From Strigamia acuminata (taxonomy: Eukaryota; Arthropoda; Chilopoda; Geophilomorpha; Linotaeniidae): a stretch of DNA of 64,000 nucleotides. The stretch lies in contig OX442314.1 in NCBI GenBank assembly GCA_949358305.1, positions 1,054,001-1,118,000 of the forward strand, written 5' to 3'. Shown one piece after another: positions 1 through 64,000 of the stretch. Position 1 is the stretch's first letter, and each line of letters starts with the position of its first letter. The notes below the pieces were generated by a model. That model saw only the letters and a program-made list of their open reading frames with translations, did not search any database and was not told the origin of the DNA. The translations under genes were made by a program, and so were the position numbers.

Positions 1-263
1 GTGAGCAAGTTCGTTGCGAACAAGAGCCGGGAGATGAGCTTCAAGAGAATCCGAACCGGGTGCGCATCGTCATCAACGAGTTGGAGCCGTTTGCTGTGGC
101 GAATAAAGCTCCGAATGCCGGGAATAACGGGCCGGAAGCAATCGCGTCCACTTCGACCGAAAAGAATAACGATGTGTCGGCGACGATGGACGAAGTAAAC
201 ACGGTTTTGGAGCTGTTTCCAGGCACTGATCCCGAATACCTGCGATCTTTTGTCGAGCAGTAG
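1..263 (+). CDS. 3' end of a CUE-like-motif host gene (copy 1), truncated by window edge
   Basis: The reading frame is open from base 3 to a TAG at 261-263, giving the last 86 residues of a protein whose start lies outside the window. The same frame recurs almost unchanged at 58671-58930, where more of the exon is visible. It contains NPNRVRIVINELE and ends in LFPGTDPEYLRSFVEQ. Both resemble the helical CUE/UBA-like motifs in N-terminal regions of RNF216/TRIAD3-type ubiquitin ligases (motif of the type FPxxDPxY and NPNRVxxVxxEL). No RING or catalytic part is present. The resemblance is by eye only, so the function is unproven. The neighbouring Asp-rich exon at 2195 looks like the start of the next family member in the same orientation, which suggests a tandem gene array. 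Confidence 0.5.
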   Translation, partial: EQVRCEQEPGDELQENPNRVRIVINELEPFAVANKAPNAGNNGPEAIASTSTEKNNDVSATMDEVNTVLELFPGTDPEYLRSFVEQ

Positions 264-628
264 TCGATTATATCATGGCGAACGTTTCTGGTGGTTGGCG
301 AAATCGCTCGTATCCCAGGTTGCCCGAAATCTAAAAGGCGGCGACTAAACGAAATTTATAGAAAGGTTTTATAGTTATTTGCTTTATTTTGTTTGTTTTA
401 TATGCTTTTTAGTATCGGGTGCATTCACTGACGCATAAACGGTCGTTTAAACCCGTTTAAAAGAGGTTTTGAACGAGATTTCCTGTTGTTATTATTATTA
501 TTATTTGATGTACGGTAAGCAAATTTGCACCAGTTATTTTTTGTTTACGACTAAAGAAGAAGAAGAATGATACTTACGTGTACAGTTAGGCCTGGAAACA
601 AAAAGAAAAGCGAGGGCGAGGAAACAAT
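264..628. other. 3' flank of gene copy 1, with ATT microsatellite
   Basis: This is non-coding and nearly identical to 58931-59295 in the second copy, apart from a few substitutions. It contains an (ATT)n run at about 487-506. It marks the extent of the duplicated host segment. Confidence 0.7.
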
Positions 629-631
629 GCA

Positions 632-1789
632 CACTGGAAAAAAAATCAGATTTACTCACTTGTAAAGAATTGTAAATATATAGGTAGATGGATTTTACAA
701 GTTTGTAAATTAGATTTACAAACAATTGAAAATAAGTCTTTTCCAAACATATTTACAATCTGGAAAGAGACCATTTCCGGGACTTTTTTTACAATAACTT
801 TACAAACATTTTCAATTGTGTAATTATAAAATTTCATAATATATTTCCAATGTATTTCCCATGTATTTTCAATGTATTTTCAACATATTTCCAATATAAA
901 AAATTTACTACCCTCCATTTTGAAAAATTTAAATACACTAACTCAATTTTTTTTTTTTAGTTAAGCTGTTTGACTTTTTTTCAATTACCATTCAACAATT
1001 AGTTTTCATTAATTTCATCACTATTCAGATGTTTTATTGACAGTTTTATTCAAATTTATTTATCTTAAAGTTTTCTTTTTTCTTACCATGACCTCTGTCA
1101 GAATTGAACCTGGGACCCTTTGTTCCAAAGACCACTGCTCTGTCCACTAGGCTAGTATGACTTGAAATAGTTTATGCATAACTTCCTATATATAGTAACT
1201 ACTTTGTTAAATAATCTATTTGAGATTGATTGTATTAAAAATACAATCAATCTCACATTGATTATTTGTAGAGGAATCGGATTGTTTCATCGACGGTACG
1301 TTTCATTCATCGACACGTATTTTTCCGTCCCTGCGCCCTGATTGGCCCGATTTCGTATTGTCCATGTCGGTTCGAAATTGGACCGTTTTATACATTATTT
1401 TCTTTTCTGAGTTCAAATTTGACACAATTTTATTGTTCCTGACAGTATTTTACCTTGTTCTTGTTACTTTTCAGATATTTAAATGTTACATTTAAATTTC
1501 AAGTATTTTCTTGCTTTTACATTATGTTTACAATCATTGTGCAATGAAGTTTACAACACATTTCCATCTAAAAGAAAATTGATTGGAAACATAACATTTC
1601 AAACAAAAGATTTACAACTAATTGAAAATGAGTTTTCATCTCTAGGATTTACTACACATTTTCAGAAGTTTGGAAATATATAAATATTTCCAACACATTT
1701 CCAACAAATTTCCACATCATAGTAAATTCAACTTTTCCATATAAATTTTCAACTTGGAAATGTTTGAAAATATGCTTTTTTTTCCAGTG
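632..1789. mobile_element. Non-autonomous CACTA (EnSpm)-like DNA transposon, 1158 bp
   Basis: The insertion is shown by comparison with the empty site in the duplicated segment (59291-59300, acaatgcagg). Here the same site reads aatGCA, then CACTGGAAAAAAAA to TTTTTTTTCCAGTG, then GCAggtcg. That gives terminal inverted repeats of about 14 bp starting CACTGG and a 3-bp target duplication (GCA at 629-631 and 1790-1792). CACTG/CACTA ends with 3-bp duplications are the hallmark of the CACTA/EnSpm superfamily. The subterminal regions are dense in short motifs (tttacaa, tttccaa, ttggaaa), as usual for transposase-binding zones in that group. No transposase is encoded; the longest ORF (1483-1683, 66 codons) is AT-rich and unlike any family I know. 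Confidence 0.75.
1086..1161 (-). pseudogene. tRNA-like sequence (degenerate tRNA or SINE head)
   Basis: Read on the minus strand there is an A-box-like TAGCCTAGTGG (1144-1154) followed 33 bases later by a B-box-like GGTTCAATTC (1101-1110), close to normal tRNA promoter spacing. The 5' acceptor-like GTCATAC does not pair with the 3' side and the T-stem is poor, so this is not a working tRNA. It lies inside the CACTA-like element and could be the head of a tRNA-derived SINE captured by it, or a tRNA-like relic. Confidence 0.4.
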
Positions 1790-1792
1790 GCA

Positions 1793-2131
1793 GGTCGCTC
1801 ATTCTCAAAATACGTGAAATCGTTCCACAAATAATAATAATAATAATGAAAATAACAACAATAATTTTGTAACTGAAATAATAAAAAAGGATGAGAACGA
1901 TATAGAACAACGATTATCTCACATCGTTTGGCTCACACTTCCAAATCTAGGCCTGAAGGCCTATTTCGGGTTCTTCTTGCCACAAATGTTTTTTTTTGAC
2001 TTTTTTGACTTTTTTGACTTTTCTCCCACCGTGTTTTTATTGACGGCTCGAACTTGATCGCATAAAATTTCCAGGTAAACATTCGAGTAATTCTTGCAAA
2101 ACCCGTTCTAACTTCCCTTCTATTCACAGAG
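1793..2131. other. Upstream region of the Asp-rich gene
   Basis: Non-coding, duplicated at about 59299-59637. It holds an (ATA)n run near 1831-1845, a short (gacttttttt)n tract near 1989-2022 and a polypyrimidine stretch ending in ttctattcacag at about 2131, which would serve as a 3' splice site just before the Asp-rich exon. The promoter is not recognisable. Confidence 0.45.
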
Positions 2132-2194
2132 TGGAACAGTTATGGATATCGACAAAAAAAGCACACTGACTTCTTAATTTAAGAATGAAAAACG

Positions 2195-2611
2195 ATGAAA
2201 AAAGTTAAATTTTTTAAATGGGACGATGACAATGACGACGAAGACGACGATGACAGTGACGATGACAGTGACGACGAAGATGAAGACGGCGACGAAGACG
2301 ACGACATTCCGCACATTCTCGGGATGATCGCAGTTCCGCCCATGCCACAGTACGCAGTTGAAGAAAACGAAGACGACGACGACGAAGACGACGACGACAT
2401 TCCGTACATGCCCGGCATGATCGCCGTTGCGCCCGCGCCGCATGCAGTTGAAGACGACGACGACGACGACGACGACATTGCGAATCGTCCAAACCTTCCT
2501 GGTATGATCGCCGTTACTCCCGCGCCACAACACACAGTTAAAGTAAACGACATCGCAGAAGTATTTCGTCATAAATTAATCCAAACAATCAAACAAAGTA
2601 CCGGTAATTAA
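2195..2611 (+). CDS. Asp/Glu-rich protein exon (copy 1), hypothetical
   Basis: An ORF of 138 codons. After a short basic start (MKKVKFFKW) it alternates acidic runs with three copies of a module of the form IPxxxGMIAVxPxP, and ends with a non-acidic tail (VNDIAEVFRHKLIQTIKQ). I do not recognise the family. Two short upstream ORFs (ATG at about 2148 and 2185) precede the ATG at 2195. A splice from ACCG|GTAATT (2603/2604) to AG|TG (2637/2638) would join it in frame to the CUE-like exon, but the intron would be only 34 nt, so this junction is uncertain. The unspliced ORF ends at TAA 2609-2611. The second copy at 59701 has lost this ATG. Asp-run length differs between copies by one codon, as expected of slippage. 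Confidence 0.5.
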   Translation: MKKVKFFKWDDDNDDEDDDDSDDDSDDEDEDGDEDDDIPHILGMIAVPPMPQYAVEENEDDDDEDDDDIPYMPGMIAVAPAPHAVEDDDDDDDDIANRPNLPGMIAVTPAPQHTVKVNDIAEVFRHKLIQTIKQSTGN

Positions 2612-2637
2612 AATGAATTTAATTTGTATGTAGGAAG

Positions 2638-2791
2638 TGAATTATATCATTAACGGGCTTCGAGTGCTCCACCCGGATTTCTTGGTGGATCGGAACGAAG
2701 TATACGCGATGGTTGAAACCTTGAGTGCGAATCCCAACAGAAGAAACATCGTAATTGATCGTTTGATCGCCGAACGGTTAAAGCAACCCGT
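2638..2791 (+). pseudogene. CUE-like-motif exon of the copy 1 downstream gene, cut by LTR insertion
   Basis: The frame GTG AAT TAT ATC encodes an about 52-residue stretch with NPNRRNIVIDRLIAERLK, clearly related to the intact exon at 58461-58930 (NANRRNIVIDRLIAKRLK). The alignment stops at base 2791, where the gypsy-A LTR starts with TGTGACG. The rest of this exon is therefore missing at this place. An AG precedes the exon at 2636-2637 at the same relative position as in the second copy. The reading frame continues only a few codons into the LTR, so this gene copy is broken. Confidence 0.6.
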
Positions 2792-4538
2792 TGTGACGAT
2801 TCTACTTTTGGTTGATTTAATAGCCATTTAAGATAGTTAAATAATCGGTTTAAACAAGACGTTGCTAAGTTTAGCAACAACCTAACCGAGATAAGCTACG
2901 GAAGCCTTCACAAACATGAATATGTAATCAAGTAGAAATAACTTACAGTTTCAGTGTGACATGACATATTTATTACTAAATACTAATAACAAAAGATGGG
3001 TTCTGGACGCGTGTAAACGGGCGGCATCAACTGGTTGAGGATCCGGGCGAAGCCAGAGGGATACGGCTGACTTGCGGCATCGTCACAAATAGCGCTACGG
3101 AGACGCGTTTGGTCCGCAGCTCGAATATCTAAACATGCGAAGAGTCCTTCGCATTAATCGGAATATTCGGCAGAATATTCCATGTTCCAAATGAATAAAA
3201 GTAAAGTGAGTAAAGTAATATAACAAATGAATTGTTATATAAATAATAATTGGGCGGGGACCGTCACGACAATTGAGAGAACGTCGCGGGAGTTGTTGAG
3301 ACTCCATCCGCCAGCATGCCTTACGACGACAAGATCTCGTGATCAGGCGCCGAGTATTTAATTGTACGCTTTAACTCGCTATCGGTGGTACTAACCACCA
3401 GGTAAACATTTATATGGACTTACCGGGTTTAAAAGATGTTGCCAATACAGGATTACCAATGCCCGAGTAATTTATTTAACACAGTGTTGTTCAACTCCTG
3501 TTCACGGGTTACTAACCCGGAGGGTACGATGGGGCGGGGACCGTCACGACGGTCGAGAGAACCATCGCGGGAGGATTTGACTCCTCCATCCGCCAGCATG
3601 CCTTACGATGGCGGGATCCAACGATCGAGCACCGGGTAAAATATTATTTGGCCACTGCCGTTGGATTACCATTATCCAGGTAGTTATTTATCGCAACATC
3701 TACAGATATTACTCACGGGCTACCAACCCGGCGTGTTACTTGTGCATTAGGCCTTTACCGACTTTTAACGAGCGGAAGGACCAATCATAGAAAGACGGGA
3801 ACCTGCGTGGGTTGTTTACAACAACCATCCTGCAGCGGACTGTGGCCAGTTAGCTGAGGGACCTACTTTCATTTAGCAAGGTCGTACTGTATACGACCAT
3901 TATATTAAACCACCGTACGAAGTCCTACTGTCCCGTAGAACAGCTGGCTAACGTTACGGGGCCATTTCATGCAAATGCATGTCTATTACCGGAGTTAGCC
4001 TTCCCGAAATAGCCCTACAACAGCAATAACAAAATAGTAATGAATACTAACTGTGGAGAGCTGAGGTGGCCTGATGTGTCGATAGAGAATAATGAAATCA
4101 AACGATAACAATTCAACTACAGACAGTATACAAGTTCAGTTATCAAGCCAGGGGGTTTAGTGGGTGAGAAACTGATGCTTATATAGTTCTGTAGAACTAC
4201 TAGATTGGCGACAGCCAATCAGCGTACGAATCGGCGGATTCGTGGGTCACTAGTCCGGACCTAATATATGACTATGTCCAGATGGGCCCAGTTGGGGTCC
4301 GGAAGGGTCCGATTGGTTCCCTTCGACAGGTAAGTAATGTGGATATTGATTCGATAGAATCAACATTGTCAAGTAAATAATACTTAGTTTATATCGAATA
4401 AAATAGTTATATTTTATTCACCGTGTCTAAATAATTATTTATCACACTTTTTAGTTTTATCGAGTTTGATTTACGCGCGTTTGGTAAACAGCGCCATCTA
4501 TTGTGAACATTGATAAATACGGATTTGTAATCATCACA
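2792..4538 (-). repeat. gypsy-A 3' LTR (full length, 1747 bp)
   Basis: In plus orientation it starts TGTGACGATT and ends AATCATCACA, so the ends are short inverted repeats as expected for an LTR. Inside are two copies of an about 95-bp module (starting GGGCGGGGACCGTCACGAC at about 3252 and 3533) and three small hairpins (3384-3399, 3505-3520, 3716-3731). Related LTRs occur at 22695, 55594 and 60113. Confidence 0.88.
3384..3731. repeat. Three-fold hairpin module inside the gypsy-A LTR
   Basis: GGTGGTACTAACCACC (3384-3399), CGGGTTACTAACCCGG (3505-3520) and CGGGCTACCAACCCGG (3716-3731) are inverted repeats around TACTAA/TACCAA, each placed near a ggattacca-type motif. They recur in the other LTR copies with stems conserved or compensated, for example GGTGGTACCAACCACC in the 55.6-kb and 60.1-kb copies. 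Confidence 0.65.
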
Positions 4539-4556
4539 CATCCCCCGGTGACAATC
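4539..4556 (-). other. gypsy-A polypurine tract
   Basis: On the minus strand the purine-rich ACCGGGGGA lies directly against the 3' LTR start TGTGATGATT. This is where the plus-strand DNA primer is expected in LTR retroelements. Confidence 0.7.
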
Positions 4557-5288
4557 ATAGAGTTTACCAACTTTTTAATTGTCATTCTTAATGTATAAGA
4601 AATGTTCACCTAATTCTATCGAATTAATCCACTTGGTAAGTATTTTATTAAACTTAATCTCGTTATTTCTTTCAGAAACTTCGTCACCCGATTAGACTAA
4701 TCGGCTTCCCTGTACAACGCAACTCCTGGTTGCTAAGCGACGGAAATGAACTCGTCCGAACATGGATACATGTTCGAGAAAACTAATTTCGATAGAAATT
4801 TTTATTTTCTCCATCAAATAAACTTCTTTCCTAGTTTATTAATCAGCAAGATAATCAATAAAAAATAAACTTATGCAAAATTTTATTTATCGAAAATCTA
4901 AACTACTAATTCTTTATTACGAATGTCATAAAAAATTAACGAATTTCAACTTGAAATTCTTCAACGCTTTGATCAAAGCAAAAAACAACACAATTTTCAC
5001 AAATAATTATGAAAAATAAACTAAACAATCACACATATGTTAATATGATTAATTCAAATAAACATCCAAATTGAATTCGAAAAACAATAACAAATTAAAT
5101 TGAATCCAATTTTTAAATTAAACTATACTCGTTTGAGCATTTAATTATTAGTTCAAGATCTTGAAACAAACAAACACAATACTCGTGGGAATATTTCGTA
5201 ATTGCAAAAACACAACAAAACACTTGGAGTATTTTTAGTCATAAAAAATCTCCACTCGGAAAAATAACGAACGTTAATTTTGTCCCTT
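4557..5288. other. AT-rich 3' untranslated region of gypsy-A
   Basis: No ORF of note on either strand. It is very AT-rich with short imperfect inverted repeats such as aattttcac/aaatt. I see nothing else in it. Confidence 0.6.
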
Positions 5289-6806
5289 TCATTCCTTCTT
5301 CTCGACTTCAGTCGAGTCTTTCTCTTCCTTCTTCTCGACTTCAGCAGAAGTCAGAAAATCCGACTCTTCAGTCGCCTCTGTCGAGACGGCGGAAAACACG
5401 GCTTCTTCCGGCGCTTCGATTTCATCCGGACTCGGAGGTGGAAACGGCATGTCGTCAAGAAGCTCAGCCACGAAGTCGACAACGGAAAGCAGCTCTTCCG
5501 CGTCTTCGAACTGTGCCTCGTCCGAAGTTTCAGACTTAGGCGCAATAGGAGCGCTCGAAACGTCGATTACGACCGCTGGAGGATCCTCCACGGGTTTGGA
5601 CGACGCTTCTACGGCCTGTTGAAGCTTACGAGCTCGCCCTCGTGCCAAGATGTTGGTTCGCTGAACCTTGGCAATTTCTCTCGCTCGGTCGAGCGTCAGA
5701 CAGCCTCGCCCTCGCGACATCGTTCTCGGTCGAACGATTTCTTCTACAACCTCGCTTCCAACGCTGTCGGCGGCCTGGACAGTTTCAGTAGAAACTTCGG
5801 AGTCCTCGGACGGCGGCGGTGACTGTCGAAGGAGTTCGATTCTTACGCCGGCGTTGACTTCAGCGCGGGCCCAGGTGAGGAAACGCGGGTCGATGTAGAC
5901 CGCTTCGCCACGACTATTCAGGAAAAGTCGGCACTTTGGGCAGTGAGCCCAACATCGCTTCTCGTTAGGCTTAATGCCTTTGACTACGTGGGGCTGAACC
6001 TCCTTGCGCCACGGCTCCGAACGCGGACGCGTTTTCCTTCCACGGCAGTTTGGACAGCGCATTAGAGAAGATCCTGCGGATGCACCGCAGCACCACCCAC
6101 AGCCGACGCAAAATGGGCAGATCGTCTCTGTTGCCTGGTCCGTCACGATGTTATCGTGAGGTATTCCGGCTGCCATGTCACGCTCGCACTGTTCTTTGCG
6201 CAGGCGGGCCTTCTCGTCCTTTTTTCTGGCCTTGTTGGCCGCTCGGTACTCGCGGTTGCGAGAAACAGGCTCCGAATAACGCAGAGCGCCCGGCGGCGGC
6301 TCATTCCATCCGTACTCTGACGCAGAAGACTCAGCACCAGCAGGAAGATGCGTAGCAGACGCTGATGATCCCGTCACAGTCGGTGCAGCAGCATTCGACG
6401 TGTGGGCGACGGTGGGCGCCACGCTTGCAGTTGGCGGCCGAAATTCGGGTGAATGCGGGGCCAACGGGACGTTGATAACGTTCGCGGGCGGATACGCCAC
6501 CTGGGCCAGCGGGGCCAATTGTGCCGACTCATAAATGGTTGGCTGCGCAGAAGTGGATGGGGCCTGCATCATCGCATTTAAGTCGAGCGGAAGTCCGTCC
6601 GGATGGACGCTCAGCCAATTTAGCGTTGCTAACTGCAGCGGCGTCAGGGCGTACATCGAGGCGGGCGCCGTCGGTATCGGTTGGGCCCTCATGTAAGCAC
6701 GTTCCGCTGAACGGCGTTGCTCGTCACTAGACGAGGTGGACGAGCTGGAACTTTCATGACGGTGTCGTCGATGACTCCGTTTTGAGTGATGTTTACCACC
6801 GCCCAT
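5289..6806 (-). CDS. gypsy-A extra ORF (ORF3), Cys-cluster protein of unknown function
   Basis: 505 codons from the ATG at 6806; the frame stays open up to 6908. I chose 6806 because tctacag directly precedes ATGGGCGGTGG and makes a good 3' splice site, so the protein may come from a spliced subgenomic RNA, as known for env of some gypsy elements. The N-terminus is basic and Ser-rich (GGGKHHSKRSHRRHRH, then Ser runs); residues 80-170 are Pro/Ala-rich; a basic stretch (NKARKKDEKARLRKEQ, about 191-206) could be a nuclear signal. A Cys cluster follows: CPFCVGCGWCC (230-240), CPNC (251-254), CWAHCPKC (285-292). The C-terminus is acidic and ends in a short EVEKKE repeat. It has no signal peptide, membrane segment or furin site, so it is not a recognisable envelope. 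Zinc and nucleic-acid binding are inferences. Confidence 0.65.
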   Translation of the reverse strand: MGGGKHHSKRSHRRHRHESSSSSTSSSDEQRRSAERAYMRAQPIPTAPASMYALTPLQLATLNWLSVHPDGLPLDLNAMMQAPSTSAQPTIYESAQLAPLAQVAYPPANVINVPLAPHSPEFRPPTASVAPTVAHTSNAAAPTVTGSSASATHLPAGAESSASEYGWNEPPPGALRYSEPVSRNREYRAANKARKKDEKARLRKEQCERDMAAGIPHDNIVTDQATETICPFCVGCGWCCGASAGSSLMRCPNCRGRKTRPRSEPWRKEVQPHVVKGIKPNEKRCWAHCPKCRLFLNSRGEAVYIDPRFLTWARAEVNAGVRIELLRQSPPPSEDSEVSTETVQAADSVGSEVVEEIVRPRTMSRGRGCLTLDRAREIAKVQRTNILARGRARKLQQAVEASSKPVEDPPAVVIDVSSAPIAPKSETSDEAQFEDAEELLSVVDFVAELLDDMPFPPPSPDEIEAPEEAVFSAVSTEATEESDFLTSAEVEKKEEKDSTEVEKKE

Positions 6807-7859
6807 CTGTAGACGCAAATAAATTATTTTATTAAAATAATTCCACTCTAAATAATCATTCCTTGGGTCCAAAGAATTAAAACGTATTGTTCGCAACGAA
6901 AAATACACGACTCGAGTTATTTATAACCCTTAACACGTGACACTAATGAGTCACATTCCCCTTGTGTTTATGACACGAGAATGGACTCGCCTGACAGCGA
7001 TTTTCATCGAAAATCGCAACTTGTTGATTTTTCAAAAGAAAAAATCCCCTTAGTTTTGTAAACTATTTAATCCAACTTCCGAGTATCAAAGATAACTTCT
7101 CGTATTAATTAATTAACACTTAGTCTAATAAATATCTTACATCGAAAATTCATCGCCAAATAAATTATGCAAGCCTCGACCGCGACTTGATTTAAATAAT
7201 TAGTGCCTACATACTTAAAACTTAATAATTCATTATTAATTTTTAACCCAACTATTCGACTGAATAGCTAAACTTCCAGAGTGATTTAATGCCGATTCAC
7301 GCTTATAATACACGTGAATTTTTTAACTTTTATCGGGACGCCGATATTTTACCAATTGTTGCGAACAATTCTTTTAAATTCTTTGGTCAAAGAATATTAT
7401 TGAAAACTACTTACGGCTGAAGCTAGTTTTCCTGCTTGAGTCGACTAAATGAATTAGCGTTGAAATCTCGAGTCGAAAAGTGAAGAGGGACGAAGGGACG
7501 AAGTCACTTATATCCACGTGTGTTACGAAGTGTTTGTGTGCAATGAACCCTGGGAATTTTATTCCCTATTAATTGTCGGGTTCGAGGTTTAATCACACCT
7601 CGTAAGTCTCATACCCTCGTGAAGAGGCGAGATTATCACTTTTCAAAGTAATTCTCTGTATTTTAATTAAAATACATACAAATATGACCAAATAATAAAA
7701 TATTCTATCGAATATTTTAACTTATCGCAACAAATTCATATTTTAATATAAATTTCGATACTCTTCATATCAAAGTGTCCCCCGGTGTTGAGATTTTCAA
7801 TCACTACACCTGTTAGACATGTAAAATAATTACTGTCTCCAAGTTTTAAATAAAACTTA
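6807..7859. other. gypsy-A spacer between ORF3 and pol
   Basis: AT-rich, no convincing ORF. In minus orientation it runs from the end of pol to the putative splice acceptor at ORF3. The open frame up to 6908 is probably incidental. Confidence 0.5.
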
Positions 7860-7953
7860 TCAATTCCAACAGAACTTTGAGGCTTTTCCTCGTTGTTGGT
7901 ATGGTTTTTTAAATACTGCAGTGATGTTTCGCACGAAATTTTCATCTGCATAT
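7860..7953 (-). pseudogene. Last codons of gypsy-A pol, displaced by the copia insertion
   Basis: Across the copia target duplication the pol frame that ends in NPKY at 15207 continues here for about 28 more codons to a TGA at 7860-7862. This gives the original C-terminus of pol. In the present arrangement the main pol ORF stops two codons into the copia LTR instead. Confidence 0.7.
7949..7953. other. copia target-site duplication (left), CATAT
   Basis: CATAT at 7949-7953 matches CATAT at 15209-15213, directly outside the two copia LTRs. A perfect 5-bp duplication is normal for Ty1/copia integration. Confidence 0.95.
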
Positions 7954-8484
7954 TGTGGGTCTAAAGACCATTTATTTGATCGATGTCGAATGTTTCTGAT
8001 GTCAATTTAGCGTTTTATTTCACACGATGTAAACTTTTACTGCTTTAGAATCAAATGCGGTATTTGTATTTGCTTTACGATTGTTCCGTACGAAATTCCG
8101 TACGATTTATGTATCTACTAATGAGATTTGTTCTATTTTTCAATGTTAATGTTATTATCTGGCACTAGAGTGCCACACTTGTTTTCCTTGCAAAATCCAA
8201 GATGGCGCAACACACGGGCGTGTGTTGCCCTGACTGTTTATCCACATCAAAGTAATGTATTTTCGTTTAATTAAATTGTTTTTAGTAGTTTTAACAATTG
8301 TACTTACTTTAAAGCACCTTCTGTGCTCTTTTGTGCGCGAATAAGCGGCCTTAAGCCGCGCGCTTGTTACGAAACGTATTGCGACGTATCGCAAACGTTC
8401 GCGTCGCAGACCGACGCCATTACGGCAATTTGCCGCACGCTTCTCGGCGATATCTCGCCGATATCTGCGCCCCTCTGTTCTACA
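7954..8484 (+). repeat. copia 5' LTR
   Basis: Starts TGTGGGTCTAAAGACC (itself an inverted repeat around TAAAGACC/GGTCT) and ends TTCTACA. It is repeated at 14678-15208 at a constant 6724-bp offset. Confidence 0.95.
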
Positions 8485-8486
8485 TT

Positions 8487-8504
8487 TGGTAGCAGAGGAT
8501 GGTT
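8487..8504 (+). other. copia primer-binding site, initiator tRNA-Met
   Basis: TGGTAGCAGAGGATGGTT, two bases after the LTR end, is complementary to the 3' end of animal initiator tRNA-Met (ending CCATCCTCTGCTACCA). Priming is therefore from the tRNA 3' end. Confidence 0.9.
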
Positions 8505-9389
8505 GCTGCCTAATTCCACGTTTATTTCGTTAATTTTCGACGTATTTGTCGCGAAATTCGCGACTTGTGCGCCGAAATTCGTTTATTTTCAGGTACCGAC
8601 GATCCTCGCCTCGTCAGTTTCGTTTTACGAACGTCTACGACGTACCGCCGACGTTCCACACAGCCAGGGCTGTTTATCCTACGATCATTTGACTAATTTT
8701 GTCCAAATTCTCGCGGGTTTCGCGGTTTTTGAGGCAAATTTATTTATTTTTGCAGATTTTTCGACAAAACTGGATTTTCGACACTGCTTAGCACGAAGCG
8801 GCAGTTCCAACGAGAACCGAACACTAGATTGTTCGCCGCTTAGTTCCCCGGTGAACGGCGGTTATCACCGATCTGTGCAAGTGGACGAAGAGCCTCGATT
8901 TATTCGAGAAGATTTCGGATTTCACATCCGAAATAGCGCTTTCTCCAGCTTTTCGAGAAAGCTGCGCCGTGCCTTCATTTGCACGAGGATCGCATCCGCG
9001 ATTGATTCGTCTATTTCTCCTTCTTTCGACTTTACCTTTGTTAGAATTAAGGGTATTTTGGTGTGGGACCTTATTAGATTCGACACAGCTCTTCGGGCAT
9101 TCCGTCCACCGCTGTGTTTGTATTTTGTGACAAGGCTGAGCCCTGCGCCACCTAGCATTCCCGTGACCCCAGGAGGTCGTAAAGGACGCTAGGGGGACAC
9201 TTGTCACAAGCTATCAGCTGATTGTAGCATCGGCTCCCCCTTTGAAGGTTTCCGCCTCGAAAGTGTGTGTGAAGTGCTTCAGTTCAGTGCTCCGAATCGA
9301 AGTCAGCATTTGTGCAGTGCTCCAGTATTTAACGTACCATTCCTTGAGTCAGTGTGTTCGTCGCGTTGTGTCGAGTTTTCCACTCCACA
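8505..9389 (+). other. copia leader (885 bp)
   Basis: A long untranslated leader between PBS and gag. A 289-codon frame (8323-9192) runs through it, but it begins inside the LTR without ATG and resembles no gene, so I treat the region as leader or packaging sequence. Confidence 0.6.
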
Positions 9390-12300
9390 ATGAAGAAAGC
9401 GTCGGAATTATCGGGCGGAACGGTTCCCGTACTCACCGTTGGGAACTATGAATCCTGGCAGCGCTCGATGCGCATGCTTCTAAAATCCGAAGGTTTATGG
9501 AGACACGTGACCGAGGAAAAGGAGGCCGAGCACCTTGCAACTTTAAATGAAAAGGAAAAGGACCGTTATGCTGTGAAAAAGGACAAAGCACTTGGTCACA
9601 TATATATTCACGTCAGTGAAGCGAAACGATCGGCCCTCGACGCTTGCAATACACCTAAGCAAGCATGGGACAAGTTGGCCACCATTTATGCACCGAGTTC
9701 CAGGGCCAGACGAGCGGCCATGAGATGGGAATTTTTGAGCCTCCAACTCAAACCTGGTGAAGACATGCCTGATTTCATCGGTCGTGTGGACCATTTTGTT
9801 CAACAATTAAAAGACGTTGGTGAAAATGTCTCAGAAGAACATCATTCTTTCCAATATCTCAAGGGTTTACCACCGGAATATTCCCAGGCCACGTTTGCAG
9901 TATACCACTGGCCCGACGCAAACTTTACTCCAACCAAAGTGGCGGAACAGTTATTGTCCGAGCAGATGCGTTTAAAGGCAATGGGATTGACTAACCAACC
10001 GTCTGCACATACCTCGAAAGGACAGTTTCGCCAGCGTAATCAATCTCGCGGACCTCGAGATTTGTCTAAAATCAAGTGTTTTAACTGTGATCAAATGGGT
10101 CACTACGCTAATCGTTGCCCTCAACCACCACGTGGAGACGGGAATCAGTCCACAGCTTCTGTTCAGCGTTCGTCGCGAAGTAAAAGCCGCAGACGTAATA
10201 AAAATGCCGCTGCCAAAGTTGAAGACAATCGCCCACGCGGAAGTTCACGTCCGAAGCGAGAGGGGACATTCTTTTGCAGTGCTCCGCAGATTATTGAGCG
10301 TCCTACGGTCCATTTCATGCAATCCAATGAATGGATCGTGGATTGCGGGGCAACAGATCACGTTTCCCACGTGCGTGACTGGTTTACAGACTTTTCAAAT
10401 ATCCAGCCATTTGATATTGCGTTAGGCCAAGGCAAATCACAGGTGACAGGACGAGGGACAGTTCAATTGCTCACGTCGGTCGATGGCGCGGATTGCACCA
10501 TCAATTTGAAGAACGTTCTCTTTGCGCCGAATTTCGAAGCCAATTTGATTTCGGTGTCAAAGATTGACAAGACCAATCACCATGTGCATTTCTTTAATGG
10601 AGAGGTGAATGTTTATCAGACAGACTTCCGTTCACCTATTATTCGTGCGAGAGAACGCGGTGGATTATATTATTTGGACGGTTTATGCTCAACGCATCTT
10701 GTGACGCCAACTGTTTCAACAATTACTCAACCGCCAGTCCAGATATCACTCCAACCTGTGCAAACACTTGTCACAACAGAAGTAGATTTCGACAACGTGC
10801 CAAAGCCAAAGAAGGGCAAATCAAAACTACGGGAAATTTCAGACTTTCGCATAACTTTGCCTGCTATCGAACCAGCGAAGCAAATGCCAGTTCAGCAAAC
10901 TCCTAACCCTCCTTTACCTGCACAAGTCACCATTCCACCGCCTACCCAGAAAAATCCCAATATCCAATCCTATGTTGACATCCTAAAGTCCTTGCCACAT
11001 GCCTTTCTACCCAGCGAAACCTCTAATCCAAAACAGAAGGTTGTTGCTAATCCTACTACAGTGAAGGATGCAACTGGTTTGTGGCACAGTCGTCTTGGCC
11101 ACCTTCATACGAACGCCATGAAGTTGTTAGCGGCCAATGAACAAGTCCATGGAATGGAGCCAGCAGAAGTCCGTCAGGAGTTAGCCTGCAATGACTGTCG
11201 TATTGCTAAATCTACGAGGGCTTCTCACAAGCCGGACCCACATCCCATGACTTCAAAGCCATTAGATCTTTTACACATGGATTTGTGGGGGCCAGCCCCA
11301 ATCACTTCCTTGGGCGGCTCGGATTATGTATTCACCATAATTGACGATGCAACACGCTACACCTGGATTTTTCCTCTGACACATAAATCTCAGACATTTG
11401 CTGCATTTAAAGACTTCGTCGCCAGAGTTGAGCGGGTTCAGAACACTACCGTAAAAGCAATCAGATCCGATAGGGGCGGCGAATTCATGTCAAATGAATT
11501 CTTGCATTATCTTCAAGAAAAGGGTATCCAGGGACAGCGAACTAACCCCGCATCGCCACAAATGAACGGGACAGCAGAAAGGATAAACCGGACAATGGCC
11601 GACAGTGTCCGATCGATTATTTCAGAAACAAAGCTCCCTGATGCACTCTGGGCCGAACTCGCTGTTACCTTCGGGTATATAAAGAATAGGAGCCCACATT
11701 CCAGACTGAAACATCAAGTCCCATACATTCTTTGGCGACAAAGAGATTTATCATTACGCCACCTACGTAAAATAGGATCCAAATGTTGGGTGCATTACAC
11801 TGCACCGGGACGCAAGAAACTGGAAGCGCGTGCTTGGGAAGGATATCTTGTTGGCTACGCCACCAGCACTCGCGGCTACAGAGTCTGGAATCCAGTCGAA
11901 GACAGAGTATATGAATCTATTCACGTTAAAATCGACGAACATCAATCTTATCGGAAGTCTTTGCGAGGTTCAACGCAAAGACCTGATGAAACATTCCTTG
12001 AAAACGGCAATGGACAACAATCCGTATCATTTGACGATAATGTCAGATATCATCGTTGGCCGAAAGGGTCTGATTCTGATCGCTCTGATAACAGCGATAA
12101 CGATGATGACAATGGCAATGACAACCAGACTTCAACATCTGCGTCAATGCATACACCTCTTGTCTACTTGCCGCCTCCGACGACACCTGAGCAGCGATTA
12201 TTGGATGCATGTGCGTTGGAGTTACCAAGCTCAGCTAGTTTGAGACAATCTCAATCGTATCCTATTCTATGGATTCCACCAGATGAGGACGATACAGATG

Positions 12301-14453
12301 CCGATATTAATAAAATAGATGAACTTTCAATTTATCCTGGAACATCTGAATTCACTGGCACGTCGCCCGAACAATCGCCATGTCAAACTCCACCACCTTC
12401 ACCTGCTCGGTCGCATCGCCAAACTCCACCAACTTCGCCTGACCGATCACATCATCAATCTGAAGCGTCAGCTGGACAGTTGGCTCATCAATCTCCGCCC
12501 GGTTCGCCAGCACGATATATCACGTATCGTCGTAAAGGGCGTGGAGCAGACTCAGGAAGTCATACTGTACCAGTATTCGATGACACCCCAATGTCTCCTG
12601 CTCCGATTCCTCCCATAACAGGAACTGAAGTTCCGGCAGCGACTGAGCGTCATACAGCACATATGTGGCGACTTGTCGGCGGGAATTCCGAATGTAGTAA
12701 TTGGAGACGCGAAGAGCATCTTAGAAAAGATCAAGTACCTGGGAAGATTAGGACCGACGTTTACTATTTTCCAATGCCTGGAATCAGACTCAGATCACCG
12801 AAAGACATTGAAGAATATTGCATGCTCAACAACATAGACTATGAGCCTGAACTTTTCACGTTCCGCAATATTGAATACACGTTGCCAATTATCCCAGGAC
12901 CCCAACATGCAGCCCATCTTTGTCGAACGGAACCGGCCTCTTATGCCGAAATACCCAAATTCACGGACGCTCCGAAATGGCGCGAAGCCATCGATGAGGA
13001 GCTGGGAACGTTCGTCGAGAGAGAGGTCTATGTAGAAGTCCCTAGACCACCTAACACTACCATCTTGGGCTGCAAGTGGATCTTCAAATTGAAGACGGAT
13101 GTAACCGGCACCATCACACGATACAGGGCCCGTCTAGTCGCGCAGGGATTTCGTCAAACGCTGGGCGTGGATTATGATGAAGTTTTCAGCCCAGTGGTGA
13201 ATTTTGTTTTAATTCGCCTATTCTTCTGTCTCCTGGTTGTGTTGCGTGGTTGGAAGGACGCCCATCTTGACATTAAATGTGCGTACCTGTATGGTGAGTT
13301 AAAACACAAGGTTTACATGAGGATCCCTGCAGGTGCCACATGCTCCGACCCCAACAACGTTTGGCTACTCGTAAAATCGCTCTACGGACTGCACCAATCA
13401 GGAAGGCAGTGGTTTGAAAAGCTGGATGAAGCCCTTCGAGATCTTGGATTTAAGAAGATGCCGGCATGTAACTGTGTTTACACATTTGGGAATTCTGCCG
13501 TAATGTTGATCTATGTGGATGATATTGTTCTCTTTTATGCTTCAGACAGCATTTTCAGCCAGTTACTTGCCCTCATTAGTTCAAAGTTCCAGATAGTTAA
13601 TCTTGGTCCAATCACGAGACTACTGGGCGTTGAGTTCATCCGTGACGCAGGGCGCACGTTCATCACACAACGTGCGTACATCGCAAAACTTGTGAAGAAA
13701 TTTGGCATTGCAACCAACAATCGCATCAAGGTTCCCGTGACTCCCGGCACCACACTCGTGAGAGGGTCAACCGAAAATCTGGCAGACTTTCCCTACAGGT
13801 CACTCATTGGATCATTATTATTCCTGGCGTCAAGAACGCGCCCCGACATTCTTTACTCAGTGATTGCTCTGGCACAATTCAACACATGCTACAATCAAAC
13901 GCATATCCGTGCATTGCTACAGGTCATGCAATACGTCGCCAACACTGCGGACTTGTGCATTGAGTTGTCCGGTTGCACATCATCACAACTGTGGGCATTC
14001 ACTGACGCGTCGTGGGCAAGCGATCCAGAAACATCCTTGAGCTTCGGTGGCTACATCACCTATGTTGGAAACGTACCGATCGGCTGGTCTTGCCGAAAAC
14101 AGTCAACCGTGGCATGCTCAACAATGGAGGCGGAGTTTATCGCCCTTGTTGAGTGTGTCAAGGAGCTGTATTGGTTGAATCACGTGTACACCCAGTTTCC
14201 AGCTTTGAATCGCCTATCTCGACCCGTCGTTCATTCCGACGCCCTGGCCAGCATACAGTTCACCTCAAACGATGTGGAGAACTCGAAGACTCGACATATC
14301 CGCGTTCGTTATCACTGGCTCAGGGAATGGTTCACGGCGGGACGCTTTGATCTCCGAAAAGTGGAAAGCGAGTTCAATGTCGCGGACATTTTCACGAAAT
14401 GGCTCAGTTCGGAGCGTCTACGATCGCTGATTGCCAACATCTTCAGATCATAG
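9390..14453 (+). CDS. copia Gag-Pol polyprotein with MBD-like insertion
   Basis: 1687 residues. I start at ATG 9390 (context CACAATGA); the frame is open from 9354 but without an ATG. Gag is followed by a CCHC knuckle C230-C243 (CFNCDQMGHYANRC). The protease has D318-C-G-A instead of the usual DSGA. Integrase has H566/H571/C600/C603 and the DDE triad D631, D694, E730. After it comes a Ser/Pro-rich linker (SPARSHRQTPP-type repeats, about 990-1080). An MBD-like segment lies at about 1091-1165. RT carries YVDD at 1375, and RNase H has TDASWASD and STMEAEF motifs. No frameshift or stop interrupts it, so Gag-Pol is one frame as usual in Ty1/copia. It acts in cytoplasmic particles for reverse transcription, then in the nucleus for integration. 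Confidence 0.95.
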   Translation: MKKASELSGGTVPVLTVGNYESWQRSMRMLLKSEGLWRHVTEEKEAEHLATLNEKEKDRYAVKKDKALGHIYIHVSEAKRSALDACNTPKQAWDKLATIYAPSSRARRAAMRWEFLSLQLKPGEDMPDFIGRVDHFVQQLKDVGENVSEEHHSFQYLKGLPPEYSQATFAVYHWPDANFTPTKVAEQLLSEQMRLKAMGLTNQPSAHTSKGQFRQRNQSRGPRDLSKIKCFNCDQMGHYANRCPQPPRGDGNQSTASVQRSSRSKSRRRNKNAAAKVEDNRPRGSSRPKREGTFFCSAPQIIERPTVHFMQSNEWIVDCGATDHVSHVRDWFTDFSNIQPFDIALGQGKSQVTGRGTVQLLTSVDGADCTINLKNVLFAPNFEANLISVSKIDKTNHHVHFFNGEVNVYQTDFRSPIIRARERGGLYYLDGLCSTHLVTPTVSTITQPPVQISLQPVQTLVTTEVDFDNVPKPKKGKSKLREISDFRITLPAIEPAKQMPVQQTPNPPLPAQVTIPPPTQKNPNIQSYVDILKSLPHAFLPSETSNPKQKVVANPTTVKDATGLWHSRLGHLHTNAMKLLAANEQVHGMEPAEVRQELACNDCRIAKSTRASHKPDPHPMTSKPLDLLHMDLWGPAPITSLGGSDYVFTIIDDATRYTWIFPLTHKSQTFAAFKDFVARVERVQNTTVKAIRSDRGGEFMSNEFLHYLQEKGIQGQRTNPASPQMNGTAERINRTMADSVRSIISETKLPDALWAELAVTFGYIKNRSPHSRLKHQVPYILWRQRDLSLRHLRKIGSKCWVHYTAPGRKKLEARAWEGYLVGYATSTRGYRVWNPVEDRVYESIHVKIDEHQSYRKSLRGSTQRPDETFLENGNGQQSVSFDDNVRYHRWPKGSDSDRSDNSDNDDDNGNDNQTSTSASMHTPLVYLPPPTTPEQRLLDACALELPSSASLRQSQSYPILWIPPDEDDTDADINKIDELSIYPGTSEFTGTSPEQSPCQTPPPSPARSHRQTPPTSPDRSHHQSEASAGQLAHQSPPGSPARYITYRRKGRGADSGSHTVPVFDDTPMSPAPIPPITGTEVPAATERHTAHMWRLVGGNSECSNWRREEHLRKDQVPGKIRTDVYYFPMPGIRLRSPKDIEEYCMLNNIDYEPELFTFRNIEYTLPIIPGPQHAAHLCRTEPASYAEIPKFTDAPKWREAIDEELGTFVEREVYVEVPRPPNTTILGCKWIFKLKTDVTGTITRYRARLVAQGFRQTLGVDYDEVFSPVVNFVLIRLFFCLLVVLRGWKDAHLDIKCAYLYGELKHKVYMRIPAGATCSDPNNVWLLVKSLYGLHQSGRQWFEKLDEALRDLGFKKMPACNCVYTFGNSAVMLIYVDDIVLFYASDSIFSQLLALISSKFQIVNLGPITRLLGVEFIRDAGRTFITQRAYIAKLVKKFGIATNNRIKVPVTPGTTLVRGSTENLADFPYRSLIGSLLFLASRTRPDILYSVIALAQFNTCYNQTHIRALLQVMQYVANTADLCIELSGCTSSQLWAFTDASWASDPETSLSFGGYITYVGNVPIGWSCRKQSTVACSTMEAEFIALVECVKELYWLNHVYTQFPALNRLSRPVVHSDALASIQFTSNDVENSKTRHIRVRYHWLREWFTAGRFDLRKVESEFNVADIFTKWLSSERLRSLIANIFRS
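12660..12884 (+). other. Methyl-CpG-binding (MBD/TAM)-like domain within copia Pol
   Basis: Residues 1091-1165 of the polyprotein. Recognisable features in order are a Trp-Arg-Arg-Glu start (W1105), an R-K-D turn (R1112), G-K, then TDVYYFPMPG with D1123 and Y1125, LRSPKDI with R1135, and a tail EPELFTF like the DPxDFDF tail after the MBD of MeCP2-type proteins. In MeCP2 the 5-methylcytosine and DNA contacts are made by an Arg, an Asp, a Tyr and a second Arg at the matching places, and all four are present here. The domain lies after the integrase linker and just before RT. A role in steering integration or reading methylation is inference. Confidence 0.7.
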
Positions 14454-14677
14454 ACCTGCACTACCTTCAATAATGACATTCCTAAGTTATTTTTCCCAAA
14501 GTTGAGGATAATCGAGTTCAGTGGGAATCCTCGGGCTTCCTTAGTGAAGAGTTCTTCAATATCAGTACCCGGCTTGATTATTCGCCTATATTATTTGTTT
14601 TTCTGAATATAACACACTGTAATTCCAGCATCTGTTAGCTATCTCCCCTGTAATTATTCACCATCGAAGAGGGGATT
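14454..14677 (+). other. copia 3' UTR and polypurine tract
   Basis: 224 bp between the stop and the 3' LTR. It ends with GAAGAGGGGATT directly before the LTR TG, a good polypurine tract. Confidence 0.8.
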
Positions 14678-15208
14678 TGTGGGTCTAAAGACCATTTATT
14701 TGATCGATGTCGAATGTTTCTGATGTCAATTTAGCGTTTTATTTCACACGATGTAAACTTTTACTGCTTTAGAATCAAATGCGGTATTTGTATTTGCTTT
14801 ACGATTGTTCCGTACGAAATTCCGTACGATTTATGTATCTACTAATGAGATTTGTTCTATTTTTCAATGTTAATGTTATTATCTGGCACTAGAGTGCCAC
14901 ACTTGTTTTCCTTGCAAAATCCAAGATGGCGCAACACACGGGCGTGTGTTGCCCTGACTGTTTATCCACATCAAAGTAATGTATTTTCGTTTAATTAAAT
15001 TGTTTTTAGTAGTTTTAACAATTGTACTTACTTTAAAGCACCTTCTGTGCTCTTTTGTGCGCGAATAAGCGGCCTTAAGCCGCGCGCTTGTTACGAAACG
15101 TATTGCGACGTATCGCAAACGTTCGCGTCGCAGACCGACGCCATTACGGCAATTTGCCGCACGCTTCTCGGCGATATCTCGCCGATATCTGCGCCCCTCT
15201 GTTCTACA
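14678..15208 (+). repeat. copia 3' LTR
   Basis: 531 bp, same length and ends as the 5' LTR, followed by the second CATAT (15209-15213). Confidence 0.95.
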
Positions 15209-18200
15209 CATATTTAGGATTCGGCCTTCGCTCTCGTCGAGGACGAAGGCTAGTTCGCGGAACTACCGGTTGGGGTTTGCGGGGTTTTCGAGGTAGTTTC
15301 TTTGGAGTTTCACCTCTTTTCAACGCCGCTTTCTTTTCTATAGCAGTTAATCGTTGTCTATGTCTATGTTTAGACTTAATGGGCGCAGATTTGTCAATTT
15401 GCACCGAAGTTGAGTCGGATAATTCCATTGGAATTTCTGAGGAAGTTTCAGGAATTAATTCCATTTCTTCAGCATCCGGAAGCTGGTTACTTTCATCCAT
15501 CCATTTAAGATTTTCTTGAGGCGAGTAAGAGGCGGACTTTTGTCCTACTTTCCAAGTCTCAATCGGGTACGACGGAGTATAGGGATACAACGCTTTAATA
15601 TTTACTGATTTTTCAATCGAACCATCAGCTAATTTGCGTAATTTATACGCTCCGCCAGGAAGTACTTTAGTAATCTCCCATGGACCATCTCTCTTCTCCG
15701 CGAAACCAGCAGAAATATTTTTATCTGCGCACGAGAGAATGTGAGTTTGTTTCCAAACTAAATCTCCAACTTCGAACTCCGTAATTACGAACTTTTGTTC
15801 GTGTATTTTTCTATGCCGCTCAAAATTCAATTGAATTCTGCGATGCATCTCTTGATGCGATCTGCGCAATACATCCAATAGTACTCTGACATATTTTTCT
15901 GGATTTTCTTTGTCAAATGGATTGGCATGTTTAATAATCCTTGGGTCGAAAGGTAATGTTACGATTCGTCCCGTGTTCAGTAGCATCGGGCTTGAGCCGG
16001 TTGCTGCCGAAACATTATTTCGCATTGCGAATGCAAATTCGTCTAAATAACGCGGCCATTGCGTGTGCACGTCTGTGTACAGGGCCAGCATCGTTTTTAT
16101 ATCTCTATTGGCTCGCTCTGTCGGGTTCGCCTGGGCATGATACGTGCTCGTATGAGACGGGCGAATGTTGTACATATCGCAATACTCATTGTAAATATCG
16201 GAAACAAATTGTTTTCCGTTATCGCTCACAATCTTTTTGGGGTGTCCCCATCTGTTTGTAACAGATCTTAATTCTTGAACGCAGTTAGCGCTCGTGGCTT
16301 TGGTCAAAGCCTTAATTTCAACGAACTTGGTACAATTGTCAATAATGACAAAGATATACTGGTTTTGGGACCTTCCTGCGGGTTTCGGGCCCATCAAGTC
16401 CATGTTAATACATTCCCAAGGATTGGTCATGTTGTGTGGTGTGTACGGAGCTGCGTGCCTTTTCTGTTGAATAGGCTTGTACTGAGCACAGTGCGTGCAG
16501 CTTTTGACGTAGTTCCTGACACTTCTACTCATACCAGGCCAGAAATATATTAAACGCGTTTTCTCAAGCGTCTTACTCATCCCAGCGTGACCGCTTAGGG
16601 GGTGGCCATGACAAGTGAAGAGTACTCGCTTTACGAGTGCACTGGGTACAACGGCTTTAAAGCCATTTCCCGAATCGTTTAATTCCTCTTCGAACGAAGG
16701 GTTAAAATAGATGATCATTTGATCACCATCGACTTCTTTTTTGTCTAAACAATAGTTTTTGACTTTGTTTTTCCATTCTTTTATTTCAGATTGTGGTATC
16801 CCAACAACCTTGTCATTCAATAAGTATTCTCGAATGCGTTTGCATTCAATATCTAGTAACTGAGCATCTATTATTTCTCTCCTTGTAGGAGGGACTTCTT
16901 TAAGTACTTCAGTCAACGCACTGTACAAGGTTTCTTGTACTTCCTCCCCCTCCTTTTCTTCAGAACATTCTTTAGAATTTTCTGAAAAATAGGAACGCAC
17001 ACTAGCCAAATATTCTCGTTTCTCCGGGGCACGATTTAATGAAACAGAAGGATTTCCGTCCCACTCAGGCCAGTATTGTTTAATTTCGACAGGTTCCACA
17101 TGATCACGAAGAGGAATGTCTTCCTCTGTTAGTGGGGCTCTAGAAAGTGCATCTGCAACTTGGTTAGCAGCACCTTTTCGAAAAACAATTTTAAAATTTC
17201 CACATTGGATTCTTAAGGCCCATCGGCCAAATTTCCCAGATGGTTCAGGCGTTCGCATCAACCATTTCAGTGCTTCTGCATCTGACTCTAAAGTGAATGT
17301 ACCATATTCGAGATATGGTTTAAATCGATCAATAGCCCACACGACTGCGAGACATTCGAGTTCCGGCGTTGTATAACGCTTCTCCGCTCCACGTAAAACT
17401 CTGCTTGCATAAGCTACAGGTCTGGGTACAGAAATATTTTTCTGCTTCTTTTCATCGAATATATCGACGTCTTGGCAAAGGACAGCTCCTAAGCCTTCAT
17501 GTGAAGCGTCAGTCATGACAACAAATGGCAAAGTCATATCTGGTTTGTGTAGACAATTGTCACCACAAAGTAGCTCTTTAATTTTATTAAAAGCTTCTGT
17601 CTGCTCATCTCCCCATTCAAATGGAGTTTTCTCATTCATCATACGTGTGTATGGTGCGGCAATAGTTCCGTGATTTGGAACAAACTTCCTGAAGAAGTTA
17701 GTCATGCCGTGAAAGCGCTGAATGTCTTTAGCACACGTGGGGGTGGGAAATTTCATAATCGCCGATATTTTATCGGGATCACCGAAGAGACCTTCGGGTT
17801 TAATCCAGTGGCCCAAGAATTTTAATTCTGTACGCCCAAAACGAGATTTCGCTTTATTTATTGTCATGTTGGCTTGGTTAAGCCTTTCTAGAACATCTCG
17901 AACGTGTTTGAGATGATCATCCCAATTATCTGAATACACAATTACGTCATCCAAATAGACTAACGCGTAGTCTTGTAAAGCTGAGCCTAAAATGCCTTCC
18001 ATCAGACGCTGGAAAGTACAAGGCGCATTACAAAGGCCAAACGGCATTCGCACAAACTGATATGGACCATTTGGCGTGTAAAATGCCGTCTTTGGACGAT
18101 CTTCTTTACACATTTCGACTTGGTAGTAACCTTTAACAAGGTCAATAGACGTAAAATACTTTGCCGGACCAGTATTATGCAACAAAAGGTCAATACTTGG

Positions 18201-19318
18201 CATTTGTATTACTTCGACTTCAGTGATGGCATTTAGCCACCGGTAGTCAATGCACATCCTATACGAGCCGTCAGGCTTCGCAACAATGACGGGATGACTT
18301 ATGAAGGGCCCTTTGGCCTTTTCAATGAGTCCATCCTGTTCCAATTCTGCAGCTAGTTTGGTCATAATGGCTCTCTTGGCCGGGTTATACATTCTATACT
18401 GCATTTTGGGCAATGAATGCCCTTCTTTGAACTTAATACGATGTTGGGTCACGTTAGTGCACCCAACTTGATCACGAAATACATTCGGTATCGATTTAAC
18501 CACTTCGCGAAGTGCTAGTCGTTGTTCTGGAGTGCAGTCGCTCTCCTCAACTAATTTTTCATCCCAAGTCAACACAGGAGTGTCTGTTAACTCAATTGAG
18601 TTGAGGGTGGACGACAGTCCTAAATAATCGAAAGTAATTCGATTCAACGGGGCGAGGGCCAAATTGGCTTCTTCCGACTCATAAGGGGCGGACCAATTGG
18701 GTTTATCTGCACACGAGAACTCTTGTAAATGTGGATGCGGACTAATTTTCTGTCTGCGCATGAAATTGTGACCAAGTATCAAGCCACAAACTCGTTTTGC
18801 TAAAACGATGAAATTCATTGGTGTAAATTCATCAGCCCATTGCACGCACAAAGTTATTTGTCCGACAGGCTTGTGTGCTACGCCTACAGCGTTAACCAAC
18901 ATGTTTCTGGGGGCCTCTTGCAAAAATTCTGGCAAAGCCTGAGTTTCAGACAAGAGTTGTTCCCCAATGTAACATTGAGATGCTCCTGTATCCATGAGCG
19001 CGTTGTAGGTGAGCCCACCAATTGTGATCTTCATTCGAGGATCATCTTTATTATTACTTAAAGTAATATTGTGCAAATTATTACCGCCTATGACTCTGTT
19101 GAGTCGGCGAAGTCTACAGAATTTCTTCGTGTAACACTTGTGTGGAAATAATGTCAGATTTTTTAATTGTTCTGTCATTTCTTGCAGATTTTCCTCTACT
19201 CCGCCACTATGACTAGTGGCTACTTCAAGACAAGTTGTGTCTACATCCATAAATAAAGATTCCGATGTAGCATTAGCTACTTCTGGGGGATGGAATAAAC
19301 CTTCGTCCCCCGGATCTA
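15204..19318 (-). CDS. gypsy-A Pol (protease, RT, RNase H, integrase)
   Basis: The first in-frame ATG is at 19250, but the frame is open back to the gag stop, so entry by -1 frameshift at 19319-19325 is more likely. Counted from the ATG: protease DTGA 87-90; RT with Asp370 (SIDLVKGY) and YLDD 432-435; RNase H starting at D581 (TDASHEGLG); integrase zinc-binding H883/H888-type and C918/C921; catalytic D951, D1010, E1045; then a basic C-terminal tail rich in Arg/Lys/Pro. No chromodomain is visible. All catalytic residues are present and the frame is intact until the copia insertion, which replaces about the last 28 codons with two codons from the copia LTR. The inserted copia is the only damage seen. 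Confidence 0.92.
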
Positions 19319-19327
19319 GTTTTTTGA
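19278..19327 (-). promoter_or_regulatory. -1 programmed frameshift signal at the gag-pol junction
   Basis: In gag frame the end reads TCA AAA AAC TAG. The heptamer A AAA AAC (19325-19319) is a classic X XXY YYZ slippery site lying directly before the gag stop. Slipping back one base gives CTA GAT CCG, which is exactly the pol frame. Eight bases downstream, GGGGGA can pair with TCCCCC across a 15-nt loop, the kind of stimulatory stem usually found 5-9 nt after slippery sites. Confidence 0.8.
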
Positions 19328-20257
19328 ACTAGTAGCACTTGAATCTGTCGATTCGGGCTTGATCAAAGTTTTGACCATTTCTGCCAACGAGTTGGTCAGC
19401 GAAGTTTGTAACTTATTTTCAAAAGTATTTAATTTCGCGTCAAGTTTAGCATCTAGTGTTGCATCCAACACTTCTTGAGTTATCCACCTATTATTAGGTC
19501 GTTTAGAAGTAGGATCCACAGTCGGGGAATCCGGCGTACTTCGTTTTTGCAACTCTTCAGAGTTGAAATTTGCACGTGGTTTTAAATCCGGACATTCTCG
19601 ACGCATGTGTCCTGGTTTCTTACAGTGGTAACAAACTAATTGACCACGTCTGGTCTGATCTACTACTCCGTTTATTAAATAAACAGCCTCGCATTCCTCA
19701 GGTAACTCTTCTTCACAAATATTAAGTTGTTCTTGTGAATCCAAAGTTAAGGATTTAGCATTTGTCTTCGACTGAGGACGAGTGTCAGTTTTCCGAGGTG
19801 GGAAAACAACTGGATTGGAAATATTTTCCCTTGCTCCATTAGCTGTACGACTGTACAAGCCTTTATTTTTCGTTATAACGGCATAAATCTCTGTCAGAGG
19901 CAGATCCGCTATGCCTTGCGTATGCAAAAGCAAATCATTAGCAGGAGTTACACTCCCGATAAAAAGACAACCAGCCCCTTTTGCATCAAGACTGTCTTGT
20001 AATATCCATAACTGGTAATATTTGTGCATAAAGTCGTAAAGACTTTCTGTTTCCAGTTGTTTCAACTTAGTTAGTTGGTTCGTCCGCTCTTGTCGAGTGG
20101 CTACAAACCGTTCTTTGAACGCCTGTTCAAATACTTCCCAAGATATGAAATCTTCTCTCCTTTCATGAAACCAACCATGCGCTTGCTCGGTTAGATAACC
20201 GGCTACGCCTTTAACAAGCATGTCATCGAGTGACATGTTTTCGCAGGAAAGCGACAT
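19316..20257 (-). CDS. gypsy-A Gag, C-terminal part (capsid and CCHC knuckle)
   Basis: 313 codons from the ATG at 20257, which overlaps the upstream gag frame by 35 bases. The N-terminal part has the retrotransposon-gag pattern (YLTEQAHGWF, then SWEVFEQAFKERF at about 39-51, LYDFMHKYYQL at 73-83). A CCHC zinc knuckle follows at C209-C222 (CYHCKKPGHMRREC), and a coiled-coil-prone tail with Asp-Ala-Lys-Leu repeats at about 265-275. It would package RNA in virus-like particles. The frame is +1 relative to the upstream ORF, with the switch near a run of six A. Either one base was gained or lost in that run, or a frame change or reinitiation is used. It ends at the -1 frameshift signal into pol. 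Confidence 0.8.
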   Translation of the reverse strand: MSLSCENMSLDDMLVKGVAGYLTEQAHGWFHERREDFISWEVFEQAFKERFVATRQERTNQLTKLKQLETESLYDFMHKYYQLWILQDSLDAKGAGCLFIGSVTPANDLLLHTQGIADLPLTEIYAVITKNKGLYSRTANGARENISNPVVFPPRKTDTRPQSKTNAKSLTLDSQEQLNICEEELPEECEAVYLINGVVDQTRRGQLVCYHCKKPGHMRRECPDLKPRANFNSEELQKRSTPDSPTVDPTSKRPNNRWITQEVLDATLDAKLDAKLNTFENKLQTSLTNSLAEMVKTLIKPESTDSSATSSKN

Positions 20258-21563
20258 TTTTTACAATGTTGAGAAAGCGTTCGCTTTCTTCTGCTTTTCC
20301 GGAGAATACAGGGATATCCGGGGGCTTCAAACTGTTAGTTTGAGGGACAGTGGCGGAACTTTTTCCTGCCTGCATTAATTTGTGCATGGTTGTGGCAATT
20401 GACGCGAGGTCATCAGCCGTCATTCCAAAACTACTGGGGGGGCGCGAGTTGTCGTTTGACGACCCGCCATTATTTGGTTGACTCGAGTTATTTTGACTTG
20501 AGCCACCACTATTAGGGTTGAAATTATTCGACCCTCCTTGATTTGACCTGCTGTGGTTACCAAAGTTCGAATGGTTATTCGAATTGCCTCGGTTCCCATA
20601 ATTCGAATGATTATTAGAATTACCCTGATTGTCAAAATTCGGACGGTTGTTCGAACTTTCTTGATTACCAAAATTCGGACGATAGTTCGAATTACCTGGC
20701 GTACCTCGATTCAAATAGTTATTTGAATTTCCTGGAGTTCCAGTAGAAGGATTATTTAAATCATTCGGATTATTTGGGTTATTCGAGTTTGGAGGAACTG
20801 GGTGACCCCTTTGCATGTTAGGTGCTGGACTAGAATTGTTTGCAAATCTAGAATTTGGGTCAAAACGGCGGTTTGGACCTCTTGTCGCACCTGAATTTGG
20901 GTTCGAATTTCCAGCGAGATTCGGACAACTATTTGATCCGTTTATAAAACTTGGATTAGGGTTGGCCATATTAGGCGGACCCAAATTCGCTCTGTTGAAC
21001 GTATTCTCAAAGTTCTCTGGATTTGTAAATCCTCTTTGTTGGTTGCGAGCGAAGTTATTCGCTCGTAATCGTTGTTGGAAAGCACGATTAAAATCTCCTG
21101 GTGTCAAATTCGACTGATCTTGACGAGGAGGTTGTGCATTTTTATTTCTATATCTAGAAATAGGCGTCGAAGGAGTGGGACTAAAATTATTTAATCTTTG
21201 GCTGGCTGGGGAATTAGGTTGCTCCGACGTAGCACGTTGCGCGTGTACAAAATCTAACACTTCGGTCAAAGATCTAAATTGGTTTGGGTTCAAACCGTGA
21301 TCCTGACAAAATAATAGACCGCCTCGGCCTAAATGAGAACCTTCAGGAATGCATTCCTCTTCTCCAGGCGGAGTAGGTTCTCGTGGAGCCCTATTCTCTC
21401 CAGATGGTCCGGCTGTTTCATTTGAAACGCCATTATGGACCGCGTGGTTTTCCACTTCTTCAGTTCCATTAGGAACAGGTATAAACCCGGATAGATTCAT
21501 TCCACCGGTCAAACAAGTTCTTTCCTTACCACGGGTGTTCATGTGATGCTGGTTATTAGTCAT
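20223..21563 (-). CDS. gypsy-A Gag, N-terminal part (Asn-rich)
   Basis: 446 codons. The first ~110 residues are Pro/Glu-rich and contain GGLLFCQDHGLNPNQF. Residues about 190-375 are very rich in Asn, Gly, Ser and Pro, with repeats of the type GNSNNxxNFGN, a prion-like low-complexity segment. The end (KPPDIPVFSGKAEESERFL) is the usual start of a gypsy capsid domain, which then continues in the other frame at 20257. The break therefore lies inside the capsid domain, which argues for a frameshift (mutational or programmed) rather than two separate proteins. ATG at 21561-21563; a second ATG seven codons on is also possible. Confidence 0.75.
   Translation of the reverse strand: MTNNQHHMNTRGKERTCLTGGMNLSGFIPVPNGTEEVENHAVHNGVSNETAGPSGENRAPREPTPPGEEECIPEGSHLGRGGLLFCQDHGLNPNQFRSLTEVLDFVHAQRATSEQPNSPASQRLNNFSPTPSTPISRYRNKNAQPPRQDQSNLTPGDFNRAFQQRLRANNFARNQQRGFTNPENFENTFNRANLGPPNMANPNPSFINGSNSCPNLAGNSNPNSGATRGPNRRFDPNSRFANNSSPAPNMQRGHPVPPNSNNPNNPNDLNNPSTGTPGNSNNYLNRGTPGNSNYRPNFGNQESSNNRPNFDNQGNSNNHSNYGNRGNSNNHSNFGNHSRSNQGGSNNFNPNSGGSSQNNSSQPNNGGSSNDNSRPPSSFGMTADDLASIATTMHKLMQAGKSSATVPQTNSLKPPDIPVFSGKAEESERFLNIVKNVAFLRKHVTR
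20440..20760 (-). repeat. Tandem Asn-rich repeat in gypsy-A gag
   Basis: Imperfect repeats of about 36 bases with attcgaa / aattacc motifs, encoding 11-12 residue units of the GNSNNxPNFGNQ type. Likely length-variable between copies. Confidence 0.65.
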
Positions 21564-22674
21564 AACTAAACTTAAAACTAAGAAAATTTCCTAAATCTGA
21601 GAGATAACGATGAAGTTGCAAACGTTCAGGAGGATCGCAAACGAAGCAGTGGTCACACTAGTTCGAATGGAAGTATGAATACTTCGATACACCTCTCTGA
21701 TTGGTCAAGTATCAACGCTAGTCTCGCGAGAGTCCAATCTCGTCCGAGATTGGTGGAAATCATCAAATTCGTGGAACCGTAATCTTGACAGACTCCAGTG
21801 TTATGACGTAGTCACCAAACAAAATGGATACTTTTCAAAATATTTTTATATTTTAAAATATCACCGCATTTATTAATAAATGAATGATCACCTTTATGGA
21901 ATTTTTTAAAGTTTTTAAACTCGTAATTTCAAAAGACGCGCCGATTCGTTTGAATCGACGGCTTTTCTGCACAACACAGGTTGCTAGGCAACACAACAGC
22001 GAGAATTCTTCTTCGCTAAAATTCGAATGGTATTCAATTCGTAAAATTCGATTTCAATGGCTTGAGATCACGATTTTTAACCAACATTTTAATGTAGATC
22101 AAGTCTGTAAATCAGGTAAACCCACTTTGAAATAAAATATAAATTTTAATTCCTTCGAAAAAAATGTCAATTTCTTTCTAATTTATTTAGGCAAATAAAT
22201 TTAGGTTTAACTTGAAGTCTCAAGCAAAATACATATGAAAGAGTATTCTAAAATTAAAACAACTGTTAAATTGATAGAATTCTTTAAGAATTCCATCAAA
22301 AGTCAACTTTTCAAAATTAGGCCCGACCGCGTGGTTTTGTCAGATTGTCGACGAAAAAATGACGTTACCCGGGCGGAACCAAATTCAACAAATTCGGGCA
22401 AGACTCTCATTCTCGGGGTTAGGCCTTTAGGCCTGACCACGCGGTAGAAATTATTATTTTGTTAAAACGTATAATTTCCACGACGGAGAATAAAGAACAA
22501 AGTGAGTTACACTTATTATCTCGCGAGAAGTTCTACAACAGAATAAAATATATTAAACATAAATAAATCTCAAACGAAATTTATTTTTCACACAAAAATT
22601 ACCATAAACGTTACACTACTCGAATTCATCATAGACATGCAAAACTTCAAATTTTATTTAAAATTTGGCAGCCT
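21564..22674 (-). other. gypsy-A 5' leader (1.1 kb)
   Basis: No convincing ORF. It holds an inverted repeat (GACCGCGTGG near 22325 and CCACGCGGT near 22437) that could form a stem in the RNA, as packaging signals do. Otherwise AT-rich. Confidence 0.5.
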
Positions 22675-22692
22675 ATCTCGGTAGAACCTCCA
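22675..22692 (-). other. gypsy-A primer-binding site, tRNA-Gln
   Basis: On the minus strand TGGAGGTTCTACCGAGAT starts two bases after the LTR end. It is complementary to a tRNA 3' end ATCTCGGTAGAACCTCCA, which fits animal tRNA-Gln (acceptor GGTTCTA with U73). Confidence 0.8.
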
Positions 22693-22694
22693 CT

Positions 22695-23795
22695 TGTGAC
22701 GATTCTACTTTTGGTTGATTTAATAGCCATTTAAGATAGTTAAATAATCGGTTTAAACAAGACGTTGCTAAGTTTAGCAACAACCTAACCGAGATAAGCT
22801 ACGGAAGCCTTCACAAACATGAATATGTAATCAAGTAGAAATAACTTACAGTTTCAGTGTGACATGACATATTTATTACTAAATACTAATAACAAAAGAT
22901 GGGTTCTGGACGCGTGTAAACGGGCGGCATCAACTGGTTGAGGATCCGGGCGAAGCCAGAGGGATACGGCTGACTTGCGGCATCGTCACAAATAGCGCTA
23001 CGGAGACGCGTTTGGTCCGCAGCTCGAATATCTAAACATGCGAAGAGTCCTTCGCATTAATCGGAATATTCGGCAGAATATTCCATGTTCCAAATGAATA
23101 AAAGTAAAGTGAGTAAAGTAATATAACAAATGAATTGTTATATAAATAATAATTGGGCGGGGACCGTCACGACAATTGAGAGAACGTCGCGGGAGTTGTT
23201 GAGACTCCATCCGCCAGCATGCCTTACGACGACAAGATCTCGTGATCAGGCGCCGAGTATTTAATTGTACGCTTTAACTCGCTATCGGTGGTACTAACCA
23301 CCAGGTAAACATTTATATGGACTTACCGGGTTTAAAAGATGTTGCCAATACAGGATTACCAATGCCCGAGTAATTTATTTAACACAGTGTTGTTCAACTC
23401 CTGTTCACGGGTTACTAACCCGGAGGGTACGATGGGGCGGGGACCGTCACGACGGTCGAGAGAACCATCGCGGGAGGATTTGACTCCTCCATCCGCCAGC
23501 ATGCCTTACGATGGCGGGATCCAACGATCGAGCACCGGGTAAAATATTATTTGGCCACTGCCGTTGGATTACCATTATCCAGGTAGTTATTTATCGCAAC
23601 ATCTACAGATATTACTCACGGGCTACCAACCCGGCGTGTTACTTGTGCATTAGGCCTTTACCGACTTTTAACGAGCGGAAGGACCAATCATAGAAAGACG
23701 GGAACCTGCGTGGGTTGTTTACAACAACCATCCTGCAGCGGACTGTGGCCAGTTAGCTGAGGGACCTACTTTCATTTAGCAAGGTCGTACTGTAT
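22695..23795 (-). repeat. gypsy-A 5' LTR, truncated (1101 of 1747 bp)
   Basis: Matches 2792-3892 at a constant 19903-bp offset without indels, then changes abruptly at 23796 to unrelated sequence. In element orientation the lost 646 bp are the outer U3 part, so the upstream promoter region is probably gone. Confidence 0.88.
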
Positions 23796-24104
23796 CCTTA
23801 TGGCGCGCATGCGGATTTTGCGGAGTGCGAAAGGGACCCCATTTTTAACATTACGGCTGCCTATATGCTGATCCCCTGTTCGCAATTTTGCGGCGGATTT
23901 TGCGGATTTTGATCAATCCGCAGAAATTGCACTTTACAAGTTTATTTTATGATTTTGTACCATTTTGTAACTTAAAAACACAAATGAACAATGTAATCAC
24001 TCTATAATGCTGTTGGTTTAATCAGCACATTGTACTGCACAAAAACGCGCGCGCTCGCGATAGTACATCACCAAATGTACTTGCACTCACTCAAGTGGCA
24101 TTTT

Positions 24105-24250
24105 TAGCCATTTTTCGTAGTAAAAATGGCCGTTTTTCGTCAAAATGGTCATTTTCAGCCATTTTTCATAGTGAAAATGGCTTTCTTCGTCGTTTTTTCT
24201 ATAAAAAATGGCTGTTTTTCATCAAAAATGGCCGTTTTCATCATTGAAAC
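24105..24250. repeat. CCATTTTT/AAAAATGG hairpin array
   Basis: About five short inverted repeats in which ccattttt or a variant is followed after 7-15 bases by aaaaatgg. Perhaps a MITE relic; no target duplication could be set. Confidence 0.45.
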
Positions 24251-24444
24251 GTTATAAAAATGTAACTTTTCAATGGCGTTTTGACGGAACCGATAAATTT
24301 TGAAATTTCACACATTGAAACCCTAATACAGGTGAATTAGTGACGCCTAATTTGTTTTAACAAATAAAGCAAACTACATCTCGCAATTTTGCATCGTACC
24401 GCATCACCTCGCCTCATTTCCGGTCTGGAAAATTAATGAAAATT

Positions 24445-25410
24445 AATAAACGCCCCGGCGTTTATTTGAGGCAATACGGCAATACGGCAATTGGAACCCG
24501 AAAATAACGTGGGGCTGTGTGAAAACCTGGATTTGAATTTCGTCAACGCGCGCGTTGACGCATGGGGAATGTGGGGGTCCCTTCCCAGTCAATTTCACCC
24601 CTAAAATATCCCGAAATTGACGATACATGCATTTCCAGTTAGAAAAATTGAGCTTCATGTAAATTTTGATTGTTTAGCTTTTTTTTGAAATTTCACCAAT
24701 TTTCCTTATCTCCAGCTTTCCTCGCTCATTTGACACCAAAATGACCTGCATTGAGGATTTTTCCCATAATCCTTTTCGCATGTATGGAGCGCAAACAGTC
24801 GCAATAAATGAATTCAGCGGAATTCGACCTTGAGTTTGCGACGCCATCTTGAATATGAGTAAAAGCACAGTATGGTGTCAATTATTCGAACTGATCGCGG
24901 AGCATGGGACAAAAATTGAATAAAAACGAAGAAATATGATTAAAATTCAACAGAAATCTACACAAAATGATAAAAAATGTATAAACATTGATCAGAAATC
25001 GACAAAAATCGACTGAAACCTGACAATAATCAATTCAGAATGACAAATAACGATTACAATTGGCAAAAATTGATCAAAAATACAGAAAAATCGATTAAAA
25101 ACCAGCAAAAAACGAACAGAAATCGATAAAATCAATTAAAAATCAACAAATAGCCATTTTGTTTGTTTTTGAACAAATTAAGAACTTTGAAAACACACGA
25201 CAATTTGAAAAAATAAAAACCGGGGTCAAATACGCGCAGCTACTCGTTTGAACGCCGGGGAGGTGTGGGTGATGTGCCTCGAATAAACGCCGGGGCGTTT
25301 ATTTATTACCAAGGCGGGATGTGAGGCGCGAATGAAAGCCCAAGTTGGACATTGCCTCGAATAAACGCCGGGGCATTTATTTATTTCCAAGACGGGAAGT
25401 GAGGCGAGAT
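24445..25410. repeat. Dispersed GAATAAACGCC-GGGGCGTTTATT palindromes
   Basis: Near-identical palindromes at about 24448-24470, 25282-25306 and 25357-25381, the last two in direct copies with following ccaagGCGGGATGTGAGGCG-like sequence. They look like ends of a short repeated element. Confidence 0.45.
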
Positions 25411-25910
25411 GATGCGGTGCGACGTATTCAAGGGGGTATTCAAGGCAGTACGCCATGTTTTTCACTATTATTCAAGGCAGTATGCCATGTTTTCCACTAT
25501 TATTCAAGGCCATGTTTTCCAGTATTTTATTTTTACCATTTTGTAAGTTTATTGCAATATGTATAAAGTTTATTGCTTTTTGTATGAAGAGTAGTATTCT
25601 TTGTGTAATGTGTCTTTATACACATCACACACAACGGTTTTTTCTGTTTTCTTCATGTTTATGTTTCGTGTATGCACGTGAAGCCCTGGCACATCTGTCG
25701 AACACCTGTACGCATTTGGACGCGCTCAAGGCGCTACATCGCGTGCTGAAACGCGCTGACGGCGCTACATCACGCATAGTAGCATATATATCACACACAT
25801 TTCGCGCCCACGACAAAGTACGAACTCATGGCGATCACCAAAGAACATTTACTTTTCCACACACGTTTTATTTTCTCACAGTCCTGTACACATTTAACTT
25901 GCGCGCGCAC

Positions 25911-28900
25911 TTGCTAATGCTACGGTCGACGGCGATTCGCATGCGCTATCCGCTGCATCAAACCCCAAATACCGATCAAAAATCGCAGAAAACACTAATC
26001 CCGACCCAAAAACCGCCAAAATTACCCTCAACACACGCCAACAACCTTCCACCACTTAAATTACACCGGAAAAAAACAATTTCAAACCGAAAAATCAACA
26101 AAAAAGGCCAAAAAAATATTGCAAACAAAGAGAAAAGATCAATTATCGAGGCAAATCCCCACCACAAAACAACGCATCGCCGGTATACACTTAAGCGTAC
26201 AGTGCACAACACTACTGTTTATTTTCAATGATCCAATAAATAAAATTTGAAACAAAGTTGAGTGGAATTGTACGTTTCTTGTATATTAAAGTTTTTATTT
26301 TGTTTGTTTACACTTAATTTTTTTTTTCCATCATAGAATGGCGACTCGATACTTTTGTAGCTCGAATTCACTTCGTAAACGTGGTCGGTGTTCATCACGC
26401 GTCAATGCGCTCGTGCAATAGTATAGGCGCGCATACGATTTGATGCGCGCAAAACTTGCAAAACTTGCACGGAATTTGGGCAATTTTTGACAAATTTCAG
26501 CAGATTTTTGCCTGTATTTGACAAATTTCAGAAGATTTTTGCCTATATTTGACAAATTTCAGAAGATTTCCTCAATCCTCAAACATTTGCTGAAATTTCT
26601 CATAAAATTTCTAAAATTAATTGAAATTTGTCTGAAATTTGTCTGGAATTTGTCAAATATTGTCAAAAATCCGTGGAAATTTGTCAAATACTGGCAAAAA
26701 TCCATGTAAATTTGTCAAAAATTGCCATAATTCGGTGCAAATTGTGTTAGATATTGGAAAAATTTATTTTAACGCTTCCAACGCGCCAGTAAATCGCGCG
26801 TGCACACGCATGGATTTTTTGTCATAGTTGGATGCGCGCAAACCTCACGTAACTTGCGCCAAAATTTGGCAATTTTTGACAAATTTCAGCAGATTTTTGC
26901 CAGTATTTGACAAATTTCCACTGATTTTTGACAATATTTGACCCAACAACTGCGCCACGTTCCAGGCGCCGGTTTAGGCATTTTAGACCCGTTTTAGACC
27001 GTTTTAGATGGCGAAAACGTTCTCTCCATCATTTTCTACCCCTGGGTGAGGTTTTCAGCGTTCATAATTGATGAAAAAGCTGTTTTCTAACTAGCTGTCC
27101 CATTGCTAGTTTTGGCGTCAGGTTTTAGCAACCTTCCGATCCGACTCTGTCGTCTGCACGACCTCCAAGACTGTTTTAGGGTTAATTTGAGTCAAATAAT
27201 TCATTCTGGGTGTTGTTTTGGGTTTTTTACAAGTGTGTTTTTGTAGTTTTTATTGGTTTCAAACATTGTCAATTCTTTATACAAGTGTAACTTTCATTTC
27301 TCTGTATTTTGAGAACTTTGCATTGCAGCAAAGTTCATTTCTTGCCCCTTAATTATTGTGTAATTGTTGGTTTTCAAGCCCGTTTTTTAACAATAACTTT
27401 ATTTGAAGTGCCTATTGTTTCAGGCACGTGCTTCCACGTGCCTTTTATTGTTGAGCAATTTCTTGGGCAGTTGCGCTCCTGTTGCTAGCATTGCCGCGCG
27501 TTCTCCGCGCGCGTACTCGCGTTTCGCATCACACACATTCGGATTCGATGGCCTATCGCGGCGGCACATTGTGCGGCATAGCGCGGCACGTTGCAATTGC
27601 TAATGCTACGGTCGACGGCGATTCGCATGCGCTATCCGCTGCATCAAACCCCAAATACCGATAAAAAATCGCAGAAAACACTAATCCCGACCCAAAAACC
27701 GCCAAAATTACCCTCAACACACGCCAACAACCTTCCACCACTTAAATTACACCGGAAAAAAACAATTTCAAACCGAAAAATCAACAAAAAAGGCCAAAAA
27801 AATATTGCAAACAAAGAGAAAAGATCAATTATCGAGGCAAATCCCCACCACAAAACAACGCATCGCCGGTATACACTTAAGCGTACAGTGCACAACACTA
27901 CTGTTTATTTTCAATGATCCAATAAATAAAATTTGAAACAAAGTTGAGTGGAATTGTACGTTTCTTGTATATTAAAGTTTTTATTTTGTTTGTTTACACT
28001 TAATTTTTTTTTTCCATCATAGAATGGCGACTCGATACTTTTGTAGCTCGAATTCACTTCGTAAACGTGGTCGGTGTTCATCACGCGTCAATGCGCTCGT
28101 GCAATAGTATAGGCGCGCATACGATTTGATGCGCGCAAAACTTGCAAAACTTGCACGGAATTTGGGCAATTTTTGACAAATTTCAGCAGATTTTTGCCTG
28201 TATTTGACAAATTTCAGAAGATTTTTGCCTATATTTGACAAATTTCAGAAGATTTCCTCAATCCTCAAACATTTGCTGAAATTTCTCATAAAATTTCAAA
28301 AATTAATTGAAATTTGTCTGAAATTTGTCTGGAATTTGTCAAATATTGTCAAAAATCCGTGGAAATTTGTCAAATACTGGCAAAAATCCATGTAAATTTG
28401 TCAAAAATTGCCATAATTCGGTGCAAATTGTGTTAGATATTGGAAAAATTTATTTTAACGCTTCCAACGCGCCAGTAAATCGCGCGTGCACACGCATGGA
28501 TTTTTCGTCATAGTTGGATGCGCGCAAACCTCACGTAACTTGCGCCAAAATTTGGCAATTTTTGACAAATTTCAGCAGATTTTTGCCAGTATTTGACAAA
28601 TTTCCACTGATTTTTGACAATATTTGACCCAACAACTGCGCCACGTTCCAGGCGCCGGTTTAGGCATTTTAGACCCGTTTTAGACCGTTTTAGATGGCGA
28701 AAACGTTCTCTCCATCATTTTCTACCCCTGGGTGAGGTTTTCAGCGTTCATAATTGATGAAAAAGCTGTTTTCTAACTAGCTGTCCCATTGCTAGTTTTG
28801 GCGTCAGGTTTTAGCAACCTTCCGATCCGACTCTGTCGTCTGCACGACCTCCAAGACTGTTTTAGGGTTAATTTGAGTCAAATAATTCATTCTGGGTGTT

Positions 28901-29284
28901 GTTTTGGGTTTTTTACAAGTGTGTTTTTGTAGTTTTTATTGGTTTCAAACATTGTCAATTCTTTATACAAGTGTAACTTTCATTTCTCTGTATTTTGAGA
29001 ACTTTGCATTGCAGCAAAGTTCATTTCTTGCCCCTTAATTATTGTGTAATTGTTGGTTTTCAAGCCCGTTTTTTAACAATAACTTTATTTGAAGTGCCTA
29101 TTGTTTCAGGCACGTGCTTCCACGTGCCTTTTATTGTTGAGCAATTTCTTGGGCAGTTGCGCTCCTGTTGCTAGCATTGCCGCGCGTTCTCCGCGCGCGT
29201 ACTCGCGCGTTTCGCATCACACACATTCGGGTTCAATGGCCTATCGCGGCGGCACATTGTGTGGCATAGCGCGGCACGTTGCAA
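25911..29284 (+). repeat. 1,686-bp satellite, block I (two units, plus orientation)
   Basis: The unit starts at ttgctaatgctacggtcg (25911) and recurs at 27597, an exact 1686-bp step. It contains a 31-bp subrepeat (tttgacaaatttcagcag type, near 26480-26560) present in both orientations, cgttttagacc-type ~11-bp repeats near 26984-27010, and CACGTGCTTCCACGTG near 27425. No protein-like frame is conserved beyond copying. The left edge joins unrelated sequence at 25910. Confidence 0.88.
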
Positions 29285-29345
29285 TTACGTGACGTGGCAC
29301 GTTGCTGTTACGTGACGCGATAGCCAGTATTTAAGCAGGGGATTC
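29285..29345 (+). promoter_or_regulatory. Promoter-like sequence facing into core P1 (left)
   Basis: Two TTACGTGACG boxes (29285-29294, 29308-29317; bZIP-type palindromic ACGT core), TATTTAAG at 29328-29335 and GGGGATTCC just after. The mirror copy at about 31905-31965 faces the opposite way. Only motif-based; no evidence of transcription. Confidence 0.35.
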
Positions 29346-29409
29346 CATCATCGTTTACACAAATGCGCATTGCAACGTGGAGGCGCATTCGAGTCCTTTT
29401 CCCAAGCGT

Positions 29410-30075
29410 TGAAAAAGGACAAAACTCGTATTCGATTCGAAAGCGAATCGAATACGATTTTTGTCCTTTTTCAACGCAAAATTGTATTCGATTCGCTTTC
29501 GAATCGAATACGAGTTTTGCCCTTCTTCAACGCGAAATCGTATTCGACTCGCTTTCGAGTCGAATGCGAATTTTTCCCTTCTTCAACGCGAAATCGTATT
29601 CGACTCGTTTTCGAGTCGAGTACGAGTTTTGCCCTTCTTCAACGCGAAATCGTATTCGACTCGTTTTCGAGTCGAATACGAGTTTTGCCCTTCTTCAACG
29701 CGAAATCGTATTCGACTCGTTTTCGAGTCGAGTACGAGTTTTGCCCTTCTTCAACGCGAAATCGTATTCGACTCGTTTTCGAGTCGAGTACGAGTTTTGC
29801 CCTTCTTCAACGCGAAATCGTATTCGACTCGTTTTCGAGTCGAATACGAGTTTTGCCCTTCTTCAACGCGAAATCGTATTCGACTCGTTTTCGAGTCGAG
29901 TACGAGTTTTGCCCTTCTTCAACGCGAAATCGTATTCGACTCGTTTTCGAGTCGAATACGAGTTTTGCCCTTCTTCAACGCGAAATCGTATTCGACTCGT
30001 TTTCGAGTCGAGTACGAGTTTTGCCCTTCTTCAACGCGAAATCGTATTCGACTCGTTTTCGAGTCGAATACGAGA
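29410..30075 (+). repeat. 56-bp hairpin tandem array (P1 left)
   Basis: Units start at 29466, 29522, 29578, 29634 and so on every 56 bp, about eleven units. Each contains a near-perfect hairpin with 13-bp arms (CGTATTCGACTCG and its complement) around TTTT, and about nine CpGs. Because 56 is not a multiple of 3 and the unit has no stop on this strand, all three frames stay open. Confidence 0.92.
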
Positions 30076-30115
30076 TAGTCGATGACCCGTTCCCGGACTT
30101 TGACTCGTACGACTC

Positions 30116-30535
30116 GTATTCGAGATGTATTCGAGATGTATTCGAGATGTATTCGAATCGTATTCGAGTCGCATTCGAGATGGTCGATGATTTCCACTCG
30201 CTCGTATACGCGTTGTATACGAGCTCGTATTTTGATCGTAATCGTAAACGAATCGTTTACAAGTCGTATACAAGTTGTATACGACGTGTATACACCTCGT
30301 ATACGAACGAAGTTTGGAAAATCCACCGGATACTTACTACGACATGAAAACACATAGTAGTCACATACGTCTTATTTGGAAATTGTGTTTTCACAAACTT
30401 CGTTCGTATACGAGGTGTATACACGTCGTATACAACTTGTATACGACTTGTAAACGATTCGTTTACGATTACGATCAAAATACGAGCTCGTATACAACGC
30501 GTATACGAGCGAGTGGAAATCATCGACCATCTCGA
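30116..30535. repeat. 11-bp phased GTATTCGAGAT / GTATAC arrays (P1)
   Basis: GTATTCGAGAT repeats start at 30116, 30127, 30138 and 30149. GTATAC hexamers start at 30204 and 30215, then 30266, 30277, 30288 and 30299, all spaced 11 bp. The GTATAC part is repeated inverted after an ~80-bp unique spacer (30314-30395). Confidence 0.92.
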
Positions 30536-31174
30536 ATGCGACTCGAATACGATTCGAATACATCTCGAATACATCTCGAATACGAGTCGTACGAGTCAAA
30601 GTCCGGGAACGGGTCATCGACTATCTCGTATTCGAGTTGTTACGAGTTCGTATTTTGATCGTATTCGTATTCGAATCGAATTCGAATCGTATTCGAATCG
30701 AATTCGAGTCGTATTCGAGATGGTCGATGATTTCCACTCGCTCGTATACGCGTTGTATACGAGCTCGTATTTTGATCGTAATCGTAAACGAATCGTTTAC
30801 AAGTCGTATACAAGTTGTATACGACGTGTATACACCTCGTATACGAACGAAGTTTGTGAAAACACAATTTCCAAATAAGACGTATGTGACTACTATGTGT
30901 TTTCATGTCGTAGTAAGTATCCGGTGGATTTTCCAAACTTCGTTCGTATACGAGGTGTATACACGTCGTATACAACTTGTATACGACTTGTAAACGATTC
31001 GTTTACGATTACGATCAAAATACGAGCTCGTATACAACGCGTATACGAGCGAGTGGAAATCATCGACCATCTCGAATGCGACTCGAATACGATTCGAATA
31101 CATCTCGAATACATCTCGAATACATCTCGAATACGAGTCGTACGAGTCAAAGTCCGGGAACGGGTCATCGACTA

Positions 31175-31840
31175 TCTCGTATTCGACTCGAAAACGAGTC
31201 GAATACGATTTCGCGTTGAAGAAGGGCAAAACTCGTACTCGACTCGAAAACGAGTCGAATACGATTTCGCGTTGAAGAAGGGCAAAACTCGTATTCGACT
31301 CGAAAACGAGTCGAATACGATTTCGCGTTGAAGAAGGGCAAAACTCGTACTCGACTCGAAAACGAGTCGAATACGATTTCGCGTTGAAGAAGGGCAAAAC
31401 TCGTATTCGACTCGAAAACGAGTCGAATACGATTTCGCGTTGAAGAAGGGCAAAACTCGTACTCGACTCGAAAACGAGTCGAATACGATTTCGCGTTGAA
31501 GAAGGGCAAAACTCGTACTCGACTCGAAAACGAGTCGAATACGATTTCGCGTTGAAGAAGGGCAAAACTCGTATTCGACTCGAAAACGAGTCGAATACGA
31601 TTTCGCGTTGAAGAAGGGCAAAACTCGTACTCGACTCGAAAACGAGTCGAATACGATTTCGCGTTGAAGAAGGGAAAAATTCGCATTCGACTCGAAAGCG
31701 AGTCGAATACGATTTCGCGTTGAAGAAGGGCAAAACTCGTATTCGATTCGAAAGCGAATCGAATACAATTTTGCGTTGAAAAAGGACAAAAATCGTATTC
31801 GATTCGCTTTCGAATCGAATACGAGTTTTGTCCTTTTTCA
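31175..31840 (-). repeat. 56-bp hairpin tandem array (P1 right)
   Basis: Mirror image of the array at 29410-30075, in the same order of variants. Confidence 0.9.
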
Positions 31841-31965
31841 ACGCTTGGGAAAAGGACTCGAATGCGCCTCCACGTTGCAATGCGCATTTGTGTAAACGAT
31901 GATGGAATCCCCTGCTTAAATACTGGCTATCGCGTCACGTAACAGCAACGTGCCACGTCACGTAA

Positions 31966-34900
31966 TTGCAACGTGCCGCGCTATGCCACACAATGTGCCG
32001 CCGCGATAGGCCATTGAACCCGAATGTGTGTGATGCGAAACGCGCGAGTACGCGCGCGGAGAACGCGCGGCAATGCTAGCAACAGGAGCGCAACTGCCCA
32101 AGAAATTGCTCAACAATAAAAGGCACGTGGAAGCACGTGCCTGAAACAATAGGCACTTCAAATAAAGTTATTGTTAAAAAACGGGCTTGAAAACCAACAA
32201 TTACACAATAATTAAGGGGCAAGAAATGAACTTTGCTGCAATGCAAAGTTCTCAAAATACAGAGAAATGAAAGTTACACTTGTATAAAGAATTGACAATG
32301 TTTGAAACCAATAAAAACTACAAAAACACACTTGTAAAAAACCCAAAACAACACCCAGAATGAATTATTTGACTCAAATTAACCCTAAAACAGTCTTGGA
32401 GGTCGTGCAGACGACAGAGTCGGATCGGAAGGTTGCTAAAACCTGACGCCAAAACTAGCAATGGGACAGCTAGTTAGAAAACAGCTTTTTCATCAATTAT
32501 GAACGCTGAAAACCTCACCCAGGGGTAGAAAATGATGGAGAGAACGTTTTCGCCATCTAAAACGGTCTAAAACGGGTCTAAAATGCCTAAACCGGCGCCT
32601 GGAACGTGGCGCAGTTGTTGGGTCAAATATTGTCAAAAATCAGTGGAAATTTGTCAAATACTGGCAAAAATCTGCTGAAATTTGTCAAAAATTGCCAAAT
32701 TTTGGCGCAAGTTACGTGAGGTTTGCGCGCATCCAACTATGACAAAAAATCCATGCGTGTGCACGCGCGATTTACTGGCGCGTTGGAAGCGTTAAAATAA
32801 ATTTTTCCAATATCTAACACAATTTGCACCGAATTATGGCAATTTTTGACAAATTTACATGGATTTTTGCCAGTATTTGACAAATTTCCACGGATTTTTG
32901 ACAATATTTGACAAATTCCAGACAAATTTCAGACAAATTTCAATTAATTTTAGAAATTTTATGAGAAATTTCAGCAAATGTTTGAGGATTGAGGAAATCT
33001 TCTGAAATTTGTCAAATATAGGCAAAAATCTTCTGAAATTTGTCAAATACAGGCAAAAATCTGCTGAAATTTGTCAAAAATTGCCCAAATTCCGTGCAAG
33101 TTTTGCAAGTTTTGCGCGCATCAAATCGTATGCGCGCCTATACTATTGCACGAGCGCATTGACGCGTGATGAACACCGACCACGTTTACGAAGTGAATTC
33201 GAGCTACAAAAGTATCGAGTCGCCATTCTATGATGGAAAAAAAAAATTAAGTGTAAACAAACAAAATAAAAACTTTAATATACAAGAAACGTACAATTCC
33301 ACTCAACTTTGTTTCAAATTTTATTTATTGGATCATTGAAAATAAACAGTAGTGTTGTGCACTGTACGCTTAAGTGTATACCGGCGATGCGTTGTTTTGT
33401 GGTGGGGATTTGCCTCGATAATTGATCTTTTCTCTTTGTTTGCAATATTTTTTTGGCCTTTTTTGTTGATTTTTCGGTTTGAAATTGTTTTTTTCCGGTG
33501 TAATTTAAGTGGTGGAAGGTTGTTGGCGTGTGTTGAGGGTAATTTTGGCGGTTTTTGGGTCGGGATTAGTGTTTTCTGCGATTTTTGATCGGTATTTGGG
33601 GTTTGATGCAGCGGATAGCGCATGCGAATCGCCGTCGACCGTAGCATTAGCAATTGCAACCTGCCGCGCTATGCCACACAATGTGCCGCCGCGATAGGCC
33701 ATCGAATCCGAATGTGTGTGATGCGAAACGCGAGTACGCGCGCGGAGAACGCGCGGCAATGCTAGCAACAGGAGCGCAACTGCCCAAGAAATTGCTCAAC
33801 AATAAAAGGCACGTGGAAGCACGTGCCTGAAACAATAGGCACTTCAAATAAAGTTATTGTTAAAAAACGGGCTTGAAAACCAACAATTACACAATAATTA
33901 AGGGGCAAGAAATGAACTTTGCTGCAATGCAAAGTTCTCAAAATACAGAGAAATGAAAGTTACACTTGTATAAAGAATTGACAATGTTTGAAACCAATAA
34001 AAACTACAAAAACACACTTGTAAAAAACCCAAAACAACCCCCAGAATGAATTATTTGACTCAAATTAACCCTAAAACGGTCTTGGAGGTCGTGCAGACGA
34101 CAGAGTCGGATCGGAAGGTTGCTAAAACCTGACGCCAAAACTAGCAATGGGACAGCTAGTTAGAAAACAGCTTTTTCATCAATCATGAACGCTGAAAACC
34201 TCACCCAGGGGTAGAAAATGATGGAGAGAACGTTTTCGCCATCTAAAACGGTCTAAAACGGGTCTAAAATGCCTAAACCGGCACCTGGAACGTGGCGCAG
34301 TTGTTGGGTCAAATATTGTCAAAAATCAGTGGAAATTTGTCAAATACTGGCAAAAATCTGCTGAAATTTGTCAAAAATTGCCAAATTTTGGCGCAAGTTA
34401 CGTGAGGTTTGCGCGCATCCAACTATGACGAAAAATCCATGCGTGTGCACGCGCGATTTACTGGCGCGTTGGAAGCGTTAAAATAAATTTTTCCAATATC
34501 TAACACAATTTGCACCGAATTATGGCAATTTTTGACAAATTTACATGGATTTTTGCCAGTATTTGACAAATTTCCACGGATTTTTGACAATATTTGACAA
34601 ATTCCAGACAAATTTCAGACAAATTTCAATTAATTTTTGAAATTTTATGAGAAATTTCAGCAAATGTTTGAGGATTGAGGAAATCTTCTGAAATTTGTCA
34701 AATATAGGCAAAAATCTTCTGAAATTTGTCAAATACAGGCAAAAATCTGCTGAAATTTGTCAAAAATTGCCCAAATTCCGTGCAAGTTTTGCAAGTTTTG
34801 CGCGCATCAAATCGTATGCGCGCCTATACTATTGCACGAGCGCATTGACGCGTGATGAACACCGACCACGTTTACGAAGTGAATTCGAGCTACAAAAGTA

Positions 34901-36215
34901 TCGAGTCGCCATTCTATGATGGAAAAAAAAAATTAAGTGTAAACAAACAAAATAAAAACTTTAATATACAAGAAACGTACAATTCCACTCAACTTTGTTT
35001 CAAATTTTATTTATTGGATCATTGAAAATAAACAGTAGTGTTGTGCACTGTACGCTTAAGTGTATACCGGCGATGCGTTGTTTTGTGGTGGGGATTTGCC
35101 TCGATAATTGATCTTTTCTCTTTGTTTGCAATATTTTTTTGGCCTTTTTTGTTGATTTTTCGGTTTGAAATTGTTTTTTTCCGGTGTAATTTAAGTGGTG
35201 GAAGGTTGTTGGCGTGTGTTGAGGGTAATTTTGGCGGTTTTTGGGTCGGGATTAGTGTTTTCTGCGATTTTTTATCGGTATTTGGGGTTTGATGCAGCGG
35301 ATAGCGCATGCGAAACGCCGTCGACCGTAGCATTAGCAATTGCAACGTGCCGCGCTATGCCACACAATGTGCCGCCGCGATATGCCATCGAATCCGAATG
35401 TGTGTGATGCGAAACGCGAGTACGCGCGCGGAGAACGCGCGGCAATGCTAGCAACAGGAGCGCAACTGCCCAAGAAATTGCTCAACAATAAAAGGCACGT
35501 GCCTGAAACAATAGGCACTTCAAATAAAGTTATTGTTAAAAAATGGGCCTGAAAACCAACAATTACACAATAATTAAGGGGCAAGAAATGAACTTTGCTG
35601 CAATGCAAAGTTCTCAAAATACAGAGAAATGAAAGTTACACTTGTATAAAGAATTGACAATGTTTGAAACCAATAAAAACTACAAAAACACACTTGTAAA
35701 AAACCCAAAACAACACCCAGAATGAATTATTTGACTCAAATTAACCCTAAAACGGTCTTGGAGGTCGTGCAGACGACAGAGTCGGATCGGAAGGTTGCTA
35801 AAACCTGACGCCAAAACTAGCAATGGGACAGCTAGTTAGAAAACAGCTTTTTCATCAATTATGAACGCTGAAAACCTCACCCAGGGGTAGAAAATGATGG
35901 AGAGAACGTTTTCGCCATCTAAAACGGTCTAAAACGGGTCTAAAATGCCTAAACCGGCGCCTGGAACGTGGCGCAGTTGTTGGGTCAAATATTGTCAAAA
36001 ATCAGTGGAAATTTGTCAAATACTGGCAAAAATCTGCTGAAATTTGTCAAAAATTGCCAAATTTTGGCGCAAGTTACGTGAGGTTTGCGCGCATCCAACT
36101 ATGACAAAAAATCCATGCGTGTGCACGCGCGATTTACTGGCGCGTTGGAAGCGTTAAAATAAATTTTTCCAATATCTAACACAATTTGCACCGAATTATG
36201 GCAATTTTTGACAAA
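31966..36215 (-). repeat. 1,686-bp satellite, block II (about 2.5 units, minus orientation)
   Basis: Unit landmarks at 33659 and 35345 are 1686 bp apart. One unit (near 35495) lacks 10 bp of CACGTGCTTCCACGTG. Linked markers differ between units: cataattg/catgattg and gggtgttg/gggggttg. Confidence 0.88.
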
Positions 36216-39200
36216 TTTACATAGATTTTTGCCAGTATTTGACAAATTTCCACTGATTTTTGACAATATTTGACCCAACAACTGCGCCACGTTCCAGGCG
36301 CCGGTTTAGGCATTTTAGACCCGTTTTAGACCGTTTTAGATGGCGAAAACGTTCTCTCCATCATTTTCTACCCCTGGGTGAGGTTTTCAGCGTTCATGAT
36401 TGATGAAAAAGCTGTTTTCTAACTAGCTGTCCCATTGCTAGTTTTGGCGTCAGGTTTTAGCAACCTTCCGATCCGACTCTGTCGTCTGCACGACCTCCAA
36501 GACCGTTTTAGGGTTAATTTGAGTCAAATAATTCATTCTGGGGGTTGTTTTGGGTTTTTTACAAGTGTGTTTTTGTAGTTTTTATTGGTTTCAAACATTG
36601 TCAATTCTTTATACAAGTGTAACTTTCATTTCTCTGTATTTTGAGAACTTTGCATTGCAGCAAAGTTCATTTCTTGCCCCTTAATTATTGTGTAATTGTT
36701 GGTTTTCAAGCCCGTTTTTTAACAATAACTTTATTTGAAGTGCCTATTGTTTCAGGCACGTGCCTTTTATTGTTGAGCAATTTCTTGGGCAGTTGCGCTC
36801 CTGTTGCTAGCATTGCCGCGCGTTCTCCGCGCGCGTACTCGCGTTTCGCATCACACACATTCGGATTCGATGGCATATCGCGGCGGCACATTGTGTGGCA
36901 TAGCGCGGCACGTTGCAATTGCTAATGCTACGGTCGACGGCGATTCGCATGCGCTATCCGCTGCATCAAACCCCAAATACCGATAAAAAATCGCAGAAAA
37001 CACTAATCCCGACCCAAAAACCGCCAAAATTACCCTCAACACACGCCAACAACCTTCCACCACTTAAATTACACCGGAAAAAAACAATTTCAAACCGAAA
37101 AATCAACAAAAAAGGCCAAAAAAATATTGCAAACAAAGAGAAAAGATCAATTATCGAGGCAAATCCCCACCACAAAACAACGCATCGCCGGTATACACTT
37201 AAGCGTACAGTGCACAACACTACTGTTTATTTTCAATGATCCAATAAATAAAATTTGAAACAAAGTTGAGTGGAATTGTACGTTTCTTGTATATTAAAGT
37301 TTTTATTTTGTTTGTTTACACTTAATTTTTTTTTTCCATCATAGAATGGCGACTCGATACTTTTGTAGCTCGAATTCACTTCGTAAACGTGGTCGGTGTT
37401 CATCACGCGTCAATGCGCTCGTGCAATAGTATAGGCGCGCATACGATTTGATGCGCGCAAAACTTGCAAAACTTGCACGGAATTTGGGCAATTTTTGACA
37501 AATTTCAGCAGATTTTTGCCTGTATTTGACAAATTTCAGAAGATTTTTGCCTATATTTGACAAATTTCAGAAGATTTCCTCAATCCTCAAACATTTGCTG
37601 AAATTTCTCATAAAATTTCAAAAATTAATTGAAATTTGTCTGAAATTTGTCTGGAATTTGTCAAATATTGTCAAAAATCCGTGGAAATTTGTCAAATACT
37701 GGCAAAAATCCATGTAAATTTGTCAAAAATTGCCATAATTCGGTGCAAATTGTGTTAGATATTGGAAAAATTTATTTTAACGCTTCCAACGCGCCAGTAA
37801 ATCGCGCGTGCACACGCATGGATTTTTCGTCATAGTTGGATGCGCGCAAACCTCACGTAACTTGCGCCAAAATTTGGCAATTTTTGACAAATTTCAGCAG
37901 ATTTTTGCCAGTATTTGACAAATTTCCACTGATTTTTGACAATATTTGACCCAACAACTGCGCCACGTTCCAGGTGCCGGTTTAGGCATTTTAGACCCGT
38001 TTTAGACCGTTTTAGATGGCGAAAACGTTCTCTCCATCATTTTCTACCCCTGGGTGAGGTTTTCAGCGTTCATGATTGATGAAAAAGCTGTTTTCTAACT
38101 AGCTGTCCCATTGCTAGTTTTGGCGTCAGGTTTTAGCAACCTTCCGATCCGACTCTGTCGTCTGCACGACCTCCAAGACCGTTTTAGGGTTAATTTGAGT
38201 CAAATAATTCATTCTGGGGGTTGTTTTGGGTTTTTTACAAGTGTGTTTTTGTAGTTTTTATTGGTTTCAAACATTGTCAATTCTTTATACAAGTGTAACT
38301 TTCATTTCTCTGTATTTTGAGAACTTTGCATTGCAGCAAAGTTCATTTCTTGCCCCTTAATTATTGTGTAATTGTTGGTTTTCAAGCCCGTTTTTTAACA
38401 ATAACTTTATTTGAAGTGCCTATTGTTTCAGGCACGTGCTTCCACGTGCCTTTTATTGTTGAGCAATTTCTTGGGCAGTTGCGCTCCTGTTGCTAGCATT
38501 GCCGCGCGTTCTCCGCGCGCGTACTCGCGTTTCGCATCACACACATTCGGATTCGATGGCCTATCGCGGCGGCACATTGTGTGGCATAGCGCGGCAGGTT
38601 GCAATTGCTAATGCTACGGTCGACGGCGATTCGCATGCGCTATCCGCTGCATCAAACCCCAAATACCGATCAAAAATCGCAGAAAACACTAATCCCGACC
38701 CAAAAACCGCCAAAATTACCCTCAACACACGCCAACAACCTTCCACCACTTAAATTACACCGGAAAAAAACAATTTCAAACCGAAAAATCAACAAAAAAG
38801 GCCAAAAAAATATTGCAAACAAAGAGAAAAGATCAATTATCGAGGCAAATCCCCACCACAAAACAACGCATCGCCGGTATACACTTAAGCGTACAGTGCA
38901 CAACACTACTGTTTATTTTCAATGATCCAATAAATAAAATTTGAAACAAAGTTGAGTGGAATTGTACGTTTCTTGTATATTAAAGTTTTTATTTTGTTTG
39001 TTTACACTTAATTTTTTTTTTCCATCATAGAATGGCGACTCGATACTTTTGTAGCTCGAATTCACTTCGTAAACGTGGTCGGTGTTCATCACGCGTCAAT
39101 GCGCTCGTGCAATAGTATAGGCGCGCATACGATTTGATGCGCGCAAAACTTGCAAAACTTGCACGGAATTTGGGCAATTTTTGACAAATTTCAGCAGATT

Positions 39201-40208
39201 TTTGCCTGTATTTGACAAATTTCAGAAGATTTTTGCCTATATTTGACAAATTTCAGAAGATTTCCTCAATCCTCAAACATTTGCTGAAATTTCTCATAAA
39301 ATTTCTAAAATTAATTGAAATTTGTCTGAAATTTGTCTGGAATTTGTCAAATATTGTCAAAAATCCGTGGAAATTTGTCAAATACTGGCAAAAATCCATG
39401 TAAATTTGTCAAAAATTGCCATAATTCGGTGCAAATTGTGTTAGATATTGGAAAAATTTATTTTAACGCTTCCAACGCGCCAGTAAATCGCGCGTGCACA
39501 CGCATGGATTTTTTGTCATAGTTGGATGCGCGCAAACCTCACGTAACTTGCGCCAAAATTTGGCAATTTTTGACAAATTTCAGCAGATTTTTGCCAGTAT
39601 TTGACAAATTTCCACTGATTTTTGACAATATTTGACCCAACAACTGCGCCACGTTCCAGGCGCCGGTTTAGGCATTTTAGACCCGTTTTAGACCGTTTTA
39701 GATGGCGAAAACGTTCTCTCCATCATTTTCTACCCCTGGGTGAGGTTTTCAGCGTTCATAATTGATGAAAAAGCTGTTTTCTAACTAGCTGTCCCATTGC
39801 TAGTTTTGGCGTCAGGTTTTAGCAACCTTCCGATCCGACTCTGTCGTCTGCACGACCTCCAAGACTGTTTTAGGGTTAATTTGAGTCAAATAATTCATTC
39901 TGGGTGTTGTTTTGGGTTTTTTACAAGTGTGTTTTTGTAGTTTTTATTGGTTTCAAACATTGTCAATTCTTTATACAAGTGTAACTTTCATTTCTCTGTA
40001 TTTTGAGAACTTTGCATTGCAGCAAAGTTCATTTCTTGCCCCTTAATTATTGTGTAATTGTTGGTTTTCAAGCCCGTTTTTTAACAATAACTTTATTTGA
40101 AGTGCCTATTGTTTCAGGCACGTGCTTCCACGTGCCTTTTATTGTTGAGCAATTTCTTGGGCAGTTGCGCTCCTGTTGCTAGCATTGCCGCGCGTTCTCC
40201 GCGCGCGT
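32050..40208. repeat. Giant palindrome 2 (8.2 kb)
   Basis: Positions pair by x + y = 72258, with arms 32050-35990 and 36270-40208. Unit-specific variants are mirrored in order (for example 34423/37835 and 32737/39521 share the same forms). Symmetry ends at 32050/40208, where the left side enters core P1 and the right side continues as satellite. The middle 280 bp are not symmetric. Confidence 0.85.
35990..36270. other. Inversion junction between satellite blocks II and III
   Basis: Minus-orientation satellite runs up to the shared stretch agatttttgccagtatttgac (about 36220-36255) and then continues as plus-orientation satellite (tttgacccaacaactgcgcc). The switch thus falls in a short sequence common to both strands' unit, consistent with a microhomology or template-switch join. 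Confidence 0.7.
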
Positions 40209-43200
40209 ACTCGCGTTTCGCATCACACACATTCGGATTCGATGGCCTATCGCGGCGGCACATTGTGTGGCATAGCGCGGCAGGTTGCAATTGCTAATGC
40301 TACGGTCGACGGCGATTCGCATGCGCTATCCGCTGCATCAAACCCCAAATACCGATCAAAAATCGCAGAAAACACTAATCCCGACCCAAAAACCGCCAAA
40401 ATTACCCTCAACACACGCCAACAACCTTCCACCACTTAAATTACACCGGAAAAAAACAATTTCAAACCGAAAAATCAACAAAAAAGGCCAAAAAAATATT
40501 GCAAACAAAGAGAAAAGATCAATTATCGAGGCAAATCCCCACCACAAAACAACGCATCGCCGGTATACACTTAAGCGTACAGTGCACAACACTACTGTTT
40601 ATTTTCAATGATCCAATAAATAAAATTTGAAACAAAGTTGAGTGGAATTGTACGTTTCTTGTATATTAAAGTTTTTATTTTGTTTGTTTACACTTAATTT
40701 TTTTTTTCCATCATAGAATGGCGACTCGATACTTTTGTAGCTCGAATTCACTTCGTAAACGTGGTCGGTGTTCATCACGCGTCAATGCGCTCGTGCAATA
40801 GTATAGGCGCGCATACGATTTGATGCGCGCAAAACTTGCAAAACTTGCACGGAATTTGGGCAATTTTTGACAAATTTCAGCAGATTTTTGCCTGTATTTG
40901 ACAAATTTCAGAAGATTTTTGCCTATATTTGACAAATTTCAGAAGATTTCCTCAATCCTCAAACATTTGCTGAAATTTCTCATAAAATTTCAAAAATTAA
41001 TTGAAATTTGTCTGAAATTTGTCTGGAATTTGTCAAATATTGTCAAAAATCCGTGGAAATTTGTCAAATACTGGCAAAAATCCATGTAAATTTGTCAAAA
41101 ATTGCCATAATTCGGTGCAAATTGTGTTAGATATTGGAAAAATTTATTTTAACGCTTCCAACGCGCCAGTAAATCGCGCGTGCACACGCATGGATTTTTC
41201 GTCATAGTTGGATGCGCGCAAACCTCACGTAACTTGCGCCAAAATTTGGCAATTTTTGACAAATTTCAGCAGATTTTTGCCAGTATTTGACAAATTTCCA
41301 CTGATTTTTGACAATATTTGACCCAACAACTGCGCCACGTTCCAGGCGCCGGTTTAGGCATTTTAGACCCGTTTTAGACCGTTTTAGATGGCGAAAACGT
41401 TCTCTCCATCATTTTCTACCCCTGGGTGAGGTTTTCAGCGTTCATGATTGATGAAAAAGCTGTTTTCTAACTAGCTGTCCCATTGCTAGTTTTGGCGTCA
41501 GGTTTTAGCAACCTTCCGATCCGACTCTGTCGTCTGCACGACCTCCAAGACCGTTTTAGGGTTAATTTGAGTCAAATAATTCATTCTGGGGGTTGTTTTG
41601 GGTTTTTTACAAGTGTGTTTTTGTAGTTTTTATTGGTTTCAAACATTGTCAATTCTTTATACAAGTGTAACTTTCATTTCTCTGTATTTTGAGAACTTTG
41701 CATTGCAGCAAAGTTCATTTCTTGCCCCTTAATTATTGTGTAATTGTTGGTTTTCAAGCCCGTTTTTTAACAATAACTTTATTTGAAGTGCCTATTGTTT
41801 CAGGCACGTGCCTTTTATTGTTGAGCAATTTCTTGGGCAGTTGCGCTCCTGTTGCTAGCATTGCCGCGCGTTCTCCGCGCGCGTACTCGCGTTTCGCATC
41901 ACACACATTCGGATTCGATGGCATATCGCGGCGGCACATTGTGTGGCATAGCGCGGCACGTTGCAATTGCTAATGCTACGGTCGACGGCGATTCGCATGC
42001 GCTATCCGCTGCATCAAACCCCAAATACCGATAAAAAATCGCAGAAAACACTAATCCCGACCCAAAAACCGCCAAAATTACCCTCAACACACGCCAACAA
42101 CCTTCCACCACTTAAATTACACCGGAAAAAAACAATTTCAAACCGAAAAATCAACAAAAAAGGCCAAAAAAATATTGCAAACAAAGAGAAAAGATCAATT
42201 ATCGAGGCAAATCCCCACCACAAAACAACGCATCGCCGGTATACACTTAAGCGTACAGTGCACAACACTACTGTTTATTTTCAATGATCCAATAAATAAA
42301 ATTTGAAACAAAGTTGAGTGGAATTGTACGTTTCTTGTATATTAAAGTTTTTATTTTGTTTGTTTACACTTAATTTTTTTTTTCCATCATAGAATGGCGA
42401 CTCGATACTTTTGTAGCTCGAATTCACTTCGTAAACGTGGTCGGTGTTCATCACGCGTCAATGCGCTCGTGCAATAGTATAGGCGCGCATACGATTTGAT
42501 GCGCGCAAAACTTGCAAAACTTGCACGGAATTTGGGCAATTTTTGACAAATTTCAGCAGATTTTTGCCTGTATTTGACAAATTTCAGAAGATTTTTGCCT
42601 ATATTTGACAAATTTCAGAAGATTTCCTCAATCCTCAAACATTTGCTGAAATTTCTCATAAAATTTCAAAAATTAATTGAAATTTGTCTGAAATTTGTCT
42701 GGAATTTGTCAAATATTGTCAAAAATCCGTGGAAATTTGTCAAATACTGGCAAAAATCCATGTAAATTTGTCAAAAATTGCCATAATTCGGTGCAAATTG
42801 TGTTAGATATTGGAAAAATTTATTTTAACGCTTCCAACGCGCCAGTAAATCGCGCGTGCACACGCATGGATTTTTCGTCATAGTTGGATGCGCGCAAACC
42901 TCACGTAACTTGCGCCAAAATTTGGCAATTTTTGACAAATTTCAGCAGATTTTTGCCAGTATTTGACAAATTTCCACTGATTTTTGACAATATTTGACCC
43001 AACAACTGCGCCACGTTCCAGGCGCCGGTTTAGGCATTTTAGACCCGTTTTAGACCGTTTTAGATGGCGAAAACGTTCTCTCCATCATTTTCTACCCCTG
43101 GGTGAGGTTTTCAGCGTTCATGATTGATGAAAAAGCTGTTTTCTAACTAGCTGTCCCATTGCTAGTTTTGGCGTCAGGTTTTAGCAACCTTCCGATCCGA

Positions 43201-45340
43201 CTCTGTCGTCTGCACGACCTCCAAGACCGTTTTAGGGTTAATTTGAGTCAAATAATTCATTCTGGGGGTTGTTTTGGGTTTTTTACAAGTGTGTTTTTGT
43301 AGTTTTTATTGGTTTCAAACATTGTCAATTCTTTATACAAGTGTAACTTTCATTTCTCTGTATTTTGAGAACTTTGCATTGCAGCAAAGTTCATTTCTTG
43401 CCCCTTAATTATTGTGTAATTGTTGGTTTTCAAGCCCGTTTTTTAACAATAACTTTATTTGAAGTGCCTATTGTTTCAGGCACGTGCTTCCACGTGCCTT
43501 TTATTGTTGAGCAATTTCTTGGGCAGTTGCGCTCCTGTTGCTAGCATTGCCGCGCGTTCTCCGCGCGCGTACTCGCGTTTCGCATCACACACATTCGGAT
43601 TCGATGGCCTATCGCGGCGGCACATTGTGCGGCATAGCGCGGCACGTTGCAATTGCTAATGCTACGGTCGACGGCGATTCGCATGCGCTATCCGCTGCAT
43701 CAAACCCCAAATACCGATAAAAAATCGCAGAAAACACTAATCCCGACCCAAAAACCGCCAAAATTACCCTCAACACACGCCAACAACCTTCCACCACTTA
43801 AATTACACCGGAAAAAAACAATTTCAAACCGAAAAATCAACAAAAAAGGCCAAAAAAATATTGCAAACAAAGAGAAAAGATCAATTATCGAGGCAAATCC
43901 CCACCACAAAACAACGCATCGCCGGTATACACTTAAGCGTACAGTGCACAACACTACTGTTTATTTTCAATGATCCAATAAATAAAATTTGAAACAAAGT
44001 TGAGTGGAATTGTACGTTTCTTGTATATTAAAGTTTTTATTTTGTTTGTTTACACTTAATTTTTTTTTTCCATCATAGAATGGCGACTCGATACTTTTGT
44101 AGCTCGAATTCACTTCGTAAACGTGGTCGGTGTTCATCACGCGTCAATGCGCTCGTGCAATAGTATAGGCGCGCATACGATTTGATGCGCGCAAAACTTG
44201 CAAAACTTGCACGGAATTTGGGCAATTTTTGACAAATTTCAGCAGATTTTTGCCTGTATTTGACAAATTTCAGAAGATTTTTGCCTATATTTGACAAATT
44301 TCAGAAGATTTCCTCAATCCTCAAACATTTGCTGAAATTTCTCATAAAATTTCAAAAATTAATTGAAATTTGTCTGAAATTTGTCTGGAATTTGTCAAAT
44401 ATTGTCAAAAATCCGTGGAAATTTGTCAAATACTGGCAAAAATCCATGTAAATTTGTCAAAAATTGCCATAATTCGGTGCAAATTGTGTTAGATATTGGA
44501 AAAATTTATTTTAACGCTTCCAACGCGCCAGTAAATCGCGCGTGCACACGCATGGATTTTTCGTCATAGTTGGATGCGCGCAAACCTCACGTAACTTGCG
44601 CCAAAATTTGGCAATTTTTGACAAATTTCAGCAGATTTTTGCCAGTATTTGACAAATTTCCACTGATTTTTGACAATATTTGACCCAACAACTGCGCCAC
44701 GTTCCAGGCGCCGGTTTAGGCATTTTAGACCCGTTTTAGACCGTTTTAGATGGCGAAAACGTTCTCTCCATCATTTTCTACCCCTGGGTGAGGTTTTCAG
44801 CGTTCATAATTGATGAAAAAGCTGTTTTCTAACTAGCTGTCCCATTGCTAGTTTTGGCGTCAGGTTTTAGCAACCTTCCGATCCGACTCTGTCGTCTGCA
44901 CGACCTCCAAGACTGTTTTAGGGTTAATTTGAGTCAAATAATTCATTCTGGGTGTTGTTTTGGGTTTTTTACAAGTGTGTTTTTGTAGTTTTTATTGGTT
45001 TCAAACATTGTCAATTCTTTATACAAGTGTAACTTTCATTTCTCTGTATTTTGAGAACTTTGCATTGCAGCAAAGTTCATTTCTTGCCCCTTAATTATTG
45101 TGTAATTGTTGGTTTTCAAGCCCGTTTTTTAACAATAACTTTATTTGAAGTGCCTATTGTTTCAGGCACGTGCTTCCACGTGCCTTTTATTGTTGAGCAA
45201 TTTCTTGGGCAGTTGCGCTCCTGTTGCTAGCATTGCCGCGCGTTCTCCGCGCGCGTACTCGCGCGTTTCGCATCACACACATTCGGGTTCAATGGCCTAT
45301 CGCGGCGGCACATTGTGTGGCATAGCGCGGCACGTTGCAA
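36216..45340 (+). repeat. 1,686-bp satellite, block III (about 5.4 units, plus orientation)
   Basis: The landmark ttgctaatgctacgg recurs at steps of 1686, 1686, 1676 and 1686 bp (frames at 36913, 38599, 40285, 41961, 43647). The 1676 step comes from the 10-bp CACGTG deletion form. Two linked markers follow the order g,g,a,g,g,a (cat[g/a]attgatg) and g,g,t,g,g,t (ggg[g/t]gttg) along successive units, which defines a three-unit higher-order repeat of 5,048 bp. Confidence 0.9.
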
Positions 45341-45465
45341 TTACGTGACGTGGCACGTTGCTGTTACGTGACGCGATAGCCAGTATTTAAGCAGGGGATT
45401 CCATCATCGTTTACACAAATGCGCATTGCAACGTGGAGGCGCATTCGAGTCCTTTTCCCAAGCGT

Positions 45466-46131
45466 TGAAAAAGGACAAAACTCGTATTCGATTCGAAAGC
45501 GAATCGAATACGATTTTTGTCCTTTTTCAACGCAAAATTGTATTCGATTCGCTTTCGAATCGAATACGAGTTTTGCCCTTCTTCAACGCGAAATCGTATT
45601 CGACTCGCTTTCGAGTCGAATGCGAATTTTTCCCTTCTTCAACGCGAAATCGTATTCGACTCGTTTTCGAGTCGAGTACGAGTTTTGCCCTTCTTCAACG
45701 CGAAATCGTATTCGACTCGTTTTCGAGTCGAATACGAGTTTTGCCCTTCTTCAACGCGAAATCGTATTCGACTCGTTTTCGAGTCGAGTACGAGTTTTGC
45801 CCTTCTTCAACGCGAAATCGTATTCGACTCGTTTTCGAGTCGAGTACGAGTTTTGCCCTTCTTCAACGCGAAATCGTATTCGACTCGTTTTCGAGTCGAA
45901 TACGAGTTTTGCCCTTCTTCAACGCGAAATCGTATTCGACTCGTTTTCGAGTCGAGTACGAGTTTTGCCCTTCTTCAACGCGAAATCGTATTCGACTCGT
46001 TTTCGAGTCGAATACGAGTTTTGCCCTTCTTCAACGCGAAATCGTATTCGACTCGTTTTCGAGTCGAGTACGAGTTTTGCCCTTCTTCAACGCGAAATCG
46101 TATTCGACTCGTTTTCGAGTCGAATACGAGA
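45466..46131 (+). repeat. 56-bp hairpin tandem array (P2 left)
   Basis: Same as 29410-30075 at a constant 16,056-bp offset. Confidence 0.9.
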
Positions 46132-46954
46132 TAGTCGATGACCCGTTCCCGGACTTTGACTCGTACGACTCGTATTCGAGATGTATTCGAGATGTATTCG
46201 AGATGTATTCGAATCGTATTCGAGTCGCATTCGAGATGGTCGATGATTTCCACTCGCTCGTATACGCGTTGTATACGAGCTCGTATTTTGATCGTAATCG
46301 TAAACGAATCGTTTACAAGTCGTATACAAGTTGTATACGACGTGTATACACCTCGTATACGAACGAAGTTTGGAAAATCCACCGGATACTTACTACGACA
46401 TGAAAACACATAGTAGTCACATACGTCTTATTTGGAAATTGTGTTTTCACAAACTTCGTTCGTATACGAGGTGTATACACGTCGTATACAACTTGTATAC
46501 GACTTGTAAACGATTCGTTTACGATTACGATCAAAATACGAGCTCGTATACAACGCGTATACGAGCGAGTGGAAATCATCGACCATCTCGAATACGACTC
46601 GAATTCGATTCGTATTCGATTCGAATTCGATTCGAATACGAATACGATCAAAATACGAACTCGTAACAACTCGAATACGAATCAAAGTCCGGGAAACAAA
46701 AATCGACCATCTCGTATACGACTCGTATTCGAGATGTATTCGGGATGTATTCGAATCGTATTCGAGTCGCATTCGAGATGGTCGATGATTTCCACTCGCT
46801 CGTATACGCGTTGTATACGAGCTCGTATTTTGATCGTAATCGTAAACGAATCGTTTACAAGTCGTATACAAGTCGTATACGACATGTATACACCTCGTAT
46901 ACGAACGAAGTTTGTGAAAACACAATTTCCAAATAAGACGTATGTGACTACTAT

Positions 46955-48400
46955 GTGTTTTCATGTCGTAGTAAGTATCCGGTGGATTTTCCAAACTTCG
47001 TTCGTATACGAGGTGTATACACGTCGTATACGACTTGTATACGACTTGTAAACGATTCGTTTACGATTACGATCAAAATACGAGCTCGTATACAACGCGT
47101 ATACGAGCGAGTGGAAATCATCGACCATCTCGAATGCGACTCGAATACGATTCGAATACATCTCGAATACATCTCGAATACGAGTCGTACGAGTCAAAGT
47201 CCGGGAACGGGTCATCGACTATCTCGTATTCGAGTTGTTACGAGTTCGTATTTTGATCGTATTCGTATTCGAATCGAATTCGAATCGTATTCGAATCGAA
47301 TTCGAGTCGTATTCGAGATGGTCGATGATTTCCACTCGCTCGTATACGCGTTGTATACGAGCTCGTATTTTGATCGTAATCGTAAACGAATCGTTTACAA
47401 GTCGTATACAAGTCGTATACGACATGTATACACCTCGTATACGAACGAAGTTTGTGAAAACACAATTTCCAAATAAGACGTATGTGACTACTATGTGTTT
47501 TCATGTCGTAGTAAGTATCCGGTGGATTTTCCAAACTTCGTTCGTATACGAGGTGTATACACGTCGTATACGACTTGTATACGACTTGTAAACGATTCGT
47601 TTACGATTACGATCAAAATACGAGCTCGTATACAACGCGTATACGAGCGAGTGGAAATCATCGACCATCTCGAATGCGACTCGAATACGATTCGAATACA
47701 TCTCGAATACATCTCGAATACGAGTCGTACGAGTCAAAGTCCGGGAACGGGTCATCGACTATCTCGTATTCGAGTTGTTACGAGTTCGTATTTTGATCGT
47801 ATTCGTATTCGAATCGAATTCGAATCGTATTCGAATCGAATTCGAGTCGTATTCGAGATGGTCGATGATTTCCACTCGCTCGTATACGCGTTGTATACGA
47901 GCTCGTATTTTGATCGTAATCGTAAACGAATCGTTTACAAGTCGTATACAAGTCGTATACGACGTGTATACACCTCGTATACGAACGAAGTTTGTGAAAA
48001 CACAATTTCCAAATAAGACGTATGTGACTACTATGTGTTTTCATGTCGTAGTAAGTATCCGGTGGATTTTCCAAACTTCGTTCGTATACGAGGTGTATAC
48101 ACGTCGTATACAACTTGTATACGACTTGTAAACGATTCGTTTACGATTACGATCAAAATACGAGCTCGTATACAACGCGTATACGAGCGAGTGGAAATCA
48201 TCGACCATCTCGAATGCGACTCGAATACGATTCGAATACATCTCGAATACATCTCGAATACGAGTCGTACGAGTCAAAGTCCGGGAACGGGTCATCGACT
48301 ATCTCGTATTCGACTCGAAAACGAGTCGAATACGATTTCGCGTTGAAGAAGGGCAAAATTCGCATTCGACTCGAAAACGAGTCGAATACGATTTCGCGTT
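46955..48400. repeat. 540-bp direct repeat in core P2
   Basis: Landmark tgttttcatgtcgtagtaagtatcc recurs at 46955, 47495 and 48035. Each unit contains an 11-bp-phased GTATAC array, its inverted copy and the TCGTATTCGAATCG stretch. Confidence 0.85.
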
Positions 48401-48960
48401 GAAGAAGGGCAAAATTCGCATTCGACTCGAAAACGAGTCGAATACGATTTCGCGTTGAAGAAGGGCAAAATTCGCATTCGACTCGAAAACGAGTCGAATA
48501 CGATTTCGCGTTGAAGAAGGGCAAAATTCGTACTCGACTCGAAAACGAGTCGAATACGAATTCGCATTCGACTCGAAAACGAGTCGAATACGATTTCGCT
48601 TTGAAGAAGGGCAAAATTCGTACTCGACTCGAAAACGAGTCGAATACGATTTCGCGTTGAAGAAGGGCAAAATTCGCATTCGACTCGAAAGCGAGTCGAA
48701 TACGATTTCGCGTTGAAGAAGGGAAAAATTCGCATTCGACTCGAAAGCGAGTCGAATACGATTTCGCGTTGAAGAAGGGCAAAATTCGCATCCGACTCGA
48801 AAGCGAGTCGAATACGATTTCGCGTTGAAGAAGGGCAAAATTCGCATTCGATTCGAAAGCGAATCGCATACGATTTCGCGTTGAAAAAGGACAAAACTCG
48901 TATTCGATTCGAAAGCGAATCGCATACGATTTCGCGTTGAAAAAGGACAAATTTCGCTTG
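48300..48960 (-). repeat. 56-bp hairpin tandem array (P2 right, diverged)
   Basis: About eleven units; one internal unit is shortened (48550-48580). Confidence 0.85.
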
Positions 48961-49079
48961 GGAAAAGGACTCGAATGCGCCTCCACGTTGCAATGCGCAT
49001 TTGTGTAAACGATGATGGAATCCCCTGCTTAAATACTGGCTATCGCGTCACGTAACAGCAACGTGCCACGTCACGTAAT

Positions 49080-49686
49080 TGCAACGTGCCGCGCTATGCC
49101 ACACAATGTGCCGCCGCGATAGGCCATTGAACCCGAATGTGTGTGATGCGAAACGCGCGAGTACACGCGCGGAGAACGCGCGGCAATGCTAGCAACAGGA
49201 GCGCAACTGCCCAAGAAATTGCTCAACAATAAAAGGCACGTGGAAGCACGTGACTGAAACAATAGGCACTTCAAATAAAGTTATTGTTAAAAAACGGGCT
49301 TGAAAACCAACAATTACACAATAATTAAGGGGCAAGAAATGAACTTTGCTGCAATGCAAAGTTCTCAAAATACAGAGAAATGAAAGTTACACTTGTATAA
49401 AGAATTGACAATGTTTGAAACCAATAAAAACTACAAAAACACACTTGTAAAAAACCCAAAACAACCCCCAGAATGAATTATTTGACTCAAATTAACCCTA
49501 AAACGGTCTTGGAGGTCGTGCAGACGACAGAGTCGGATTGGAAAGTTGCTAAAACCTGACGCCAAAACTAGCAATGGGACAGCTAGTTAGAAAACAGCTT
49601 TTTCATCAATCATGAACGCTGAAAACCTCACCCAGGGGTAGAAAATGATGGAGAGAACGTTTTCGCCATCTAAAACGGTCTAAAAC
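49080..49686 (-). repeat. 1,686-bp satellite, block IV (minus, runs into gap)
   Basis: Minus-orientation satellite with the gggggttg and catgattg marker forms, ending at the N run. Confidence 0.85.
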
Positions 49687-49886
49687 NNNNNNNNNNNNNN
49701 NNNNNNNNNNNNNNNNNNNNNNNNNNNNNNNNNNNNNNNNNNNNNNNNNNNNNNNNNNNNNNNNNNNNNNNNNNNNNNNNNNNNNNNNNNNNNNNNNNNN
49801 NNNNNNNNNNNNNNNNNNNNNNNNNNNNNNNNNNNNNNNNNNNNNNNNNNNNNNNNNNNNNNNNNNNNNNNNNNNNNNNNNNNNNN
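49687..49886. other. Assembly gap (200 N)
   Basis: A round-number run of N, likely a gap of unknown size. The satellite enters it from the left and a gypsy leader leaves it on the right, so the 5' LTR and PBS of the next element are lost here. Confidence 0.95.
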
Positions 49887-49913
49887 TACTCAACGCCGAC
49901 TTTTGCCATCAAA

Positions 49914-52355
49914 ATGTCAGCTCTAAAAGGGACACCGCGAGAATACGATCCAACAGAGGATTGGGGCCTATATTGCAAGCGTATGACAAGCATTTTTGCT
50001 TGTAATAAAATCGTCGATGACCAAGAGAAGGTCCACACGCTGCTGTCGTACGTTGGCATGCCGACCTTCAAGCAGCTGGACACGCTCGCGGCGCCGAAAG
50101 AAGCTGCTGACTTGAAATATGCGGAGTTGGTGGCATTGATGCAAAAAAATGCTCGCCCAAAACCGCTCGTGTTGGGAGAAATTTGCCGTTTTCACCGCCG
50201 TGATCGACTGCCGAATGAAACCGTGATGGAGTATTCTCTCGCTCTTCAGGACCTGGCCCAAAACTGTGAGTTCGCTGATAAAACAAACGAATTAAGAAAT
50301 CGCTTTCTTTGTGGCCTCCAGAATGAGCAAGTTCAGCAGGCGCTCACGTTGAAGAAAGATTTAACGTTCGACGACGCGGTCGAGTTTGCTGCCGCTGCAG
50401 AAATGTCGCAAAAAGAGTTTTCGACGATCGTAACGCAGAATGCATCGGCGCTGCCGGTGCACAAACTCCAACACGACTCCAAACCACGTCACGATGCGTC
50501 TAAAGGTAGAAAACGCTCCTCGAGGGGCACTACCTCGTTTCAACCAGTCCGCCAACCATCCAATTCGAAAGGAAATGCGTTGGTGTGTTCTGCTTGCGGC
50601 AGTAAGTCGCACACGCGTGAAGCGTGCCGCTTTCGCGATGCCACGTGCCACGGATGCGGGAAAACTGGCCACATCAAACCAGTTTGCCGGTCGGTCTTGA
50701 AGTCACCAGCTCCAGTCCATGCAGTCGAGATGCCACAACAGCTCACGTACTACGCTGTCGAGCCGGACCTGTCGACGACCGTCAACGCGATTGGCATTAA
50801 AGCCACACAACCAATTATTATGGCCGTCAAAGTTGCTCATGTCAACCTTTTGATGGAAATGGACACGGGAGCAGGCGCTACTTTTGTGAACCTCGAAACA
50901 TACACTAAATATTTTTCTGATTTTCTATTGCAGCCCCTTCCGATCCAGATGAATACGTACGGCGGCACGACACTCCGAATGGAAGGGGTATGCGAAGTTC
51001 CGGTTCGTCATCGTGATCGCGATTTTTGTTTGCCGCTGTGTGTGGCGACTCACGGCCCCATTACACTTCTTGGCCGCGACTGGCTCGAAGCATTTGGTTT
51101 GCTGTCGGCAACTGGCGAATTAGTGGGCGCGGAAGTATTTTCGTTGTCCACATCGACGTCATCGCCCGAGAAGCTCAACAAGACGTCGTCCGACGGTTTG
51201 GACACGATTTTGGCACGTCATGCCAACGTCTTTCGAGAAGAAATCGGTTGCTACAATGTCCACAAGGTCCACATCGACATCGATCCGGCCGTTCAACCAA
51301 TATTTTTGAAGAATTATCCAGTTCCACTCGCGATGAAGCCACGACTGGAGGAAGAGCTGCGCAGACTGCAGGATTTAGGTATCATAACCCCTGTCGCTTC
51401 TTCCAAATGGGCGACACCCATTATGCATGTCCTTAAATCAGACGGCACACTAAAGATAGCGGGATGCTATAATAGAACCATAAATAAAGCGGTTCTCCCC
51501 AACTCTTACCCTTTACCTCTGTTTGAAGACGTTGCAGCGAAGTTGTCGGGCGGTGAGACGTATTCTACACTAGATATGAATCACGCCTACAATCAGCTAG
51601 AGTTGGATGCAGAGAGTAAACTAGTGTGCACAATTAATACCCACTTGGGTCTCTTCACAGTAAATAGACTCTTTTACGGGATATCCAGTGCGCCGGCAAT
51701 CTTTCAACGCGAGATGGATAAACTGACAGCCAAAGTCGAGAGTATGCAGCCGTTCATTGATGATTCGGCCGTGACTGGTGCCACAAATGCAGCGCACTTA
51801 TGCAACTTGGATCAACTCCTGGGCGCATTTAACAAAGCCAATTTAACATTAAATAGGAAAAAGTGCAAGTTTTTGCGTGCATGTGTGCAGTTTTTAGGGC
51901 TGAACATTTCCAAGCAAGGAATCACGCCCGTGGACTCAAAATTGGCTCCACTTCGTAACGCCATGCAGCCCACCGACGTTCTATCGCTCAAATCGTTCCT
52001 GGGGCTCATAAACTATTATGGCAAATTTATTAATAATTTATCCACTTTATTAGAGTCGCTTTATCGCCTGACACGTGACGACACTCCGTGGACATGGGGA
52101 CCGGAACAGCACAAGGCCTGGACGAAGGTCAAGGCAGCAGTGACTGTCGATTCGGCGTTGGCGCACTACGACGCGAAGAAACAACTCTACTTGACCGTTG
52201 ATGCCTCGCCGGTCGGTGTGCGCGCCTTTATTTCCCACGTAGAAAAAGGAATCCATCGTCCAATCGCCTTTGCCAGTTCCCTCTTGTCCAGCGCGCAGAA
52301 AAATTATGCGCAAATTGACCGCGAAGGTCTGGCGATCGTTTATGGCGTTCGCTGA
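49914..52355 (+). CDS. mag-like Gag-PR-RT, ending at a premature stop in RNase H
   Basis: 813 codons, start MSALKGTPRE with ATG in context CAAAATGT. Gag spans 1-215, with two zinc knuckles C225-C238 (CSACGSKSHTREAC) and C245-C258 (CHGCGKTGHIKPVC). Protease is DTGA 317-320. RT carries STLDMNHAY (about 551-559) and FIDD (614-617) instead of YxDD. The motif normally reading like RxCxDY is GCYN here, a possible defect in the RT palm. RNase H begins at about 760 (TVDASPVGVRAF) and is cut by TGA at 52353-52355. The frame continues unchanged afterwards, so this is a nonsense mutation, not a frameshift. CGA to TGA would be a C-to-T change at a CpG. Confidence 0.88.
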   Translation: MSALKGTPREYDPTEDWGLYCKRMTSIFACNKIVDDQEKVHTLLSYVGMPTFKQLDTLAAPKEAADLKYAELVALMQKNARPKPLVLGEICRFHRRDRLPNETVMEYSLALQDLAQNCEFADKTNELRNRFLCGLQNEQVQQALTLKKDLTFDDAVEFAAAAEMSQKEFSTIVTQNASALPVHKLQHDSKPRHDASKGRKRSSRGTTSFQPVRQPSNSKGNALVCSACGSKSHTREACRFRDATCHGCGKTGHIKPVCRSVLKSPAPVHAVEMPQQLTYYAVEPDLSTTVNAIGIKATQPIIMAVKVAHVNLLMEMDTGAGATFVNLETYTKYFSDFLLQPLPIQMNTYGGTTLRMEGVCEVPVRHRDRDFCLPLCVATHGPITLLGRDWLEAFGLLSATGELVGAEVFSLSTSTSSPEKLNKTSSDGLDTILARHANVFREEIGCYNVHKVHIDIDPAVQPIFLKNYPVPLAMKPRLEEELRRLQDLGIITPVASSKWATPIMHVLKSDGTLKIAGCYNRTINKAVLPNSYPLPLFEDVAAKLSGGETYSTLDMNHAYNQLELDAESKLVCTINTHLGLFTVNRLFYGISSAPAIFQREMDKLTAKVESMQPFIDDSAVTGATNAAHLCNLDQLLGAFNKANLTLNRKKCKFLRACVQFLGLNISKQGITPVDSKLAPLRNAMQPTDVLSLKSFLGLINYYGKFINNLSTLLESLYRLTRDDTPWTWGPEQHKAWTKVKAAVTVDSALAHYDAKKQLYLTVDASPVGVRAFISHVEKGIHRPIAFASSLLSSAQKNYAQIDREGLAIVYGVR

Positions 52356-53972
52356 TTCCATCACCACCTGTTTGGTAGAAAATTCATTTTGCGAACTGAC
52401 CATAAACCGCTGGTGGCCATATTCGGAGAGAAGAAAGGGTGCAATCAAATTGTCGCCGCTCGCCTGCACCGATGGGCAATATTTCTAAGTGCCTACGACT
52501 ATGCGATCGAGCATGTGCCGGCCGCCGACAACGAAATCGCTGACGGATTGTCACGCAACCCCCAGCCTGTGATCGATGGTCGAGAAGACCTCGATATGCA
52601 TGTTAACGAAATATTTTCTGTTTCCCTTTCACAGTTCCCGGTATCGCAGGCAGCCTTACGTGCAGCATACGACGCAGACGCCCAATTGCAAGCAGTTCTG
52701 CAGTGCATCCGAGATGAATGGAAATCAAAGACACCTGACTTAATAAATTTTTATAAGCACAGGTCCGCCTTTTCCACACATGGACTATTCTTGTTCCTGT
52801 CAGAGCGTCTAGTCGTGCCAGAACAGCTTCGCCGTGCGGTCCTGACGGAGTTACACGCAGGACATTTCGGAATCGTTCGCACCAAGTCGCTCGCTCGTGC
52901 TACGGTTTGGTGGCCGTCAATCGACCGTGACGTTGAGACGATGGTGCGTTTGTGCGACGTGTGCCAGCGCGCACTCCCGGATCCGCCAAAGACGTCCGAT
53001 TTGCGTTGGCCCATTCCCGACGAAATTTGGGGGCGAATTCACCTCGATTTTGCCGGCCCCTTTCATGGCAAAATGTTCCTGCTGGCCGTGGATGCGCGCA
53101 CCAAGTGGTGCGAAGTCCGTGCGATGACCACCACTACCTCGAAAGCAACAATTGCGATCCTAAAATGTTGGTTTAAACGTCACGGCTTGCCGATTCACGT
53201 TCACTCCGACAACGGGCCGCAATTCACTTCAGCGGAATTTGTTGACTTTTTGTCACGAAACGGCATCCGACACACTCGTTCACCGCCTTTCCACCCAGCC
53301 ACCAACGGAGCAGTGGAAGGCTTCGTGAAGACCTTTAAAACTCAAGTCGGAAAATTTTTGACTTTAAATTTGAATATTTCAGAAGCCGTTGACCAATTTT
53401 TAATCGCCTATCGCTCGACGCCGCATGTTTCCACACGGACTACGCCGTCCGAGGCTTTCCTGCAACGAACTGTTAGGACAAGGTTACATTTGCTAAATCC
53501 ACGTTTAATGCCGGAACCAACAACTGTGGAAACGCGACGTTCCTTCGAGCCTGGGGAATTGGTGTTCGCGCGCGACTATTTGCACGCCTCGAGATGGGTT
53601 CCTGGAATAATATCGCAAAAGACATCGTCCACTACGTACGATGTGGCTGTCGGAAATGCCATAATTTGGAGCCGACATGCGGACCAGCTCCGGAGACGCC
53701 AGACCTTGCATGCTCAAACTCCGGAGGGGGGAGGGAATCGCGGACGTTTTCCTTTGCTGATTGACGACTCAAACCTGAGGGACACACAGCTCGTGACTCA
53801 ACCGCCGGTTTTGGACGTTCCTCCTAACTCACCTGATCCCCCAAATGTTCGTGACGCAACCCCGGCTCCTACTCCGCCTCCTGTTCCTACCCATACTCCT
53901 GTTGTGCCGTATCGCCACCCTCAGCGCACGCGTAACCCGACACAATTTTATGGATTCGACACTAGAGATTAA
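52356..53972 (+). pseudogene. mag-like RNase H remainder and integrase, downstream of the stop
   Basis: Same frame as the upstream ORF, without its own plausible start (first ATG-like codon at 52389 is internal to RNase H). Integrase is complete: an HHCC zinc region (HAGHFG ... LCDVC, about 52855-52965), DDE residues D at 53046, D at 53208 and E at 53316, then a C-terminal part rich in Pro (PTPPPVPTHTP). It could be made only by readthrough of the TGA. Confidence 0.85.
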
Positions 53973-54066
53973 GTGTACTTGTTTTTATGTATTAATTGAT
54001 TTGGTTCATTGTCATGATTTCGTTTTATTATCTTTGTAATCTGATTAATGTGCCATTAATGGGGAA

Positions 54067-54227
54067 TGATGCTGTGTTCGGACTTCACTGCATGTTTTGT
54101 GTAGTGACGTTATCTTTGCTTCAGGCCCTGTACCCCCAGCGCCACCTTGTTGCTTGACCCCGAATAAAAATCACTTGTTAGTTCTTAGCCTAATATGACT
54201 GACCTTTCATTTCAACCATCCTCAACA
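54067..54227 (+). repeat. Putative 3' LTR of the mag-like element
   Basis: A purine tract AATGGGGAA ends at 54066 and is followed by TGATGCTGTG. An AATAAA signal occurs at about 54164, and a CA end is possible at 54227. Short LTRs are usual in this group. No second LTR is available for comparison, so the limits are tentative. Confidence 0.4.
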
Positions 54228-54436
54228 TATATTGTTATTAGTAAGATATATACTATATTTAAATCTCACTTTATAGTGTTGTATGTAGGGTATCTCTACC
54301 GATATTTACTGGTATCAAAAACCGATATTTTTTTAAAAAAAAACTGAATACCGAATACCAACTTTAGTTCGGTATTGGTACCGGTTTTTATTGGGACAAC
54401 AACATAACTATTAATTCAACCGCTTCCCATCTAGGT
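54228..54436. other. Unannotated AT-rich sequence
   Basis: It contains an inverted motif: accgatat.../...ggtattggtaccggt (54298-54390). No gene seen. Confidence 0.4.
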
Positions 54437-54744
54437 CAGCGGTCGGCAACAGTCGGACCGCGGAAGGTCGAAACTTGGACCGCGGTGACGTTTTAGCGAC
54501 GTCTTTCCCTCGGTTTCTTTGGTTTTTCGGTTTTTTTTCCTTGTTTTTCCTGTTTTTGTCATGTTTTTTAGGTTTTATTGGTATTTTTTGGGTTGTGTGT
54601 GTTTATTGGGGGGTTTATTTGGTTTTTAAGTGTTTTTTCCGTTATCTTAGGATTTTAGTAAGGTTTTTAAGTGTTTTTTTCTGGACCTCGATAAAAATTT
54701 TCAACAGTATCCAGACCCCACTTAAATTTACTTGCCGACCCCTA
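54437..54744. mobile_element. hAT-like MITE, 308 bp
   Basis: Ends CAGCGGTCGGCAA and TTGCCGACCCCTA are inverted repeats (11 of 13 match) of the hAT type. They are flanked by an 8-bp duplication with one mismatch (ATCTAGGT at 54429-54436, ATCTAGAT at 54745-54752). hAT elements make 8-bp duplications. The inside is T-rich and non-coding. Confidence 0.7.
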
Positions 54745-54882
54745 ATCTAGATGCTCAATCAATGCAGATTCAGAATAAATCGCCATGTAATAACATCTTC
54801 AATCATTGAGGCTATCAACAACGATAAGAATGTAAGCCCCGAGTTTTACGTCTTTCTAGACTGTACACGTTCAGGCATATTT

Positions 54883-54962
54883 TGTATAATATAAAAAGTA
54901 GTTTCTCGATCTTGTTGGTCGGCTGGTCGCAATTGGTCTGCTTAGCGCCCTGGTCAACACAC
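54883..54962 (+). repeat. Dispersed ~80-bp repeat, copy 1
   Basis: Matches 57661-57740 with few changes (tataatataaaaagta, ttctcgatcttgttggtcgg, tggtctgcttagcgcc). Nature unknown. Confidence 0.6.
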
Positions 54963-55298
54963 ATGAAAGGGTATAAATTATAAACCCACTAAATTTCCTT
55001 GGATTTTTACTAAAAAAAAAAAAATCTTCCACTTACTGCATTTTTCACTAACGCACCTTTTTTGTTCCACTAATTTTAGCAAGCCAAAAAAACTAAATTT
55101 CCCACTACTGACTTTCCCCACTATAAAAAATTAAGTACATCCACTATTTCTACCAATTTTTTTTATTATAAAAGGAAGGCCTTCCTGACTTTCGATGGTC
55201 TACCTCGCTTCCTTTTCTCGCCCAAAAGCACGTTCTTGGCCTCACTTGGAACACTTAGGTACTGCTCAATAATAGGACATGCACATTGGGTCCATCTT
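54963..55298. other. Unannotated A/T-rich sequence
   Basis: Holds a 13-A run and the short motif aaggaaggccttcct (a palindrome, about 55174-55188). Nothing gene-like. Confidence 0.4.
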
Positions 55299-55530
55299 CA
55301 TGGACGACTATGGCCACGCGAATGTTCACGACGACACACCACCCTCGTTTGTCGACTCCTGCCGCTCCCCGATGAGCCGGCGGACTCCCCAATTGTTGGA
55401 AGCTTCGCAAGGCGCTGCAGCAATTGAGGAGTCTAGCGACCACGCCGGGGTTCTTCGGGGAGCGGCGGGAGTCGACGAACGAGGGTGGTGTGTTGTCGTG
55501 GACATTCGCATGGCCATAGTCGTCCATGAA
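55299..55530. repeat. Fold-back repeat with ~72-bp arms
   Basis: The arm starting catggacgactatggccacg (55299) pairs with the arm ending ccatagtcgtccatg (55529), with few mismatches, around a ~90-bp loop. The right end is followed by a second short copy of ggacgactatggccacg (55534-55550). Confidence 0.75.
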
Positions 55531-55593
55531 AATGGACGACTATGGCCACGGCGAGGGGCCCCGAGTACTAGTTGGGACTGGGTCCCGACACGT

Positions 55594-56997
55594 TGTGACG
55601 ATTCTACTTTTTAGCTAATTTATTAGCTAGTTAAGCGGGATAAATCGGTTTAAACAAGACGTTACTACATTTAGTAACAACCTAACCAAGATAAGCTACG
55701 GAATTCTGTGTGCCATGAATAACTAATCGAATAGAAATCACTTACGGTTTTGTGTGACATAAAACATACTGTATTTATTAATTATAATAACTGGATTGGG
55801 GTTCTGAGCGCGTGTAAACGGGCGGCATCAACTGGTTGAGGATCCGGGCGAAGCCAGAGGGATACGGCTGACTTTACGGCATCGTCACAATGAACGTTAC
55901 GGAAGCGTAGTGGGTCCCGCAACACGAACTGCTAATAATGCGAAGAGTCCTTTGCATCGGTAGGAATATTCTTTAGAATATTCCCGGGTCAAATGAATAC
56001 AAAGTTATTAGTGGAATATAATAATATATTGTTATATTATTATAATTTGGGCGGGGACAGTCACGACGGTCGAGAGGACCATCGTTGTTGAGGCTCCATC
56101 CGCCAGCATGCCTTACGACGACAAGATCTCGTGATCAGGCGCCGAGTATTTGTTTGTACACGACAAGTCGCTATCGGTGGTACCAACCACCGGGTAAACA
56201 TATCCTGGAATTAACAGATGGGATTACCAATATCCAAGTAGTTGTTTAACGCAATGTTAACACATTACTCACGGGCTACCAACCCGGCGTATGTACCTGT
56301 AAATACGCTCTTAACCGACCGCTAAATTACGGAAGGACCTATGTTAATCAATTCGCCCTGAGAAGACAGTTGTCCATGTTTGTTTCGTGCTCGGGTGGGA
56401 CCTCCCGCACACATGCTCTGGCAGAGCATCTGACCTATGTTCAAATATTAGCGCAGATAGATGCGACTATCACCGATCATATAGATTGGTATTTGTTTAA
56501 CGGGTTAATCATCCCGTGCATGGACGATATACTATGCCACTGTACAGAATCTCGCTGTTCCTTAGAACAGCAAGCTAAAGGTACGGGGTCATTTCATGTA
56601 TTTAACATGTCTATTACCGGAGTTAGCCTTCCCGAAATAGCCCTACAACAACAATAACAATATAGTATTAATACTAATTTTGGAGAGCTGAGGAGGCCTG
56701 ATGTGTCGATAGAGAAAGTGAGATCAAACGATAACAACAATTCAACTACAGACAATATAGACATATTCAGTTATCAAGCCAAGAAGGGAACTGGTTGGAA
56801 AACCAGAGCTTATATAGTTCTTGAGAACAATTAGATTGGCGATAGCCAATCAGGTGCCTGAATCGACGAATTCGTAGGTCACTTTAGTCCGGACCTAATA
56901 GAAGACTGGGCTCGAACCTAATAGGAGACTGGGTCAAGAAGGGTCCGATTGGTCCCCTTCGGGAGGTAAGTAAATTGGGTATTGATTCGATAGAATC
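55594..56997. repeat. gypsy-A-type LTR, truncated (copy C)
   Basis: Starts TGTGACGATTCTACTTTT like the LTR at 2792 and follows it with many substitutions and some inserted segments, through the hairpin modules, to TTCGATAGAATC at 56997 (equivalent to about 4351). The last ~190 bp are missing and the sequence changes to part of another element's gag. Confidence 0.8.
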
Positions 56998-57222
56998 GTC
57001 TTCCTCTACCTCTTCTTGATTCACGTCTTCATCCGCGAGTCCTAGCTCTGTAAGCACGGCTAGTCGCAACGTGGTGATCATATCTCGTTTTAATCTCGGC
57101 GGCACGATATTCCGTTCTATTAACAGTGGCTGGACGTCTTTGGCTCTCAGTTTGTCCCACTCGGCCTCCGTTGGGAATGCTCCGCGTCTGATTTTCGCTA
57201 CGACTGCCTTTGCTACGGCCAT
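56998..57222 (-). pseudogene. 5' fragment of a gypsy-type gag with a SAP-like motif
   Basis: About 75 codons from ATG 57222 (MAVAKAVVAKIRRG). The stretch LRAKDVQPLLIERNI with following Leu/Glu pattern resembles a SAP-type helix-linker-helix, as seen near the start of some retroelement gag proteins. The frame runs into the LTR of copy C and ends there at 56884, so the protein is truncated. Upstream (to the right) lie a leader, a PBS and an LTR in the right order for a minus-strand gypsy element. Confidence 0.55.
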
Positions 57223-57413
57223 CTCGATCGTGGTTCGGCTAACCTTCGTAACACGTGTTTGTCCCGGCGAACCGACTCTCGTTTCCCGACCTGTCCACGC
57301 GCTATTCGCTAACCCGAATTCCGAATTCCGCTTCCGTCGCCAAAAACAATCGTCTTCTACTTTCGTCTACTTTATCGTCTACTTATTCATCTATCGTCGC
57401 ATCGAATCCTTCT

Positions 57414-57426
57414 ATCCCACTTCTGA
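57414..57426 (-). other. Putative primer-binding site, tRNA-Leu-like
   Basis: On the minus strand TCAGAAGTGGGAT directly follows the LTR end. It matches the inner part of the common Leu-type PBS (TGGTGTCAGAAGTGGGAT) but lacks the first five bases. Confidence 0.5.
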
Positions 57427-57659
57427 TGTAAACTATCTCAAAGCTGAGACTAGCTGACCCGAAATCACCAAGACACAACTACAAGCTCTAGTTAACTTCA
57501 AGTGATTTTATTAAACAAACAAAACTGATTATATATGACACTGGTCAACCCTGATTGGTTGATTACAAGAATCGCCTCCAAAACGTTTCTCGGACATATT
57601 CGTTATGTCCGCCCGCCCCCTGGCGATCGTTATCGCCCGTCGACCCGAAAAACTCCACA
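57427..57659 (-). repeat. 5' LTR (233 bp) of the truncated minus-strand gypsy element
   Basis: In minus orientation it runs TGTGGAGTTTTTCGGG to TAGTTTACA. It contains TATATAA (about 57528-57534) and AATAAAA (about 57506-57512) in promoter-then-polyA order, as an LTR should. The second LTR is not in the window. Confidence 0.6.
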
Positions 57660-57660
57660 G

Positions 57661-57740
57661 TATAATATAAAAAGTAATTTCTCGATCTTGTTGGTCGGCT
57701 GGTCGCGATCGGTCTGCTTAGCGCCTTGGTCAAGACAGAC
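57661..57740 (+). repeat. Dispersed ~80-bp repeat, copy 2
   Basis: See 54883-54962. It starts directly beside the LTR at 57659, so it may be the sequence into which that element inserted. Confidence 0.6.
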
Positions 57741-58260
57741 TAATGGTCACGGATACACACAAACTTTTCTCGAGAAATGGACAAACGATATGAATTATAT
57801 TATTTAAACGCGACGTTTCCCGGTGGTTGGGACAGCCAAACTTAACCGGTTGGTCATCTGGTTTCGAAGCTGAATGCAATAAAGGATGTGAAGGTGATGT
57901 GGGTGGTGGTTGTGATGGTTGTGATGGTGAATACGGAAGCAGTTGCTCATTTGATCGTTGATGGCGGAGCTTATCGTTCTTGCTGATCGAATGGTTGCGA
58001 CCGGTTTCCGTCTAGTGGTCTACCTGCCGGCAAAATTCAAATTTGTATCAATAAACAAAGACAAATCAAACAACGGCGCGTCTTAACGCGCGCAAATTCA
58101 AATTCATCTCATCGAAAAATGTACTCGGTTTAAACCCTATTTACATTTTTACACATTAAAACGTCCATTTTTCTATCTGATTTATGCTTTTCTATTTTAA
58201 AAGATTCAGTTTTCACTTTATTTACATTTTTACATCGTAAGGTCGTTGGGTGTTGGGTGT
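57741..58260. other. Unannotated sequence
   Basis: Contains a short ggttgtgatggttgtgatgg repeat near 57908. No gene recognised. Confidence 0.4.
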
Positions 58261-58263
58261 AAG

Positions 58264-58440
58264 TGCATGTAAGAGCAGCGACGACGGCGATGACGACGCA
58301 ACGGATTGTCCGGACATTCCGGCATAATTGCCATTGACCTCGCGTGACTGCGCGCAGACGAAGAAAATGACGTTTTAGAGATATTTGATCGTAAATTATT
58401 TATTGCCACACTTCACAAATATCAAAGCAAATTAAAATGC
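58264..58440 (+). pseudogene. Degenerate Asp-rich exon
   Basis: Weak similarity to the end of the exon at 2195: gacgacggcgatgacgac, cattccggcat, then gaaaatgacgtttta...tttgatcgtaaatta in the place of the VNDIAEVFRHKL tail. It has in-frame stops and no donor site, so it is a decayed member of the family. Confidence 0.5.
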
Positions 58441-58460
58441 ATTCAATCTGTATCAGAGAG

Positions 58461-58930
58461 TGACTTTGATCGTAAACACGCTTCGACAACTGCGTTCGGA
58501 TTTCGAAGTAGATCCGAATCAGATTTACGACTTGCTTGCACCGCAGAGTAAAAATGCCAACAGAAGGAACATCGTGATTGATCGGCTGATCGCCAAACGG
58601 CTGAAGGAACTCAAACGAGCGCCGTTGTACAGACAAGTTCGACGAATTGCTGAACGATGTGGAGGTTGTGAGCAAGTTCGTTGCGAACAAGAGCCGGGAG
58701 ATGAGCTTCAAGAGAATCCGAACCGGGTGCGCATCGTCATCAACGAGTTGGAGCCGTTTGCTGTGGCGAATAAAGCCCCGAATGCCGGGAATAACGGGCC
58801 GGAAGCAATCGCGTCCACTTCGACCGAAAAGAATAACGATGTGTCGGCGACGATGGACGAAGTAAACACGGTTTTGGAGCTGTTTCCAGGCACTGATCCC
58901 GAATACCTGCGATCTTTTGTCGAGCAGTAG
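58461..58930 (+). CDS. CUE-like-motif exon, most complete family member
   Basis: The frame from TG ACT TTG (after AG at 58459-58460) to TAG 58928-58930 encodes about 156 residues; there is no ATG, so it must be spliced from upstream. Motifs in order: VDPNQIYDLL with NANRRNIVIDRLIAKRL (residues ~17-50), a Cys/Arg-rich link (RCGGCEQVRCEQ), NPNRVRIVINELE, a low-complexity stretch (AIASTSTEKNN), and LFPGTDPEYLRSFV at the end. The pattern resembles repeated CUE/UBA-like helices in RNF216/TRIAD3 proteins. No RING is present. Because its Asp-rich partner exon is decayed, this copy may be a pseudogene despite the open frame. Confidence 0.5.
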
Positions 58931-59700
58931 TCGATTATATCATGGCGAACGTTTCTGGTGGTTGGCGAAATCGCTCGTATCCCAGGTTGCCCGAAATCTA
59001 AAAGGCGGCGACTAAACGGAATTTATAGAAAGGTTTTATAGTTATTTGCTTTATTTTGTTTGTTTTATATGCTTTTTAGTATCGGGTGCATTCACTGACG
59101 CATAAACGGTCGTTTAAACCCGTTTAAAAGAGGTTTTGAACGAGATTTCCTGTTGTTATTATTATTATTATTTGATGTAAGGTAAGCAAATTTGCACCAG
59201 TTATTTTTTGTTTACGACTAAAGAAGAAGAAGAATGATACTTACGTGTACAGTTAGGCCTGGAAACAAAAAGAAAAGCGAGGGCGAGGAAACAATGCAGG
59301 TCGCTCATTCTCAAAATACGTGAAATCGTTCCACAAATAATAATAATAATAATGAAAATAACAACAATAATTTTGTAACTGAAATAATAAAAAAGGATGA
59401 GAACGATATAGAACAACGATTATCTCACATCGTTTGGCTCACACTTCCAAATCTAGGCCTGAAGGCCTATTTCGGGTTCTTCTTGCCACAAATGTTTTTT
59501 TTTGACTTTTTTGACTTTTTTGACTTTTCTCCCACCGTGTTTTTATTGACGGCTCGAACTTGATCGCATAAAATTTCCAGGTAAACATTCGAGTAATTCT
59601 TGCAAAACCCGTTCTAACTTCCCTTCTATTCACAGAGTGGAACAGTTATGGATATCGACAAAAAAAGCACACTGACTTCTTAATTTAAGAATGAAAAACG
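58931..59700. other. Duplicated intergenic segment with empty CACTA site
   Basis: Matches 264-628 and 1793-2194 joined directly at GCA (59296-59298). It thus shows the state before the 1158-bp element inserted in copy 1. Confidence 0.85.
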
Positions 59701-60112
59701 ATAAAAAAAGTTAAATTTTTTAAATGGGACGATGACAATGACGACGAAGACGACGATGACAGTGACGATGACAGTGACGACGAAGATGAAGACGGCGACG
59801 AAGACGACGACATTCCGCACATTCTCGGGATGATCGCAGTTCCGCCCATGCCACAGTACGCAGTTGAAGAAAACGAAGACGACGACGACGAAGACGACGA
59901 CGACATTCCGTACATGCCCGGCATGATCGCCGTTGCGCCCGCGCCGCATGCAGTTGAAGACGACGACGACGACGACGACATTGCGAATCGTCCAAACCTT
60001 CCTGGTATGATCGCCGTTACTCCCGCGCCACAACACACAGTTGAAGTAAACGACATCGCAGAAGTATTTCGTCATAAATTAATCCAAACAATCAAACAAA
60101 GTACCGGTAATT
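59701..60112 (+). pseudogene. Asp-rich exon, copy 2, start codon lost
   Basis: Nearly identical to 2195-2606, but the ATG is ATA (59701-59703) and one Asp codon is missing in the third acidic run. The exon is cut at 60112 by a gypsy-A-type LTR just before the place where the splice donor lies in copy 1. Internal ATGs (for example 59830) would skip the first acidic part. This copy is very probably dead. Confidence 0.65.
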
Positions 60113-61388
60113 TGTGACGATTCTACTTTTGGGCTAATTTATTAGTCCTTTTTGCGATAGATAATTCGGTTTATACAAGACGTTGCTAAGTTTAGCAACA
60201 ACCTAACCGAGATAAGCTACGGAAGCCCTTACAAACATGACTATGCGATCAAGCAGAAAATAACTTACAGTTTTAGTGTGATATAACATATTTATTATTA
60301 AATATTAATCAATAACAAAGATGGGTTCTGGACGCGTGTAAACGGGCGGCATCAACTGGTTGAGGATCCGGGCGAAGCCAGAGGGATACGGCTGACTTGC
60401 GGCATCGTCACAAATATCGCTACGGAGACGTATTTGGTCCGCAGCATCGATTATCTAAATATGCGAGGAGTCCTTCGCATAAACAGGAATATTCGGCAGA
60501 ATATTCCATTGTTTCAAATGAATAAAAGTAAAGTGATTAGTGGAATACAACAAATGAATTGTTGTATAAATATTAATTGGGCGGGGACCGTCACGACAAT
60601 TGAGAGAACGTCGCGGGAGTTGTTGAGACTCCATCCGCCAGCATGCCTTACGACGACAAGATCTCGTGATCAGGCGCCGAGTATTTAATTGTGTGCTTTA
60701 ACTCGCTATCGGTGGTACCAACCACCAGGTAAACATTTCTATGGACTTACCGGGTTTAAAGATATTGCCAATACAGGATTACCAATGCCCGAGTAGTTTG
60801 TTTAACACAGTGTTGTTTAACTCCTGTTCACGGGTTACTAACCCGGAGGGTACGATGGGGCGGGGACCGTCACGTCGGTCGAGAGAACCATCGCGGGAGG
60901 ATTTGACTCCTCCATCCGCCAGCATGCCTTACGATGACGGGATCCATTGATCGAGCACCGGGTAAAATATTAATTGGCCACTGCCATTGGATTACCATTA
61001 TCCAGGTAGTTGTTTTATCGCAACATCTTTAGATATTACTCACGGGCTACCAACCCGGCGTGTTACCTGTATATTAGGCTTTTACCGACTTTTAACGTGC
61101 GGAAGGACCAATCGAGAAAGACGGGAACCTGCGTGGGCTGTTTACAACAGCCATCCTGCAGCGGACTGAGGCCAGTTAGCTGAGGGACCTTCTTTCATTT
61201 AGCAAGGTCGTACTGTATACGACCGTTATATTAAGCCACCGTACGAAGTCCTACTGTCCCGTAGAACAGCTGGCTAACGTTACGGGGCCATTTCATGCGA
61301 ATGCATGTCTATTACCGGAGTTAGCCTTCCCGAAATAGCCCTACAACAGCAATAACAAAATAGTAATGAATACTAACTGTGGAGAGCT
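60113..61388. repeat. gypsy-A-type LTR (copy D), interrupted
   Basis: Follows the LTR at 2792 from TGTGACGATT to GGAGAGCT (equivalent to 4062) with scattered differences. It is interrupted there by another LTR starting TGTGGTGACC. Confidence 0.85.
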
Positions 61389-61974
61389 TGTGGTGACCAC
61401 GAGGTCATAAAAGTGTTTTTAGTATTTACAATAATTAATCGTCAGATTATTACGAGAAAACTAGCTATACTAGTTTTACCGTTTCTGCGGAATCAACATG
61501 ATGACGTCAGCCATTTTGCATAATTCCCCGAATTTATGCAAATACGTCATTTCCGGTCATTAGGGGGTATTTAAACCCGTGTTTTGACCGGAAGCGCGAC
61601 TTACAGATATATCACAGCAACAGTAGCATCACACCTCACCTTTCAGGCCGAGCACCACGGATTGATAGAGGACCGATGCCAGTTGCCCAAGTCATCTGTA
61701 ACACCAAGCCAAAGATATTTGTCGTAGCAAAACTACGACCGAAATATCTCATCATCGCCGAAGCGTTTTGCGAACACGTGTTTCGCCAGGACGCCATTAA
61801 CCCTAGACAACCAGAAGCCACGTGTAAGACTGCCGTGCAGCAACAATCGTATCCGACCAACAAGGATCCGAGACCAACCTTAAGTATTATTACTATTGTA
61901 TTACAAGTGTGAAATAAAAGGTTTATTAGTAAGATATTGTGTACGTTTATTTACCGGAAACCAAGGTTACGACA
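61389..61974 (+). repeat. 5' LTR of the right-edge gypsy element, 586 bp
   Basis: TGTGGTGACC to TTACGACA. It contains TATTTAAA (about 61568-61575) and AATAAAAG (about 61913), a promoter and polyA pair in LTR order. Confidence 0.75.
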
Positions 61975-61976
61975 CG

Positions 61977-61994
61977 TGGGGGTCTGTCCGGGAT
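61977..61994 (+). other. Primer-binding site, tRNA-Pro-like
   Basis: TGGGGGTCTGTCCGGGAT starts two bases after the LTR. It resembles the Pro PBS (TGGGGGCTCGTCCGGGAT) with three differences in the acceptor-stem part. Confidence 0.6.
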
Positions 61995-62059
61995 AGTTTG
62001 ACTAATCAGACTATTTTAAATAAACATATCTTACAGTTTGACATTTGCAAACTATCAAA

Positions 62060-64000
62060 ATGACGAAAAGCGGGAAAAATCGAAACCCTTCAACCGCAAG
62101 CGCCCGAAGAAAAGCCATGGAATCCGCCAAGGCAAGGGCCGAAGCATTAGCTAGTCCAGCGTTAGAAAAGCAGCCACCGGAGCCGACGAGGGAAAAAACG
62201 ACTGGAAATACACCAGTCAACGAAAACCACGCGGAAAAACCACCCGAGAATGTGCCGACCGAAAAAACGCCGGCTAGTAAAGTACCCGCTAGCAAAAACC
62301 CAACCAATAAAACGCCGATAAATCAGCGAATCGAAGAAGAAGTCGAAGAAGAGGAGGAAGAATCCGGACAAAGTCAGAACGGGTATAACCTATTCGACAA
62401 TCGGGATAATCACCAGAGTAATCGTATCACGATCACGCACGGTTATAATTCGAAGAAATCCCAAATCGATAGCTGTAAGGAAGCGTATGAACTCGCTCGA
62501 CTGGAGGGAATCCCTTACGATGAAGAAGGGGATCCGCTGGCCCAATTGGACATGATACTCCGGCTGACAAGAGAACGGGCGGAAAAAAGAGCTATCCGAC
62601 AAGGAAAGAAGGCCGTCAAGCGTCAAAAAACGAATAATCAGACGACCGACTCGTACGACTCGACCCGAACCAGTTCCGACGCGGACGACGAAAGCGAAGC
62701 TGATTCGCTCGATTCGAAAGGAATTAACGTCCAAGGATGGGCTAGTATCGTAGACGAGCCCGTCGAAGTGCAAAACGAATTCTTGGAAGCTTTTCAGCAA
62801 GACAGTCGCAATAATCGCGGGAGACAATCGTGGGCATTCGCACAATCTTTCGCCGCTAAAGCTGGCCATACCAGCCAAACGCCAAACGACCCGAATTCTG
62901 AAATGATACGATTAATTAATCAGAAAAACCAGGTCAGAAATCAACAGGGACAAGATAGGTTGGCAATGCCAAGCCTCGAAGATATACGGACGGTTAAAGC
63001 CAACGTCGACGCAGCCAACGAAGCCGCGAAAACCAAAATCAAGACCGCTAACGACGCCGAAAGAGAAGCCGCGAGAATTAATTCGCAGTTACACGGAGAA
63101 AGGAAATCAACCATCCGGATAAAGCAAAACAACGGGGTCCTGAGCGGAACAGCCGTAAATGGAATCTTTCCCCCCGGAACTCAACTAGCCGCGACTTCTC
63201 CAAATTTAACCAATCAAAATTCCCCTCAACACCAGAATTCTTCGCAAAACCACCAATTCCTTCCTCAAAACGGAAATATTTCACCGAGTTATGGGAGTCA
63301 GAGCCAATCCGACCCCATATTGGAAGAGCGATTACGAATGATAGAAGAACACATACGTGCTGATTCACGGACCGGCCGAAACCAAGACTTGGATGAACGA
63401 GACGAACAGAATGAAAACCTACTCCGAAAATATTCAGCCGACCGCTGGGCGTTAGATAACAAAGACCGAAACATCAAGTGGCCCCAGCTGCGCCTGATGA
63501 AATTCGACGGTACGTGGAGGGCAGGAAATAAATTTCTAAATGAGGTGGCACTCACCATCTCGAGACTCGGAGCCGAACCAGACGAAATGGTAGTTAAGGG
63601 GCTGCCAGAAATGCTGGTAGGAGAGGCGAGAGAATGGTATGTGGAGGCGAACTTGAAGTATTGGGAGCAATTTGTGGTCGCCTTCAATACGCAATATGGC
63701 GAGACACAAAAAGAGATTAGACAACGAGTCAGTCTCATGCAGCAGGCGACCGGAGAAGAGCTACGAGCCTATTTTCTGCGAGCTAAAAGTCTGTTCAATG
63801 AACTGTATACTCCGCTGGACGCTTACGCTCAACGACTAATTTTTGATAAAGGATTGAACGAGGCATCCAAAAAGGTGCTTCGCGACATGAACGCTCCAAC
63901 AACCGACAGCTTCGAACAACTGTTGAAATTTGTCGATAAACGTCACGAAGAAGTAAATGACCGGTACACAGACGCTCTAACACCGGAAGAAAGAAAATTA
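62060..64000 (+). CDS. Gag of the right-edge gypsy element (5' partial polyprotein)
   Basis: Open without a stop from ATG 62060 to the window end, 647 codons. The N-terminus is Lys/Ala/Glu/Pro-rich, with a run of Glu at about 95-103. The middle has basic and Asp/Ser-rich segments and a coiled-coil-prone stretch (EAAKTKIKTANDAEREAARI, about 321-340), then a Gln/Asn-rich part. The retrotransposon-gag capsid pattern lies at about 470-640: WPQLRLMKFDG, EAREWYVEANLKYWEQF, RAYFLRAKSLFNEL, FDKGLNEASKKVLRDM. The zinc knuckle, if any, is beyond the window. The long N-terminal extension ahead of the capsid domain is unusual for gypsy Gag. Confidence 0.85.
   Translation, partial: MTKSGKNRNPSTASARRKAMESAKARAEALASPALEKQPPEPTREKTTGNTPVNENHAEKPPENVPTEKTPASKVPASKNPTNKTPINQRIEEEVEEEEEESGQSQNGYNLFDNRDNHQSNRITITHGYNSKKSQIDSCKEAYELARLEGIPYDEEGDPLAQLDMILRLTRERAEKRAIRQGKKAVKRQKTNNQTTDSYDSTRTSSDADDESEADSLDSKGINVQGWASIVDEPVEVQNEFLEAFQQDSRNNRGRQSWAFAQSFAAKAGHTSQTPNDPNSEMIRLINQKNQVRNQQGQDRLAMPSLEDIRTVKANVDAANEAAKTKIKTANDAEREAARINSQLHGERKSTIRIKQNNGVLSGTAVNGIFPPGTQLAATSPNLTNQNSPQHQNSSQNHQFLPQNGNISPSYGSQSQSDPILEERLRMIEEHIRADSRTGRNQDLDERDEQNENLLRKYSADRWALDNKDRNIKWPQLRLMKFDGTWRAGNKFLNEVALTISRLGAEPDEMVVKGLPEMLVGEAREWYVEANLKYWEQFVVAFNTQYGETQKEIRQRVSLMQQATGEELRAYFLRAKSLFNELYTPLDAYAQRLIFDKGLNEASKKVLRDMNAPTTDSFEQLLKFVDKRHEEVNDRYTDALTPEERKL

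Follow-up and report, generated by a model that had tools for sequence, protein, structure and literature searches.

The stretch of DNA analysed here, referred to as the window, covers 64,000 nucleotides of the Strigamia acuminata genome and holds a retrotransposon of the copia type (Table 1). According to a Pfam scan, this element has the Ty1/copia domain order of Gag, integrase and RVT_2, and it also has the LTRs and the short target duplication of that group. The preliminary description of this DNA called the element young and fully open, and this holds: its LTRs show no difference over 532 aligned bases, CATAT duplications lie on both flanks and the frame is open over 1699 codons. In the same scan of the window polyprotein, neither the chromodomain (PF00385) nor the cytosine methyltransferase (PF00145) gave a match at E ≤ 1. 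The copia copy sits inside a Ty3-type element, which likewise has identical LTRs (1102 bp).

Table 1. Features of the copia element in the window and of the Ty3-type element that encloses it (positions are those of the window)
Feature	Position	Strand	Basis or remark
Copia element	7954..15208	+	identical LTRs, CATAT on both flanks
Target site duplication CATAT, left copy	7949..7953	.	5 bases outside the LTR
5' LTR (TGTGGG...TCTACA)	7954..8484	+	identical to 3' LTR
gag-pol ORF, 1699 codons from GTG	9354..14453	+	first in-frame ATG at 9390
Gag, copia type (Retrotran_gag_2)	9468..9977	+	Pfam, E 4.4e-30
CCHC zinc knuckle	10071..10124	+	Pfam, E 3.5e-5
Integrase catalytic core (rve)	11256..11558	+	Pfam, E 9.1e-13
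Integrase SH3-like domain, residues 797-866	11742..11951	+	Pfam, E 1.8e-23
Ser/Pro-rich linker between SH3-like domain and MBD	11952..12698	+	ORF reading
MBD-type methyl-CpG-binding domain, residues 1116-1172	12699..12869	+	profile, fold, residues; binding itself predicted
Reverse transcriptase (RVT_2), residues 1224-1463	13023..13742	+	Pfam, E 8.6e-57
3' LTR	14678..15208	+	identical to 5' LTR
Target site duplication CATAT, right copy	15209..15213	.	same 5 bases as left flank
Ty3-type element enclosing the copia element	2791..23795	-	order protease, RT, RNase H, H2C2, integrase
1102-bp LTRs of the Ty3-type element	2791-3892, 22694-23795	-	identical pair

Between the linker and the reverse transcriptase (RT), the preliminary description placed a block resembling a methyl-CpG-binding domain (MBD), and this block was recovered by translating positions 12660-12884 (75 amino acids). 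The Pfam MBD profile (PF01429), which it proposed as a check, matches the 75-residue block with 22.5 bits (E 8.8e-5), above the cut-off of 21, but it reaches only 17.7 bits, below the cut-off, on the whole polyprotein; taken alone, the Pfam score of the window block would be marginal. Other MBD copia families of the same genome score up to 50.3 bits with this profile. When the block alone was compared with PDB sequences, all 14 matches at E ≤ 1 were MBD/TAM proteins (best E 0.0028), and when a profile of 31 sequences (the block and 30 relatives) was used, 32 of the 33 matches at E ≤ 1 were MBD/TAM domains, the best being MBD4 (E 2.7e-9) and the sole non-MBD match being SUMO (E 0.006). In the 31-protein alignment, 29 members match Pfam MBD at E ≤ 0.01, and in many relatives the loop that precedes the DVYY strand is shorter than in host MBD proteins. 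The structure prediction, also proposed there, gave a model with pLDDT of 80.5 that has the MBD fold, its top fold matches all being MBD/TAM; the window block folded by itself gave a poor model (pLDDT 50). A viral structure library yielded no credible match (best E 0.16), NCBIfam gave nothing beyond four transposase matches, each below its cut-off, and the MBD region alone found no match at E ≤ 0.001 in the protein database. With the translation, the PDB matches and the fold in agreement, we have hardly any doubt that the window block is an MBD-type domain. The preliminary description would have given way to an ordinary, non-MBD extension of the copia RT, and some sequence does separate the integrase SH3-like domain from RT in every copia; stretches sampled from this genome's MBD-less copias, one from each of eight families, however, have no such block (best 4.6 bits), and with the PDB and best fold matches pointing to an MBD, an extension of this kind is scarcely credible.

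The residues of interest were given in the preliminary description as R1112, D1123, Y1125 and R1135, counted from the in-frame ATG at codon 13; in the numbering used here, which starts at the GTG codon, they are R1124, D1135, Y1137 and R1147. All four are present in the window domain, as is S1148, and we take this set of R, D, Y and R to be the residues that contact methylated CpG in MBDs. The set is complete in 27 of the 31 aligned proteins. Among 11 representatives from the own genome, the tyrosine is kept in seven, including the window lineage, and is replaced by V, I or W in four. As judged by these residues, the window MBD would be expected to prefer methylated CpG.

The assembly from which the window comes has 157 contigs and 237.5 Mb; we searched it both with Pfam MBD and with the window block. 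In the former search 150 of 1092 first-pass candidates were scored, all above the cut-off; one of these places (L052) was read by its exons as a host BAZ2-like gene, and the remaining 149 were treated as copia. In the latter 150 of 1329 candidates were scored, and 11 of the scored places, the window's own copy included, are identical to the window block over 157 residues. The scored candidates of both searches combined amount to about 299 distinct MBD places in the genome. We read 58 loci, L052 among them; a profile of our own, built partly from these loci, recognised the block in 57, L052 being the exception, and eight of the 57 were also read in context. The other places were assigned from their scores and the lengths of their open frames. 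Wherever copia examples were read, the MBD lies within the polyprotein, flanked by integrase and RT, and shows no sign of a separate frame.

When residues 1095-1480 (the MBD region and RT) were compared with public proteins, 187 relatives were found. Among the 120 listed, PF01429 is precomputed for 13, and a profile built from own-genome blocks finds the MBD in 35 at E < 1e-7, some of them partial; spiders are among the sources of these 35, which include Araneus ventricosus, Stegodyphus mimosarum and Trichonephila clavipes. The related copias with the same insert, for which the preliminary description suggested a search, were thus found both in the own genome and in the database. It knew of no other copia with an MBD, but the trait is clade-wide, occurs in other animals and, with its 13 precomputed Pfam matches among the 120 relatives listed, was half visible already as a database fact.

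The distribution of the domain was examined on trees of the copia RT. The first tree was built from RT only, with the MBD columns excluded and a midpoint root, and had 98 rows, for which 46 of the 77 MBD-less rows were taken and eight rows with a short RT match were left out. All 49 MBD rows fall within a single clade, which comprises 56 rows (SH-aLRT 100) and leaves the 42 remaining copias outside, and the presence of the MBD needs three changes on this tree, which is compatible with one gain and two losses. A second tree of 77 rows, 22 of them outside and P0022 omitted as a long branch, supports the MBD clade with 100/99. An MBD-less copia of the same genome (L081) is placed outside the clade. 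Seven clade members lack the full domain: six database rows that together form a subclade and in which the MBD is lost or a remnant (three with weak remnants), and a spider fragment (P0079), which retains just the domain's end. On the basis of these trees, we consider it very probable that the MBD is a trait of one copia clade, and the tree, the profile and the substitution rates show that the window element belongs to an old clade of animal copias with one MBD-type domain ahead of RT, which this clade keeps under selection. Profile, fold, residues and trees all support the view that a young, open copia element carries an MBD.

Substitution rates were compared in 16 pairs, which share sequences and thus are not independent. 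The dN/dS of the MBD was computable in seven pairs (0.04, 0.15, 0.06, 0.11, 0.04, 0.18 and 0.07) and was not computable in the other nine, in which silent sites are saturated. The dN of the MBD is lower than that of the adjoining linker in 15 of the 16 pairs, the exception being L057-L058, whose linker has no amino-acid change, and it is higher than that of RT in 13 of the 16, so that the MBD is under constraint, which is stronger than that on the linker but weaker than that on RT. Substitution rates of this kind show the pattern of a domain kept under purifying selection.

The COX1 of the mitochondrial contig is closest to that of Mecistocephalus marmoratus (84%) among the 120 matches listed of 7999, with horseshoe crabs, other centipedes and millipedes next, which points to a centipede as the host. 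The assembly contains four DNMT1-type loci, all with catalytic exons; RFD was found in two of them, CXXC in one and a BAH match below the cut-off in one, and one further methylase was taken for DNMT2. An ADD_DNMT3 exon and a PWWP exon share a strand and are separated by about 0.5 kb, and the PF00145 search gave no catalytic exon near these DNMT3-like exons. For the genome of S. maritima, the available sections of PMC4244043 give one Dnmt3 and four Dnmt1, together with an unusual high-CpG peak at 1.48. A bisulphite survey of this centipede, in the portion of PMC7343188 at hand, reports that the large majority of transposable elements (TEs) are methylated, that this methylation falls sharply at TE edges and that it was gained independently. 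Judging from the methylation enzymes and the TE methylation of S. maritima, a methylated substrate for the MBD probably exists in the host.

The CpG observed/expected ratio is 1.43 for the window and 1.01 for the element ORF, that is, there is no absolute depletion. A host that lacks DNA methylation was considered on this ground and was dropped in view of the DNMT1-type and DNMT3-like exons; the undepleted CpG still counts against heavy germline methylation. In 1.6-kb stretches the ratio is 0.80-1.22 for nine MBD loci versus 1.14-1.53 for eight MBD-less copia stretches (Mann-Whitney p 0.004, the families being related and their codon use possibly different). The C-to-T changes were counted unpolarised, and their rate at CpG relative to that at other C/G is 1.53 for the ten copies with 93-98% identity, 0.97 for the five with 75-83% identity and 1.17 over all 17 non-identical copies taken, which is far from a strong methylation footprint.

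MBD copia copies concentrate in retroelement-rich regions. The 299 MBD places were compared with the best 150 of 2633 candidates from an RVT_2 search, a group presumed to be MBD-less because all its members are more than 2.5 kb away from every MBD place listed and eight sampled stretches are without the domain. The retroelement map consists of the best 150 of 4264 RVT_1 candidates, which are defined by the RVT_1 match alone, the Ty3 order having been shown only for the window's own element; as a proxy for genes, 117 kinase places were used. Copies were regarded as intact when the open frame was at least 1500 for MBD copies and at least 1280 for the RVT_2 group, and the 11 large contigs were examined with a radius of 500 kb. 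At least one mapped RVT_1 element lies within this distance of 108 of the 177 intact MBD copies (61%) versus 18 of the 97 intact RVT_2-group copies (19%), random positions giving 30% (Fisher p 7e-12, the copies not being independent). A kinase place is found within 500 kb of 40 of the 177 intact MBD copies versus 35 of the 97 RVT_2-group copies (random 32%, p 0.02), and small contigs hold 28 of the 299 MBD places versus 3 of the 150 RVT_2-group places.

The copies were also grouped by open-frame length into families with at least five copies. The mean RVT_1 counts of 11 MBD families range from 0.69 to 2.60, three of them being barely above the random mean (0.69-0.75 versus 0.63); five of six RVT_2-group families have means of 0-0.33, and the sixth, with five copies, has 1.00. 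MBD copies with long open frames, which are likely to be young, also show the proximity to RVT_1 elements, and the regions rich in MBD copies are also those where the mapped RVT_1 elements cluster. In the Pfam MBD group, where V, I or W replaces the tyrosine in the majority of the copies read, 64% of 101 copies have an RVT_1 element within 500 kb, versus 55% of 71 copies in the window-like group; that the V/I/W group has the same bias suggests either that the methyl-reading tyrosine is not strictly needed or that the cause is something other than the MBD.

The MBD clade suggests that these copias may pick insertion sites by DNA methylation. Most probably the MBD would be released as the C-terminal tail of integrase, would bind methylated CpG and would anchor the pre-integration complex in transposon-rich, methylated chromatin, in which insertions may do little harm; what chromodomain targeting is for chromoviruses, such targeting would be for these copias at the level of DNA methylation. 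Integrases of the yeast copia-type elements Ty1 and Ty5 have targeting tails in the region before RT. The MBD remaining with integrase, its preference for mCpG and its role as the cause of the chromosomal bias are steps we infer. Methylation-guided targeting by the MBD is plausible on the basis of the kept key residues, the host methylation enzymes and the fitting chromosomal distribution, and in our judgement the chances for and against it are balanced; the same evenly balanced judgement applies to the explanation as a whole, which joins an old MBD clade under selection with MBD-tethered integration into methylated chromatin. A more specific proposal is that an arthropod copia clade steers integration by reading 5-methylcytosine via its own MBD, with host TE methylation marking the landing sites and with tyrosine-less families now recognising a different mark or simply CpG-rich DNA; this we propose tentatively, at somewhat below an even chance. 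The weak CpG footprint counts against methylation-guided targeting, and the higher dN of the MBD than of RT in most pairs and the six-row subclade with the domain lost or a remnant count against the main explanation. Against the MBD as the cause of the bias stand two further points: copias with and without the MBD belong to separate lineages and do not have the same integrase, and RVT_1 elements, in which no MBD is known, make up the compartment. Selection against insertions elsewhere could be the source of this compartment.

The main rival to methylation-guided targeting is that the domain is a generic DNA- or chromatin-binding module with no methyl preference, for example one holding cDNA or target DNA beside integrase. 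Such a module suits the four of 11 own-genome representatives that have V, I or W for the tyrosine, the selection that keeps the rest of the domain in tyrosine-less lineages and the chromosomal bias shared by the V/I/W group, but it would have no need for the R, D, Y, R set kept in 27 of the 31 proteins, and seven of the 11 representatives, the window's included, retain the tyrosine; we regard it as rather unlikely. The bias may alternatively be unrelated to the MBD, arising from longer survival in gene-poor regions or from another integrase part that chooses the sites. The concentration of mapped RVT_1 elements in the same regions, the fact that the MBD is not the sole difference between the groups compared, and the likeness of the V, I, W and Y groups favour this view; five of the six presumed MBD-less families at 0-0.33, against 0.69-2.60 in the MBD families, and the bias of likely young copies with long open frames speak against it, and we consider it improbable. 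A further role, which the preliminary description suggested second, would be anti-silencing: the domain would act in the particle or once the element has inserted, either by binding to methylated copies or by competing with host MBD proteins. This suits a host group with methylated transposons (PMC7343188, in the sections available), but the MBD is embedded between integrase and RT and shows no sign of a separate frame in the copies read, and we judge such a role to be, if anything, slightly more improbable still.

If methylation-guided targeting is true, a retrotransposon clade with a DNA-methylation reader would tie host silencing directly to insertion targeting; histone-mark-reading integrases are already known from retrotransposons. 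Through the MBD clade it would become testable whether TE methylation attracts further insertions. MBD copias would also be a further case of an arms race beside the methyltransferase-carrying retrotransposons, and their host group is one with TE methylation reported as gained independently, according to the accessible text of PMC7343188. In the open-licence literature, as covered by titles and abstract starts among the matches listed, no retrotransposon is described as carrying an MBD; the mentions of MBD in the available part of PMC8616336 concern host proteins, and the terms 'MBD' and 'methyl-CpG' have 0 occurrences in the main text of PMC5890265. Already known, from the available parts of the respective papers, are retrotransposons with chromodomains (PMC12477314) and with methyltransferases (PMC5890265).

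The window element shares with Ty1/copia elements (Pseudoviridae) the Gag, the zinc knuckle, the integrase before RVT_2, the LTRs and the 5-bp target duplication, and carries in addition the MBD between integrase and RT, which is absent from the eight MBD-less copia stretches sampled in its genome. Host MBD proteins such as MBD4, MBD2/3 and MeCP2 have the same fold and the same mCpG-contact residues as the window domain, which in contrast is part of the polyprotein of a mobile element. Retrotransposons with cytosine methyltransferases, as described in the available sections of PMC5890265, likewise took up a part of the DNA-methylation machinery, but they carry a writer whereas the MBD copias carry a reader. 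Chromoviruses resemble the window element in having a reader of a chromatin mark beside integrase in the polyprotein, and their chromodomains sit on integrase and help insertion into heterochromatin (PMC12477314, in the portion available); chromoviruses, however, belong to the Ty3 superfamily and have a chromodomain for histone methylation, whereas the window element is a copia with an MBD, for which DNA methylation is the presumed mark.

Among public database proteins, six relatives of the window polyprotein (P0005, P0006, P0008, P0011, P0015 and P0016) form a subclade nested within the MBD clade, in which the domain is gone or reduced to weak remnants. In the genome of the window itself, the copia loci L005, L008, L041 and L046 carry V, I or W at the MBD tyrosine, with the remaining domain kept. 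For two further MBD copia loci, L057 and L058, the MBD looks to have been swapped by recombination or template switching, judging from substitution levels, because the MBD segments are divergent (dS 0.475) while the linker, integrase and RT parts are near-identical (dS 0.07–0.12). Among the 120 listed of 187 relatives, precomputed matches to SET (PF00856) and to the chromodomain (PF00385) fall on two other copia-like database polyproteins, P0099 and P0121, which are more cases of chromatin domains within copia-like proteins.

The copia element interrupts the young Ty3-type element in the table below; an additional 93% match to 2791–4068, a stretch spanning its left LTR, lies at 60112–61395. 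In the second element, two frames share the polyprotein, split at about 52355–52389. A 325-aa frame recurs in the array, whose part 25907–35343 matches its reverse complement at 99.2% identity, and CpG observed/expected is 1.82 across 29300–49000.

Repeat features around the copia element (window positions)
Feature	Position	Details
Ty3-type element, young	2791–23795	LTRs 1102 bp, identical to each other
Large array, palindromic and tandem	25907–49686	units of ~1.69 kb
Second element	49914–53972	Ty3 gene order

The host has four DNMT1-type loci (L067–L070), equal to the four Dnmt1 given for Strigamia maritima in its genome paper (PMC4244043).
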